Assembly (NCBI GenBank): GCA_030849075.1
Contig: JASAOO010003418.1
Coordinates: 1-57,832, forward strand
Direction of reading: 5' to 3'
Length of the DNA: 57,832 bases
Origin: Zelonia costaricensis
Taxonomy: Eukaryota > Euglenozoa > Kinetoplastea > Trypanosomatida > Trypanosomatidae
Notes under the pieces: model-generated
The model's input: only the letters and a program-made list of their open reading frames with translations
Databases searched by the model: none
What the model was told of the DNA's origin: nothing
Made by a program: the position numbers and the translations under genes
In this document: one piece after another, positions 1 to 57,832 of the stretch
Position numbering within the stretch: the stretch's first letter is position 1
Layout of the letters: every line of letters begins with the position of its first letter

Positions 1-1456
1 GCTGATGTGGTTTGGGGGGGGGGGGGAGAAGAGAGGGTGCCAGGGAGGAGGGCGGGGAGATTCAGGGAAACACAGCGAGCGCGGGAGTTGAATAAAAAGC
101 TAACGTGGCAGCGGTGATGAAGGGGAAGGGAAATGCGGAGGAAGGGTGCTTCGCGGTAAAGCTCTGCGGGGAGGGAGAGCAGGGATGGAGCGGGGGGGGG
201 GGCAAATGGAAGGGGGCATCACTAAGAGCATGTTGCGGAGCGAAGCTGAAGGGATGCACGTCTTTTTTTTCGTGTGTGCTTCAGTAGAAGTGGCGGTGAC
301 GCCCGGTACGCACGTCCACCGCCTCTGTGGGACGGCAGATGAACGTGGCGATCGCCTCGACACAGCCAGACCGCACATTTTACGTTTTTTTTTCAAGGAA
401 GGAAGGTGGGGCAACGCTTTCGGCGCAGGGTCCAACGTACACAAAAGCCGGCCACGGCGGAAATGGAGGAGAGGGGCAGCTCTGGTATACTGGAACGTTC
501 TCTAGTGTTATCTGACTGGGCGCGCCATCGCGTACGACGAGCGTGCCGATGGAGCACCTGTCAAAGCGATGCAGGCAACATCGCTACCGCTGGACTGTGC
601 CGTCCGTTTCCACGCGGAGGGTTTCTCGCACACACGGGTAGCTGGCTGCGGAATGGGAGTTTCCATGGTGTAGGAATCCGTGTAGCCAGCTATTGCAGTG
701 GTGCAGCTGCACTCGTCGCGATGGTGGGCACGTGCACCATAGCGATTCCCCCTGGTGTGAGACGTAGCGACTGCGGGGACGCTAAACCAGAAACGTGTCT
801 GAAAAAGAGAAACGCGGCGGAGGAGGAAGTACGAGGAGGAAGACGCGATGAAGCTGGCAGAAGTACAGGCAGAACCCCCCCCCTCTTTCTCCCTGCACAC
901 GGGGCGAGGGGGGGGGGGTGAAGGTGAGGAGGAGGGCGCGGACTGAACATGCGAGTCAGAGCCGCGCGCGTGGACTCCTCACCTCGCGCAGTGCACCAGC
1001 AACGCTGACTTGAGCTTTCCTCCTTTTTTTTTCGTTTGGCGTACATGGTTTGTTCTCTTCTGGGAAGAATCACGGGAGTGCAGAAAAACGGTAGGCAGAA
1101 GCGCATGGGTGGACACAGTGAGTTGTAGGAGGAAGGCGGGGTATGCAGACCCCCGAGCAACCCCCGCTAAAAAAAAAAAGAAGATTCGGCAGGCGGTGGG
1201 TACATGGCCGTGCATGGAAAACGCGCCACCTCTTCACACCCGTTGTGTGCGTCCGCGGATAGCAGGGTTTCTTCTAAGCTGGTGCGCGCACATTCTCCTT
1301 GTCACGGCCCCCTGTCCTGGAAGCGTCACGAGCTCTCCTTCGTTCTGTCTCTGACGGTTGCCAATTCTATTGATCGAGCGGAGAAGAGCGTCGTGGGCTC
1401 GGTGCGACTGCGGAGTGCGACTCGCGCAGCGCACCCCCCGCCCCTCCCTCTCCCCT
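1..1456. other. Spacer downstream of the DZIP1-like gene
   Basis: No convincing gene is seen here. On the minus strand this is the 3' flank of the DZIP1-like gene, followed by the flank of the next gene beyond the window. It holds a long G run near the left edge (about 13-26), T runs near 260, 386 and 1,022, and an A run near 1,171. A stretch of balanced composition at about 480-800 interrupts the usual purine-rich plus strand. Open frames on either strand are short, have no recognisable motifs and are attributed to GC-rich composition. Confidence 0.6.
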
Positions 1457-4400
1457 TTACTTTCTATCCTTGCGACCCGACGGCTCCCCCTTCGACTTGA
1501 ACAGGTTGGAGAACAGGGTCTTCGTCTTCTGGACAGCTCGCTGCGGGATCAGCGTGGAGGAGTTGCGTCGTTGCAATGCTGGCGCCGCTTCAGCACTATG
1601 CGGCTGCGGCTCGCCTTGCGTCTGCGGGGCAGACCTGCTCGGGTCTTGTAGTGCTTGCGCAGCGCTCGCGTCCTCCTTCCCCCCGCGGTGCGACTTCTTA
1701 ACGCGGCCAGACGCAACGCCCTTCGCGGGCGCCGGCTGCGTCTCCACAGACGCGAGGGGCGTCACCATCTGCAGCTTCACGGGCGCGGCCTCCGGCACCG
1801 GTGCGGCGTGAACTTCGGACACGCTCGCCATGGGCGACACTTGAAGCGTCTGCTTGCCACGGGCGACGGCAGCCACCTCGGCGGCGGCGTGCCGCGCCTC
1901 GACGTCCTCGGCATCCTCATTCCCCACCACCGCCTCGCCAGCGCTCTCCGAGTAGGTGTAGTAGGAGTAGTCCCCCGTGAGGGAGGCGTCGTCTGGCGTG
2001 CCGGCGCGGCTGGGGGTGTCGACGCTCGCCTCGGGAAGCGTTCGCGGCAGCCACTCCCCCGAGCGGGCGGCGGCAGGCGGAGCGCTGTCCCACGCCGCCA
2101 CACCGGGCGAGCCTGGTCGGACAGACACGGCCAGCTGCGTGCCGCGGCTGCGCTGCTGGGTGTCTGTGCCGAGGGCCCCGCTGCTCGGCTGCCCGTCGTC
2201 CGTGAGGAAGTCCTCCATGACGGGGTCCTCAACGCCAAAGCCGCCGTTGCCGCCGTGCTCGGCTGCCTCATCGCTCCCCTCGTCCGTCGTGAGGTCGAGT
2301 GGTACGCTGTGCGGCTCCTCGTCTTCCTCTGGACTCCCCACGGTGCGATTCTCGTTGGCACCGACGTCAGAGTTGGAGAAGATGGGCACGTTCATGAAGA
2401 AGGATGCCGGGCTGTCGGCGACGGCGGTGTCGCTCCGTGGCGGCCGCCGGACACCGCCGCCACCACGGCTGCCCTCGCTGCCGCTGCTTTCACCGGTGCT
2501 GCTGCGACGGTTGCTGGGCTGCCGGGGAAGCTGTGTGTGCTGCCGCGGCGGTGTCACGGCTTCGGCGAGGCTGTCGTCGAGTCTGAGCGGCGGCGGGGTG
2601 GACGCACTCGATGCCTCGGGCAGCGCATTTGAGTCTGACGTGATTTGCTGCTTCAACGAGCCGTGATGTGGCAGCTCGCCCGAGCCGGACGCCAGCGCCT
2701 CCGGCACGAGGCACACCACCGGGATCACCTTCGACGCAGGGAGCAGCCCATGCTTCGACACCACCGACGACGGCACACTCTCTTGCGACTGCCCGCGCGC
2801 GCTGTGGATGTGCGGCGGCCCAGATGGCGCTACCGTGCGTGAAGGCTGGTTGGCAAACCCGCTGTCATCATCGCTGCTGCTGCTGCTGCCGAGCGCCAGC
2901 ACCGGCGCCATCGTGCCGCGGACCTCCGTGTGGGTACGCTGGAGGGTGTGCCCGAGAAACGGCGAGGTGGAGAGGGGTGGCTTGTTGCCGTCGCCACCCG
3001 CCGCCACCTCAGCAGGGGAGCCCAACGCGCCGGGGCTGCCGTCCGGACGCTGCAGCGCCGCCACCGGGGACAGCCGCGTTGTGGGCGGCGTGCCTCCCCG
3101 TGGGCCCGAGAGGGAGTCACTAGGACGCCGGGCCCGCTCCGTGCCGGGTGCTTGGAAGCTGTCGGACGTGGCTGGTGTGACCACCGGCGTCAGCGGCGCG
3201 GCCGCTGCGGCTGCACGGCGCGCGGCCGGCAAGTGCAAGCTGGCCCACGTGCCGTCGCTGCTGTCCAGCGAGCCGCCGCGGTGCGGCGCCGCACCGTCGG
3301 CGACGTCAGCGCCACCGCCGAGCGGCGTCGCACCGTGCAGCGCGTAGGCCGAAATCTCAGCCGCGGTGAGGTTGGGCGATGGCGTACCGTCCGTCGCCGT
3401 AGGCAGGCGGCGCGGAGCAGCCGCAGCTCCCCGGGCCGCCGCCCGCTCTGGGGGTAGCAGCCCTGCCACGGCTGCGGTGGCCAGCGGCCGCGCCTCGAAC
3501 AGACCGCCGCTCGTCCATGAAAGCGCCTCGTCGCTTTGGGGTCCGCCGTAGCGGTCCGCCCCCACGCCGTTGCTGCCTCGCCGCGACGTCTCCGCCGTTC
3601 CACCCGCACCGCCGCGGCCACCGGGCAGCAACACCAGCGACCCGATCGACGGCGATGGGGGTACGAACTGGGGCGTCTCCGGCGGCGTGGCAACCACCGC
3701 CGCAGCCCCGGGCAGCCGTGTCGTGCCAGGCACCGTAGTCCTGAACTCGACGACGCTGCGACTTGCCGTGCTGCTCGAGTCCGGCGTTGTCCTAAATGTA
3801 GACAGCTGCGGGGTGAGGAAGTCGCCGCGGGTCGCGCGCACGTGGTCGCCGCTGCCGCTGCCGCTGCCACTGCTGCGCGGCCCCATCCCCGACGAGGTGG
3901 AACCGGAGCGCTTGTGCGGTCCAGCGACGGTGCCGGACACGGTAGCGGGGCGTTGCGTGTCGCTGAACGCGCCGGGGCCGCTGGAGATGCCGCGCAGGTT
4001 GCTGCCCGAGATCGGGGGAGCGGCGGGCACGCCCCGCGCCTGGGCACGCGCGCCTCCGCCAGCGGGCGGCGTGATCGGCGACACGACGACGAGGCTGTCG
4101 GCGATGCTGGGGCGGCGCCGCTCGGCTGGGCCGTCGCTGCCGTCCGTGCCGGTGGAGGTGCGCATAAAGCTCTGCGGGTTCAGCCGCGGCGCCACACCGG
4201 CGGCCGCACCGTCGCGACCGCGGGTGGACTTGGCCGATGAAGAGCGCCGATTCGTGCCGTCAGTGTCTCGACTGTCAACGTAGCCCGGTGCGAGTGCCGC
4301 GTCACGGACTCGCCCCGCATTTTCCGCCTCCACGGCGCTCTGCAGCTGCTGGAGCTCGGCGCCGGTGTGCAGCAGGTCGCGCTGGATGCGCAGGAGAATG

Positions 4401-5377
4401 TCCTCCTCCGTGGCCCGGCCGTCACGGGGTGGAAGGCCGGGCAGCGCGCCTGTCGCAGTGGTGCGCATCAGGCCGGATAGCGTGTCTGCGGCGGGTGCGA
4501 GCGGCACGGCGGCCACACGCATCGGCGAAAGTCCGCGATGGAGCTCTGCCTGCTGCTCCACCAGCCTCGCCACGGCCAGCCGCAGCTCACTCACCTCCTC
4601 GCGCAGGCTGCGGTCGCCTCGGGTTTCAGCTGCCTGCGTCGCCGCGGGGGAGGAGGAGGCGCCGGTGTCGCGGTTGAGCATGAAGGGCAGGCCCGCGGCG
4701 GCGGGGCGCTGCGGCGGCGGGGCGGTGGTGGCCTCCAGCGCCGTCGCTGGTGCAAGCTGATCCTGACGCTGCCGCTCTGCGGCGACGGCGGCGGAGGCGG
4801 CGGCCATGGTCGCGTACCCCACCGTGCGTTTGTGCCGCTTGCGGAAGTGCGACTCCAGCGCATGCGGACTGGGGTACGCGTTTTCGCAGAAGCTGCACTG
4901 GAGGTGCCCCGCCGCGTTTCCGCCTGCCTTGTGCGCGACGCCGGCCTCCCCGTGGCTCGTCGGGGACGCCCTGGACGGACGGGTCGACTGCCCCAGCTCG
5001 CGCAGCTGGCGCTTGTACAGTGCGAGCGTCTCGCGCAGCTCAATGAGCTCCTCGAAGGCGGCTGCGCGCTCCTCCTCGCACCGCCGCAGCTGAGCTGCTG
5101 CCTTCTGCGCCCGCTTTTCCTCGGTCTTCGCGCAGTGCTTCAGATACTGGACTGTGCACTGCATCGCCTCCAGCACGTGCCTCGTCGTGTCACGCGCCTG
5201 CCGCGAGAGGAACCAGTCCTGCGGCAGGTCCACGCGGTGCCAGCCTATTTGCCGTATCGTCGCCTCCTTGACATCCCGGGTGCGGGCGTGGTCGGCGTTG
5301 TACAGCGCCTCGCCGTCCACGATGGAGAGAAAGGCGACGTCGCACGGCGGGTCATGCAGGCGGAAGTGGAACGGCAT
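1457..5377 (-). CDS. DZIP1/Iguana-like C2H2 zinc-finger protein (putative basal body/flagellar transition-zone protein)
   Basis: 1306 residues. The N-terminal about 130 residues resemble the DZIP1 (Iguana) N-terminal domain: a conserved globular block with a W-H-R-V-D-L-P-Q-D-W-F segment near residues 46-56, then a charged coiled coil at about 84-130. A single C2H2 finger follows (C161, C164, H177, H182; spacing C-x2-C-x12-H-x4-H). This order, N-domain, coil, one finger, is the DZIP1/DZIP1L arrangement. A second short coil lies near residues 255-285. The remaining ~1000 residues are Ser/Pro/Gly/Ala-rich, acidic in places, probably disordered, and end in a basic tail. In animals DZIP1 proteins act at the basal body and ciliary transition zone, so a flagellar role is inferred. 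The start is the ATG at 5377, which begins the conserved block directly. The long disordered tail makes it much larger than most relatives. The family call is moderately sure; the localisation is inference. Confidence 0.72.
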   Translation of the reverse strand: MPFHFRLHDPPCDVAFLSIVDGEALYNADHARTRDVKEATIRQIGWHRVDLPQDWFLSRQARDTTRHVLEAMQCTVQYLKHCAKTEEKRAQKAAAQLRRCEEERAAAFEELIELRETLALYKRQLRELGQSTRPSRASPTSHGEAGVAHKAGGNAAGHLQCSFCENAYPSPHALESHFRKRHKRTVGYATMAAASAAVAAERQRQDQLAPATALEATTAPPPQRPAAAGLPFMLNRDTGASSSPAATQAAETRGDRSLREEVSELRLAVARLVEQQAELHRGLSPMRVAAVPLAPAADTLSGLMRTTATGALPGLPPRDGRATEEDILLRIQRDLLHTGAELQQLQSAVEAENAGRVRDAALAPGYVDSRDTDGTNRRSSSAKSTRGRDGAAAGVAPRLNPQSFMRTSTGTDGSDGPAERRRPSIADSLVVVSPITPPAGGGARAQARGVPAAPPISGSNLRGISSGPGAFSDTQRPATVSGTVAGPHKRSGSTSSGMGPRSSGSGSGSGDHVRATRGDFLTPQLSTFRTTPDSSSTASRSVVEFRTTVPGTTRLPGAAAVVATPPETPQFVPPSPSIGSLVLLPGGRGGAGGTAETSRRGSNGVGADRYGGPQSDEALSWTSGGLFEARPLATAAVAGLLPPERAAARGAAAAPRRLPTATDGTPSPNLTAAEISAYALHGATPLGGGADVADGAAPHRGGSLDSSDGTWASLHLPAARRAAAAAAPLTPVVTPATSDSFQAPGTERARRPSDSLSGPRGGTPPTTRLSPVAALQRPDGSPGALGSPAEVAAGGDGNKPPLSTSPFLGHTLQRTHTEVRGTMAPVLALGSSSSSDDDSGFANQPSRTVAPSGPPHIHSARGQSQESVPSSVVSKHGLLPASKVIPVVCLVPEALASGSGELPHHGSLKQQITSDSNALPEASSASTPPPLRLDDSLAEAVTPPRQHTQLPRQPSNRRSSTGESSGSEGSRGGGGVRRPPRSDTAVADSPASFFMNVPIFSNSDVGANENRTVGSPEEDEEPHSVPLDLTTDEGSDEAAEHGGNGGFGVEDPVMEDFLTDDGQPSSGALGTDTQQRSRGTQLAVSVRPGSPGVAAWDSAPPAAARSGEWLPRTLPEASVDTPSRAGTPDDASLTGDYSYYTYSESAGEAVVGNEDAEDVEARHAAAEVAAVARGKQTLQVSPMASVSEVHAAPVPEAAPVKLQMVTPLASVETQPAPAKGVASGRVKKSHRGGKEDASAAQALQDPSRSAPQTQGEPQPHSAEAAPALQRRNSSTLIPQRAVQKTKTLFSNLFKSKGEPSGRKDRK

Positions 5378-5535
5378 GGCGACGCAACAAGAAGAGGTGG
5401 AAGAAGAAGACCGCAGCTACGGCGGTAGGTGTGTTACGCGGCAGGGGAGGCCGGGCGTGCTGTATGGCACCTATAAGATGGTGATCGAATCCGAAATCAC
5501 CACTGCTTCTATCGGCGGGGGTGCCGTGCTGGGTG

Positions 5536-5560
5536 CTGTGTAGGAGGAGGGGGAGGGGGG
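5536..5560 (-). promoter_or_regulatory. Predicted trans-splice acceptor for the DZIP1-like gene
   Basis: On the minus strand a pyrimidine tract (complement of purines at 5541-5560) is followed by its first AG at 5537-5536. This would give a 5' UTR of about 158 nt. Trypanosomatid mRNAs receive a spliced leader at the first AG after such a tract. A nearer tract at about 5389-5410 has no AG between it and the ATG, so it was not chosen. Prediction from sequence only. Confidence 0.35.
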
Positions 5561-6772
5561 CCGCGACGAGATTGCGGGATGGCGAGCAAAGGAGCGACGC
5601 AAAGCAAAAGGAAGGACAACCGTGCGCGTGTGGGACGAGGGGGGGGGGGGGAACAGAGAGCAGAGGACACGCTGCGGGAGAGAAAAGCCCGCGTAGTTGA
5701 CGCGTGCTCAGCCAGCAAACCTGTGAGCTAGCCACTCGAAGCCCGTGGCGTGTAGGGAGGATGTGGCAACTGCACGTACGCGCGCGCACACACATACACA
5801 CATCGACGCCCCTGCAGCGGCTGCCATCCGCAACTCCACGCGGACCTCGGTCAAGCGATAGAGAGAGAAGGATGGTCGTCGTGCAGCGCACGGTCTTCTC
5901 GTTTTTCTCCACGGCGGCGGATGGCTGCGTTGTTGCTTCGCGACCTGCCACCGAACGCGGCGACAACCAGATTCGCGACCAACTCTTGACAATCCTCTTT
6001 TTCTTTACCGTGCTTCGGCGCTGCAATGTTTAGCCGGAGGAGAGTTGGACTTTGGGGCGCCGCTCGTCTCCTCACACGCAGACACGCATACACACCCTGG
6101 CACATTAGTGCGACCAGCACCGCCTCACCCACCTTCACTGATAGGTGGGAGTTAGCGGGGAAGAGGGAATTGACGAAAAAACAAAAGGCGCCCCAAAACT
6201 ACGGTAGACACATCGATGCGAGTGTCCGTGTTCCGTCGCGAAGCTGGGAGAGACGAGGTTGACACCAGGGCTCGAGGTGTGAGGTCTGGGGTCGAGTTAG
6301 AGAACAACACCCTCCCCCACCCACCCTCCGTGATGTTCGGCATCCACGGCACGAGACGCCAACACGCGCGCAGGAGACTGCCGAGCTGCTGTGACGTACG
6401 CTGCGCGATGCAACCCGCGCGCCTCGGCAACCTACGCGAACAATGACATACGCAAGTGCACACAAGCACACACAAACACGCACAAAAATGGCACACACAC
6501 ACACGACAAACACACAACCAGCCGCTAACGCGGTCGAACGTGAAGGCGCCACCCACCGAGAGGAGAGCGAGTCGAGTAGGCCCTATGTAAGCACCCATCA
6601 AAAAAAAAAAAAAGAGAGAAAAGCCGTAGTCAGTGTTGCTGCCGTTCAAGCTGCATGCGTTGCGCAGACCGTCTGCTGGTCGCACGGTGGACGCACGAGG
6701 CAATCAAAGGCGAGAGGGCAGATCCAAGGGAGCGAGGGGGGCCGGAAGGGGGAGGGGGGTGGGGGGGCGTGG

Positions 6773-6843
6773 GCGGGAGCTCGCACAGGGGCGAAGCAGG
6801 GTNGGGGGGGGGGGCGGGAGCTCGCACAGGGGCGAAGCAGGGT
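6773..6843. repeat. Duplicated 30-bp segment flanking an unresolved base
   Basis: The same 30 bases, beginning GCGGGAGCTCGC, occur at 6773-6802 and again at 6814-6843. They are separated by N (6803) and a run of ten G. The unresolved base sits exactly where the first copy ends. This may be a real short tandem repeat, or two contig ends that overlap but were joined with an N instead of merged. Confidence 0.8.
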
Positions 6844-7568
6844 TGCTACACGCGCGTAGTGCTACACAACGACAACAAAAAGGAGCGCGCAGTCACGCGC
6901 GGGGCATCAAAGTTCCTCTTTGCGTTTTTTTGTTTTTTCTTGTTTTCCAACGACTGCAACGCGACCCCGGGAGGCGTCTGTCCGTGCGGAGACTGCATTC
7001 AGACACCATCCACAACCGCACAAAGAGGGAAAAGAAGCTGAGCATCCAAGTTCAGGTGCGCAGTACACACAACACAGAAAAAGCGTGAAGGTCAAGTGAA
7101 AAGGGGGAGGAAGATGGGGGGGGGGGTGGAGAGCCGACTATCAACAGAGCCGCCCATGCCGCACACGGCAAAGACGGTCCTTGGAAACGGGGAAAGAAGC
7201 AATACCACAGCCAAGGCTACTACTGGACCTGCCCGCAGCACGCCCACACGTTGTGACCTTAAGTTGACGCTCGTCGTTTCGTCCTTGAGCCCCGTGGGTG
7301 GAGAAAAGCTGACAAAGGCGACTAGAAAAGCGGACGCAAGGCAATGAACTTGAACTCTGAAGAAAGCGACAAGAGGAGGTCCTCACAGACGCTGGATTGC
7401 CCTCATCTGCGATGACGCTACCGCAGGCGTTTGTGTGTCCTTGAGTGACTCTCTCTCCGCACGCGTGGTGTGCGTCGTCTAGCTGACAGCTGTTTCCGTT
7501 TCGCCTGGCTCCTGAGAGAAGGCGGGAATACGGGCCTGCGTCCTCCTTGAGATGCTGCGCAGTCGCCA

Positions 7569-9182
7569 CTAAGCCTGGTAGTACTTGTTGAGGAACTCGC
7601 GCAGGACATCCTTGACGATGGAGCGGTCGGGAATGCGCTGCGCTGTGCCGTAGAGGGTGCCGCTCGACTTGCCGAGGCGGTGCTTTTTGCCCTGTGCAAT
7701 GAGGTTCTCGTACTCGACGAAGAGGTTGTCGCCAATCTCCTTGACATCGCGTAGGAAGCGCGCCGTCACTTCAGGCGGTGTCTGCAGCATCGTCACGCTG
7801 AACTGCAGGCCAGACGGGAACTGCAAATTGTTCAGCACCCACCCACGCGTCTTGAGGCCGTCGCCAAGCTGGAAGATGTCGATCTTGTTGCTCGTGAAGG
7901 CAAAGACGCTGGCGCTGGGCTTGCCGATGACCTGGATGTAGGGCAGCTTGTCCAGCTCGGTCGTCATCGTCTCGCGTGCCGTCACGATCTTGTCGCAGCA
8001 CTCCACGTACCCCTCAAGCCCCATGCGCACCATCGCGGCCCACGTACCGGCAATCACGTTGCCCGGCTTCGAGCCGCTCACAGCAGGCGAGCAGTACATG
8101 CCACCGGGCCACTCTGCAACGCAGCAGAACTGGAAGCTGCGCAGCTCCTTCGAGCGGTACAGCACCGTCGATGTCCCCTTCGGCGCGTAGCCGTACTTGT
8201 GCGTGTCGCACGAGATCGATGTGACGCCGCGGTTGCGGAAGTCGAAGCAGGGCGCGGGGCGGCCGGTGCGCTCGAGGAAGGGCATGATGAAGCCACCGAG
8301 GCAGCAGTCCACGTGAAAGCCGATGTTGTGCTTGTACGCAATCTCCGCAATCTCCTCAATGGGGTCCACGACGCCGTGGGGGAAGTTGGGCGCCGAGGCC
8401 GCGACGGCGATGGTATCGTACCGGATGTACTTCTCCATCTCCTTGGGGTCAACGCGACCTGTGGCCGCCACAATTGGCACCTTGATCAGATCAATGCCAA
8501 AGTACTCGGCGCCCTTGTCGAAGGCGGGGTGGATCGTGATGGGGGCGATGACCGAGGGCCGCTCGATACCACGCGTCTTGCGACCCCAGTCCCGGTACGA
8601 CTTGAGCGCCATCATGATGCTCTCCGTGCCGCCCGACGTCACGGCACCGCCGGCGTCGGGGAGGAGGTGGCCGTTGTACATGTGCAGCACCATTGACACA
8701 ATCTCGGCCTCCATCTTGCGGGTCGCGGCGAAGATGTCGCTGTGCAGCGGGTTGCTCCACTGAAAGATGCCCATGACGCTGTTGATGAAGGTTGTGTGAG
8801 AGCGGCCGCCGTGGTACACGGTACCGCTGAAGCCGCCCTCAGAATAGTCGAGATCGAGGTCATTGTGGAACTGCGTGACGAGCTCGATCACCTCGTCCTC
8901 CGACCGCGACTTCTGCGGCAGCTCGAGCGCCTTGAACTCGCCCTCCGTGGACCGCATATTCATCCCACTTACGGCCTTCTTCACCTCCTTGCGGATAATG
9001 GGGTCCGCGACGGAGCGGATGACGCGCCAGACGGCCTCGTGCGAGCGCGTGCGCAACCGACCATCGCGGAGGCAGTCCACAGCCACCCGCACCGCAACCG
9101 CGCACGACAAGGTGATCACAATCACCTGCGCGGGTGTGCGGTCCTTCAGCCGCTCGTTCACGTACTGCGCAAGGGTCGTCAT
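7569..9182 (-). CDS. SPL: Sphingosine-1-phosphate lyase, PLP-dependent
   Basis: 537 residues, close to the usual eukaryotic length of about 550-590. The enzyme cleaves phosphorylated sphingoid bases to a fatty aldehyde and ethanolamine phosphate; in Leishmania this is known as a main source of ethanolamine phosphate for phospholipid synthesis. A hydrophobic segment at about residues 19-36 is the expected ER-membrane anchor, with the catalytic domain in the cytosol. The group II decarboxylase/PLP fold follows: an S-G-G-T-E-S block at 183-188, F-H-V-D-C at 289-293, and the Schiff-base lysine K329 in D-T-H-K-Y-G-Y-A-P-K-G, the family signature. The ATG at 9182 was chosen because the protein aligns from there and a splice acceptor lies about 70 nt upstream. 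The frame stays open further upstream, but that part is pyrimidine-coded low complexity containing an unresolved base. No key residue appears missing. Confidence 0.95.
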   Translation of the reverse strand: MTTLAQYVNERLKDRTPAQVIVITLSCAVAVRVAVDCLRDGRLRTRSHEAVWRVIRSVADPIIRKEVKKAVSGMNMRSTEGEFKALELPQKSRSEDEVIELVTQFHNDLDLDYSEGGFSGTVYHGGRSHTTFINSVMGIFQWSNPLHSDIFAATRKMEAEIVSMVLHMYNGHLLPDAGGAVTSGGTESIMMALKSYRDWGRKTRGIERPSVIAPITIHPAFDKGAEYFGIDLIKVPIVAATGRVDPKEMEKYIRYDTIAVAASAPNFPHGVVDPIEEIAEIAYKHNIGFHVDCCLGGFIMPFLERTGRPAPCFDFRNRGVTSISCDTHKYGYAPKGTSTVLYRSKELRSFQFCCVAEWPGGMYCSPAVSGSKPGNVIAGTWAAMVRMGLEGYVECCDKIVTARETMTTELDKLPYIQVIGKPSASVFAFTSNKIDIFQLGDGLKTRGWVLNNLQFPSGLQFSVTMLQTPPEVTARFLRDVKEIGDNLFVEYENLIAQGKKHRLGKSSGTLYGTAQRIPDRSIVKDVLREFLNKYYQA

Positions 9183-9252
9183 GGCGGGCGCGCGGTCGGC
9201 GAGTAGCACAAAGAGCGAGAGATATATAGAGAGTGAGAGTGAAAAGGAAGCA

Positions 9253-9289
9253 CTCAAGGCCAGCGCAACCGGGGAAAAAAAAAAACAAG
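9253..9289 (-). promoter_or_regulatory. Predicted trans-splice acceptor for S1P lyase
   Basis: The minus strand has a T/C tract (complement of 9271-9289) followed by its first AG at 9254-9253, leaving a 70-nt 5' UTR with no upstream ATG seen. A second pyrimidine stretch inside the UTR (complement of about 9208-9250) has no AG before the start codon. This supports starting translation at 9182. Confidence 0.42.
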
Positions 9290-9601
9290 GCAGATCCAAT
9301 GTGTGTGCTGCTGGCGGAGGTACGCAGTGCCGGCTGAGAAGTCTTTGGATGGGGCCTCGATGTGGAAAGAGACGGACCGCACGCTCCTCTGTCTTCCCGT
9401 GTGCCGTGAGACGGTGGAAGAGGACGCAAAACAACCAAAACAAACCACAGTTGCAAAGGAGGGGAAGAGAGAAAGTGCGGGTGCGGCACACCGGTGAATT
9501 TTGAGGTGCAAGAGCAACGACGGCGGTGGCGCTCCTTGCTGGGCTGTGGAGAAGCGATATCACTGAGGGAACGGCGCGGGGAGGGGAGGGGGGGGGGGGG
9601 C

Positions 9602-9602
9602 N
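9602..9602. other. Unresolved base (N) after a G run
   Basis: A single N next to a run of about a dozen G, most likely a sequencing or assembly uncertainty. It falls in the spacer upstream of S1P lyase, outside the chosen coding region. Confidence 0.9.
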
Positions 9603-11471
9603 GCGAGGGGGCGAGGGGAGGACCGAGTGGGTGGACACGTACACGTGGCAGACACAGTGCAAGGAGTTGGCTGCAAACGAGGTCTGGAAAGAGATGAGAG
9701 GGGGGCCGGGCACGAAGGTCAAATGGGACAAGTGGTGCTGCCGATTGGATGGGGAGAGCTGAAGGGGAAATACAGGAAGAGGCGCGACGCAGAAGACGGT
9801 GAGAAGGGGTGCTGAGGAGAAGGGGGCGGCCAGCTGGGCAGGCTTCTCAGGGTGTGAGGAGCACACACACACACGCACACACAAAAGGAAGGAACAGAGA
9901 GGGAAAGAAAGAGCGCGCGGCAATAAGAAAGAGAGGCAAGGGAAGGTAGCTTTTTATATCGAACGCGTCGCACACAGAGAAAGGACACCAATCAACGAAG
10001 GTGGAAAGCCGATCAGAGCAGAAAAGTGCAGCCTGCCGCGGGAACAGTTGAAGGAGCGTGGGAGCGGGGACGTGAGAGCGGTGGCGGCTGGCAAAATGGC
10101 GAAGAGAGAGAGGTGCCGGTGAGTCAGGATCTCTAGAAACAAAAAAGCTGCTCCACAGAGTTACGCGGAGAAGTTCACGCGAGCACGTTGCGGGCGGCGG
10201 CAGCGGGTGAGGAGAGAAAAACAAAAACGGGAAGCGAGAGAAAGAAGAAGGTGGGGGTGGGCAGAGGAGTTCTTTCGTGGAGACGGGAAAGGGGGAGGGG
10301 GGCAAAGAGGCTAAGGATGACGGATACACACACAGCGGGAGAGCAAGCTCACTGGCAACGGCAAGCAACGCGGCACAGTTGGGGGGGGGGGTAGAGGGCG
10401 CCGGTGCCGTAGTGAAGGCGTCGACGAACGGCGTGCGTTCCAGTTTTGTTTGGCATTTGTGGCGCATGTGAACGCCCAAGGCAGGTCAGCACAAGTGAGA
10501 TGAGAAAAGAGAGGTTGAGAAGGGGAGGCGAGATTAGAGAGACAATGTTGACCACAACACCGCGCCAAACTGTCAGCGAGGGACATGTCAGCGCCGTACC
10601 CATTTCAACACGGTCGCTACGCCTTTTTGTTTCCGCCTTATTCAGGGAGAAGTCGTGACAGGAAGTGGTACTCCCACGCATTGAATGTAGGTGCCTCTGA
10701 TGAGAGTGGAGCTGTGGTTTCGCGACACTGCTGCGCCGCAGTCGGTTCTCACGACAGTGCACTACAAGAAACCGTTTTGCGTTCTCTCTGTTTGTTGGCG
10801 TTGTTGTGTCTCGCAAGAGAGGAGAACAGGACAGGCGTGAAAAAGGCCGCAAGCGGCAGACATGGGGAGGGAGGGGGAGGGGAGTGGGGGGGGGGGGAGA
10901 ACGTCATGACGCGGAACCACAAAAAAAAATGAGCCGCCACGCGCAGCATCGTCACGGATGCCCGTGAGAGCCGAGACGGAACGAGACCACCAGAAGAAAG
11001 TGGACAAGGGAAGAAACAAAAGATGAGAGCGAGATGCGGCAGCGGAGCAGCGGACAGGGTACGGTTGGTCTAGCAAAGGGTGCGAGCGGAGGAAAAAAAA
11101 CAAACGGAAAGAAGGAAGAGCCGTCAGCTGGGCTGCAAGCAGACCAAAGTCCCATCACCGGCATCAGAAAGCAAAAGCAGCGAGCAGCGCCGGCTTTCCT
11201 CCGCACACAGCCTCCGGCAGACTGCTGAACGTGCGGTGTGCTGCCACACCGCCCCGGCAGAATCCAAAAAAAAAAAAAAGAGAACGAGCCCCGTGACTTT
11301 CCGCGACTCGATCCTTGCCGCGCAAACGGGCTCTGCTCTATGATCGCGGCCCAAATTCTAGGCCCAGGTAGCTCCCGTTCCTCCCCTTCATACCATGCCG
11401 TTCGCAGCTCTGCCTCGCCCCTGTCTTCCTCTCTTGCTCCCCACTCCACCCTGTCCCACAGGACGGCAGCC

Positions 11472-13109
11472 TCAGAACAGCACGGTAAGAGCCTCGCCGG
11501 GGTAGAAGATGAAGCAGGCGGCGATGCGGGGGTGCAGGTCTGCCACAACAATGCCGCGATCGTCGCTCTCGTTGACGACGATGCGGAGGGTGCCTTGGGA
11601 GCCGTCGTACTGGAAGCGCACCCGGTCCCCGTGGCCGCACACCGGCAGGCGCCGCACCGCCGAGGTGTAGCGGCCAACCTGGCCGTCAACGACACCGGCG
11701 CACGACGGCTTCCAGTAAAAGCCCGCCGGCACCTGCCCAGGCTGCGACGTCTTCTCCACCACCCCAATGAAGGAGTCCGATATGGCGTCGAGGCGCACCT
11801 GCCACGTCACCACCCCGCGGTCCTCCGGGTACTGGGCCAGTAGCGTCTGGAACATCTCCTTGCTACGCACGCCGATCTGTGTCGCACCGCCGCCGCGCGC
11901 GACGCAGCGCAGCCGCACCCCCTCTGCCAGCGCCGTCGCCTCAACATCGTCGTCCACCGGGAAGGTGAGCCGCAGCGGCGTCGTGGGCAGCGGGCCACCA
12001 AACGAGGCGCCGGAGATGCCGTTGACGGAGATGTTGCCCGGCCCATCGACAATCGCGGAGCGGTTCATGCCCGAGGCGGTGGAGCGGTAGTTCTCGACGG
12101 TCTGCAGGTCTAGGCTTATGTCGAGGTTGGCCAAGGTCATGTCGCCCAGGTGCAGCATCTTGAACCCGCTTCCTGTGACGGAGGGGAGGTCGGAGGCGAG
12201 GCTGTTGCCCAACTGCGAGTGCCGCTCGAGCACCTCCACATCGGTGCCGCCGTGGTGAATGCCGCGGAACTGCATCAGCGTCTCGTTGAGCGTGTTCAGC
12301 CGCTCGAGGTATTGCCGCCGCGACGCCGTCAGCGCCGCATCACCGCCCTCGCGCAGCGTCGTGAGCGTGCGGCGTACTTCGAGCTCGCGCTGCATCAGCT
12401 GCTGCCGAAACGCTTCAAACCGCTCCGTGACCATGTTCTCGACCGCGTCGTACGTGTCGGAGTACAGCACCGAGACTCGGTTCAGTTCAGCCGCCTGCCG
12501 CTCCAGTCGGCCCTTGTTTTCCACAATGGCCTGCATGTCGCGCGACATCTGCTGCCGCGCCTCGGCGGCGGCCACCGCGACCGTGACGTGGCGGTGCTCG
12601 CGGTGCGGGCCGACCTGCAGGCAGTACGCGCAGCAGATTTGGCGGCACGGGACACAGAAGAATTCGGCCCGGTACTCCTCGTGTCCACGAAGTTGGCAGC
12701 GTCGGAGAAAGCTGCGGCTCGTCTCGCTGAGTTTGCCGATTGCGTGATCGCGCTTCGCGCTGTTCTTGTGCACGGCCACGCAGCAGTCCTCGCAGTACAC
12801 GCACATGCACTCGGCGCACTGCACCGCGGCTGTCGCCGTCTCGCACCACTGACACACCGCGGGGTCGGAGGTGCCCTTGGCGAGCGCCTCGACGTACACC
12901 TCCGCCTCGTGGTCTACATACTGGGGAAGCGTGCTTGCGTGGATCTCCGTGTACGGCGTGGCGCACAGGGGGCACTGGAAACCGGAGTCGCCGTTCTCGG
13001 CAAGTCGCGCGCGCACGCAGGCGCCACAGAAGGAGTGATGGCACTCCAGCGTCACCGGGTGGCTCAAGACATTAAAGCACAGCCCACATGTGATGCTGCG
13101 TGACGGCAT
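11472..13109 (-). CDS. TRIM-type protein: RING, two B-box-like fingers, coiled coil, SPRY-like C terminus (putative E3 ubiquitin ligase)
   Basis: 545 residues. RING finger at 8-49 with all eight C3HC4 ligands (C8, C11, C23, H25, C28, C31, C46, C49). A first B-box-like finger follows at about 86-122 (C86, C89, C98, C101, C106, C109, H114, H122) and a second at about 143-174 (H143, C152, C155, C160, C163, H169/H172/H174). A helical, probably coiled-coil region spans about 180-300. The C terminus (about 430-545) looks like a SPRY/B30.2 domain: a W-K-P-S block, then G-D-R-V-R-F-Q-Y-D-G, a strand, and a final I-F-Y-P-G-E. The order is that of animal TRIM proteins, so E3 ubiquitin ligase activity is likely, with SPRY as substrate-binding module. 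Substrate unknown. The start at 13109 places the RING at the very N terminus; a longer open frame upstream adds only spacer-like residues. Confidence 0.82.
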   Translation of the reverse strand: MPSRSITCGLCFNVLSHPVTLECHHSFCGACVRARLAENGDSGFQCPLCATPYTEIHASTLPQYVDHEAEVYVEALAKGTSDPAVCQWCETATAAVQCAECMCVYCEDCCVAVHKNSAKRDHAIGKLSETSRSFLRRCQLRGHEEYRAEFFCVPCRQICCAYCLQVGPHREHRHVTVAVAAAEARQQMSRDMQAIVENKGRLERQAAELNRVSVLYSDTYDAVENMVTERFEAFRQQLMQRELEVRRTLTTLREGGDAALTASRRQYLERLNTLNETLMQFRGIHHGGTDVEVLERHSQLGNSLASDLPSVTGSGFKMLHLGDMTLANLDISLDLQTVENYRSTASGMNRSAIVDGPGNISVNGISGASFGGPLPTTPLRLTFPVDDDVEATALAEGVRLRCVARGGGATQIGVRSKEMFQTLLAQYPEDRGVVTWQVRLDAISDSFIGVVEKTSQPGQVPAGFYWKPSCAGVVDGQVGRYTSAVRRLPVCGHGDRVRFQYDGSQGTLRIVVNESDDRGIVVADLHPRIAACFIFYPGEALTVLF

Positions 13110-15289
13110 TGCTCGCTTCGCGCGTCCGCCAAGGGTGGACTGGGGGAAAACAAGGAGTCGAGCAGAACGAAGGTGGCGTGGCGGATAGTAAAACACACAC
13201 TGGAAGGGTCCGGGGAGGGCGAACAATGGCACACGTGCGTGGAAGCCACTGGCGCTGGGAAGACCACAAAAACGAAAACCAGGTCACCGGGATTGACACC
13301 TGTGATGCCTCTAAGAAAGTGAGAAGAGGAACGGGCAGCGGGTGTGCACAACGACTAGGGGGGGGGGTTCACCGCAACGGACGCGGAGAGTACGGGGAAT
13401 GCACGAGACGGGAAGGGAAGGGAGAGGCGCAGACAACGGTGAGCAGATCCGCGGTGTGCTCCAACGCAACGGCCAATGGGAGGGGGGGATGGGGGGATGC
13501 AGAGAGGGAGGGGAGAGGGCAGCGGTGTCAGCTGGGGGTCCTCGCTTTCGACGTGATAGACCGCGTCGTCGGTGATGGTGCTTCCGGCCTCAAAAAAAGT
13601 GAAAAAGCAGGTGGCCAGTGCCTGTCGCCACTACTCGTATGTGCTCACTTCCTGGTTGTGTGTAGAGCATCCGTGTTTGTGTGTGTGTGTGTGTGGTACG
13701 TGAGAACGGCGAGACAAAGACACAGAATGGAGACGACTATGATGCCAGCGTAATAGAGGATGTGGAGAGCGGGAGGGGGGGAGGCGCACGGATGGACAGT
13801 GAAGGGGGGGAGGGGGAGGGTTCGACGGCGTATACCGCCGCTTCACAACGCGCGATGCCGCAAACTCTCATGAGTCCGGTGGAGCGCACAACGCGTCGTC
13901 TCCGCGGCACTGAGACGGCGCCGTGGGTGGAGTGACGTGGGCAGCAGAAGCACGAAAATACGCGTGTTACCATTGCCCTTCCAACAAGCCAAATGCAGCG
14001 CCACGTTAACTTCGCAGGATTCGTGACCAGGTGTGGCAGAGTGCAGCTGCCCATCGTTTAGGACGTGTGCCGCGTGTGCTACTTCCCTTCGTGCATCTGC
14101 TTCACCAATACCCTGACTTCCTCTACGGTGGCTCTTTGGGGGTGGGCGCAAGACTGTACAAACACCCCACTCGCGACACTTCGCACGCGCGCCATCCAAC
14201 TCCCTCCCGTCGCACACGCGCACTTGAAGGCAGCGCTGCCCATCCGCACAGCGCGCACATCCTAGCAGGCAGGTCCTTGCTCGTCTGCTGCACCGCACCG
14301 AGTCCTTCTCGTTGGCACGATCCTCCCTTGGCGACTTGCCTGCGGTGGCGACAGCCACCGACAACCCCGTCCAGGAAGTCACCGCTGTGAAACGCCTCCG
14401 CCCACAAGCCCACCTAATGTCGAGGCAGCTGGCGATCGCTTCTGCGAAGCGTCAACGTGAGCCGCAGAGGCAATCGTCACATCCACATCCAAAACAAATA
14501 CCAGAGAGGGTCCGTCATGAGGTGAGGATCACACAGCTCTCTCTCTTTTCACGGCAGCTTGCGAATTCGCCACGCCGGCCGCTCTACGCCACCGTGTGCC
14601 TGGAACGCCGCTGCCGCTGCCGGCACCGCCAAGAAGGTCGCTTATCTACATGCTCCCCTCACGAAAGGAGATAACAAACCAAAACCAAAACGTGGCCGGC
14701 ACGTGGAACGGTACGACAACGCGCACATTCAGTAGAGACAACACACTCTCCTCCCCCGTCTCCCTGTTAAACACGCACCAATTAGCAGGACACGACGTTT
14801 CCACGTGCGAAAGTGGAGGCCACGTCTGGACAGGGAGACGCCACCCAGCGAACGATCGACTGCCTGCGTCACGGAGGAGCGTCCCGCGCTATCGAGAAGG
14901 GGGAAAGCAAAACAAGCAAAAGAATTGAGAGATGTGGGACCGCTGAAGTTGGCTCAGACGCCGCCTGTCGCCTCCACCGCGTGCTTCCCTACAGGTCTTC
15001 CAGCACTGTTCTTTGGCGGAGAGGAGCGAGCGAGGGAGGCCGGCCGTGTTCGCCTCCTTCCCTCCTCCCACAAAAAAAAAAAGAACGGCCGCGCTTCCGT
15101 GATGGTGCGAAGGAGAGCGAGAAAGAGGCTCGCAGTGTCAGAGCAGCGCTACGCGCGACACGAGGAGCCCCCCCCCCCCACACACACACACACACGACGC
15201 CACGCTCTCGCGGCACGGCAGAGACTCTCTTGTGCACACACGAGCCTTCTCTTGCATCCAGCTACAGCTCTGGTTCGACGAAGTGCGAG
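13110..15289. other. Spacer between the TRIM-like and Arl3-like genes
   Basis: About 2.2 kb with no supported gene. A purine-rich plus strand at about 13,140-13,830 belongs to the splice region of the TRIM-like gene and includes a TG repeat near 13,678-13,695. From about 13,930 to 14,680 composition is balanced, with no homopolymers, unlike the rest of the spacers. A C run plus CA repeat lies at 15,168-15,195. Frames of 110-190 codons here have no recognisable motif. Confidence 0.5.
13140..13157 (-). promoter_or_regulatory. Predicted trans-splice acceptor for the TRIM-like gene
   Basis: The complement of 13142-13157 is a T/C tract, and the first AG after it is at 13141-13140. This gives a 30-nt 5' UTR and excludes the longer frame that would start near 13,232. 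Confidence 0.4.
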
Positions 15290-15829
15290 TTACCGGACGT
15301 TACAGGCCTCGAAGATCCAGGCGATGCCCGCCTCCAGGCCGTCGCCTGACTTGGCGCTGCAGCCCTGAATGTGCCAGCGGCGGTCGCGCTGCTCGTCGAG
15401 CGCCAGCGCGAGTGCCACATCTTGCGGGCCCTTCGCCGTGGCAAGATCCTGCTTGTTGGCCAGCACCAGCACCGGCACGTTCGGCACGCCCTTCACCACG
15501 TCCTCGAAGGCCTCGTGGGCCTCCTGCAGGCGGCGCTGGTCGGAGGAGTCGACCACGTACATGATGCAGTCTGTGTTGGCGTAGTAGTCCTCCCAGAAGT
15601 CGCGCAGGGCACGCTGGCCGCCGAGGTCGCACAGCTTGGCGCGCTTGCCGTCGCGGTTGACGTCCATGACGTTGAAGCCCTGCGTCGGGCCCTCTGGCGC
15701 CTCTACCGGGTGCTCCTCCGCCACCCCGAGCTTATTCAGAATCGTGGTCTTGCCAGCGTTGTCGAGGCCGAGAATGAGCACGCGCGGCTCGTTCTCGCGC
15801 TTCATGCGGTTTCGCAGCCCGCGGAGCAT
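15290..15829 (-). CDS. ADP-ribosylation-factor-like small GTPase, Arl3-like
   Basis: 179 residues, the normal ARF/ARL size. GTP-binding motifs are complete: P-loop G21-L-D-N-A-G-K27-T28, switch I threonine T49 in P-T-Q-G-F-N-V, switch II D68-L-G-G-Q72, guanine-specificity N125-K-Q-D128, and S158-A-K160. The T-Q-G-F-N-V form of switch I is typical of the Arl2/Arl3 group. Arl3 controls release of lipidated cargo into cilia/flagella. Oddities: residue 2 is Leu, so there is no N-myristoylation site; the residue before the switch II Asp is Cys67 where most members have Trp; and the loop between the P-loop helix and switch I is several residues longer and acidic/proline-containing. The ATG at 15829 was chosen because it matches the ARF N-terminal helix and lies just after a strong splice acceptor. 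Family sure; assignment to Arl3 rather than another ARL is tentative. Confidence 0.85.
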   Translation of the reverse strand: MLRGLRNRMKRENEPRVLILGLDNAGKTTILNKLGVAEEHPVEAPEGPTQGFNVMDVNRDGKRAKLCDLGGQRALRDFWEDYYANTDCIMYVVDSSDQRRLQEAHEAFEDVVKGVPNVPVLVLANKQDLATAKGPQDVALALALDEQRDRRWHIQGCSAKSGDGLEAGIAWIFEACNVR

Positions 15830-16546
15830 GATTACGAGCGCTGGCGGGGGGGGGGGGGGAATAGCAAAGGAGGTGTGCAAACAGAGTCGCAGCGAGAAGG
15901 AGTGTGCCGCTGTGTTTTTTTTTAATGTGTCTTTGGAGAAGTACGCGGAGGGCGCTGCGCCAGGCCAGTCTCCAGCAAGTCTGTTACAGCGGGTCGAAGA
16001 GGGATCCTCCCCTCCTTGGTTGACGAGGGAGACTGAGAGGAGCTGTTTTACGGGGGGGGGGGGATGTGATGCCGTGCCGTTTTACGGATTCTTTTCTAGG
16101 TTGTGTGAGGTGAGGGGTGCGGATGGATCTGCACGAGGGGCGGTCTCACGTGGATGGATGCGTGGTGATGTGGTGTGTGTGTGAGAGGGGGGAAGGGGGG
16201 GGAGGGGTACTGGGTCGGCAGCACGGGCGGCGGCGTAGTGCACATCGAGAACGAGAAAGAGAAGGGAAAAGAGCAGTGGAGAGGAGTTGCTGTAATCAAG
16301 CGCAGGCGTCAAGTGTCCAATGCCCGAGATGCGAAGGGGCAGAACCGGCCGTTCCAGCTTCTTGCAGCGCAGCATTGCGTGCGAGGCGTGGGCTCGTGTC
16401 GACGCCTTCAGCTGTGTTTTGTGCTCAGAAGCAGAGCGATGAAGCAGCAGCAGGAGGGGTGGGGAGAAGACATGCACCTCACCGGGAAAGAAAAACTAAA
16501 GGGGGGTGCTTGCGGCTTGTTGTGAAGCCAGCACACATCCGGGCAT
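15830..16546. other. Spacer between the Arl3-like and coiled-coil genes
   Basis: About 0.7 kb. It contains G runs near 15,846, 16,052 and 16,190-16,205 and a T run near 15,915. No gene or RNA is recognised. It is expected to hold the Arl3-like 5' UTR and the 3' UTR of the coiled-coil gene. Confidence 0.55.
15841..15863 (-). promoter_or_regulatory. Predicted trans-splice acceptor for the Arl3-like gene
   Basis: The complement of 15843-15863 is an almost pure C/T tract ending directly in AG at 15842-15841. The implied 5' UTR is only 11 nt, and the first ATG after it is the chosen start. Confidence 0.45.
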
Positions 16547-17467
16547 CTAGGAAGCGAAGCAGCGGCGGCACACACAGGACGCTCGGCACCGCTGTAGGTC
16601 CTGCACACGCGCTTGCAGCTCTTGCCGCGACGCCTCAACGGTGGAAAAGAGCTGCTGCAGCTCCGCCGCACGAACGGAGAGCGCATCCACCTCCCGCTGC
16701 AGCGCAGCCATGGTGCGGGCGTGGCGGGTCGTCTGCTGCGCGGCCTCGTAGTCGGCCCGCTTCATCTCCTCCGCCATTGCCGCCGCCGTTGCGGTAGCGG
16801 CCGCGGCGGGTGCGTCCGGCGCAGCGCCGTCAGCACCCTCGCCGTACGGTGCGGCAGCGAGCGAGGCCACGAGCGGGGACGGGGCGTTGCCGGTGGCGAC
16901 GACGGCGGAACCGGCGCGCGCCGCGGAGGCAAGACGCGCCTGCTGCTCTGCCCGGACTGTCTCTACGCGCGCGGCGACCGCCGCTGCCTTCGTGTCCACA
17001 GCAGCCTTGCCTGCCTTGACGGACGCCAGCAGCTCGCCCTCGCGGCGGAGCGAGGCGATGCAGGCGGACATGGCGGCGTCGCTCTCCCACGAGCAGCGCA
17101 GCGCCTCGAGCTCGGCCGCCCGCGCCTGCCACGACGCGCTCTCCTTCTCCAGCGCCTGCACGTCAGCCTCCGCGGCCGACATGTGCAGCACCTCCGCCGC
17201 TTGTGTCTTGCGCAGGCGGTCCGTGGCCTCCATTTTCTGCAGCTCGAGCTGCTGCTGCTCCGTCGCGAGCGCTTCGAGACTCCGCTTGAGCTGCGCTTCC
17301 TCGGCGGCGATAGTCTGACCGAGCTGCGCCAGCTTCTCCTTCTCTGCGGTGGCGAATGCGACCTTCGCCTCCTGCTCCCGCTGCATCATGCTCAGCACCC
17401 GGCGCTGTCGCTCCATCTCGTTCATGTGCCCGATGAGGGCTACCGCCGACGCATCGTGGGCCGCCAT
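16547..17467 (-). CDS. Coiled-coil protein with a C-terminal cysteine cluster, unrecognised
   Basis: 306 residues. Not recognised as a known family. Residues about 15-185 are a long Glu/Gln/Ala/Arg-rich coiled coil, followed by an Ala/Gly/Pro linker (about 190-235) and a second coil (about 235-290). The last 13 residues hold four cysteines (C294, C298, C300, C303), a possible metal-binding, lipid-modified or disulfide site. There is no signal peptide or membrane segment. Alanine-rich coiled coils of this kind are common among trypanosomatid cytoskeleton/flagellum proteins, but that is only suggestive. The ATG at 17467 begins the coiled-coil protein; the open frame upstream looks like spacer translation. 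Confidence 0.72.
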   Translation of the reverse strand: MAAHDASAVALIGHMNEMERQRRVLSMMQREQEAKVAFATAEKEKLAQLGQTIAAEEAQLKRSLEALATEQQQLELQKMEATDRLRKTQAAEVLHMSAAEADVQALEKESASWQARAAELEALRCSWESDAAMSACIASLRREGELLASVKAGKAAVDTKAAAVAARVETVRAEQQARLASAARAGSAVVATGNAPSPLVASLAAAPYGEGADGAAPDAPAAAATATAAAMAEEMKRADYEAAQQTTRHARTMAALQREVDALSVRAAELQQLFSTVEASRQELQARVQDLQRCRASCVCRRCFAS

Positions 17468-18205
17468 CGTGTGATTGAAAACAAAGCTCGCGAGGTGGGT
17501 ACCGCAGAGGGTCTGTGTGTTTGTGTGTGCGTACCTTCTGTGAAGTATCTGGGCTGGGTAGTTCGAGTTGTCCCCTCGCGTTGGGGAGCGACGCACGTGT
17601 CCGCCCTTCTTGTTTCTGTTGTCGTTCTTGGATGATGTGGGAGTGCCGTCTACTCCGCCGAGGAAACCCACAAGAAGATCGAGACAAGAATGAGGTGGGT
17701 GTGGTGAAGAAAGCTCGATGGCCGCCCTAATCTGGTGAGAGACACGAGACGATTGAGCTGCTGTGGAAGCGTAGCCGCCACAGAGGAACCCTTTTGCGCC
17801 CCAGCCTGATGAGACCCGCGATTGGTGGACTGGGTAGTGCGAGCAGCAGCCGCATCAGAGACAGCTCAGCGCCTGTACTCCAGCCATCATCTTCTGCTCT
17901 CTCGCCGAACCCACTGCCGGGCGAGCGCAGTGCGGAGAGCGCCTTCGCGCCTCGTCCTCACTCGCTTTCTGGATTCTTCTTATCTGTGTGTGCTTCTCCG
18001 CTGTGAACGGACCAGCTGCGGTGCTGGAGGAAAGCGTCAGGGCGCTACATACATGCGATACATGTCCACGAAATCAACACCAAACACAAAAAACAACAAC
18101 AGCGCGTCACGCGCCGAACACACACCGACACACCGACACGGCAAAGATCACCGCGAATCCGCAGTCTCACCTGTAACACGTTCTCAGCCCCCCTCCCCCT
18201 CCCCC
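17468..18205. other. Spacer between the coiled-coil and giant genes
   Basis: About 0.7 kb, with no gene seen. Composition is more balanced than in the other spacers. A CA/AC-rich stretch lies near 18,070-18,140 and a C/T-rich stretch just beyond the giant gene's stop (18,188-18,206). Confidence 0.55.
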
Positions 18206-21200
18206 TTACCGCGACGCCGCACGGGAGCCGACGTTTTGACGGTGGCCCGCCCCGAGAAGACCGACCACGTTGGCGTACGAGGCCCACAGGTTCGACTCAC
18301 ACTGCTCCACAATATCCGGCACACACTGCGCACCCAGCAGCGACCACAGGTCGTCGATGTCGTCGGGCGCCACGACGGAGGTCATGACATCGAAGGAGGA
18401 GCCGTAGAGCATGCCCCGCACGCGGCACGACAGGCGCCGCGCCGCCAAGTTGTATGGCTCGGGCACGACGGACTGGATGGAGAGCACGAGCGGGATCTGA
18501 TGCGCCTGGATGGCGGCAACGATAGACACGTCCTGCATGCCACGCTCAATTGCACGGCGCACGGCCGCCTCGTCGAGGGTGACCTGCGCATAGCGCCACA
18601 CCTCCGACACCAGGCTGTCCTGAAGCGCCATCGAGAGCCCGTGATGCCGCAGCGAGTCGGCCACCACCGTCACGGAGCTGAGCGCCTCCGTGCTCTCCGC
18701 CACCTCGAGCGTGACGCAGCAGGCGTGGCAGGAGCCAAAGCAGTGTGCTTGGCCCGAGACAAGAAGCCGGAGGGCGGCAGCCGCCACCGGGTCGGCGTCC
18801 TGCGTGGCACTCCCGCTGGACTGCTGCTGCTGCTCTGGCTGTGAAGACGGCAGCGCGGCGGTGGTAGAGGCGGCGCGGGCGAGCTGGATGAGGATGGGCT
18901 GCTCCGGTGAGCCCTCCACGAGGACCGCGCCAAACTGCAGCGCGTGGCCGCATCGGGCCATGAGCGACAGGGCCCGAGTGTTCGTGTCCATCTCCAGCGA
19001 CGCACCTGGAATGACGGTGTTCTCAAGGTACAAGACGGCATTCCCTTTGAGCGAGACGCGGAAGCGGCTGTCGCCGACGTGCCCGGTAATGACGCGCAGG
19101 GCCGTCGCAACCTGGAGGCGGATGCCGCCTAGGTCGCACGCCGCACCGGGCCGCGGGAGGTTTGACAGCTGCGAGGGCGCGGTGTCGCGCTCTTCCGAGC
19201 TGCACGCGCGGCACAGCAGCTTGAGGTCCTCAACGGAGCACCCGCTAAGCCCGATGTGGAAGTTCGTGAGTCGCACCTGCGAACCGCCTTCCGACTGCGA
19301 GGCGTCGACGGTGCAGGCACAGTTGCAGCTACGCGGCACGCCTGGCAAAAAGACCTGACCTTCGCCATCGAGCGGCGAGCAGACCCACCGCCCCGTGCCG
19401 CGCTCGCCCTCGGTGAAACTGGTTTGCTGTTGTGCGGTGGAGCCACCGGCCACGTAGGCGAACGCGCGGAAGTGCAGGTGCGTAACGACAGCACGGGGCA
19501 GCTCGGCAATCTCAGTGAAGCGGTGATTGCCAAAGAAGCCGCGGATCGCGATCATCGGCAGGCCTTGGCCCGCGACCAGCCCGAGCACACTCACCGGCAG
19601 CTCACGCCATCCCCCGGTGTCGCCGCTGCTGCTCGTGAAGCGGGCGCCGTGCGTGATGAAGTTGATGCGGGTGAACCGCTGCTTGGTCAGCTGATTCAGC
19701 TCGCCGCCGGCGGCCCCGTCGTGGCCCAGCGCCACCTCGAACTCGATTGCATCCATGAGGAGGTTCGCGAGCCCGAAGTTGACGCCCTCACCAGACACCG
19801 TGAAGCGCAAAATGCCTCCACTGCCACTCAGCGCGGCGTCGGCGTCCGCGGCCTCGCCACCGCCGCTGCCGAGACCGTTCACTGTGAGCACCATCGTCGT
19901 CACCACAAGCGGGTTGCCCTTCGAGTCGACGGCAAAGGCGCTGGGCGGCAGAACCAGGCGCAGCGTGTCCAGCGCCGGGGTGGGGCACTTCGCGAGGCTG
20001 CGCTGCTGCACAAAGTTGACGCCGGTCGCGATCTTGTACGGAAACGGGCTCAGCAGCGGTCGCGCTTCACGGGCACCAGGCACGCCGAGGGCGTACGGCG
20101 GCGTGAACACAACGTCGTTAATGGCGAAGACCACCGTGACGGGCTGCTCCTGGAAGCCCAGCGAGTAGAGCATCACCGCCGCCGAGGGGAAGTGCCTCTG
20201 CGGCAGCCAGTTCGCCTCATTCACCTGGACCACCACGAGCGGGCTCGCCATGTGCTCGCTCAGCGGCGTCATCGCGCCCGGCCCGGCCAGCAGCGCGCCG
20301 AGCTGACGCTGCAAAGGCGAGGAGAGGCTCCAGAAGACCGACAAGGACGCAAAGCAGCTGGCCGCCGGGAAGCCGTACCAGTCGTCGGCCAGGGGGCCCA
20401 CCGCCTCCAGGCAGGGGTAAAACCAGCGCGCGCCGTTCTTCACGAAGTAGACGGCCTGCCGCAAGGCGAGGCGGTGGTGCATCAGGCCAACGAGACGCGT
20501 CATGTGTGAGCCGCCGACAAGCGGCGACGCGGCCGACTCGATCAGCAGGTGAATGAGGTCAGAGGACAGCCGCGACTCGGTGACCCACTCGGTCGGCTGT
20601 CGCGAGGCACTCGACGCCTGCGCCTTCGCCGCCGCCGTCGGCGTCGGTGCCGGGGAGTCGCCGTCCTCGGCGGCGGGCACGGCGTCGCCAGCCAGTCGCA
20701 TCCGCCGCGCCGCGTCCTTGGTCGTCTTCTGCAGGAACGTCTGGTACTGCGTCCGCAACATCTCGACCGCGCCGGCAACCTCGCCGAGGCGGCTCAGGTC
20801 GCCGGACTCGCGCAGCCGACTCTGCGTGCTCGCGTACTCCTCCACGGCATTCGCGCAGCACCGCATAAACTCCGACTCGCGCCCAAACACGTCATGCAGC
20901 CAGTCGTGATAGATCGTCGTGGAGGAGTACCCTGCCAGCGGCTTCACCAGCTGCGACACCAGAGCAGGGCCGCCGCGGCGCACCAGCCAGCTCGCGGTGT
21001 AGAGGTCCACCGCGACGGTGATCGGCGGCGGCAGCGGCGCCGCGGGGTCGTCCGCTGCGACCGGCGGCCCGCACGGCGCGACGCGCACCCGCCACAGCGC
21101 CGACGGCGCGACACCGACGCAGTAGAGCGAGACGATGCGGTCGCACAGCCGCACCGCGCTCTTACTCACCACGACAAAGTCCTCGCCGTTGTCGCTCGTC

Positions 21201-24200
21201 TCCACGAGCACGTTGCATATCGGGTCGTGCGAGGTGGGCTCCGGCGACGGTGGTGGCAGCGCGGACGTTGCGCTCCCCAGCACGGCGCTCGCCCCCGGCG
21301 CCTCCGTCTCCGCGGCGTCGGTGGCGGTGGTGGAGCAGCCGGGGTCGGTGGAGACCGCCCTGCTCTGCACCGACAGCAGCAGTTCGTCGAAGAGCAGCGG
21401 CGCGCGGAAGGACCATGTCACGGTTGACGCGAATGGCGGCGCGACGCCGGCCTCGAGGGTGCCGGCCCCTTGCCAAGACTCAAAGGAGCACTGGAGGACG
21501 GGCAGCCGCGGTGCCCTTGTCGGCTCAGCCGTGACACCGGAGCCGCTCAGCAGCCGTGGGCGCTGCACCTCCGTGAATCCCGTTGTGCTCACGACCATGC
21601 CAGGCACCTCGCTCGTATCGATCATGTCCCAGTACTCGGAGCTGCGGCTGAACCACTCCACGTTGCGCAGCTCCTCGACGGGGCCGCCGTCAACTGGGCG
21701 GAGGCGCCAGTGCGTGCTCGACGAGACCCGCGTGCTGTTCCACGAGACCGACGCCGTGACGGCGGCGCTGCCACCCGTCCCCGACGTGCCGCGCGCTCCG
21801 GTGCCGCCATCCAGCACCGCCGCCGTCAGCCACGACACGCCGTCGGGGCCGAGGTACTCGACGTTGTAGCGCGCCGCGTGGCTGGGCAGAACGGCCCGCA
21901 CGCGCACGAGGCGGACCGGCCGCCCCACCGTGAGCAGCGACATCGGGGCCTCCGTTTTGGCCTGCATCGACGCCGACGCGTCTGCGTTCGTGTGGCCGGC
22001 AGAGGCGGGAGCGGGTGCTGCACCCACGGGCCGCTTCGACGGGGACTGCGGTGGACACATCGAGATGTACGTCTCTGCGGGGCTGTGGCCCAGCCACACA
22101 CGCGTCAGGATGAGCGTGACGTCGGCCGAGGCATCGAGCACGCGCAGACGCCACAGCACATGCGCCCCACAGCTCGGCCACGACAGCGAGCACACCTGGG
22201 GGCGTGTGGCGGTCGCCGAGGCGGTGTTGATTGTCGTGTGCGCTGCGAACTGCCACCGCGTGGCGTCGTCGCTGAACTCGACGGCAACGTGCGCCGAGCA
22301 GCTGCCACCACTCGCGTGGAACTCCGTCTGCCACGTGGTCAAGTCGGTTTTGAGTCGGGTCAGCACGATGACGCTGTTGACGGCGCAGCGGAAGCGGTAC
22401 AGGGCGACCGCCTTGGCTGTCGTTGTTGGCCAGAACAGCTGCGTGGCGCCGCGCCTGCCGGTGTGGGGGTCGTACATGTTTAGCAGCGGCCCGTCGTACT
22501 CGTGCGCGGCGAAGGAGGAGAGGACGAGAGGCGAGACGGGCGGGCCGCCAAACGCGGGGTGCCGTACCTCGCGCCACTCACACCGCAGCCGCCAGAAGCG
22601 GTACATGTCGTCCGGCAGCCACGCAAACGTGCACACGTCGCCGTCGCCGCTGCCGGCGTCGCTGATGTGCACCATCTTTGTCGAGCACGGCTCCTGGTTG
22701 GTTGAACTGTCGCCGCACCACATGGTGCACGCGCACGAGTGGCCCGCCGGCGCGCCGTCGCGAAGCTTGAAGGCAACGCTGCACAGCGACACCGGCGCTG
22801 CGCCAAAGTCCCACAGCAGCTCGTACGCGACGCAGTCCACGGCCGGCTCGCCCGCCGCAACGGCGGGGGGGTGGCACAGCTCGAGCGACAGTTTCGCCGC
22901 GCCGAGGCTGCCGCCGCCAAAGAAGGCGCGCAGGTCCTCGGCTGTCGTGGCCTGCACAACGCCGCAGACCCGCTCCGGCACGCTGCGGCATCGATGGCGC
23001 TGCACTGTCAGAAGGCGCAGCTGCGAGTACACCTGCGCCGAGGCAACGCAGTCGCGCTCCGTTGACGCGGCGGAGGCGACGGCACCGCCCTCGACCTCTG
23101 CAACGCGGGAGATGCGCCAGAAGGGGCACTTGCTCAGCGTGTACGCGTCGCTCGGCAGCCACATCGTCTCGCCACACACGCGCCGCCCCGCCCTCTGGCG
23201 GTGCATGGCAACGTCGCGCCAGCCGCTGCAGCCGTCGGCGCTGCACTGTACCTGCCAGCACGCCCGCTCGCCTGCGCGGCCACCGGAGCTGCAGAGCTGC
23301 ATGCCGGTGATGAGCAAGCTGTCGCCCGTCTCCCCGTGCACTGCGGTCAAGAGCCGCGGCACGTCGAGGAGGATGCGGCACTGGTGCTGCGGCTGCCCCC
23401 ACTCCCGCAGGTACAGCGGCACCGAGTAGAAGCTGCGCGACTCCGCCAGCGGCCGCACCGCAGCGTCGTCGTCGCTGCCGCCCGCGGCATCGTGGCTCTC
23501 CGACTCGTCTGTCGCGACGTGGCCTTGTGTCGGCGGCGACACCGTCTGTACGCCACGGTCCCAAAAGAGGTACCACGTCGCTGGCGCACTGGGGTCGCAG
23601 AGCACCGTGTGCAGCGTGCTGCCAGCCGCCACCGATGCCGATGCTGTCGCACGAAAGCGGCGCTGCAGGTAGCTGCTGAGCAACTCCGGCGTGTCGAGGA
23701 CGGTGCCGGTTGTGAGGTTGAACTCCACGTAGCGCACCTCGGGTTCACCAAACGTCGAGGCGACGTGAAAGACACCAATCACGGCCGCCCCCTCGCCGCT
23801 CAACCAGCAGTTGACGGTGGCCACTACGACGGCGATGGGCACCGATGCGAGCCCGCCGAGGAGCGCCGAGGTGCGCCACTGCACAACCTCGCTCAGCGGG
23901 CGCTGCTCGTGCAGGTCCCACTGCAGCATCCACTCACCGCGGAGGAAGGCGACGCGGCCCGGGTGCCGCGACGGGGCCGTGTAGAAGGCGGCGTCCCAGC
24001 CAAGCACAAACGGGTACGGCAGGTGGCGGAAGCCGACGTGCTCGACAATCGGGTACGACTCAGCCTGCACGGTGTTGGCGACGTTGTGGTGATGGCTGCA
24101 CCAGACGCGCAGAATGGACGAGGCGCAAACAAAGAGGCAGCTCGGCGTCGCCGCGCTGCCCAACTCCGGCAGCACCGCGTGCGACGCAAACCAGCCCCCT

Positions 24201-27200
24201 GCCGCGTGGCTCGCGTCGTCGACGAAGACGGGGTGCAAGTTGTCGCGCGAGATGAGCTGCCGCGCTGGCTGCAAGAGCTCCTTGGCCTCGATGATGAGGG
24301 CATCACGCAGGGCAGGCGGGATTCCGCGCGAGGTGGTGGACCAGGCCGCCTCCAGTGCGGCATCCGCCGGGCTTGACGGTCGCTGCGGCGGCAGTGGCGG
24401 CACCGTGAGCATCAGCGGCAACCACGGCGAGACGCTTGTGTGGGCCAGCGCCGGCGTCTCGGCGAAGCTCCCCGGCACGGCCTCCATCCAAAACAGCCGC
24501 ACGACGCCGATCGCGGCTGGCACGGGCGTCAGAAACCGCAGCCGCCAGAAGCGCGCCGCGAAGGAGGTGACGGAGCCGGGACCGCTGCCCCAGCGCGCGA
24601 CCACGACCGGCCCCGTTACGCGCACCATCGCCTCCGAAAAGTACACCTGACCGTCCATGCTGCTCTCCACGTGGGCAACCAGGTTGCACAGCTGCAGCAG
24701 CGACTCCGGCAGCGCCGACGTGTCGAGGAGGAGGAGCAGCGCCGTAAAGATGCGCTGCGGGGCACTCGCCCCGAGGTCGTACTCAATGAAGGAGGCGTAG
24801 CGCGACCCGTCCACCTCCGCAGCGAGGCCAAACCGCCGGATGGGGGAGTGAGGTGACGGCGGGGCCGACGTGGGGCCGCTGACACCGCCGCCGCCAACGC
24901 CGTGCTCGGGCGAGGCCGGCGACGCCGCACCGGCGTTCTTCCCCTCCGGGGCGTCGCCGTAGAAGAGCGCTTCATCGCTCCAGGTAGAGTCGACGCCGAC
25001 GTCCGCCCCCGGCCCCAGCGCCGACCCGCACCGCGACAGCGCAACGGCCGCCCGTTCGCCAAGGCTGGTCGCGGCAAGCGAGGAGCCGACGCGCGTCGCG
25101 AAGGGGCCGCCGCGGCCACCGCGGGACCCGTCCGCCTCGCTGGGGGGCGAGGGCGGGCCCGGGGCCACGGTGCTCGCGCTCTTCGATGCGCGCGCTGCCG
25201 CGTCGCCGCCGCCACCGAGGAAGCTCTGCGCGTGTGACAAGAAGCTCGCTCCGTCTCCACCACACCGCTGCGCCTCCGCGTCGAATACCTGCAGCTGAGG
25301 GGCGGTGACCGAGCCCGGCGCCACCGTCGACGCGTCCTGCCGCATGGTGCACTCGGTCTGCACCGCCAGAGCGCACAAGCTCGCGAAAGCGGTTGACGTG
25401 TACTGCCGGAAGATGAGCGGCAGGTTCTGCAGCGGCGCCTGCGTGAAGGTGTCGGCCGCGCCGCGGACACTGACGACACGGCGGTGCGCTGGCTGTGCAG
25501 ACCTCGACACGTCCTCCTCGCTGGCGTTCGCCGCGGCCGCCGGCTCCGCATCCTCTGGGAGCAACTCCCACTGCACCGGCACCACGGCACCGGTGCGGCT
25601 GACCATAAAGTAGTAGGTCTCGCTGCTCTCCTCAGTCCGGCCGTCGCGCACGGCGAACGCGCTCGTCGGCGGCGTCTTGAGGAGGCCCTGGAGTTCCTTT
25701 CCGAGGAGCAGCGGGGGCAGTGCGGTGCTGAGGGCGCGTGCGCCGTCCGCCGCCGCCGCCTCATCGTCCGCGTCACTGTCAGCGGCGGCACCGCCGTTCG
25801 CAGGGCTGTCGCCTTGCCCCTCGACTAGGTCGGGGTGCAGGGTGCGAATGAGCTCCGCCAGCGCGGGCGGCATGCCGGCCGAGGCGTAGTCGCCCGCGGC
25901 GCGCGCCGTGTCTGACAACGCCTGAAGCGCCGGCGGATTTAGGTAGCCGAGGCCGCCCACGCAGCGGCGCTGGCTCACGTCGAAGGCTGTGTAGCAGAAG
26001 TCGCGGAAGAAGACGAGCAGGTTGGTCCCGGGCACGGGGAGGACGCCATCAATGCGGTCGTGAAAGAGGGCCGGCAGCCGGCGGAACTGCCCGTGGCGCC
26101 GCATCGCGTACGGCCCTTCCACGCACTCAGCGAGATGCAGGTCAAAGAGAAGCCACTCGCTGCCCGAGAAGAAGAAGACCAGATGCGGCTGACCAGGGTA
26201 GGGCGCGGCCGCTTCGATGCCGGTGCGGAACGGGAAGTCGCACAGCACCGGATCCTCTGCCATGACGACCGGCGCGCACACCATGCGCGACTCGGCGAGA
26301 CTGTAGGCGGTTACCGTGTCGCCAATGAAGAGGAGCAGTGCTTCCGCTGTCGTGGCCGGCGCCGGTGTGTCGCAGGGGAGGGCGCAGTGACCTGGGAACG
26401 GCACGGCGATCCACGGCTTGCCCAGCAGCCGTGTCGGTATCGCGTCTGTGCCGTCGCTCTGCGCCAGCGGCCTCGCCATCGACTGATCGCGCCCCCGTGC
26501 GCTCCGCTTCGTCGGGGACTCCGAGGCCGCCCGCTCAACGATGGCCGATGAGTCCGGCAGCGGCAGCGCGCGGACGAGCTCCATGACGCCCAGGTTGGCG
26601 GCGGCCTTGAACACGCCCTGCAGGTTCGCCCGCTCCTCTGCCCACATCCGGTTGAGCTGCGTGCGAACGCGGTTCATTGGCGACCCCGGCGCGGCGCCGT
26701 CCGAGGGCAGGAGCGGCGACGAGGATGGACGCTGCGCAACGCTCCGCTTCCGGTCTCCCAGTGCCATGCTCTCCGGCGACTTGTCGCGCGGCGACCGTGT
26801 GGAGCCGACGGAGCTGACCTTCTCCGAGTTGCGCCGGCGCGGGCCGGTGCTGGAGGCGGAGATCGACGGCGACTTGCCCGCTGGCCGCTTGCGGCGATCG
26901 CCGGATGAGACGCGGGCCGGCGGCTTCGGCGTCTTGCCGGGCGGCTTCGCGCTTTCAGACGCCGCCGGGGCCGTGTTGTTCGCCCCACTCGCGTTGCTGC
27001 GGGATGGTGCGTTCGAGTTGGTGCGACTGCGCTTGTCGCTCTTCCGCGACGGCGACGCGGAGCGCTGCCGCTGCGTCGATGTCGGCGGCGACGGCGTGCG
27101 ATCTGGCAGACGCGATGTGGAAGAGTGCGGCGCCGTCTTGGCGAGAGCGACGTCGTCGACGAAGTGCGCCGGGGCGCGCGGTTCGAGCAGCGTTGCCTCC

Positions 27201-29857
27201 ACTTTCTGCGACGACGCGGCCAGTGTTGAGATCCAGCGGTGCTCGAGCAAGCCGGATGGGGGCAGCGGGGCGTACTCCAGCCCGTGCCGCACGCTGAGGC
27301 TGCACGACACGCGGCCGGCCGTCGACGTCGGCGTGGCTGGCGCGATGATCGCCTCCGCCGCACGCAGCGCCGACTGTAACCACTCCACGCCATCCTGTGA
27401 GGCGCACACCTCGCTGATGAAGTACAGCATCTGCGAGGGGTAGCGGCTCGACTGAAGGACCCGCTCCCAGTACGTGCGAACGGCCACGCTGCGGCTGAAC
27501 TGTTCGCGGTCACCGCCCGAGTGGCGTGCCGCCAGTCGCGCCGCCACGGCCATGGCGCGCCGCGACTCGAGCAAGTTGCGCAACACGCGCAGCGACACCG
27601 GGAGCTGCGCGTCTGTGAAGAGCTGCCTCAGTGCGCTCACGTCGCAGGACTGCACCGTCGGCGTCCACACCGTGCGCACGACCCCGCGTGCCTCGAGCCC
27701 GAGCACCATCATGCACATCAGCACACGGCGCACGAGGTGCAGCCTGGCGGGCGAGGCGACGCCGACGGCAGCGCCGACGAGCTCGCAGCCGTACACGGGC
27801 GACGGCGCCGCTGCGGCGCGGTACTCGGGCCCGACGGCGTCGACGAAGACAAACGCCATGCCCTGCACCGTCTGCAAAAAGATGCTCTTGGAGAGGTAGA
27901 AGAACCCCTTGTGCCCGGTGCTGGGGCCGAGCGGGCACTGCAGGATGAGGTAGACGGTGCTATCCGCCGTTGTCTGCCCCACCACCTTGGCGGTTGTGTA
28001 GAAGCCGTGCGTGTGCGCCGACGCGTCCGGCCCGATGACGCCGCGCGGCAGCGACAGCCACGCGACGGCAAACTTGATCGTGACAAGAATAGACCGCCCG
28101 AGTTGTCGCAGCGTCCAGAGCGCAGCACGGATTTGGTCGAAGATGTCGTGGTGCGGGCCGTCCACGACGCAGATGCGCTGCCGCCGGTGCCCGAACGCGC
28201 GGTGCAGCCACCGCTGCGTCTTCGCCTCGCCGCTCCGGCTGCTCCACGCGGCCCAGTCCGCAACCACGTCACGCGGGGCCGCGCCGCCGCGCCGCTTGTA
28301 CGGCGCGTCGCTCACAGGCAGGCAGCCGACGAGACGCGCCGCCTCACAGGCGCTGGCCAGGTCCATGCCGAGCGACCGCAGCGGCTGCTGGCGGAGCTGC
28401 CGACCAATCGCGAAGAGAAGGTACGGGTCCATCGCAACGCCCTCCTCGTCGCCCAGGGAGCTAGCCACCGTCAGCGCACAGTTGATCTCCTCGCCGCACA
28501 CGTCCTCGACCACCTCGCGCTCGATGTCGATGACGCTGAAGTCGACGAGAGGCAGCCGCTGCAGCTCGCCAAGGCCGCCGATCACGCTCGACAGAGGCGG
28601 GTAGCCGCTTGCGTACGTGCACACGACGCCACCGTAGCCGAAGAGGGCGTAGCGGACAAGGTGCCGCACGCACCGCCGTGAGCACGGCTGCACGTTGGCG
28701 TACATGGTGAAGAGACGGCAGATGCGCACGAGGGCGACGGGGGTGATGAGGGCGTGGTGTTCGACAATGTCCTTCATGAGCACGCGCAGCAGCCACGTGG
28801 GGCCGTCCTGCGAGCACTCGGACTGGTTCCCGCACACGGTGCACCGCGGTAGCTGTGGGCTCCGGTTGTCATCGAAGAAGGCGTCGATGTCGGTGCGAGC
28901 CTGCTTGGAGCGCCACCGCTCCTCCCTCGCGGCGTCTGTCGGACCGGGCACGAGCAGCGACGGCAGCGGCGCCGCGTCACCCGAGCCGTCCGCGTGTTGT
29001 GGCTTTTCCTGGTCGGCCTCCGCTTGCAGACGGCTGTGCTCGCGTGTCAGGTAGGCGCGCAGGAAGAGGAGGTTGGGCGCATCGAAGGGCATCTGCCAGA
29101 GGAGTGCCTTCAGCACGCTCGAGACGCACCGGCACAGGTCCTCCGCCAGCGACTCGGCGCAGACGCCGATGCAGACGGCGAGGATGCCCGAGTTGCGGTC
29201 CATGCACTGCTGCAGCGCCCCGCACAGGACACGCAAGCCGGCCACGCTGACGGCGTGCTCGGTAGGCTTCAGGTGCTCGAGGACAAAGCGGATGACCTGC
29301 GTCTCGCAGGACGTGGCCGCCGTCGACGGCACGCCGGCGCCGCAGATCACGCACTCGTTCATTCGGTACGTCGCCTTGGCGTTGCGGTTGCACTGTTGCT
29401 GGATGGCCACGAACTTGGGCAGCGCGTCGTCCATGAGCACCTCCGTAATGAGCTGGTTGCGCGACACAAGGTGAAGCAGCTCCTTTGCGCCCCCAATCGT
29501 GAGAGGCACGCCGCGTACGTCAATCTTTTCCAGCTGTGGGTGCTGCGCAAAGGCGGCGCAGATGATCTTGATGTCCTCGACGCTTAGCGCGCACTTGGCC
29601 AGCAGCAGGGCCCGCAGCGGGGCCCGCTGTAGCGTGTGCACAATCGGCACAATTCCGCTCCCGCCGAGATATCCGTTTTCGAACTCAATCATGACAGACC
29701 CGAGCAGGAGCTGCTTGAGGAAAGTCGAGTGGATGAAGACCCCATCGCGGCGGCACGCCGCCTCGTAAAACGCAGCCGCCTCCTTGGGGCTCAGCAGCGC
29801 GTCGCTCGTCAGCAGCGGCGTCGGCGCCACAGCCGCCGTCACGGAGGCCGCCATCAT
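18206..29857 (-). CDS. Giant modular protein with hemopexin-like and tandem discoidin-like segments, unnamed
   Basis: 3883 residues from one open frame of 11.65 kb; not recognised as a named protein. In order: a leucine-rich-repeat-like N terminus (about 50-165); two short C-x2-C clusters (near 170 and 337); a Ser/Pro/Arg-rich low-complexity linker (about 950-1115); and hemopexin-like strand motifs of the form F-x-G-x-E-W-x-L-x-x-D-L (W1235 and W1976 regions). Six W-R-[LVI]-[RS] motifs follow at W1771, W2247, W2422, W2569, W2717 and W2922. Several are preceded by S-D/D-G-x-x-W strands, as in F5/8-type-C (discoidin) galactose-binding folds. Near 3541 an S-V-E-D-L-K-L-L-C segment echoes S92-V-E-D-I-K-I-I-C at the N terminus. 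No signal peptide or transmembrane helix stands out, so it is probably intracellular, perhaps structural. Function is unknown; a large scaffold for cytoskeleton or flagellum is a guess. The start is the first of two adjacent ATGs. Confidence 0.85.
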   Translation of the reverse strand: MMAASVTAAVAPTPLLTSDALLSPKEAAAFYEAACRRDGVFIHSTFLKQLLLGSVMIEFENGYLGGSGIVPIVHTLQRAPLRALLLAKCALSVEDIKIICAAFAQHPQLEKIDVRGVPLTIGGAKELLHLVSRNQLITEVLMDDALPKFVAIQQQCNRNAKATYRMNECVICGAGVPSTAATSCETQVIRFVLEHLKPTEHAVSVAGLRVLCGALQQCMDRNSGILAVCIGVCAESLAEDLCRCVSSVLKALLWQMPFDAPNLLFLRAYLTREHSRLQAEADQEKPQHADGSGDAAPLPSLLVPGPTDAAREERWRSKQARTDIDAFFDDNRSPQLPRCTVCGNQSECSQDGPTWLLRVLMKDIVEHHALITPVALVRICRLFTMYANVQPCSRRCVRHLVRYALFGYGGVVCTYASGYPPLSSVIGGLGELQRLPLVDFSVIDIEREVVEDVCGEEINCALTVASSLGDEEGVAMDPYLLFAIGRQLRQQPLRSLGMDLASACEAARLVGCLPVSDAPYKRRGGAAPRDVVADWAAWSSRSGEAKTQRWLHRAFGHRRQRICVVDGPHHDIFDQIRAALWTLRQLGRSILVTIKFAVAWLSLPRGVIGPDASAHTHGFYTTAKVVGQTTADSTVYLILQCPLGPSTGHKGFFYLSKSIFLQTVQGMAFVFVDAVGPEYRAAAAPSPVYGCELVGAAVGVASPARLHLVRRVLMCMMVLGLEARGVVRTVWTPTVQSCDVSALRQLFTDAQLPVSLRVLRNLLESRRAMAVAARLAARHSGGDREQFSRSVAVRTYWERVLQSSRYPSQMLYFISEVCASQDGVEWLQSALRAAEAIIAPATPTSTAGRVSCSLSVRHGLEYAPLPPSGLLEHRWISTLAASSQKVEATLLEPRAPAHFVDDVALAKTAPHSSTSRLPDRTPSPPTSTQRQRSASPSRKSDKRSRTNSNAPSRSNASGANNTAPAASESAKPPGKTPKPPARVSSGDRRKRPAGKSPSISASSTGPRRRNSEKVSSVGSTRSPRDKSPESMALGDRKRSVAQRPSSSPLLPSDGAAPGSPMNRVRTQLNRMWAEERANLQGVFKAAANLGVMELVRALPLPDSSAIVERAASESPTKRSARGRDQSMARPLAQSDGTDAIPTRLLGKPWIAVPFPGHCALPCDTPAPATTAEALLLFIGDTVTAYSLAESRMVCAPVVMAEDPVLCDFPFRTGIEAAAPYPGQPHLVFFFSGSEWLLFDLHLAECVEGPYAMRRHGQFRRLPALFHDRIDGVLPVPGTNLLVFFRDFCYTAFDVSQRRCVGGLGYLNPPALQALSDTARAAGDYASAGMPPALAELIRTLHPDLVEGQGDSPANGGAAADSDADDEAAAADGARALSTALPPLLLGKELQGLLKTPPTSAFAVRDGRTEESSETYYFMVSRTGAVVPVQWELLPEDAEPAAAANASEEDVSRSAQPAHRRVVSVRGAADTFTQAPLQNLPLIFRQYTSTAFASLCALAVQTECTMRQDASTVAPGSVTAPQLQVFDAEAQRCGGDGASFLSHAQSFLGGGGDAAARASKSASTVAPGPPSPPSEADGSRGGRGGPFATRVGSSLAATSLGERAAVALSRCGSALGPGADVGVDSTWSDEALFYGDAPEGKNAGAASPASPEHGVGGGGVSGPTSAPPSPHSPIRRFGLAAEVDGSRYASFIEYDLGASAPQRIFTALLLLLDTSALPESLLQLCNLVAHVESSMDGQVYFSEAMVRVTGPVVVARWGSGPGSVTSFAARFWRLRFLTPVPAAIGVVRLFWMEAVPGSFAETPALAHTSVSPWLPLMLTVPPLPPQRPSSPADAALEAAWSTTSRGIPPALRDALIIEAKELLQPARQLISRDNLHPVFVDDASHAAGGWFASHAVLPELGSAATPSCLFVCASSILRVWCSHHHNVANTVQAESYPIVEHVGFRHLPYPFVLGWDAAFYTAPSRHPGRVAFLRGEWMLQWDLHEQRPLSEVVQWRTSALLGGLASVPIAVVVATVNCWLSGEGAAVIGVFHVASTFGEPEVRYVEFNLTTGTVLDTPELLSSYLQRRFRATASASVAAGSTLHTVLCDPSAPATWYLFWDRGVQTVSPPTQGHVATDESESHDAAGGSDDDAAVRPLAESRSFYSVPLYLREWGQPQHQCRILLDVPRLLTAVHGETGDSLLITGMQLCSSGGRAGERACWQVQCSADGCSGWRDVAMHRQRAGRRVCGETMWLPSDAYTLSKCPFWRISRVAEVEGGAVASAASTERDCVASAQVYSQLRLLTVQRHRCRSVPERVCGVVQATTAEDLRAFFGGGSLGAAKLSLELCHPPAVAAGEPAVDCVAYELLWDFGAAPVSLCSVAFKLRDGAPAGHSCACTMWCGDSSTNQEPCSTKMVHISDAGSGDGDVCTFAWLPDDMYRFWRLRCEWREVRHPAFGGPPVSPLVLSSFAAHEYDGPLLNMYDPHTGRRGATQLFWPTTTAKAVALYRFRCAVNSVIVLTRLKTDLTTWQTEFHASGGSCSAHVAVEFSDDATRWQFAAHTTINTASATATRPQVCSLSWPSCGAHVLWRLRVLDASADVTLILTRVWLGHSPAETYISMCPPQSPSKRPVGAAPAPASAGHTNADASASMQAKTEAPMSLLTVGRPVRLVRVRAVLPSHAARYNVEYLGPDGVSWLTAAVLDGGTGARGTSGTGGSAAVTASVSWNSTRVSSSTHWRLRPVDGGPVEELRNVEWFSRSSEYWDMIDTSEVPGMVVSTTGFTEVQRPRLLSGSGVTAEPTRAPRLPVLQCSFESWQGAGTLEAGVAPPFASTVTWSFRAPLLFDELLLSVQSRAVSTDPGCSTTATDAAETEAPGASAVLGSATSALPPPSPEPTSHDPICNVLVETSDNGEDFVVVSKSAVRLCDRIVSLYCVGVAPSALWRVRVAPCGPPVAADDPAAPLPPPITVAVDLYTASWLVRRGGPALVSQLVKPLAGYSSTTIYHDWLHDVFGRESEFMRCCANAVEEYASTQSRLRESGDLSRLGEVAGAVEMLRTQYQTFLQKTTKDAARRMRLAGDAVPAAEDGDSPAPTPTAAAKAQASSASRQPTEWVTESRLSSDLIHLLIESAASPLVGGSHMTRLVGLMHHRLALRQAVYFVKNGARWFYPCLEAVGPLADDWYGFPAASCFASLSVFWSLSSPLQRQLGALLAGPGAMTPLSEHMASPLVVVQVNEANWLPQRHFPSAAVMLYSLGFQEQPVTVVFAINDVVFTPPYALGVPGAREARPLLSPFPYKIATGVNFVQQRSLAKCPTPALDTLRLVLPPSAFAVDSKGNPLVVTTMVLTVNGLGSGGGEAADADAALSGSGGILRFTVSGEGVNFGLANLLMDAIEFEVALGHDGAAGGELNQLTKQRFTRINFITHGARFTSSSGDTGGWRELPVSVLGLVAGQGLPMIAIRGFFGNHRFTEIAELPRAVVTHLHFRAFAYVAGGSTAQQQTSFTEGERGTGRWVCSPLDGEGQVFLPGVPRSCNCACTVDASQSEGGSQVRLTNFHIGLSGCSVEDLKLLCRACSSEERDTAPSQLSNLPRPGAACDLGGIRLQVATALRVITGHVGDSRFRVSLKGNAVLYLENTVIPGASLEMDTNTRALSLMARCGHALQFGAVLVEGSPEQPILIQLARAASTTAALPSSQPEQQQQSSGSATQDADPVAAAALRLLVSGQAHCFGSCHACCVTLEVAESTEALSSVTVVADSLRHHGLSMALQDSLVSEVWRYAQVTLDEAAVRRAIERGMQDVSIVAAIQAHQIPLVLSIQSVVPEPYNLAARRLSCRVRGMLYGSSFDVMTSVVAPDDIDDLWSLLGAQCVPDIVEQCESNLWASYANVVGLLGAGHRQNVGSRAASR

Positions 29858-32800
29858 GACCGCGCCTGCTTGTTGTTGTCGCTTCGGCTCCTTTCCACAC
29901 TCTATAACACCAATCGTGGTCTAAAGCCTGAGAGCAGAGTATGCGGCACCACGCCGTCTCACAACGTTCCCGAGACACACACACAAACACAACAGCAACA
30001 ACAACAGCAACGTGAAATTCAACCCACTCACCCACACGCAAAGCAGAACAAAACTAAATGCGGCGTTTGCGAGACACTTCAAATGGCTGCCGCTCTGGTG
30101 TACATCAAGCACGCCTCGCGCGGGGAGAGTGAGGGGAGGGGGGGGCGCACAGAAAGCAGCCCACGGCGCGAGGTTGGCGAAAACGAAAAAAAGTTGGGTA
30201 AAGAGAGGAGCAGGACGGGTGGGGGTGGGGAGAATGGTGGCGCAAGAGGGACGGGGAAGGGGCTGTCGTCGCAGTGGCACGGCACACCCACGCGATTTCT
30301 GCAAAGGGCAGCCGGCCGCCAGCAGTTGTTGCTTTCCTCGTGTGAACCAGAAACCTGGGCTGTAGGCAGGTCAGGGAGGGGGGGAAGAGGGCAGAGCGAG
30401 TGGATGCGGCGCCTCGGAGAGTGAAGGTGCGAGTAAGCGCAAGACGGAGCCTCGATGGGCGCCGCGGCAAAGTAATGACCACGTCCTTTTGCGTGTGTGT
30501 GTGGGTCACAATCGTCTAATGCCCCTGTTGTCCTTTTTGTGCGGGGGGGAGGGAGGGAGTCGGTAGCGGCTCTGTGTGTGTGGCGATGCCCGTGCGCGTG
30601 TGTGCTGCGACGGCGGAGCGCTAGCGGCCAAACGACTTCTCGAGTCTCCCTTGCCGGATCCTCGATCGTGGATCGACCTCATTCAATGGCGAAGGGGAGA
30701 GAGGGCAAAAAAAGAACGAAGCGATGGAGAAGGGAGGAGTAGAGAGAACAATCGGTATCGTGGCTTGATGAGGTGCGAGGCTGCACGTCACGGGACGATG
30801 GCAGCGCGGTGACTTTCGTCCACCCGTACCGCTCATGAACAAGGTACCGTTGCTCCGTGCCGGTCCGATGAAGCCCCAGCGCGCCAAAGCGGGTCCCCAC
30901 CGCGCGCCTGATTCTCGCAAGACGGTGCCGTGTGCGATTCGTCAAGCGAGCTCGCAACCCGTGGTTGGTGACGGTTGAACACGGAGGTCTTCGAAAGCCG
31001 CTGCGACGTCGTGTCTCGCCTCAACAGATTGTGCCAACGGATGGTGGAGGGGGGGGGGGCTGCGCAGTGCAGGTGGCCAGGGAGGCGAGTCTCTGGCTCG
31101 ACGCGTTTGCATCGCTTTTTCTCGTCTTTGTTTGCCTCTGCGGTGTCGCTTTTAGACGAGTGCATTGTTAGAGTGACGGAAGCCACACGAGCATAGGTGC
31201 ACCTTCTCTCACACGCGCACACGCAAGCACGACCTTTGCAATCCTGCTCGGGGCCGCAGTCACATCCAACCGCTGGCGGCACATCGTCGGTCTTTTCCAC
31301 TGCCCGACAACCCCCTCGTCCACCCTCCCTCACTCAAAGCCCTTCCTCTCTTTTTTTTCTCACCCCTCCTTCTCCCACGTGCCCGTCAGCGTTCGAGTGC
31401 CGTCAGCCCCACACGCACGTCGTCGGACCATAACCGCCTCACGCAAGAGAAAGCAACGACAACACAAGCAGAAACCGAGAAGGCAAGCGCAACTGGGGAA
31501 GAAAAAAAAAAAAAGAGCCGAGAGGACTTCGGGGGAGGGGGGGGCGGGAGACAGGGGTTCGCACCAGGCGTGGCGTAGCAGTACAGACCTGGGCACTTGA
31601 CGGAGGAGGTGAGGCGGGTGCGAGGCGGTGGGCTGGAAGGGACGAGGACAACGCCCAGGCGANGGAGTGTGCAAGCACGCACAACAGAAGAAAGGGAGAT
31701 AAAGGCCGCGTACGCAGCTACGCGGACAGAAATCGCGAGCGAGAAGGGGCTCGCACGAAAACGGGCGTCAAACGACCACAGCAACGCAACCGGCGGAACA
31801 AGCAGCAGGTGGGGGGGCATGGGTGAAAAGGCAGAGGTGGGGTCTAGGAGCAGCGAAGAGGGAGGCCGGAGACGACAAACGTGGTGCTACGCGACGGAGA
31901 AGCCACGTAAAGGGGGAAAAAGGCACTCCCCACACTGACGGCGCCCATGCGGAGAAGCGAAAGAGTGGCGAGCCGCACAGCGTGTCTTCGGGTTCTTGAA
32001 CAATATGCGCAGGTTGCTCGAGGTGGGGGAAGGAGAGGGAAGGGAAGGGAAGGGGGGCAGAGGAACTCGATCACGACGGAAAACAAAAGAAAAGAGAGCT
32101 AAGGGGGGGGGGCATGAGGAAGGGGCCGAGGAAGGAGAAGGGGGAATGGGGCGAAAGTGCATTGTGACCAGCCTCTGCAAATACCGCGCGTGTGTGTGTG
32201 TGTGTGAAGGACTAGCCGGAAAGGGAGGGGCGACGGGTACAAAAGGCAGAGGGTTCGGAGAGCAGCCAAAACACAACACAACTGAAGCGCCCAATGGTAC
32301 CGTTCCACCCACACTCGTCGCCGTGGCTTTCACCCTCTCTCCCTCGATCGTTTTCTTCTTCGCGTGTTCGAGGGGCGTGCGAGGAGCTCAAGAGCGGCCG
32401 CTGTCCACGGTGATGCAGGTTTCTCCAGCGGGCTGGAAAAGCCAGACACAACGGCGCGCCAACGAATGCTGTGCAGACGCGGCGTGTCAGCTTGGCTTCA
32501 CGGACATCTGCGGCGCAGGGACCACACGTTAAACAGGGGCTGAGGCACACGGAGCAGGAGAACGAGGGTGGCTGACCCCTTTCGCAGAGGGAGGGTAGGC
32601 ACCCGCGCCGCTGCAGCGGAAACCCGTCCACGGCACGGAGACGACAACCCACTTGGGACGGAGATGCAAGCAGAACGTGAACACACACACAAACACAAAC
32701 ACACAGACAAACGTGCACACAGGACCAAAACAGCTAAGGTGAGCAGGAGTGCACAAAAAAAAAAACACAAAGCAACTCCAGACAAAGGGCCAGCACCGGA

Positions 32801-33338
32801 AGCACGAGAATGACGGAGGAATGAAAAGCTGGAGCAGAGGGTCAGAGCCGACCACGAGATGAAGCGCCATTGTGTTCTTGAAAGCGGACGGCACGGAAGC
32901 CCTGCCTAGAAATGAAAATGCTGCCGCTAGTTTGCATGCGGATTGGTCGATGCCATCCCCCCCCCTCCATACACACACACACTTGCTTCTTCAATTCCCA
33001 CTTCCGCTCTTGACTCAGCGCTGACGTGCCTACGCGGTCGACCTCGGTAGCCCTTTGCCTTTTCTTTTGTGTTCCTCTCGTGCGGTTGCCCGGCGCATTA
33101 GTGGAGATCAGTCGCCTTGGATGCGGCGTTTCCTGCCCTCCGCCTGAACGCGTAACGGATACGTTTTCGGGTAGCAAAGCACAGAAGAACCAAGACAAGG
33201 ATGAAGAGAGAAGACAACAACGAAAAAAATCCCTGCTCGTGCCCTCCACTACACCTCCCACGTCAGTCGCTCAGCGCACCACTGCTGTCTTCGCTCAGGA
33301 AAGCTCAGCACCGGGGTGATTCGCTCCCTGTGGCTGCG
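29858..33338. other. 3.5-kb spacer upstream of the giant gene
   Basis: No supported gene. Next to the giant gene lies CAA/CAG-rich DNA (about 29,975-30,012), a U/G-rich 5' flank on the minus strand. Purine-rich blocks with G runs occupy about 30,120-30,410, 31,490-31,900 and 32,020-32,160, with an unresolved base at 31,663. Balanced islands occur near 30,780-31,180 and 32,380-32,540. T runs (about 31,350) and A runs (about 31,502; 32,756) are present. The right end should be the 3' UTR of the 280-residue protein gene. Confidence 0.5.
31663..31663. other. Unresolved base (N) in a spacer
   Basis: A single N in the 3.5-kb spacer upstream of the giant gene. No duplication around it was noticed, unlike the Ns at 6803 and 45,542. 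Confidence 0.85.
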
Positions 33339-34181
33339 TCAATCCAGGTGGTCCCCAGGCTTGCCGGTACACCGCTGGTGGGCCTCGCCAGGTGGCGTCT
33401 CCACCCCCTCCGACACCATCGCCGTCGAGGAGCTTGTCGTGTTGGCGGACGCCATGCCCTTCACGTCGTCCCACGGGAACGGCCACGTGTGCCGCGCCAG
33501 GTACGAGGTCGCCATTCCCTCCAGCACCGTCACCAGCAACGCCATCACCGCCTCCGAGCCCTGCTCGGGAATCATCACCGAAAACGTCGACATGTACGCG
33601 CGCAGCACGAGCTGGGCGAAGAGGACACCCAAAACCCGTTTGGTCCGGCACCGGGCCGCGCCAACGCGACGGCGACGTGCGACGAGCTTGCCGAGTGTCA
33701 ACAGAATGGACGGGATCTGCCACGTGAAGAAGTCAAAATTCCAGTCATCCTCGGAGCTGGCAAAGGCGTAGAGCGCGTAGCTCACGTACGCGCCGGGGTG
33801 AAAGCGATCGACGACGGCCAGCACGTCAGACCAGCGCGTAAACATGTAGTCCAACATGTAGCGCGGCGTTGTCGACGCGGCGAGGTAGCGCACAGGCATG
33901 ATGAGCACCGAGACGCCCACCTCAGCCGCCATGGACAGCACGTACCGCATCGCCTCGCGTTCAGAGACGTCGATCGCGCCCTTGCGACCCAGCACCTTCT
34001 CCGCGACGAAGCCCTGACTGCCGTAGTACGCCGTGGAATGCAGACACAGTCGGAGCAGCGCGCCATACGCCAGTCGTGCCGTCTCAAGGCTAGACTGAAT
34101 GCGCGGCAAAAAGCGCGTGCTCGACGTCCCCGTGTCGTCCTGGCGGAACCCGCCCATCATCGCCGGCGCCCCCGAGTGCAT
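33339..34181 (-). CDS. Unrecognised protein with several hydrophobic segments
   Basis: 280 residues; family not recognised. Hydrophobic stretches at about 80-97, 151-166, 183-203 and 210-226 could be membrane-spanning or buried helices. A strongly basic patch (R169-R172 and on to about R182) separates the third and fourth, as in positive-inside loops. The C-terminal ~45 residues are polar and Ser/Thr-rich. The frame is uninterrupted, GC3-rich and flanked by typical spacers, supporting a real gene. ATGs at residues 1, 8 and 9 are all possible starts; the first was taken. A membrane protein of an organelle is possible, but nothing fixes the compartment. Confidence 0.7.
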   Translation of the reverse strand: MHSGAPAMMGGFRQDDTGTSSTRFLPRIQSSLETARLAYGALLRLCLHSTAYYGSQGFVAEKVLGRKGAIDVSEREAMRYVLSMAAEVGVSVLIMPVRYLAASTTPRYMLDYMFTRWSDVLAVVDRFHPGAYVSYALYAFASSEDDWNFDFFTWQIPSILLTLGKLVARRRRVGAARCRTKRVLGVLFAQLVLRAYMSTFSVMIPEQGSEAVMALLVTVLEGMATSYLARHTWPFPWDDVKGMASANTTSSSTAMVSEGVETPPGEAHQRCTGKPGDHLD

Positions 34182-35015
34182 CTTTTATTGTTCGTCGTGT
34201 TCGAGGCGAGTGCGCGCTGGCGTGCTCCTGTCCTTCGATCGCGATGAAGGGAGAGAGAGGAGTGCAAGCGCGTGGGCGAGAAGCGTCCGTTGCAGCACCC
34301 AGGCGGGACGGTGCGCAGCGGCAGAACCGAGAACTCACACACGAAAAGTCAGTCACAGCCCGTCCGTCGCGTGCCTCCGTCTCGACGCGTGCGCGTTGAG
34401 GAAGAAAAAAAGAGTGAAGAGCAGGGCCGGGCAGACGGATGGGGGCAGGACGCAAACCCCCCGAGGCCTTACAGAGAGCACGCGTAAGGGAAACACAGCA
34501 AAGATGGCAAACGCAAGGCGGATGGTGGCAGGCGCGCGCGCAAGTGCCCTTTGAAGCTTCTGTGTGCGTATGTGTAGATGCCGAAGCGGAACGATCCACG
34601 CAGATGGAGGGCGAGGAGTGAGGGGAGGGGAGGGGGCGGGAGGGTGGCGAGGGGAAAGGCGAGTTGGAGGGCAGACGAAAGGGAGGAGGGGGAGGAGCGA
34701 AACGGCGGGGGTCCAGGCGTGTCGAAGAGGCACGAACGAGGGCACTGAAAACGCTGGCGGACTGAACGACGGAAATGAAAGCACTGTGCTTGCCTTTTTT
34801 TTTTTGAGGGGCACAGCACTGCCGCCGCCGTCTTGTTCTTCTCTTTGTTCACAGCTGCGAAGGGGGTGGTGGGTGATTTCCTTCGTGGGAATTCGAGCAC
34901 AACAAACCGTCCAGAGGCGCCGCCTCGATTCGACCGGGGAGCGGTGGCGTGAAGCTCTCGCAGCTCTTCCTGTCTCTCGTCCTTCTTGTTTGGTTGTTTA
35001 GTGTTGCTCTTGACG
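34182..35015. other. Spacer between the 280-residue protein gene and the Clp1-like gene
   Basis: About 0.8 kb. The plus strand is purine-rich at about 34,600-34,700 and a T run lies near 34,797. No gene or RNA is recognised. Confidence 0.55.
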
Positions 35016-36332
35016 TTAGCTGACCGCCTCTGTCGCAGGCAGCGGCATCACCAGCGTGCGTGGCAGCGACAGGGTCGGCGACACGACAAGGAACGGCTTC
35101 GGCAGCTCCCCGCCCGAGGGGGCGAGCACGCTCACAAAGTGCTTGCCCACCTCGAGCAGGACCACCAGCCCAGCCACGTTCGCCTCCACCGCCGAGGCCG
35201 GCGTGTCCGCCCACACCACGGCGGCCAGACACAGATCGGGCACCTCACTCCACCCCAGCGGCTCGAACGTCTCGGCGTGCAGCAGCACAACGTCGGACAT
35301 CTGCACAACGCCGCGCACCGGCATCAGCGCCGTGCGCGGGGTGCCGAAGAAGTACCGCTCGAGCCGCGCGCGCTGCCGCATCTCCACAGCTGCCGCACTC
35401 GGTGGCAGGGCGCCGGCGAAGGCGGGCATGCGCAGGAACTGGACCGTGCGGCCCAGCACTGCGTTGCTGAGAAAGCGCTCAAGGTCCTCGTCAGCGCCGG
35501 CGACGACGACGTGCGTGACGGCGAAGATGGCGAGCACATCACTCAGCACGTCGTGCGCGATCTCTGTCGACGGGGACAGAGAGTGAACGACGAAGCCGCC
35601 CGCCTCGAACTTCGCGTTTGCGAACCCGAGCGAGGTAGCCGCCTGTGCGGCGCACACGCAGAGGTCAAGGTAGCGTTTACGCGTGGCGCTCGTGACGGAC
35701 GCAGAGCCGTGAAAGAAGGCGAGCGGCATGACAACGTCGAAGTCTTCCGGGGCAACCACCGGCTCCTCCACAAAGGCGGCTGATACGGTGCCCGGGCACC
35801 CCACAACCGGCATGCTCACGTCTACATCGACGAAAGCAACTCCGTGCGGGCTACCGCGACGGGTGGCGAGGTTCAGCAGCGAGCGAGAGATGATCTCCCG
35901 CTCCCACGCGTTTTCGCCGACGACGAGCACACGCGGGCCCTGCCACGAGTCCTTGAGCTCCTCAGAGCTCGTCAGCGCCGCCGCTGCTGCTGTCGTCGTG
36001 CTCCGCTCCTCGATCGCGAGCATTGCGTCCACACGGGCCGTGTCGAGCAAGGCGTGGATCTCATCGAGGGCCCCGTCGATCGGCGTCACCGCGGTGCTTG
36101 CGGCTCCCTCAACCTGCAGTACCGCGTCGGCAAACACCTCGATCAAAATGCACGTTTCAGCCGGAAAGGCGTAGCGCAGGTTTCGGGTCAGTGGACTGCG
36201 GTACAGCTCCGCTCGTCCGCTCAGCAGCACCACTGCGCCGCCGCCGTCATGGCCTGCGTCCCATTGGAGCAGCACCGTCTCCTGGCACAGCTGCAGCGTG
36301 GCCCGTGCCGCACGCGTCTGCGCCGCCATCAT
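35016..36332 (-). CDS. CLP1: Clp1-like mRNA 3'-end processing factor with degenerate Walker A
   Basis: 438 residues, the usual Clp1 length. Clp1 belongs to cleavage factor II in pre-mRNA cleavage/polyadenylation and, in animals, is an RNA 5'-OH kinase. The N-terminal beta domain matches at 33-78 (L-L-S-G-R-A-E-L-Y, then Y-A-F-P-A-E-T). The central NTPase-like domain begins at R134-V-L-V-V-G-E and keeps F-V-D169-V-D171 followed by G-C-P-G-T-V, the Clp1 form of Walker B and the next strand. F-H-G-S-A-S (207-212) stands where the family has F-G-H-T-S. The C-terminal domain contains Y-F-F-G at 327-330. The P-loop, however, reads G139-E-N-A-W-E144-R145-E146, so the second Gly, the Lys and the Ser/Thr of GxxxxGK[ST] are all lost. 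Catalysis and normal ATP binding look impossible, which suggests a structural role. In trypanosomatids polyadenylation is coupled to trans-splicing of the downstream gene. The start is the first of two adjacent ATGs. Confidence 0.85.
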   Translation of the reverse strand: MMAAQTRAARATLQLCQETVLLQWDAGHDGGGAVVLLSGRAELYRSPLTRNLRYAFPAETCILIEVFADAVLQVEGAASTAVTPIDGALDEIHALLDTARVDAMLAIEERSTTTAAAAALTSSEELKDSWQGPRVLVVGENAWEREIISRSLLNLATRRGSPHGVAFVDVDVSMPVVGCPGTVSAAFVEEPVVAPEDFDVVMPLAFFHGSASVTSATRKRYLDLCVCAAQAATSLGFANAKFEAGGFVVHSLSPSTEIAHDVLSDVLAIFAVTHVVVAGADEDLERFLSNAVLGRTVQFLRMPAFAGALPPSAAAVEMRQRARLERYFFGTPRTALMPVRGVVQMSDVVLLHAETFEPLGWSEVPDLCLAAVVWADTPASAVEANVAGLVVLLEVGKHFVSVLAPSGGELPKPFLVVSPTLSLPRTLVMPLPATEAVS

Positions 36333-36926
36333 GTGTGCGCCCGGTGATGAGCGCTGCTTGTGCGTTTTGTGCGCTGCTTATGTGTGTGCGTGTGCGTGTG
36401 TGTTTAGGATAGAGAACGGGGGAAGGGAGGACGCGGGGCGGGCAAGCGCAGTTCGTGCCGTCACAGAAAAGTGAGCAGGTTGACAAGGCAGAGCATAGAA
36501 GAGGAGGTACGAGACCGGGGGAACCGAAGCAGGCAAGTGCGCATGACGCGCAACCCTCGAGCAGAACGAAAGGCGCTGTGTTTGAGCAACGACTGTTCGA
36601 GTTGATGAGGACGCCGTCGTTAGAGCCTCACGTCTGCGGAGACACACGAGTGCACAAGCGCCTTGCTTCTGCTGATCGCAAGCAGTGATACTGGTTCTTT
36701 GTTGTTGCTGTTGTTGTCCTTTTGCGTGCAACTACGTAGTGATACTGTCTGACGGATTTTCTTGCACTCTGCCCGTCTGGTTGATCTGTGCGTGACAATC
36801 AAAAAGTGGCCAGGCCAGACCGCGCCGTGAAGCCAGCCCTGCTCCACGTGCCCGTGACGCAGCTCCAGTAGCTCCCGTTTGAGCGATCATCAAGAGGCTC
36901 GCATGTGTAGGCGCACATTACGCGAC
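36333..36926. other. Spacer between the Clp1-like and PTH2-like genes
   Basis: About 0.6 kb. It holds a GT-rich stretch at about 36,380-36,404, the splice region of the Clp1-like gene, and a GTT repeat near 36,699-36,718. No gene is seen. Confidence 0.55.
36377..36430 (-). promoter_or_regulatory. Predicted trans-splice acceptor for the Clp1-like gene
   Basis: The complement of 36,406-36,430 is C/T-rich and is followed by an AC-repeat stretch. The first AG is at 36,378-36,377, implying a 5' UTR of about 44 nt. Confidence 0.35.
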
Positions 36927-37790
36927 TCAAGAAAAAAGCTTGAGGGCGCCTGTGATCGGCTTCAGCACCTCCGCCGGTGCTGGGCCAATCGCGACAATCA
37001 CAACCTCCCCTGGAGTTGACGGGGCCTGCACGGCGCCTGCCGGGGTTGCTGGCACGGCGTCTTCGCGACGGAGCAGCGCCATGGGCAGCCGCGCCGCCTC
37101 AGCGGCAGTCACGAGAGCGTGCATCGTGTCCGCGTCGGGGCACTTGAGGGCAATCTTGGCGCAACCGATTCGGTTCCACCAGAGGTACCAGCGGCGCCAC
37201 CGCGTGCGCTCCTCCGCTGTCACGGACGCCGGTGCTGGCAGCGTCCTGGACGGTGAGCCGGCATCGCGGGTCGCCTGCTGTCCTCCTTCGTGATTCTGCA
37301 GCTCCACCAGCTCAATGCCTGCCGACGCGGTGAGGACTGCGACCTCCTGCGCCGTGACCTTGGGCTGCACCGTGTTGCGCACCACAAACACGATCTTGAG
37401 CTGGAGCGCCTCCATCTCCTCGTACTCGCTGTCCGCCTCGTCGGACGATCCGCTCCCAGTCGACTCCCAGCTCGCCTCATCGCTCCCCTCGCCATCCACC
37501 TCTGCCGCGGTGTTCTCAGGTACGTCGAGTGGTGGTGTGCTTGGCGAGGCGGCCGCACCGGACGCGTGGCGCATCTTTTCGAGCTGCTGCGTCGCCCGCT
37601 CTCGCCGCGACAGCACCGGCGGCGGCGCAGCGGGGAATCGCGGCCAACCGAGCCGTCGCAGGACGAGCTGCCGCAGTACCGCGGCGCACAGCAGGGCCGT
37701 GCTGCACCCGAGCAGCGCACCGAGGACGGCGACAAACGCCGGGGCAGCAGCGGCTGCGGCGTCCGCGGCAGACGATTCGACGAGGCTCAT
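36927..37790 (-). CDS. Membrane-anchored protein with a degenerate peptidyl-tRNA hydrolase 2 (PTH2) domain
   Basis: 287 residues. Residues about 17-39 form a transmembrane anchor. A basic juxtamembrane segment and an acidic Ser/Glu linker (about 95-127) follow, then a PTH2-fold domain at 131-287. Fold markers are clear: L-K-I-V-F-V-V-R138 at the start, W205-N-R-I-G-C-A-K-I-A-L-K216, and the C-terminal A-I-G-P-A-P-A-E-V with G-A-L-K-L-F. The N-terminal anchor resembles animal PTRH2 (Bit1), which sits in the mitochondrial outer membrane. The catalytic segment normally reading M-x-K-G-K-x-A-A-Q-x-x-H-A is V-Q-P-K-V-T-A-Q here with no His. The D-A-G-x-T-Q loop is replaced by E-D-A-V-P-A-T. A 30-residue insertion splits the first half of the domain. 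Hydrolase activity is therefore doubtful. The first in-frame ATG is at 37790. Confidence 0.78.
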   Translation of the reverse strand: MSLVESSAADAAAAAAPAFVAVLGALLGCSTALLCAAVLRQLVLRRLGWPRFPAAPPPVLSRRERATQQLEKMRHASGAAASPSTPPLDVPENTAAEVDGEGSDEASWESTGSGSSDEADSEYEEMEALQLKIVFVVRNTVQPKVTAQEVAVLTASAGIELVELQNHEGGQQATRDAGSPSRTLPAPASVTAEERTRWRRWYLWWNRIGCAKIALKCPDADTMHALVTAAEAARLPMALLRREDAVPATPAGAVQAPSTPGEVVIVAIGPAPAEVLKPITGALKLFS

Positions 37791-38629
37791 TGGTGAGCCC
37801 GATGCGTCCGGCGTACGCCACGTGAAGTGGACGGGGGAAAAACGAAAAGACGACGCGTGACGCCGTGATGTGCGTGTCACTAGCGAGAGACCGTCGCTGA
37901 GTCACCGGGGGGGGGGTCGCAACAAGGCAGCCCGCGCGCAGTCCCGTAGAGCTCATGTCAGAGGTGAGGATGAAGTCGGAAAAGGAAAAGACGGGGCATT
38001 TCAAAGGGAGCAAAAAAGAGTGTGCAGGGATACATTCCTGTGCGGGGGATGACACGCTACGCCACCCCGCCCGAAGTAGTAGGAAAGGTTGGGGAGCGTC
38101 ACAAGGTAAAGGAGACGCGTGTGCCGCCGCCGCCACCGCCGCCTCTCCCCCCTCCCCCTCCCTATCCTCTCCATCAAACAGCTTTTTTTTTTTTTTGCCA
38201 TCTCCACCACCAGGTGGGAAAGCAACAGCGCTTCATCACGGATGCGCCTCTACGCGCTGCTGGTGGTGCAAAGCCATCGAACGAGGGTCTGACACCTTCG
38301 CCGATGCCATTGTCCTTCTCCTGCCACTGTGGCTCTGTGCGTTGTTTTCCTTTCTTCTTCGCAGGCTTGAGCCTTGGCTTCTTCCTTCCTTTCCATGTGC
38401 GACGTCGTTCGAGGCAACGACGGAGCGCGGGTGCAATCGCGAGGAGAAGGGGGGGGGGGAGCGGTGAGGAGGAAGGAGTGCGAGCCTCCGGTCGTTGCTT
38501 GAAACAGGATCGCCTGCTGACATGCCTCCTACAAGACACCGGCGTATTCAGCGCACTCGACACTCCGCCAGCTCTCGTCATCGTTCCACCCTTCTCCTTT
38601 TTTTTTCTCCTCGCTGGACCTTGCCTGTC
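37791..38629. other. Spacer between the PTH2-like and pseudokinase genes
   Basis: About 0.8 kb. It has a G run near 37,909, C/T-rich DNA at about 38,120-38,165, a T run near 38,183 and a G run near 38,450. No gene is recognised. Confidence 0.55.
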
Positions 38630-41600
38630 CTACACGGTCGAGCTGTGCTGCCGGCGCAGCAGAATGCCCGGCGAGGTCTCGTTCACCGGGCGCACGCTCC
38701 CCAGCGTCAGCGGCTCGGTGCGCAGCCCCAAAGCAGCGCCGCGCACGTTCCCGTGCTTCTGCCGCAGCACCCCCTTTGGCGAGCCCTTCGCGGCTGAGGA
38801 CGCCCCGCCTGCCGCGCTGTAGCCACCCGCGCCACGCTCGCGCGGCGCTCGGTTCTCTGCACCGATCCTGCTCGTCTGCAGCGGACCCGGCGTGGGAGCC
38901 CCGCGCCGAACCGCCGTCATCGCCGCAGGACGCGGCGCGGGCAACTCAGCCGGCTCGACAGCGCCGGGACTTCCTACCGCTGTGGCCACTGCGCCGCCTT
39001 CTCCACGAGGGGTGTTGTCAGCGCTGGGCTTCGGGCGCACCCTGCGCGGCGCTAACCGCTGCATAGCCTTGCGCTGGGCGGGTGAAAGGGCCTTCTCCGC
39101 CTCCACATCGGCCGCCATACGCGGCCGTGGCGTGGTCGTGCGTAGCGGGGCCGCAGCCTCACCCCGTGCGCTCTCGCCAACTGCCCCACGAGCCCGCGCG
39201 CTGCGTTGCTCCTGCGGCTGCGGCTGCTGCGACTTCTTCAGTGTCAGCGGCTGCGGTGGTGCAGCAGTGGGAGCAGCAGCTTGGGCGGGGTTCTGATTCG
39301 CTGGCATCCGGCCGCGCGAGGCGGTGGTCTGTGCAAAGTAGCGCGGCGGCCCCATCATGCCAGTGGACGACACACGCCGGAACGTGCGCGGGGAGAGGCC
39401 CGGGTGCTGCGGCCCCGGCGGTGGCCGCGCCGTGTTGGGCCACCGCGGACTGCCGCCGCCGCCGTATTTCTGCGGCGCCCCTGGAACGGCGACGCGGGGC
39501 GAGCGGTTGGAGAAGCGCGGGGAGGTGCCGGGAGTCTTGCCAGGGAGCTGTGCAGCGGCGCCGTCCTTGGGGGTCCGCACCTCAGCAGCAGCGCCGTTGC
39601 CGGTCACAGTGCCGCTACTGCCCGCCGCCCGCTGCGCGGCCAAGTTGCCCAGCACGCTCGACAGCGGCAGCGGCTTTACGACAGGCGGCACCTTTGCAGA
39701 CAATTCCAGCGGTGGGGTTTGCTGCTGCTGCTGCGCCGGTGGTTTGGAAGACGGTGGAGCAACACCCGTAGCGGCGGCGCCGTTGCCTCCCGTTGTGGTG
39801 GTGGGCTTCGCCGCTACAGCGCGTCCCCGGGCCGAGCGCAGCGGTGTCGCCGCTGTTGTCGTTGGTGCAGGGCCACGACCTGAGGCGCCGCCGGCCCCAC
39901 CGCGTGGCCGGAGCACTGGAGCGCGTGCCTGTGCCGGGCGGGCCGCACGGACCTTGCCGCCGATTGTGGGGTGCATAACGCGGTACGAGTGCGGCGATGG
40001 CGGCCGTGGCTCAGGACTCTCACTGAGCACTCGAGAACGATCGCGCGTACCGTGTGGCGGCGCGGCGCTGTTGGTGGCGGGGTTCCCGGAGTCGCCTGGC
40101 ACGCCACTCCCGCGCCGGGCACCACCCTCGATCGTCTTGGCACTCTTTCCCTGTGCGGGCGCAGCAGCGGCGGCAGCGGCGGCGGCGGCAGCAGCAGCGG
40201 TGGTGGTAGAGTACGTCACGGCAGAGGCTGTGGTGGCTCTTCGTGGCTTCTCGAGTAGTGCGGGAATCGCCCGTGCGACGCCGCCGACGGCACGCCGCGA
40301 GGCGGCCCCGGCGGAGGAGGACGAGAGGAGCAGCGCCTGCTGCCACTCCTCGCGGCGCTGCCGGTCCGCCTCGGCCTGCTGGCGGTGGTCCTGTATGCGC
40401 CGCCGCTGATTCATGAGGGCCATGCTCACCACGTCGTCCAGCAGCCGCTCCCGCTGCTGGTCGCGCGAGGTGGCATACTGCCGCGGCGTCGTGGGTGCGG
40501 GTGTCTGCGACTGCGGCGGCGTCGTGGTCGAGCGCGAGTTCTCGCGCGGCGTGCGGGCCTCTGTGATCAGGGTGCGGCCGCTGCGGGGCGACGGCGCCTT
40601 GCGTGCCCGGCCGCTGGCGCCAGTCACAGAGCGGCGGCCCTGCATGAGGTACGCGCTGGGCTTCACCTTGATGGGCGACGTACGCAGCGGGGGATCGTAC
40701 GAGTACTGCTCGTCATCGTCAAACGCGCTGGGCGACAGCGTCAGTCGCGCCTTCTTCGTCTGCGGCGACAGGGGCTGTGGTCGAGGCGGCAGCGGCGCGT
40801 TCTTGCGACGGTGCTTGTTGACCAGCAGCTGCTCGTTGCGCAGCGCCGCTTGGTGGTACGCCATCTTGTCCTTGAGCGACATCTGCGTCGCCGGCGATAC
40901 GGTCTGCGCATCCGCAGCGCCGCTGTCACCCCGCGGCGAGGCCGCTGTTCCGGTAGGGCGCCGCGACTTGCTTGGGAGGAGCTCTGACGCAGACGCGTTG
41001 GGTGAGGGGGCACGCGAGACGGCAGTGGCGCCGTTGTCACTGCTGCCCGCGCCGGCGTCGCCGTCCCCGCCGCGTGCCTGCGAGGACGTGGCGGACGGGG
41101 CGGGGCTGCTTGACCTGGCGCGGGTTGAGCCCTGTGCCGCCGCACTCACCGAATCGGTCGATTCGTGGCCACCTGCGTTGATACCGCCGCCCTCCAGGCT
41201 CATGGTCGGGTCAACGTGGCGAGTGCCCGCCTGATGCGGCGGCGGCGGCGGCGGCCGGTCCTCGACGTCGCTGTCGCTGGGGTGGCTGCTGGCGTCTGCA
41301 TCGACGGTGCCGTCTTCTTGACTGGCCTGCGGCGATGCGCCGGTCGGCAGGTCGGCGGGCGCGCCGGGTGCGCGGCTGGCGCTCTCGTCGATGGTGTCGG
41401 CGTGGCGCAGCAGATGGGCCCGGATGCGCTCCACCGTCTCACTCACGAGCTCCTCCACGCGGCTCGCCCCCATGACGGTGCTGCCCTGTGCCGCGGCGGT
41501 GGAGATGTGCAGCTGGGCAAAGGAGGAATGCAGCACCCACTCGAGGTCTGCCACAAACGCCTGGGGGTCGAAGCTGGTGACGGTGGCGTCGCTGAGGAGC

Positions 41601-42238
41601 AGCCAGTCGCTGACGACCCACCGCGACGGCTGCCGTGCCTCGGAGGCGCCGTCGCGGACAATGAGCAGTTGCTTGATGGCGTCGGAGCTGAGGTTGCCGT
41701 GCGGTGGCAGCCCGGCGCTCGCGTAGCCGAACGCCTCAACGGCGTTCAGAATCTCGAGGAAGACGCACTCCTCCATGATGCCCCAGCCGGAGCGGATGAT
41801 GTCGCCGAGGGAGAGCCCCGAGAAGGCGTCCACACTCGCCACATACGTGTCACCGGTCGAGGGTTGCTCCTGGATGTACACGTCAATCGGGAGGGACACG
41901 CAGGCCGGAACGCTGCAGTGCGCCGAGGCGGACAGCAGCGCGTTGATGCGGTCCTGCTGCCGCTTGACGATGCCCACGTTTTGTGGTGAAAGGTTGTGGC
42001 TTGCGCGGCGCTTGCGTGGCGGGCTGCCCGCGCTGCTGTCACCGTCGCCGTACTCGTCGGCCACGATGGCGAGCTTGCGGCTGCGGATTTCGTAGGCGCC
42101 GCCGGTCATCTTGTCCTCGGCGCAGAAACGTGGCCCGTTCTTGCTCTCATCCGCCTCACTCACGCAGCTCCGCACAGTCAGCAGGGGAAATAGGTCATGG
42201 TCGATGCTGCTGTGCGTTGCCAAGGAGCTCTTGAACAT
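38630..42238 (-). CDS. Large protein with an N-terminal pseudokinase-like domain and long disordered tail
   Basis: 1202 residues. Residues about 85-245 read like the core of a protein kinase without catalytic residues: helical S-L-G-D-I-I and the E-C-V-F-L-E-I-L-N-A-V-E-A-F helix before the catalytic loop; then H180-G181-N182-L183 where active kinases have H-R-D-L; then V-S-D211-W212-L where they have D-F-G; then D231-L-E-W-V-L in the place of the D-x-W-S-x-G helix. No VAIK lysine or glycine-rich loop is evident. The remaining ~950 residues are Ser/Pro/Arg/Ala-rich and probably disordered, with a run of 14 alanines at about 680-693. A scaffold or allosteric role is likely if the domain call is right. 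The ATG at 42238 is preferred because upstream in-frame sequence is pyrimidine-coded spacer. The gene itself is sure; the pseudokinase call is moderate. Confidence 0.75.
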   Translation of the reverse strand: MFKSSLATHSSIDHDLFPLLTVRSCVSEADESKNGPRFCAEDKMTGGAYEIRSRKLAIVADEYGDGDSSAGSPPRKRRASHNLSPQNVGIVKRQQDRINALLSASAHCSVPACVSLPIDVYIQEQPSTGDTYVASVDAFSGLSLGDIIRSGWGIMEECVFLEILNAVEAFGYASAGLPPHGNLSSDAIKQLLIVRDGASEARQPSRWVVSDWLLLSDATVTSFDPQAFVADLEWVLHSSFAQLHISTAAAQGSTVMGASRVEELVSETVERIRAHLLRHADTIDESASRAPGAPADLPTGASPQASQEDGTVDADASSHPSDSDVEDRPPPPPPHQAGTRHVDPTMSLEGGGINAGGHESTDSVSAAAQGSTRARSSSPAPSATSSQARGGDGDAGAGSSDNGATAVSRAPSPNASASELLPSKSRRPTGTAASPRGDSGAADAQTVSPATQMSLKDKMAYHQAALRNEQLLVNKHRRKNAPLPPRPQPLSPQTKKARLTLSPSAFDDDEQYSYDPPLRTSPIKVKPSAYLMQGRRSVTGASGRARKAPSPRSGRTLITEARTPRENSRSTTTPPQSQTPAPTTPRQYATSRDQQRERLLDDVVSMALMNQRRRIQDHRQQAEADRQRREEWQQALLLSSSSAGAASRRAVGGVARAIPALLEKPRRATTASAVTYSTTTAAAAAAAAAAAAAPAQGKSAKTIEGGARRGSGVPGDSGNPATNSAAPPHGTRDRSRVLSESPEPRPPSPHSYRVMHPTIGGKVRAARPAQARAPVLRPRGGAGGASGRGPAPTTTAATPLRSARGRAVAAKPTTTTGGNGAAATGVAPPSSKPPAQQQQQTPPLELSAKVPPVVKPLPLSSVLGNLAAQRAAGSSGTVTGNGAAAEVRTPKDGAAAQLPGKTPGTSPRFSNRSPRVAVPGAPQKYGGGGSPRWPNTARPPPGPQHPGLSPRTFRRVSSTGMMGPPRYFAQTTASRGRMPANQNPAQAAAPTAAPPQPLTLKKSQQPQPQEQRSARARGAVGESARGEAAAPLRTTTPRPRMAADVEAEKALSPAQRKAMQRLAPRRVRPKPSADNTPRGEGGAVATAVGSPGAVEPAELPAPRPAAMTAVRRGAPTPGPLQTSRIGAENRAPRERGAGGYSAAGGASSAAKGSPKGVLRQKHGNVRGAALGLRTEPLTLGSVRPVNETSPGILLRRQHSSTV
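40159..40200 (-). repeat. GCN (poly-alanine) codon repeat
   Basis: About 14 consecutive alanine codons (a mix of GCC and GCT) inside the pseudokinase-like gene, at about residues 680-693. The mixed codons argue against recent slippage of a pure repeat. Confidence 0.85.
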
Positions 42239-45160
42239 TCTGCCGAGATCTAGGAGAAGTTGAGGTGCGGACAGCGAGCAGAGCAGACGAGAAGAACAGA
42301 AGCAAAGGCAATCAATCACCCCCTGTCCGCTACCTTGCTCGACACAAAAGAGGGGGGGAGGTCTAGCGACACGCACCAGCGATGGAAACCGAAAGAGTGA
42401 GAGGCGCCCACACGGAGACTCCTCAAGCGATGTCGCAGCTCGCGGCCGTGACGAGGGAGGGAGAGGGGGGAGGGAAGGGAAAAGAGAGTCGAAGGCGGAT
42501 GGCGACGGGAGGGAGGGAGGGAAGGGGGGAGAGGGAGAGCGAGACCGCGGACTCGAAAGGGGAGAACACGCAAGGACGGTACGTCGGTCGTGGTGAGAGG
42601 GAAGAAGTAGTCGTGAAAATGCGGAACTAAAAGAGCCAAAAAAAAAAAAAGCAACGCGCCGTCGAAGAGTGTCGCGGCGGCTTGACACCAGCTGAAGACA
42701 ACCGCAGAACAAGGAAGCAAAAAGAAGACAGAATCCAACGGCGGTCAGCCGGGATGGGAAACGTTGGGATCTACGTCAAGCGACTAAGCAAACACACACA
42801 CACACACACTAAACAAAGGCGGGGAGGGTGAAAGATGATGAGGTAGAGTGAGTGAGGTAGAGAAATCCAAAAAGGTGAAAACGACAGAGACACCACAAAA
42901 CCGAGCTACAAGGGAGTGGAGCCCGGGTGCTCCAGATCGCAAAGACACACTCCCGCAGACAGATAAAAAAAGGGGGAGGACGAAGATAACAAACGAAGAA
43001 ATCCACAAACACGCACAGACGCACGCGCACCCGATGAGACTACGCAGGGGCGCGACTGCCGCGAACCACCCTACCAACGTCGAGGTCCCTGAAAACACAA
43101 AATGCAGTGAGGGGGTTCCCTTACCACGTCATGCACACACACACACGCCAGTTCGCACGCACACCCGCGCGCAGCCCAAGTGGAGGAACGCGTGCGAAGA
43201 CAAGCGTCAAACCATCAAAAGGGAAAAAACGCGATGCGGCAGAAGTGGAGTGGAGCGCTGGAGAATCGTGTAAGCGCACACAAAGTCAGGACAGCCCCCA
43301 CAGCACAGCGGAGCAAAGGGGAGTGAAGCGGGGTGAGGCGGGTGCGGTAACAGCGGAGGAGCGAGGCCGTTGTTTGAGCAGTGCTCGCAGTTGCCCCTTT
43401 GATGAAGAGAAAGCGGCGAATACGGTCGCAGAGACCAGCAGCGATACAGCTGTGCCCTGCTCAGACGAACAGCGGACGGGAGGGAGCGGTGGGGGATGGG
43501 GGGGGGAGGCGGTGAGGTTCGAGGAATCGCGCCAAGAGGCGAAGGGGGGGGAGTGAGTAGTATACAGAGCAAGTGGCGCAGCGGTGCTACGAGAGGGAGG
43601 GGGGAGGAGGAAGAAGGCGATGCAGTGCAGCTGAGATGAGAGAGCAGGCAGAGCCTCCGCACACTCCCGCGCCGCACAGACACTAAAAGTGTGTCTCTGT
43701 GTGGGCACCGATCACCCGAAAGACAGACGGGGGATAAAGAGAGCGACAGAGCAGCCGTGTGGCGCCGCCCCCTTTTTGAGTGGTCGCTCTCTAGTGTGAG
43801 TGTAGGTGTGAGTGAGGCTGTGTTTGTGCGAGACGAGGGTTGATGTGCGAGTCCACACAAGAAGGTCCTGTCAACGCTGGGCTACAGGATTCTGGTAGTC
43901 TTGTGTGCGTGGTTTTCTATTTTTCCGGACGTGCTGACTGCGTGAAGTGCGGCCCCTCAACGACGGGTGCGGAGGAAGGGAGGGCGGGCAGCGTGGCGGC
44001 ACGTTGGTGTGTGGCAGCCACACAAGGAGAATGTGGAACGCATCCAAAGAGAAAACAAAAACAGACAATGCGTAGAAGATGTGGGGATCGAGGGGGGCAG
44101 AAGGCAGCAGGAATGAAGAGAACTACTCGGTTCTAGCATGTGGCAGTCAGGGAGTCAGCTCTGTGGTGTGTTGATTACAGGTCATACTTGCCAGCAGGTA
44201 GCCCTGAACTGCGCGTTCGAGATGGACAAACACCGCGGAGTGCCATGGTGCGCCGGCGGTACAGCTGTGCAGCACGGTGCTCGACCAGATCGTATCCGAG
44301 AAGACAAGAAAAAAAAAACGCAGTTTGCCTAGGCTGGTGGAGCGCGCCAAGGACGCCGCGCTGTCTGGACACGGCGCGGACGTGGTCATAATCCGTCATA
44401 CCGCACAATCGCACCATGTGATGCTCGAAGTGCCTCTTTCACTAGTTGAGTGGATGTCCTCTTCTCTTTTTTTTTTTGAGTTCGTCAGAGCCCGCTGCAC
44501 CACCGGTACAAGCGATACCGCCGCGTCTTGTCATCCCTCCCTCCCTCTCTGTTGCGCAACGTCTGCACACATTTGTTTTGGTTACGATGTCGGCGCTCAT
44601 GCGCGTCAAGACAGTGAGACCGGCGTGCCGTACTGTGTGCTGTAAGCCTGAATGGAGGCCGCACAGAGTGCTCCTTCTTTTGGTTTTTGCACAGACCTCG
44701 TGGGCTGTCCTCCTCGGTGACGGCGTGCGTTTGGCGTCCGCACTAGCCCTCGGCGCGATCGCCGCTCTCACGAAACGCCCAGGAAACCAGCGCCGACCAG
44801 CTTCCCGGCCGGCGGTGTCGTTTTCTTGCGTGCCGCTAACCAAACGCCGGGGAAGGAGGGGGGGAGACGCCTCACACCGTCTACCGTCTACTGAGAGTAA
44901 GAAGAAGGGTGGCGGACTCCTAGCTGGAAGAGGAAGAGGGGTGGGGGGCAGAGAAGAAGCTTGGAAGAAGACGTGCGGCTTTGCGGCGCGGAAGAGGTAC
45001 GAGAAGAGCAGAGGCACCCCATAAACGGGTCGTCGGCGCCACCCCCCCCCCCCCCACTCGTTCCTTTTGTTGTTGTTGAGAAGCCGTAGGAGCGAGGAAG
45101 GTACGTACACGTACACGTTGGCAAACACGCGGACTTGGCATACCCACCTCCTTGCAAAGG

Positions 45161-45923
45161 TAGGACACAGACAGAGAGAGGTGACCAGGGGTGTGGGAAG
45201 AGGCGGCAGCGTGGCACAAGGGAGAGGACAAGGGCAGACCACAGCGGGAGGGCGGGGGAGAAGAAAAACAAGCGAACACAAAACACACACAAAAAACACA
45301 TGCACAAGTACACGCCTACAGCAGAACGATAGCGCATCGGGGAAGCGAAGAAAGTGAAAAACAAAAAAAAAATCAGCGGAGAGAATTGAAACGCACAGTG
45401 AAAGTGTAGGGATGAAGGGGGGGGGGAAGAACAGGGGGTGGTGGTGACAAACAAACACAAGAGGTCAACGAGTCTTCTAGGGAGGAGGAAGAGGACACGC
45501 AAGGTTCGCCACAACCGCGTGGGAGGGGGAGAGAGAGAATGNTAGGAGACAGACAGGGAGAGGTGACCAGGGGTGTGGGGAGAGGCGGCAGTGTGGCACA
45601 AGGGAGAGGACAAGGGCATACCACAGCGGGAGGGCGGGGGAGAAGAAAAACAAGCGAACACAAAACACACACAAAAAAACACATGCACAAGTACACGCCT
45701 TCAGCAGAACGATAGCGCATCGGGGAAGCGAAGAAAGTGAAAAACAAAAAAAAATTGGCGGAGAGAATTGAAACGCACAGTGAAAGTGTAGGGATGAAGG
45801 GGGGGGGGAAGAACAGGGGGTGGTGGTGACAAACAAACACAAGAGGTCAACGAGTCTTCTAGGGAGGAGGAAGAGGACACGCAAGGTTCGCCACAACCGC
45901 GTGGGAGGGGGAGAGAGAGAATG
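45161..45923. repeat. 381-bp tandem duplication around an unresolved base
   Basis: Copy 1 spans 45,161-45,541 and copy 2 spans 45,543-45,923, both beginning TAGGA and ending GAGAGAGAATG. The period is 382, counting the single N at 45,542 between them. The copies differ at roughly ten positions, clustered in the first two thirds, so they are not exact duplicates. It may be a real diverged tandem repeat or two haplotype/contig ends placed side by side. Confidence 0.88.
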
Positions 45924-46816
45924 AAGGGCAGGGAGGCAGGAACAGGGTCTTGTGCAAAAGTCATCTTGGAAAGGTGGGGGAGGGGGGAAGAGGGGAGGAG
46001 GGGTGCAAACGAAAAGGAAGTCGAGCGGCCGAGGAGAGCCGGAAAGCTACACCCATTCCCTGAACGCTAAAAACAGAAAGAAAATGAAAAGCCATGTGTT
46101 CACCCCTCCTGTTGAGGAGAGGGTGAGCAGCACCGCCGCCGTCAAAACAAAAAGGGAACGACGGGGCAGGGCGGCCACTGGCATCACCCGCTGGCTCGTA
46201 TGCAGGTGAAGATGGAGTGCAGTTTATAGTTCTCCACCTCAGCACCCAGCTTGACTCGCCACATTGGCCGCCACAACCTTCACGCGAGCACACATACACA
46301 AATCGGAGCGCCAATACAAGTGATGCCTACCCCTCTCATCGCGCCTGGTGTGGTGCGCGTGTTGCAAGGCGGGACGTCCGAACGGAAAAAAAAAAAGAGA
46401 GCAAGAGCGACCCAGCGACGCGGCGCAAGAGCCACGGGCCTCATACGCCCGCAACTCACACGCACTGCGCAGAAACCAAGCGCAGGAGAAAAGATGGCGG
46501 CAGCAAAGGAACTCACACAAGAGCAACGCTACGTATGACCACGCTTTGCGTGTTTCCTTTTGTGTGTGTGGGTGTGTGCGTGTTTAAAATCGTGAACCGG
46601 TGTGAACGACAAGGTGGTGTGCCAGGCATTGCGAAGAGCACGCAGATGTGGCGAGACCCCTTCTAACGCCCGCCGAACAACGTGTGCTCGATCAAGAGGC
46701 GGAGGATGGGGAAGAGGGGAGGGGATTCGGGACGCAACCAGACGCAAGTGCAAGCCTCGCGCCTCGCGCCTCTTCGCGGCGGTGATGCCCAGAGATATCA
46801 CGTCATAAGACAAACA

Positions 46817-46837
46817 ACACACACACACACACACACA
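46817..46837. repeat. CA dinucleotide repeat
   Basis: A run of about ten CA units in the long spacer. A TG repeat lies 210 bp further on, at about 47,046-47,066. Such runs are common in trypanosomatid spacers. Confidence 0.85.
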
Positions 46838-48323
46838 AAAAACTCCCAGCACGGAGCTGAACAGTGACATATATAGTGAGAGGAAAAGAGGGAAGGGGGG
46901 GGTGATGGGGAGCAACACGAAGAAGAGTGGCTGTGTACAGCGGCACGGAGAGCCGAAGAAAGCACAAAGGAGGAACTCCGTGCAAACGAGGTGAAGGAAA
47001 AAAAGAAAAAAGAGGTGGCTTGAATGACAAGACGCTGTTGTGTGAGTGTGTGTGTGTGTGTGTGTGGTTTGCGGGGCTCACCGCTATTTCCTGGACATGC
47101 GCTCGCCTATCTCGAGCTACCGACTCTGCGCTAGAGCCACGAGTCGTTCCAGCGTCATTGCGAGAACACAACAGACTCGCACAAACAAGAGGAGGCGGAA
47201 AGGGACCCGCCGCTCGTGGGGGGAGGGGGGAGGAGGAAAAGAAGTCAACAGAGGGGCAGGGGAGGCAATGGAGAGAAGGGAGCGAGCCGCCAGAAGCGAG
47301 AAACCCACAAACACACAAGGAGCTATAGAGCGCGGGAGTGGGGGGACATCGACGAGACGACGCGGCCAAGAAAGGAAAAACAAATGCGACACGAAGGGGG
47401 GGTCGGTGGGGGGGGGGGAGGTGAATAGGCAGGAGAGGCGGACAGATGCACGCACCCAGAGGACAAACACAGCAACACACGAAGCTTACCACCGTGAGGA
47501 GAGGGTGTGGCAGAAGTACAGAGAAAGGAAATCGAAGGAGGGGAGACGGGGTGGGGACTCATGGGTAACAGAAAAAGGCGCGAGCAGAGGGCAGCGGCGG
47601 TACGAAGCAGCGTCAATCTACGGTCGTGCGGTGCGGTGCACAGGGTGTCACAGCGGCGAGCAAAGACAGCGACACAGCGAGAAAAAAGGCGCAAAGACGG
47701 GGGTGGGGTGATGAGGGGGGGGGTAATCTTGACGTAACGTGGAAGGCGAGGAGAGCTTAAGACGGAAGAGAGCACGTGGGAGGTGTGTGTGAGCGGGAGA
47801 GAAGAGAAGGAGGAGAAAAACGAAGCGCAAAGCGAGGGAGGAAGAAGATGGGTGAGGTACAAGCGAGAAGGAGGAAGGGTGGGGGAGGGAGGGACAGGCG
47901 GTGAGAACGAAAAGGGGTGCTGGTGGTGGTCAACCAGAGTGTGACAAACGCGTGCATACGACGCGAGCAACAGCCAACGCAATGCCCGACGGCGAGAAAT
48001 GAGGGAAAACAAGACCAGACGAGGGGTGGGGTTAATCCACATCGGCACCTGACGCAGACACACGAACCCGCACAGCCTCGAAGGCAACTCTACCACGGAA
48101 AGGAGGAAGAACCAAGTCCGCGAAGGTGAACGAACACGAGGGGGGAAGGGGGGGGCATGTGATGATGATTTTGAGAATGATGAATCGGCAAGGAAACGCT
48201 GCAGTCACCACCAGTGCGCAAGGCAAACAAAAAAGGGAAAAAAACACTCAACGAAATGCGCGTCACTGCAACCCGAGAAGGGCGTGTGTGCCGCTCTGGG
48301 CTAAACTGTGTTTCTCGGAGACG

Positions 48324-51266
48324 CTACGCGACGTCGGAGCTCAGCGCAATCGTCACCGGGACGCACCGCAGCTTCCGCTCGGTCTTGACGGGGGCAACCG
48401 TGACCAGCTCTAGCAGTGCCGGCCGCGGTGCCATCTGCACGACGCAGTTCGCCTCGTCGGTACTTGCCGCGGCCGGGTCGGCGCTTGGCACGGTGACCAC
48501 TCCGTTGGCCCCGCTCACGCTGTGCAACTGCTGTGGAGGAGAGAGGTGGTGGTGGTGGTGCGGGCGGTGTGGGTGCGAGTGCGTGTGCTGCCCGCTGTGG
48601 TGACTTCCCGCAGAGGGCGATGTGCTGTCCCTGCTGCCGCTCGAGCCCGCTGCGTCACCAAAAGACGAGGGCCGCTCCATCACGCGCGACGAGAAGAGGT
48701 CGTCGCCGGCGTCGCCCGAGCGGGCCGCCTCCGACTTCGCTTGCCTCGGCCGCGGTGCGGTGGTGTAGGAGATCATCTTGGCGACCTCGATGCAGCCAGC
48801 GTAGTGGGGGAGGTAGAAGACCGTCTGGTGGCCCGCCCCCCGGCCCTCCGCCGCGGGCGGCTCGAGGGAGTAGAGATCAACCGGGGTAAAGTAGGCCGAC
48901 ACGTAGGCGTACAGCTGCGTCATCAGCTCGTACGAGAAGGTCGCCTTGTCGTCCACCTTGAAGTCGGCCGTCAGGGCCTCGTAGACAATCTTCAGCTCAT
49001 CCAGCTTGTTGCCGGCAATCGGCTCCGTGCTCAACGGAAACACGCCGAGCCGCCGCAGCGCCGTCTCCACGCACACCGGCGGTGACGGCGACGCGCACTG
49101 AGAGCAGGCAAGCGCGCCGGCGACCATCGGCTCGGCTTCTGGCCACGTATGCACCCTGTCGCTGCCAGCCCGGGAGGCGGCGCTTTCGGGGTTGCGCCGG
49201 TTCGAGTCGTCCAGCCGCCGCTTCGCCGACAGGCGGCGGTGGATCGTGACCACCATGAGGAAGAGTCGCACCATCATCGCGGCCATCTCGAGTGGCAGCA
49301 CATTCAACGTAACAGCCCCCTTGGAGAGGATCAGCGAGCGCACCTGCTCCAGCGCAGCCCGGTGCTTGATCTCGAGGGGGCGGTAGAGGCTTGCCCTCTG
49401 CGCGCACTCCACGCTGCAGTACTCGGCGTCGTCCTCGCACGCCTCGGGCCCGCTGGGGGAGGACAGCGATGGCGTCGCGTTGGTGTTGGGCGAGGTGCCG
49501 GACGTGCTGGCGATGGGGACCGACGAGGCGGCGGCCGGCTCGCAGACGCTGCCGCCGTGCCGCTCCGACGAGGCCGCCGCCACGTTGCGGAAGCACACGG
49601 AGCAGCGGTGCACCGGCTCCTTCGCCACGAACACCGAGTGTGTGGCAACGATCGGAGTCGTCTCGCTGCAGAGCCGCGTGTCGGCCATTGTAGGCGCGCT
49701 GACCCGGAGCCGCTTGCGGTAGTAGCCGTCTAGAATCAAGTAGCAGCCCGCCTTCTGTGCCCGCAGCTGCGACTGCAAGTAGTGCATGTAGCTGTTCAGC
49801 TCCTTGAGCCGCTCTAGGTCGAGGCTGTAGGGCAGGAGCATGCACGCCTGCGCCGTAGCGACGGCGGCCTCGGTGAACTCACCAAGCCCGCACTGCGCCC
49901 GAGCGACGCTGAGGTAGCCACGCACCCACTGCGGCTCGAGCGTGACACAGCGCTGCGCGTCGGCGAGGGCCTCGTGATGGCGCTCGAGGAAGACGAAGAT
50001 GCGTGATCGCAAGAGAAGGGCGTCTACGAGGGCGGCCGTCTTGGGCACGGGCACCGCCGCCGGGCCGGAGGTTGTGAGGCGGGCGTTGAGGACCGTGCCG
50101 GTGTCACCGCTGCCGCTGCTGAGGGAGGCGCTGGCGCCGGGCGACGACAACGACTGCGTGTCAATGAACTCGTTCACGGCGGTCAGCGCCTTTTCAAAGC
50201 TGCCGCCGAAAAAGGCGTCTTGCGCCCGTTCCAGCGTCGTGCCGCGCGCCTTCTCGAAGTCGTACGCGGGCATCGCCTCGTACAGGCAGTGCCGCACCAG
50301 CACCTCCCGCCCACTCGGCGCCGAGCGCCCCCGACCGGCCGCGCGCGGCCCGAGCATACCGTACGCGCTCGAGCTCACCCGGCAGGCGTCGTCGCGGTGG
50401 TTCGGCGTGTCGTACGGCTCGATGCGCTTCAACGAAAGGCACGAGGTGGGCAGGCACAGCGTGAAGAGCAGGTCGGTGACGGTGCTGCGGAAGCGCACGA
50501 GGGTGAGCTGGCCCGTGTGCCGCATCACCTCGCCGCTAAGTCGCCCGTTGCACACCGGCAGGTAGGAGGCGCTGAAGTGGCAGTTCAGCTGTGTCGCCAC
50601 GTCGTCCTCGTCCACAACCCACACCTCGGCACCGAGTGGAATCTGCTCCGCCCGGAGGCACGGCATCACCGCCTTCTGCTGCAGCGAGCTCAAGTCGAAG
50701 ATCGGGTCCGGCACGAAGAGAACGCCGTCCTCGGCCCCGTCGCCGGACGTCGCGAGCTCGTCGTCATCGTCGTCGCACCGCGGCAGCTTCGGCTCGCCGC
50801 CCGTGAAAGTGCCCCACATGCCGTCCGACGACGAGGAGGAGGACGAGGGTGAAGACGAAGAGGAGGCGCTCTTTTCGTCTTCGTCCTCATCGTCGTCGAC
50901 ACCCGCGCGCGCACGGGGCTGCCAGCCGCCGCTCTGGCGACGCCCTGTGCCGCGGTCGTCGTCGCTGTCTAGAAAGCCATCGCTGTCGCACTCGCGGTGC
51001 AGCGCTGCGAACGAATTGGCGGCCGTCGTGGTCGCGGTGCTGCGTGAGCCGCCCAGGCGCTGCAGGGCGGCACTAAAGAGCTCGGTCGCGGACACGGGTG
51101 GGCCCGTCGCGGCAGCGCCATTGCTGCTGCTGCTAGCGGTGTTCATGACCGCACCGCTAAGGTCCCACGGAGGGGGTTGCGGGGAGAGTGATGCGGGGAG
51201 TGAGGGCGGCGGGGCCGTCGTCCCTGCTGCGCCTCCGCGCACACTCCTCGTCGCGTCGGAGTTCAT
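48324..51266 (-). CDS. TPR and MYND-like (SMYD-type) protein with incomplete zinc ligands and unclear SET region
   Basis: 980 residues. The N-terminal ~175 residues are Ser/Ala-rich with acidic and poly-Ser tracts, probably disordered. Two TPR-like helical repeats lie at about 409-476 (A-L-A-D-A-Q-R-C-V-T-L-E-P followed by W-x-x-G-Y). A MYND-like finger follows: C555-S-V-C558-F-R and Y-C617-S-V-E-C621, then H635. The second C-x2-C pair expected between them is missing and no final Cys follows the His, so zinc binding is doubtful. The segment just before (E-T-T-P-I-V-A-T-H-S-V-F-V-A) matches SET/MYND proteins, where it leads into the finger. Remnants of a SET core may be F-Y-L-P-H-Y-A-G-C (about 817) and A-N-C-V-V (about 940), but the N-H-S-C-x-P-N motif is not intact. 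Lysine methyltransferase activity is unlikely on this evidence. The start is the ATG at 51266. Confidence 0.75.
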   Translation of the reverse strand: MNSDATRSVRGGAAGTTAPPPSLPASLSPQPPPWDLSGAVMNTASSSSNGAAATGPPVSATELFSAALQRLGGSRSTATTTAANSFAALHRECDSDGFLDSDDDRGTGRRQSGGWQPRARAGVDDDEDEDEKSASSSSSPSSSSSSSDGMWGTFTGGEPKLPRCDDDDDELATSGDGAEDGVLFVPDPIFDLSSLQQKAVMPCLRAEQIPLGAEVWVVDEDDVATQLNCHFSASYLPVCNGRLSGEVMRHTGQLTLVRFRSTVTDLLFTLCLPTSCLSLKRIEPYDTPNHRDDACRVSSSAYGMLGPRAAGRGRSAPSGREVLVRHCLYEAMPAYDFEKARGTTLERAQDAFFGGSFEKALTAVNEFIDTQSLSSPGASASLSSGSGDTGTVLNARLTTSGPAAVPVPKTAALVDALLLRSRIFVFLERHHEALADAQRCVTLEPQWVRGYLSVARAQCGLGEFTEAAVATAQACMLLPYSLDLERLKELNSYMHYLQSQLRAQKAGCYLILDGYYRKRLRVSAPTMADTRLCSETTPIVATHSVFVAKEPVHRCSVCFRNVAAASSERHGGSVCEPAAASSVPIASTSGTSPNTNATPSLSSPSGPEACEDDAEYCSVECAQRASLYRPLEIKHRAALEQVRSLILSKGAVTLNVLPLEMAAMMVRLFLMVVTIHRRLSAKRRLDDSNRRNPESAASRAGSDRVHTWPEAEPMVAGALACSQCASPSPPVCVETALRRLGVFPLSTEPIAGNKLDELKIVYEALTADFKVDDKATFSYELMTQLYAYVSAYFTPVDLYSLEPPAAEGRGAGHQTVFYLPHYAGCIEVAKMISYTTAPRPRQAKSEAARSGDAGDDLFSSRVMERPSSFGDAAGSSGSRDSTSPSAGSHHSGQHTHSHPHRPHHHHHLSPPQQLHSVSGANGVVTVPSADPAAASTDEANCVVQMAPRPALLELVTVAPVKTERKLRCVPVTIALSSDVA

Positions 51267-54200
51267 TGTCTATGCGCCGCAGTGTAGAAGAAGCAGACAC
51301 GAATGCACGCGAGAGTGGAGGCTCGCGGACGTCACGTGCGCCGACGAGGCGGAAAGCTTGATAAAACTGGCGCGTGGTCTGCCCACGGCAAAGCAGAAAC
51401 CCACGACAATAATAGTAGTCAGGCAGCAGCGGAAAGACACAGGCGCGAAGCCAACACCGCGGTGCTCGGGTGTGTGCGTGCCGTGTCAAAGCGGCGCCGT
51501 CGACGGCAACACTCACTCACACTCAGTCAGGGGTCTCGACTTCGTTCACAATGCAAGGGAAGCGACGAGACGGATGGGGGAGGGAGACACAAGAGGGGGG
51601 AGGGAGGGAGGGAAGCCCGCAAGCGAGACAACAACACAGAGACACACACACAAACACACACACGCACACACGCAGGCAGGTGATGGATCCGGTCAGAGAA
51701 GGGGGGAGGGAGAGGACGCGAATGTCTTGCGCAAGAGATCAGGAGCCAGTAGGCAAAACGGTGTGTGACCACACGGCCCCCCCGCTATGCGCTCGTGACG
51801 TCGCTACACCTCACCGCCGTGCGACTCGAGTGAATGAGCCTTCTGGAAGTGGACCGCGGCAGCGTCACAGAGCTGAAAGGCGCCCCCCTGCTGCAATCGA
51901 AGGTCTGCCCAGACGAGACAGAGCTGCGCTCACGGCTACACTGAAAGCGGGTGAGCGGCGCCGTACCGAACCCAGGCGCGCAAAAGCCAGACTGAGAAGG
52001 CGCAGGGGGGGGTGCCTTGGGTCAGGGAGCAGAGAGAAGCGAGGCACGTACGTGACCGAGAAGATGCGGGTGAGAGCCGCAAGCGGAGCACCAGGTGAAG
52101 ACGGGCAGTGCACCTTCACAGTTTCCCCCCCTCCGCGTCAGGTCACACAAACACTCGACAGATGCGCCGATCCAACAACAACAACAAAACTCAAACCTCA
52201 AAAAAGAAAAGGCAGCGCCGGTAGACCCCCGGGGAGAGCACAAGAGACGACGGGTGAAACGCAGGCGAGACGTTGCCGACAAGCAAGCCACACTTGAAGG
52301 CAATGAGGGAGTGTGGGGGAGGGACAACGACAGGCTCAAGTCCCACACGGAAACACAACGGCGAGCGTGAACAAAAGAAAAACAGGCTAGTACGACTGGT
52401 TGTCGCGTGGCGTATAAGCAGACGCAGCAGGAGCTGAGAGACAGGGGAGACGAAGAACGAGACGGCGACGGCGGAGCAGTGGCCACAATAGGGCTTCGAG
52501 AACTGCGAGAGTGAAGGGAAAGTGGAGGGGGGGGGGCAGCGCGAGGGAGGAGGGGGGAGGACGGGGGCAGCAAGCGTGGCACAGAACCAGGCCTGGAGGG
52601 AGGCGGAAGAAAAAAAGGGGGGACCAAACAGACGGCAAACGGAACAGGTAGAGGGCGACGACAACGTCCCACAGCGCGAAACCGAGTAAAGAGGGGCTCT
52701 GAGAAAGGCGATGTGCTGCAACAGAGCGCGCACCTCAACACACACACACACAAGTACAAGCTCAAGTGTACCGCAGCAGCAATATCAGTGGAAGAAAGAC
52801 ACAGCAAAAAAAATCCTAGAGACCAAGGAAAAAGTGAAAGAGGTGCAAGAGGCGGCACCAGCGAGAAACAAAAACTAGACCAGCAAAGTTCAAGCGCATG
52901 CACGCACGTACGCAGACAAGCGCGTACCCGAAAAAGGAGCCACACAAGAGGCTCCTGCGTGAATCCGGGCTGGAGTGCGTGGGTAGCCGCGTCTATTCGC
53001 TGTCAGTCTCCCATGCGAGCGTTGCTTTCTTTTCCTTTTGCTTCTACTTTTGCGCCGCCTCTGAAGCCCGCGCGAGTGTGTGCCGCGTTTGCCCGCGTGT
53101 TGCACCTCCCGTGACAACGGAGCTAAGTGAGCGAGAAGGGCAGTCGGGAGGGCCACAAGTGGAACTCCCGACCTCAGGCAAGAGGGAGAGAGGTGGGGAT
53201 CAGCGACGCCACGATGCGAGAAGGAGGCCGAGAAGGGGGCGAGGCGGTTGTGGCAAACTGACGTGGGTGAGGTCGGAAATAAAAGGAGAAAAACGGAACG
53301 TGGGCCCGCGAAAAGGGGGAGGGGAAGGAAGGGAAGGCGAAAGTAGGATACACGGTGCACTACGCAGCCGGTGAGCTGGGCGACAACGCGAGCCACAAAA
53401 GTGGCGCCGTCGCGTGACGAGGAAAGAGGAGGAGGAGAAGCGAGAAGGAACAGCAGGTGCTGCGCAGAAACGAGAAACAGCAAAGCCGCAGAATATGGGC
53501 GGAAACAGTAGCGCGTGCAAACGTTGAAGAGGCGCGTCTCAGCTTCTTCTTGTTTTCTCCTTCGTCTTCGTATCCTCTGGAACTGTCTGGCGTTGTGGAC
53601 AATGCTTGAGGGAGGGGGAGGGGGGCAGCGCGGGGGTGGCGGAGACGGGTTTGCCAGTGTCGCCTCCGCGGCGGCGAAGCAGGCGGGGTGAAAGGAAAAA
53701 CAAAAATGGAATGAAGAAAGCGTACGGAGAGTGAGAAGTGACGCTCTCTCTCTTCTAGCGCAGAGAGAGCCGCTGTCGACGATTGAAAAGATGAGGTGAA
53801 GAGGGGCCAGCCGATGGTGCCGATCGGTCACGGAAAGCAACGAGGAGAGAAGTGCTCTTGTTTTAGCTTGGGATGTGAAGGGGGGAATGGGGAGAGGCGG
53901 TGAAGGGGGGAGAGGGGTGGCAGAGAAGCTCCTTCGTTGTGGGTCTACTTGTGCGTGCGTTTGCCGGCGCGCTCGTTTGCTCGTCAAAGCCAGTGATGAA
54001 GTGCTCTTGATCGAGCAGTTTCGCACACAGTGAGGACAGGGAATGCGTTTCTTCAGAGGAAAAGGTTGAAAGGGGAGGGGGTAGCTACTGTGGGGCGTCG
54101 GTGTTGCGGAGGGGGTGACGGGGGAGGAGAGAAGCGTGGCAGAGAGGGGTACGCGGAGATGAGCAGCGGCGAAGCGGCTGGCGGGCAAACACGACGCAGC

Positions 54201-54736
54201 GCAAATTCTGCGCGCTGGCATCCGCGCCAAAAAAAACAGCAGCAAACAAAACGAGGTGCGAGCAACGAAGAGTTGCAGGGCAGCAACATCGACAAGCACC
54301 ACGAAAACGCCGATTTGGGAGCCGGAGCAGCACCCTGTGAGCTGGGCGGCGGTCTGCTGCGCCTTGTGTGCACTATGCCCACTGCGAGGCAAAACAAAGC
54401 GCGGTGTTTTGTTCAGCTGTCTCCTATGCCGATCGATACCACCACACCGCAGGCGTCTTCGCTTCCTTTTGTTTTTCGTTTGCGTGTGTTGGTGTCGTCT
54501 GTGACTGTGCCAAAAAGTCACCGTGGCATGATGAGGGAGAGAGAGGGGGGAGGGGAAACGAGCAGCTGTGAAGACTCAATGCCTCAACGGCGAGACGACA
54601 ACTTCGAGACCTGCGGACAGCCCCGAACGGGCATCGCCGCTACACCAGCGCAAGACGCTACGAGTAGTGGATTCACGTCCAGTATCAAATACGCACCACA
54701 CGCCCTCCGAGCCGCTACCCCACACCGGCGTGCGCC
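51267..54736. other. 3.5-kb spacer between the J-protein and MYND-like genes
   Basis: No supported gene. The plus strand is purine-rich for most of 51,540-54,160 with CA repeats (about 51,640-51,670, 52,738-52,753) and G runs. A 543-codon minus-strand frame (52,890-54,521) is low-complexity Ser/Pro/Leu/Arg translation of pyrimidine tracts and is not called. The right end, 54,580-54,736, is balanced and is the expected 3' UTR of the J-protein gene. Confidence 0.55.
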
Positions 54737-55741
54737 TTAGCCACCAGCGACAACGTTGAAATGCTCAGGCGGCGGCTTCACGGCACGGAAGAAGACCTCT
54801 GGCGGCGTCGGTGTCACCGGGTCGCGCAGCGTCTTGTGCTCGGCCGCGGCGAGGAAAACGAGTGCCGCGGCGACGACCGATACCTGCAGCCCCTCCTTGT
54901 GCTGATCAAAGGCCTGCATCAGCTCGCTACGGTTCTCCTCCAAGTCGTGGTAAAAGCGCGTCCTGTTCCGCTGGTGCCTCGTCCGCTCGAAGGTGCGCCG
55001 GTAGAGCAGGTAGAAGACGCCAACGAGCACCACCGCGTACAGGCGGAGCAGGTACGGGCGACGCGTCGGGAGATCGGCGCTGTCGGCCAACCGGTCCGCC
55101 GTCCGCTGGAAGGTGCTCTTTTCGTTTTGTTCCTTCTCCTGCAGCAGCGCGCGGCGGCGCAGCTCCGCGTGCATGTCGGTCTGCGCCGCAAAGGAGGCGT
55201 AGTGAGCCTGTGGGGCGCGCAGCAGCGGCCGGTCCAGCTCGACCCAGGTGTGGTCGTCGCGGTTCTGGTACAGGTACTTCCCCTCGGGCGTCCGCCGCTC
55301 CGTCGCGGGGTCCAGGGCACTCACCCTCTCCACCTCCTCGTCCGTCAGTGGTGACGGCGAGGCAGAGGCCCGGGTCGCGGCCCCGCTGCTCTGCTGGTCC
55401 ACCGTGAAGGGCGCCGCCGCGGCATCCCGCATAGGCTGGCGACGACTCTCTGCCGTGACGCCAACACTGCCGGTGCCGCCGCTGCTGCCACCTGTGGAGG
55501 CCTCTCCCGGTCCCGGCAGGTGCAGCCGCTCGTACCCGCCTTCCTTAAGTAGCACCTTGTACGCATGATTCACCTCCTCCATCTTGGCGCTGTCACCATC
55601 CTCGGCATCCGGGTGGTGGACGCGAGCCAGCTCGCGGTACTTCATTTTCACCTCCGCCTTGGTGGCGCTGCGGGTCAGGCCGAGCACCTTGAAGGGGTCG
55701 CGCTGCGGCAGCAGCAGGCTGCGGTGCAAACGGCGGAGCAT
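54737..55741 (-). CDS. J-domain (DnaJ-type) protein with a transmembrane segment, probably mitochondrial
   Basis: 334 residues. A J domain lies near the N terminus (about 15-72), with the Hsp70-stimulating motif H43-P44-D45 between helices II and III, and the usual D-P-F-K-V-L-G-L opening. The first 14 residues are Arg/Leu-rich without acidic residues, as in mitochondrial presequences. A hydrophobic segment at about 230-247 is a probable membrane anchor; a weaker one lies near 284-298. There is no Gly/Phe region and no zinc-finger CxxCxGxG repeats, so this is a type III J protein. It would recruit an HSP70 to a membrane site. The gene sits immediately downstream of mitochondrial HSP70 in the same transcription direction; a functional pairing is plausible but unproven. 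The ATG at 55741 directly follows a strong splice acceptor. Confidence 0.85.
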   Translation of the reverse strand: MLRRLHRSLLLPQRDPFKVLGLTRSATKAEVKMKYRELARVHHPDAEDGDSAKMEEVNHAYKVLLKEGGYERLHLPGPGEASTGGSSGGTGSVGVTAESRRQPMRDAAAAPFTVDQQSSGAATRASASPSPLTDEEVERVSALDPATERRTPEGKYLYQNRDDHTWVELDRPLLRAPQAHYASFAAQTDMHAELRRRALLQEKEQNEKSTFQRTADRLADSADLPTRRPYLLRLYAVVLVGVFYLLYRRTFERTRHQRNRTRFYHDLEENRSELMQAFDQHKEGLQVSVVAAALVFLAAAEHKTLRDPVTPTPPEVFFRAVKPPPEHFNVVAGG

Positions 55742-55747
55742 CGCTAG

Positions 55748-55781
55748 CTACAGCGCAAGTGAAGGAGGAGGGGGGGGGGGG
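55748..55781 (-). promoter_or_regulatory. Predicted trans-splice acceptor for the J-protein gene
   Basis: The complement of about 55,757-55,781 is a C/T tract, followed by AG at 55,749-55,748 and a second AG at 55,745-55,744. The 5' UTR would be only a few nucleotides before the ATG, apart from the added spliced leader. Confidence 0.38.
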
Positions 55782-55996
55782 CAGCGATAAATGCGAGTCT
55801 AGGACAAGTGTGAGAGCCTTTTATCATGCAACGTGCCACCGGAACGCCTCCACGAACGCGCTGCACTGTCAGGGTCAGGAGGACGTGACAGAACGTGGCC
55901 TTTGCACTCTTGTCTGTTTTCCCACCCGTCCGTAGAGCTCGTGCAGGTGGCGAGGTGCAGCCCGCGTATCTTGTGCCGCCTCGTCCACGGCGACGC

Positions 55997-55998
<2 letters not shown>

Positions 55999-56030
<32 letters not shown>
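55999..56030. repeat. CA dinucleotide microsatellite
   Basis: About sixteen uninterrupted CA units followed by CGCACGCACA. The longest dinucleotide run in the window. Confidence 0.92.
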
Positions 56031-56035
<5 letters not shown>

Positions 56036-56909
56036 GCACAACAGAAAAGACGAGACGACCTTTGAACTCGTGTTGAGTAGCGCGCACGCTGAAAAGGCGT
56101 GTGTGCGCCTAGCCCCCCTTTCTCGTGCAGCCTGCGCCGTGGGGGAGGGGGCAGACACAGGGGTGGAGAGCTGCGCTTAGCGCACACAGGGCCGGCGGTG
56201 CGCTGGACGAGTTACACATGACCACAGCCGTCGTGGGCGCCCACAGCGGGAGAGCGATTGCGAGGGATGGAGAGGGCAAGAGTAGATGCACGTGGCAACA
56301 AGTCCGAACATCGCTGACGTGACGCGCACCCAGATACACGTGCGCGAGACGCAGACGTGAGCGAGATTGGCTCTCGAAAAGTGGCACCTCTCGCTCTCTC
56401 TGCGTGTCTCTTCCAGAGTAGAGCGCAACGCCTGTGAGTCGCCTCGTGCCATGTACCGAAGCAGGCACATCAGCTGTTCAGAGTCCCTTGTCTGCAGGTA
56501 GTCGCATAAGCGAAGGAACACCTGAGCTAGTGCAGCGAAGTGCGACGTGTGAGGGAGCCTGAGCAACCTTTTTTTTGTTTTTTTTCTTAATCACGTCGAG
56601 CCCTGCGTATGGCACGTACGTGCATGACCCGCGTGAGACTGCTCTGATTGTGTTCGTGTGTTACCGCTAGCGTCGGCGTGAGCAATGGCGCACCTGTGCC
56701 ACAGGACAGGGTCGCTCTTCCCTCTCATCAAGTCCCTTTAGCAGCCAGTGAAACGAGACGCCGAGGAGGTGCGTTCACGTTTCTCGTGGCTACCATAGAG
56801 CGAGCTACGGCAGCTTGTGTGAGGACAGCGCACTGGGAAGCCGCGGAGCGCGAGCTGCGGCAGAGGACTCGTCTATGTGAAGAGGGCACGACACTCCCAC
56901 CCGCACTGC

Positions 56910-57832
56910 TCACTGCTTGCCCCCGTGCGCAGCAGCGGCCTGCTCGTACTCGGTGCGGCCGCACTCCATCACGGCCTTCTGCAGCTTGTCCGTCGCGGCG
57001 GCGAGGTCGTCCTTTGACGCGTTGCTGTTCCCTAGCACCTTGCGCAGCTCCGCCACGAGCGCCTTCACACCATCCTTCTGTGTGGCATCCACGTGTTTCC
57101 ACTCGCCAAGCAGCTTCTCCGCCATGGCGATCTGCTGATCGGCATTGTTGCGCGCCTCCGAGAGCTGGCGCTTGGCCCGGTCGCTCTCCGCGTGCTGCGC
57201 CGCGTCGCGCACCATCCGCTCAATGTCGCTTTCGCTGAGCCCGCCGTTGGCCGTCACGACGATGCCTTGCTTGCGACCAGTGGCCTTATCCTGCGCCGTG
57301 ACGTGGCAGATGCCACTGGAGTCGATGTCGAACGTCACCTCCACCTTGGGCACACTACGCGGTGCATACGGGATGCCGTTCAGGTCAAACTGACCCATCA
57401 ATTGGTTCTTGGAAGCAATTTCGCGCTCGCCCTGGTAGACCTGGAACGTGATGGCCGTCTGCCCGTCGTCAACCGTCGTAAAGGTGTGGCTCCGCTTGCA
57501 CGGGATGGCTGTATTCTTCGGAATGATAGGCACAAACACATCGCCGACCACGCTGGTGCCCAGCGACAGCGGAGTGACATCGACCAGGATGAGGCCTGTA
57601 ACCTTGCCACGCACGACGCCGCCAAGCGTCGCCGCCCCCAGCGCAACGGCCTCGTCGGGGTTCACGCCGCGGAACGGCTCCTTCTTGAAGAACTTCTTGA
57701 CTTCATCCACCACCCTCGGCATCCGCGTCATGCCGCCCACAAGCACCACGTCGCTGATCTCCTCGAGGTCGATGTTCGCGTCGCGAATCACTTGCTTGCA
57801 CGGCGTCAGCGTGCGCTGGATGAGAGTCTCGG
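56910..57832 (-). CDS. Mitochondrial HSP70 (mtHSP70), C-terminal part, cut by the window edge
   Basis: The frame is open to the right edge. The last 306 residues are present and the N-terminal half lies outside. Visible parts: the end of the ATPase domain (V-L-V-G-G-M-T-R-M-P and N-P-D-E-A-V-A-L-G-A), the linker (L-I-L-V-D-V-T-P-L-S-L-G), the substrate-binding beta domain (K-N-T-A-I-P, Q-G-E-R-E, D-I-D-S-S-G) and the helical lid ending in a short A-A-A-H-G-G-K-Q tail. The linker is the DnaK/mitochondrial type, and there is no cytosolic E-E-V-D or ER retention tail. mtHSP70 drives protein import and folding in the matrix and in trypanosomatids is also tied to kinetoplast DNA maintenance. It is often present as tandem copies in Leishmania, so another copy may lie just beyond the window. 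The adjacent J-domain gene is a candidate partner. Confidence 0.92.
   Translation of the reverse strand, partial: ETLIQRTLTPCKQVIRDANIDLEEISDVVLVGGMTRMPRVVDEVKKFFKKEPFRGVNPDEAVALGAATLGGVVRGKVTGLILVDVTPLSLGTSVVGDVFVPIIPKNTAIPCKRSHTFTTVDDGQTAITFQVYQGEREIASKNQLMGQFDLNGIPYAPRSVPKVEVTFDIDSSGICHVTAQDKATGRKQGIVVTANGGLSESDIERMVRDAAQHAESDRAKRQLSEARNNADQQIAMAEKLLGEWKHVDATQKDGVKALVAELRKVLGNSNASKDDLAAATDKLQKAVMECGRTEYEQAAAAHGGKQ

Follow-up and report, generated by a model that had tools for sequence, protein, structure and literature searches.

Six putative, strongly diverged discoidin-like domains in the giant trypanosomatid protein PFC8

The giant protein encoded in a stretch of Zelonia costaricensis DNA (contig JASAOO010003418.1, analysed over its full 57,832 nucleotides, hereafter the window) is probably an orthologue of PFC8 in which six diverged F5/8 type C domains form part of a beaded scaffold within the cytoplasm of the flagellum. 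The open reading frame, P0001, encodes 3883 residues and occupies positions 18206..29857 of the minus strand, as do all the features described below; its product was aligned with 18 relatives. The earlier note on this DNA regarded the array as not previously described. The protein itself is already known, as PFC8 (Tb927.6.3670 / LmjF30.2390), and the newly assigned part is the discoidin-like array, of which no mention was found in the literature searched by domain words.

Gene order and architecture indicate, indirectly, that the window protein is the orthologue of PFC8. The gene has CLP1 as a neighbour, and its combination of leucine-rich repeats (LRR) and hemopexin repeats matches that of LmjF30.2390, where both were already noted in a 2010 paper. 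No difference from PFC8 is expected, the discoidin-like array being a domain assignment added here. The gene is present in a single copy in the Z. costaricensis genome, and orthologues occur in Leptomonas, Novymonas, Trypanosoma brucei and T. vivax. The T. brucei protein, P0017, carries no label naming its gene and is most probably Tb927.6.3670. The computed masses are 414 kDa for P0001 and 359 kDa for P0017. No NCBIfam family matched P0001 or P0016.

The N-terminal region (residues ~20–160, window 29378..29800) appears to be an LRR domain of the RNI-like type. The matches to the family LRR_6 are below threshold in P0013, P0014 and P0015 (E 0.01, 0.007 and 0.21), and those to NLRP1 chains have E ~0.3. 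Residues 75–155 of T. brucei P0017 match FAP101, which we take to be a Chlamydomonas central-pair protein, with E 5.7e-4, a likeness confined to about 80 LRR-type residues. LmjF.30.2390 is annotated as 'RNI-like' in PMC4632311.

Two sets of hemopexin-like repeats follow, at residues 1140–1320 (window 25898..26440) and 1855–2110 (window 23528..24295), and hhalign relates the second to the first at 95%. Each set can be read as four blade-like stretches, with a possible additional one at residues ~1415–1485 beside the first set. When a profile of eight sequences covering both sets was compared with the PDB, the best matches were LS-24 (E 9.5e-8) and CP4 (E 1e-7); five chains were matched with E 9.5e-8 to 1.2e-5 and one with 9.8e-4, while matrix metalloproteinase (MMP) and vitronectin chains matched weakly (E 0.05–0.4). 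Only CP4 is labelled as a hemopexin fold in the PDB listing; the remaining chains are presumably hemopexin folds as well. The Pfam family PF00045 had no match in the proteins scanned, P0001 included, and none in the Z. costaricensis genome, but 14 control genomes likewise gave none. On this reading, blade-like repeats are shared with hemopexin-fold proteins (plant LS-24 and CP4, vertebrate hemopexin, the C-terminal domains of MMPs), whereas the two sets of PFC8 flank a discoidin-like unit and do not reach PF00045.

The array was recognized from the motif W-R-[LVI]. As the earlier note had counted, it occurs exactly six times in the 3883 residues, each time as W-R-[LVI]-[RS], at W1771, W2247, W2422, W2569, W2717 and W2922 (window 24547, 23119, 22594, 22153, 21709 and 21094). 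Shuffling the residues of the whole protein yielded 0.16 sites on average and never six in 20,000 trials; shuffling residues 1640–3000 alone also gave six sites in none of 20,000. All six tryptophans are invariant in the 19 aligned sequences. Among the arginines, R1772, R2718 and R2923 are invariant and R2248 and R2570 are conserved in at least 90% of the sequences, R2423 being neither. In unit 2, H2219 and Q2221 are additionally invariant. A strand resembling S-x-D-G-x-x-W, which had been noticed upstream of several sites, is present in a loose form in units 1, 2, 4, 5 and 6, with Y or F replacing W in units 1 and 6 and without S in unit 5. It is missing from unit 3 of the window protein, the T. 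cruzi counterpart of which has SDDGSRW.

The spacings of 476, 175, 147, 148 and 205 residues were reported correctly, whereas the period of 147–148 residues drawn from them was rejected. It fits two of the five intervals, the T. cruzi spacings are 376, 144, 132, 110 and 211, and the interval between units 4 and 5 ranges from 109 to 234 across the 19 sequences. The 147–148 spacing is a coincidence of insert lengths; what recurs is a domain core of roughly 100–110 residues, interrupted by inserts that vary from species to species.

Unit 1 (residues 1684–1795, window 24473..24808) lies between the two hemopexin-like sets, and units 2 to 6 follow in a row downstream of the second set. Units 1, 3 (2337–2458, window 22484..22849) and 4 (2488–2592, window 22082..22396) are delineated by profile matches both to other units and to F5/8 type C domains. 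Unit 2 (2146–2286, window 23000..23422) also has profile matches, and its counterpart in P0013 matches PF00754 below the cut-off, with E 0.0082. Unit 5 (2627–2738, window 21644..21979) is the weakest, with matches to other units and 2.3% with F5/8 type C when taken alone. Unit 6 (2786–2962, window 20972..21502), again defined by profile matches, contains a long insert, its core being residues 2880–2962. A seventh candidate near residues 3708–3763 was rejected (E 0.7).

Profile comparisons show a relationship among the six units, which the earlier note had proposed to look for by aligning them. Seventeen of the 30 ordered pairs scored 61–96%, and 13 were below 50%; the 84 control comparisons of units with other segments were all at or below 2.5%. 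Unit 5 is close to unit 6 (84–87%) and reaches at most 16% with the remaining units. A profile built from the other five units gave some match on the left-out unit in all 19 sequences, and with iE < 1e-3 in 18, 10, 11, 19, 4 and 18 of them for units 1 to 6, respectively. The best match outside the units had E 0.13 (E for 19 sequences). Within the window protein, units 2 and 6 (iE 0.17 and 0.083) scored no better than such off-unit matches, and unit 5 had iE 0.013.

The units were compared with profiles of bacterial domains, built after sequences shorter than 60 residues were dropped (30 of 30 F5/8 type C, 30 of 30 fn3, 14 of 16 CBM6 and 28 of 30 LamG retained). The pooled unit profile comprised 111 of 114 unit sequences, the three of at least 150 residues being excluded and unit 6 being stripped of its N-terminal part and insert. 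It matched the 30 bacterial PF00754 domains at 91.2% (E 1e-6 for one comparison), against 0.0–0.2% for fn3, CBM6, LamG and four reversed profiles. Taken singly, units 1 to 6 gave 62, 74, 53, 59, 2 (2.3) and 62%, with controls of at most 0.8% (fn3, CBM6, LamG, reversed F5/8 type C) and at most 0.9% for 16 non-unit segments. An earlier, thin profile of discoidin-1, discoidin-2 and factor V, superseded by the bacterial set, had given 14% with the pooled units, 0.1–9% with single units and 0.1–0.2% with two reversed decoys. When the bacterial profile was run over the whole protein, its six best matches were units 2, 4, 3, 6, 1 and 5, in that order. The probabilities were low, from 13 to 4%, and 0.2% for a 9-column match on unit 5; five of these matches scored 31–36, compared with best scores of 20.6 among 20 profiles with shuffled columns and of 21.8 with LamG. 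As an HMM searched in the 19 proteins, the bacterial set listed 15 matches, individually non-significant (E 0.018–1.0) and all within 60 residues of the tryptophan of a unit.

The W-R strand coincides with the ARY-[IV]-R strand of F5/8 type C when the pooled units are aligned, and likewise for units 1, 3, 4 and 6 singly; for units 2 and 5 the aligned range ends short of it. The order of motifs, S-x-D-G-x-x-W and then ARY-[IV]-R-[LI]-like, is loosely that of the family, unit 3 of the window protein being without the first. No aligned range begins before column 54 of the 156, which leaves roughly the first third of the profile unmatched. The comparisons support assigning all six units as strongly diverged F5/8 type C domains, where an array of at least four had been proposed, and a beta-sandwich fold is likely for them. 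Common to them and this family (discoidin; PF00754, CBM32) are a strand resembling S-x-D-G-x-x-W and, after it, one resembling aromatic-R-x-[RK]-[LI], but they remain below the Pfam cut-off and, by the published listing, sit in a cytoplasmic rod protein.

An explanation by chance W-R motifs in a succession of unrelated folds is strongly disfavoured and highly improbable: some pairs of units have no detectable similarity and the 147–148 period is not conserved, but the shuffles, the invariance of the six tryptophans and the profile matches with clean controls all argue against it. It is conceivable, if rather unlikely, that the units belong to a different family of galactose-binding-like beta-sandwiches (APC10/DOC1-like, IFT25-like or a carbohydrate-binding module (CBM) other than F5/8 type C), or form a kinetoplastid family of their own within that superfamily. 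The homology support covers at most the later two-thirds of the profile, the N-terminal strands and ligand-binding spike loops lying in the unaligned third, and the Pfam F5_F8_type_C cut-off was reached neither in the nine of the 19 proteins that were scanned (highest score 16.7 against 28.2 bits, in P0013; no match at all in P0001) nor in 12 isolated sequences of units 1–4. A scan of the Z. costaricensis genome with PF00754 also gave no match. Searching the PDB with 12 sequences of units 1–4 returned nothing below E 0.036. Of the 17 rows, all of them weak, several reflect short S-D-G-W stretches of unrelated enzymes; eight are factor VIII, which has F5/8 type C domains, and the top row is 4a42, which we take to be a CBM32. 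CBM6, presumably another galactose-binding-like family, gave 0.2% with the pooled units, which also argues against such a relationship. One T. cruzi unit had no phmmer match in the PDB, and a short CBM piece had no tblastn match in plasmids and one irrelevant match in phages.

Domains of the hemopexin and discoidin types mostly occur outside cells, which counts for a surface or exported molecule that would bind heme, lipids or host glycans in infected cells; we consider this improbable. Conserved orthologues exist in Leptomonas, Novymonas, T. brucei and T. vivax, which are not known to live inside vertebrate host cells at any stage. In PMC2950143, label for LmjF30.2390 is reported on the amastigote surface and in the host cytosol: an antiserum to a clone of the Leishmania pifanoi homologue stained the surface of amastigotes and, to some extent, the host, and its reaction was confined to infected cells. 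PMC4632311 gives a 'signal peptide' for LmjF.30.2390, but a table in PMC2950143 gives no signal sequence. The same antiserum detects a doublet of ~95 kDa, as opposed to the 414 and 359 kDa computed, and the host nuclear label is non-significant in that study. PFC8 has, moreover, been published as a paraflagellar rod component, in the PFR2-dependent flagellar proteome. The description of the protein as intracellular, made in the earlier note, depends on this listing and is disputed by PMC2950143.

As a scaffold, which is the role we infer for PFC8, the row of modules would form a long, beaded docking structure within the paraflagellar rod. The LRR, hemopexin-like and discoidin-like modules would each dock a partner protein, candidates being the rod lattice, axoneme connectors and regulatory enzymes; docking of proteins seems likelier for these modules than binding of sugars or lipids. 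It is quite doubtful that PFC8 is one of the filaments linking the rod with the axoneme or with the flagellar membrane, its discoidin units being a normally extracellular type of recognition domain put to intracellular use. In a row, the six discoidin-like units and the two hemopexin-like propellers would span a few tens of nm, as estimated from domain sizes, which is of the same order as the ~35 nm of the PAC7 filaments (PMC8277818), and some units may retain lipid or protein binding, such as unit 2 with its extra H2219 and Q2221. According to PMC8277818, the resolution was too low to identify the molecules that make up the scissors and wires.

The finer densities of the paraflagellar rod, an extra-axonemal structure, lack protein assignments. 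Giant, conserved and readable as a row of modules, PFC8 would be a concrete candidate with a predicted shape and length. The employment of a discoidin-like array alongside hemopexin-like propellers inside the cell would be notable as well.

The longest open reading frame of the window (18206–29857, minus strand) encodes a protein of 3883 residues, P0001. Eighteen relatives of 3162–4051 residues were retrieved by three protein searches, in the first two of which scoring was limited to the candidates with most words in common. Thirteen are from Leishmania, Novymonas, Leptomonas, Trypanosoma brucei (P0017), T. cruzi, T. rangeli and T. vivax; the other five are P0009, P0011 and P0013–P0015. In the 19-sequence alignment, identity to P0001 is 53–56% for the Leishmania and Novymonas relatives, 41–42% for Leptomonas, P0009 and P0011, and 26–27% for Trypanosoma and P0013–P0015. 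These values suggest that the DNA of the window belongs to a trypanosomatid close to Leishmania and Novymonas. A genome search with a 1326-residue piece of P0001 returned a single match at E ≤ 0.001, P0001 itself; the assembly holding the window comprises 28.67 Mb in 755 contigs. The modules of P0001 follow the order LRR, with signals at the N-terminus, middle region, hemopexin-like set 1, discoidin-like unit 1, hemopexin-like set 2, units 2–6 and a long C-terminus without assignment, so that unit 1 sits between both hemopexin-like sets.

The units were recognized by the motif W-R-[LVI]-[RS], which occurs in P0001 at W1771, W2247, W2422, W2569, W2717 and W2922 (units 1 to 6, respectively) and nowhere else, exactly as the earlier note had read it. 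Shuffled P0001 contained 0.16 sites on average, and six were reached in 0 of 20,000 trials. All six tryptophans are invariant in the 19 sequences. The proposed period of 147–148 residues did not survive the comparison: the W-to-W intervals are 476, 175, 147, 148 and 205 in P0001 and 376, 144, 132, 110 and 211 in T. cruzi, and the fourth spans 109 to 234 across the 19 sequences. The apparent period thus arose by chance from the lengths of the inserts in the lineage of P0001, and the repeating unit is a core of about 100–110 residues.

Mutual alignment of the units, proposed earlier as a check of the array, was performed by hhalign with one profile per unit (19 sequences each). Probabilities of 61–96% were obtained in 17 of the 30 ordered pairs and below 50% in 13, against a maximum of 2.5% when the units were set against 14 segments from elsewhere in the protein (84 comparisons), which bears out the repeat. 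The weakest, unit 5, matches unit 6 only (84–87%). When a profile built from five units was searched for the sixth in the 19 proteins (E for 19 sequences), the omitted unit received some match in 19/19 proteins, with iE < 1e-3 in 18, 10, 11, 19, 4 and 18 of them (units 1–6 in order); outside the units, no match was better than E 0.13. Within P0001 itself, iE was 1.1e-5, 0.001 and 2.2e-10 for units 1, 3 and 4, and 0.013 for unit 5, while units 2 (0.17) and 6 (0.083) scored no better than off-unit matches. A pooled-unit hmmsearch, with a profile that contains the searched sequences themselves, gave six strong domains in each of P0001, P0009, P0013, P0016 and P0017, with extras at chance level (E 0.7 and 1.4).

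Kinship of the units with F5/8 type C (F5/8C) domains was examined with sequence profiles. The Pfam F5_F8_type_C cut-off was reached in none of the nine proteins scanned out of 19; the best score was 16.7 of 28.2 bits (P0013), and P0001 had no match. Two of 12 isolated units matched below the cut-off (best E 0.064). Against the PDB, a profile of 12 sequences of units 1–4 returned 17 rows with E values of 0.036 or more, headed by 4a42, which we take to be a CBM32, and including eight of factor VIII and one galactose oxidase; several others (GH43 enzymes, 6n1a, XepA) were short or unrelated matches on the S-D-G-W strand. Reference profiles were then compared, for which 30 F5/8C, 30 fn3, 16 CBM6 and 30 laminin-G-3 (LamG) domains were retrieved from six Bacteroidota genomes. 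The pooled units matched F5/8C at 91.2% (E 1e-6 for this single comparison, 81 columns), against 0.0–0.2% for fn3, CBM6, LamG and four reversed profiles; 16 non-unit segments did not exceed 0.9%. As a yardstick, a discoidin/factor V profile scored 97.9% with the same bacterial set. Units 1–6 taken singly gave 62.4, 73.8, 53.3, 58.7, 2.3 and 62.2%, and ≤0.8% with fn3, CBM6, LamG and reversed controls.

With the whole-protein profile, the best F5/8C alignments fell on units 2, 4, 3, 6 and 1 (scores 36–31, probabilities 13–4%), and the sixth, on unit 5, covered 9 columns at chance level; the best of 20 column-shuffled profiles scored 20.6, and fn3, CBM6 and LamG 18.9, 16.3 and 21.8. The bacterial F5/8C HMM alone found nothing significant in the 19 proteins (E 0.018–1.0), and all 15 matches listed fall within 60 residues of some unit's tryptophan. 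The S-D/D-G-x-x-W-type strand noted upstream of W-R has its counterpart in F5/8C: VEFSDDATRW aligns with SLEVSMDGKTW, and HVLWRLR with QARYIRF. The register is the same in units 1, 3 and 6; in units 2 and 5 the alignment stops short of the W-R strand. Roughly one third of the F5/8C profile, at its start, lies outside the match, which therefore does not extend to the N-terminal strands and ligand loops. The sequence profiles thus support six diverged discoidin-like domains in P0001, where at least four in tandem had been suggested, although unit 5 alone reaches 2.3%.

The hemopexin-like sets (residues about 1140–1320 and 1855–2110; window 25898–26440 and 23528–24295, minus strand) match each other at 95% by hhalign. 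Their eight-sequence profile gave significant matches to solved chains of the hemopexin fold: LS-24 (E 9.5e-8), CP4 (1e-7) and three chains called lectin (about 1e-5). Residues 75–155 of P0017, an LRR stretch, matched FAP101 (7n6g) with an E of 5.7e-4; this may reflect no more than the general likeness of LRRs, or else kinship with an LRR family of flagella. Invariant cysteines in the 19-sequence alignment form two like sets (residues about 169–396; window about 28670–29353, minus strand), one of C169-x2-C172 and C229-x3-C233, the other of C339-x2-C342 and C392-x3-C396, and look like a duplicated zinc-binding-type module. The C-terminal ~780 residues (3090–3866; window 18260–20590) are conserved, without a convincing Pfam match; stretches with a G-V-N-F / F-E-V flavour, picked out by eye, may form another repeat.

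The neighbouring genes, all on the minus strand, encode a PLP-dependent decarboxylase-like protein (7569–9182), a RING/B-box protein (11472–13109), CLP1 (35016–36332), PTH2 (36927–37790), a DnaJ protein (54737–55741) and an HSP70 truncated at the end of the window (56910–57731). A 980-aa ORF (48324–51266, minus strand) has no Pfam match at E 0.01 and a cysteine cluster that is MYND-finger-like by eye. In T. brucei, CLP1 is Tb927.6.3690 (PMC3287031) and POMP31 is Tb927.6.3680 (PMC10432679); by numbering, Tb927.6.3670 therefore adjoins both. PMC10048164, which names it 'paraflagellar rod component 2', places its transcript with those longer than 10,000 nt, in keeping with the 3222 codons of P0017. 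P0017 is thus probably Tb927.6.3670. PMC2813431 lists Tb927.6.3670 / LmjF30.2390 under the name PFC8, as one of the 20 members of the PFR2-dependent paraflagellar-rod cohort that were uncharacterised. For LmjF30.2390, PMC2950143 records LRR and hemopexin repeats, an architecture like that of P0001, and a relationship to serine peptidases, so the LRR and hemopexin assignments are not new. The array had been thought undescribed. The giant protein itself is known, probably as PFC8, while no report of discoidin or galactose-binding domains in it was found, a weak negative with supplements and most subscription journals outside reach; the word discoidin is absent from the accessible parts of PMC2950143 and PMC2813431.

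Published statements on LmjF30.2390 conflict: it is a rod component in PMC2813431 and carries a surface and host-cell label in PMC2950143. Its signal sequence is given as 'No' in the latter and as 'signal peptide' in PMC4632311. A surface or host-cell localisation, the less likely reading, draws on the labelling of L. pifanoi infected macrophages with antiserum to the LmjF30.2390 homologue. The same paper reports, however, that in infected cells the antiserum detected a doublet of ~95 kDa, against a computed 360–414 kDa or so for the giant protein, that neither promastigotes nor axenic amastigotes gave a similar band, and that the host nuclear label was not significant. In the 19-sequence alignment, invariance in the units falls on residues of the core motif and not on any clear ligand site. 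Because of this, together with the rod listing and the large, conserved multi-module architecture, the giant protein most likely has a structural docking role.
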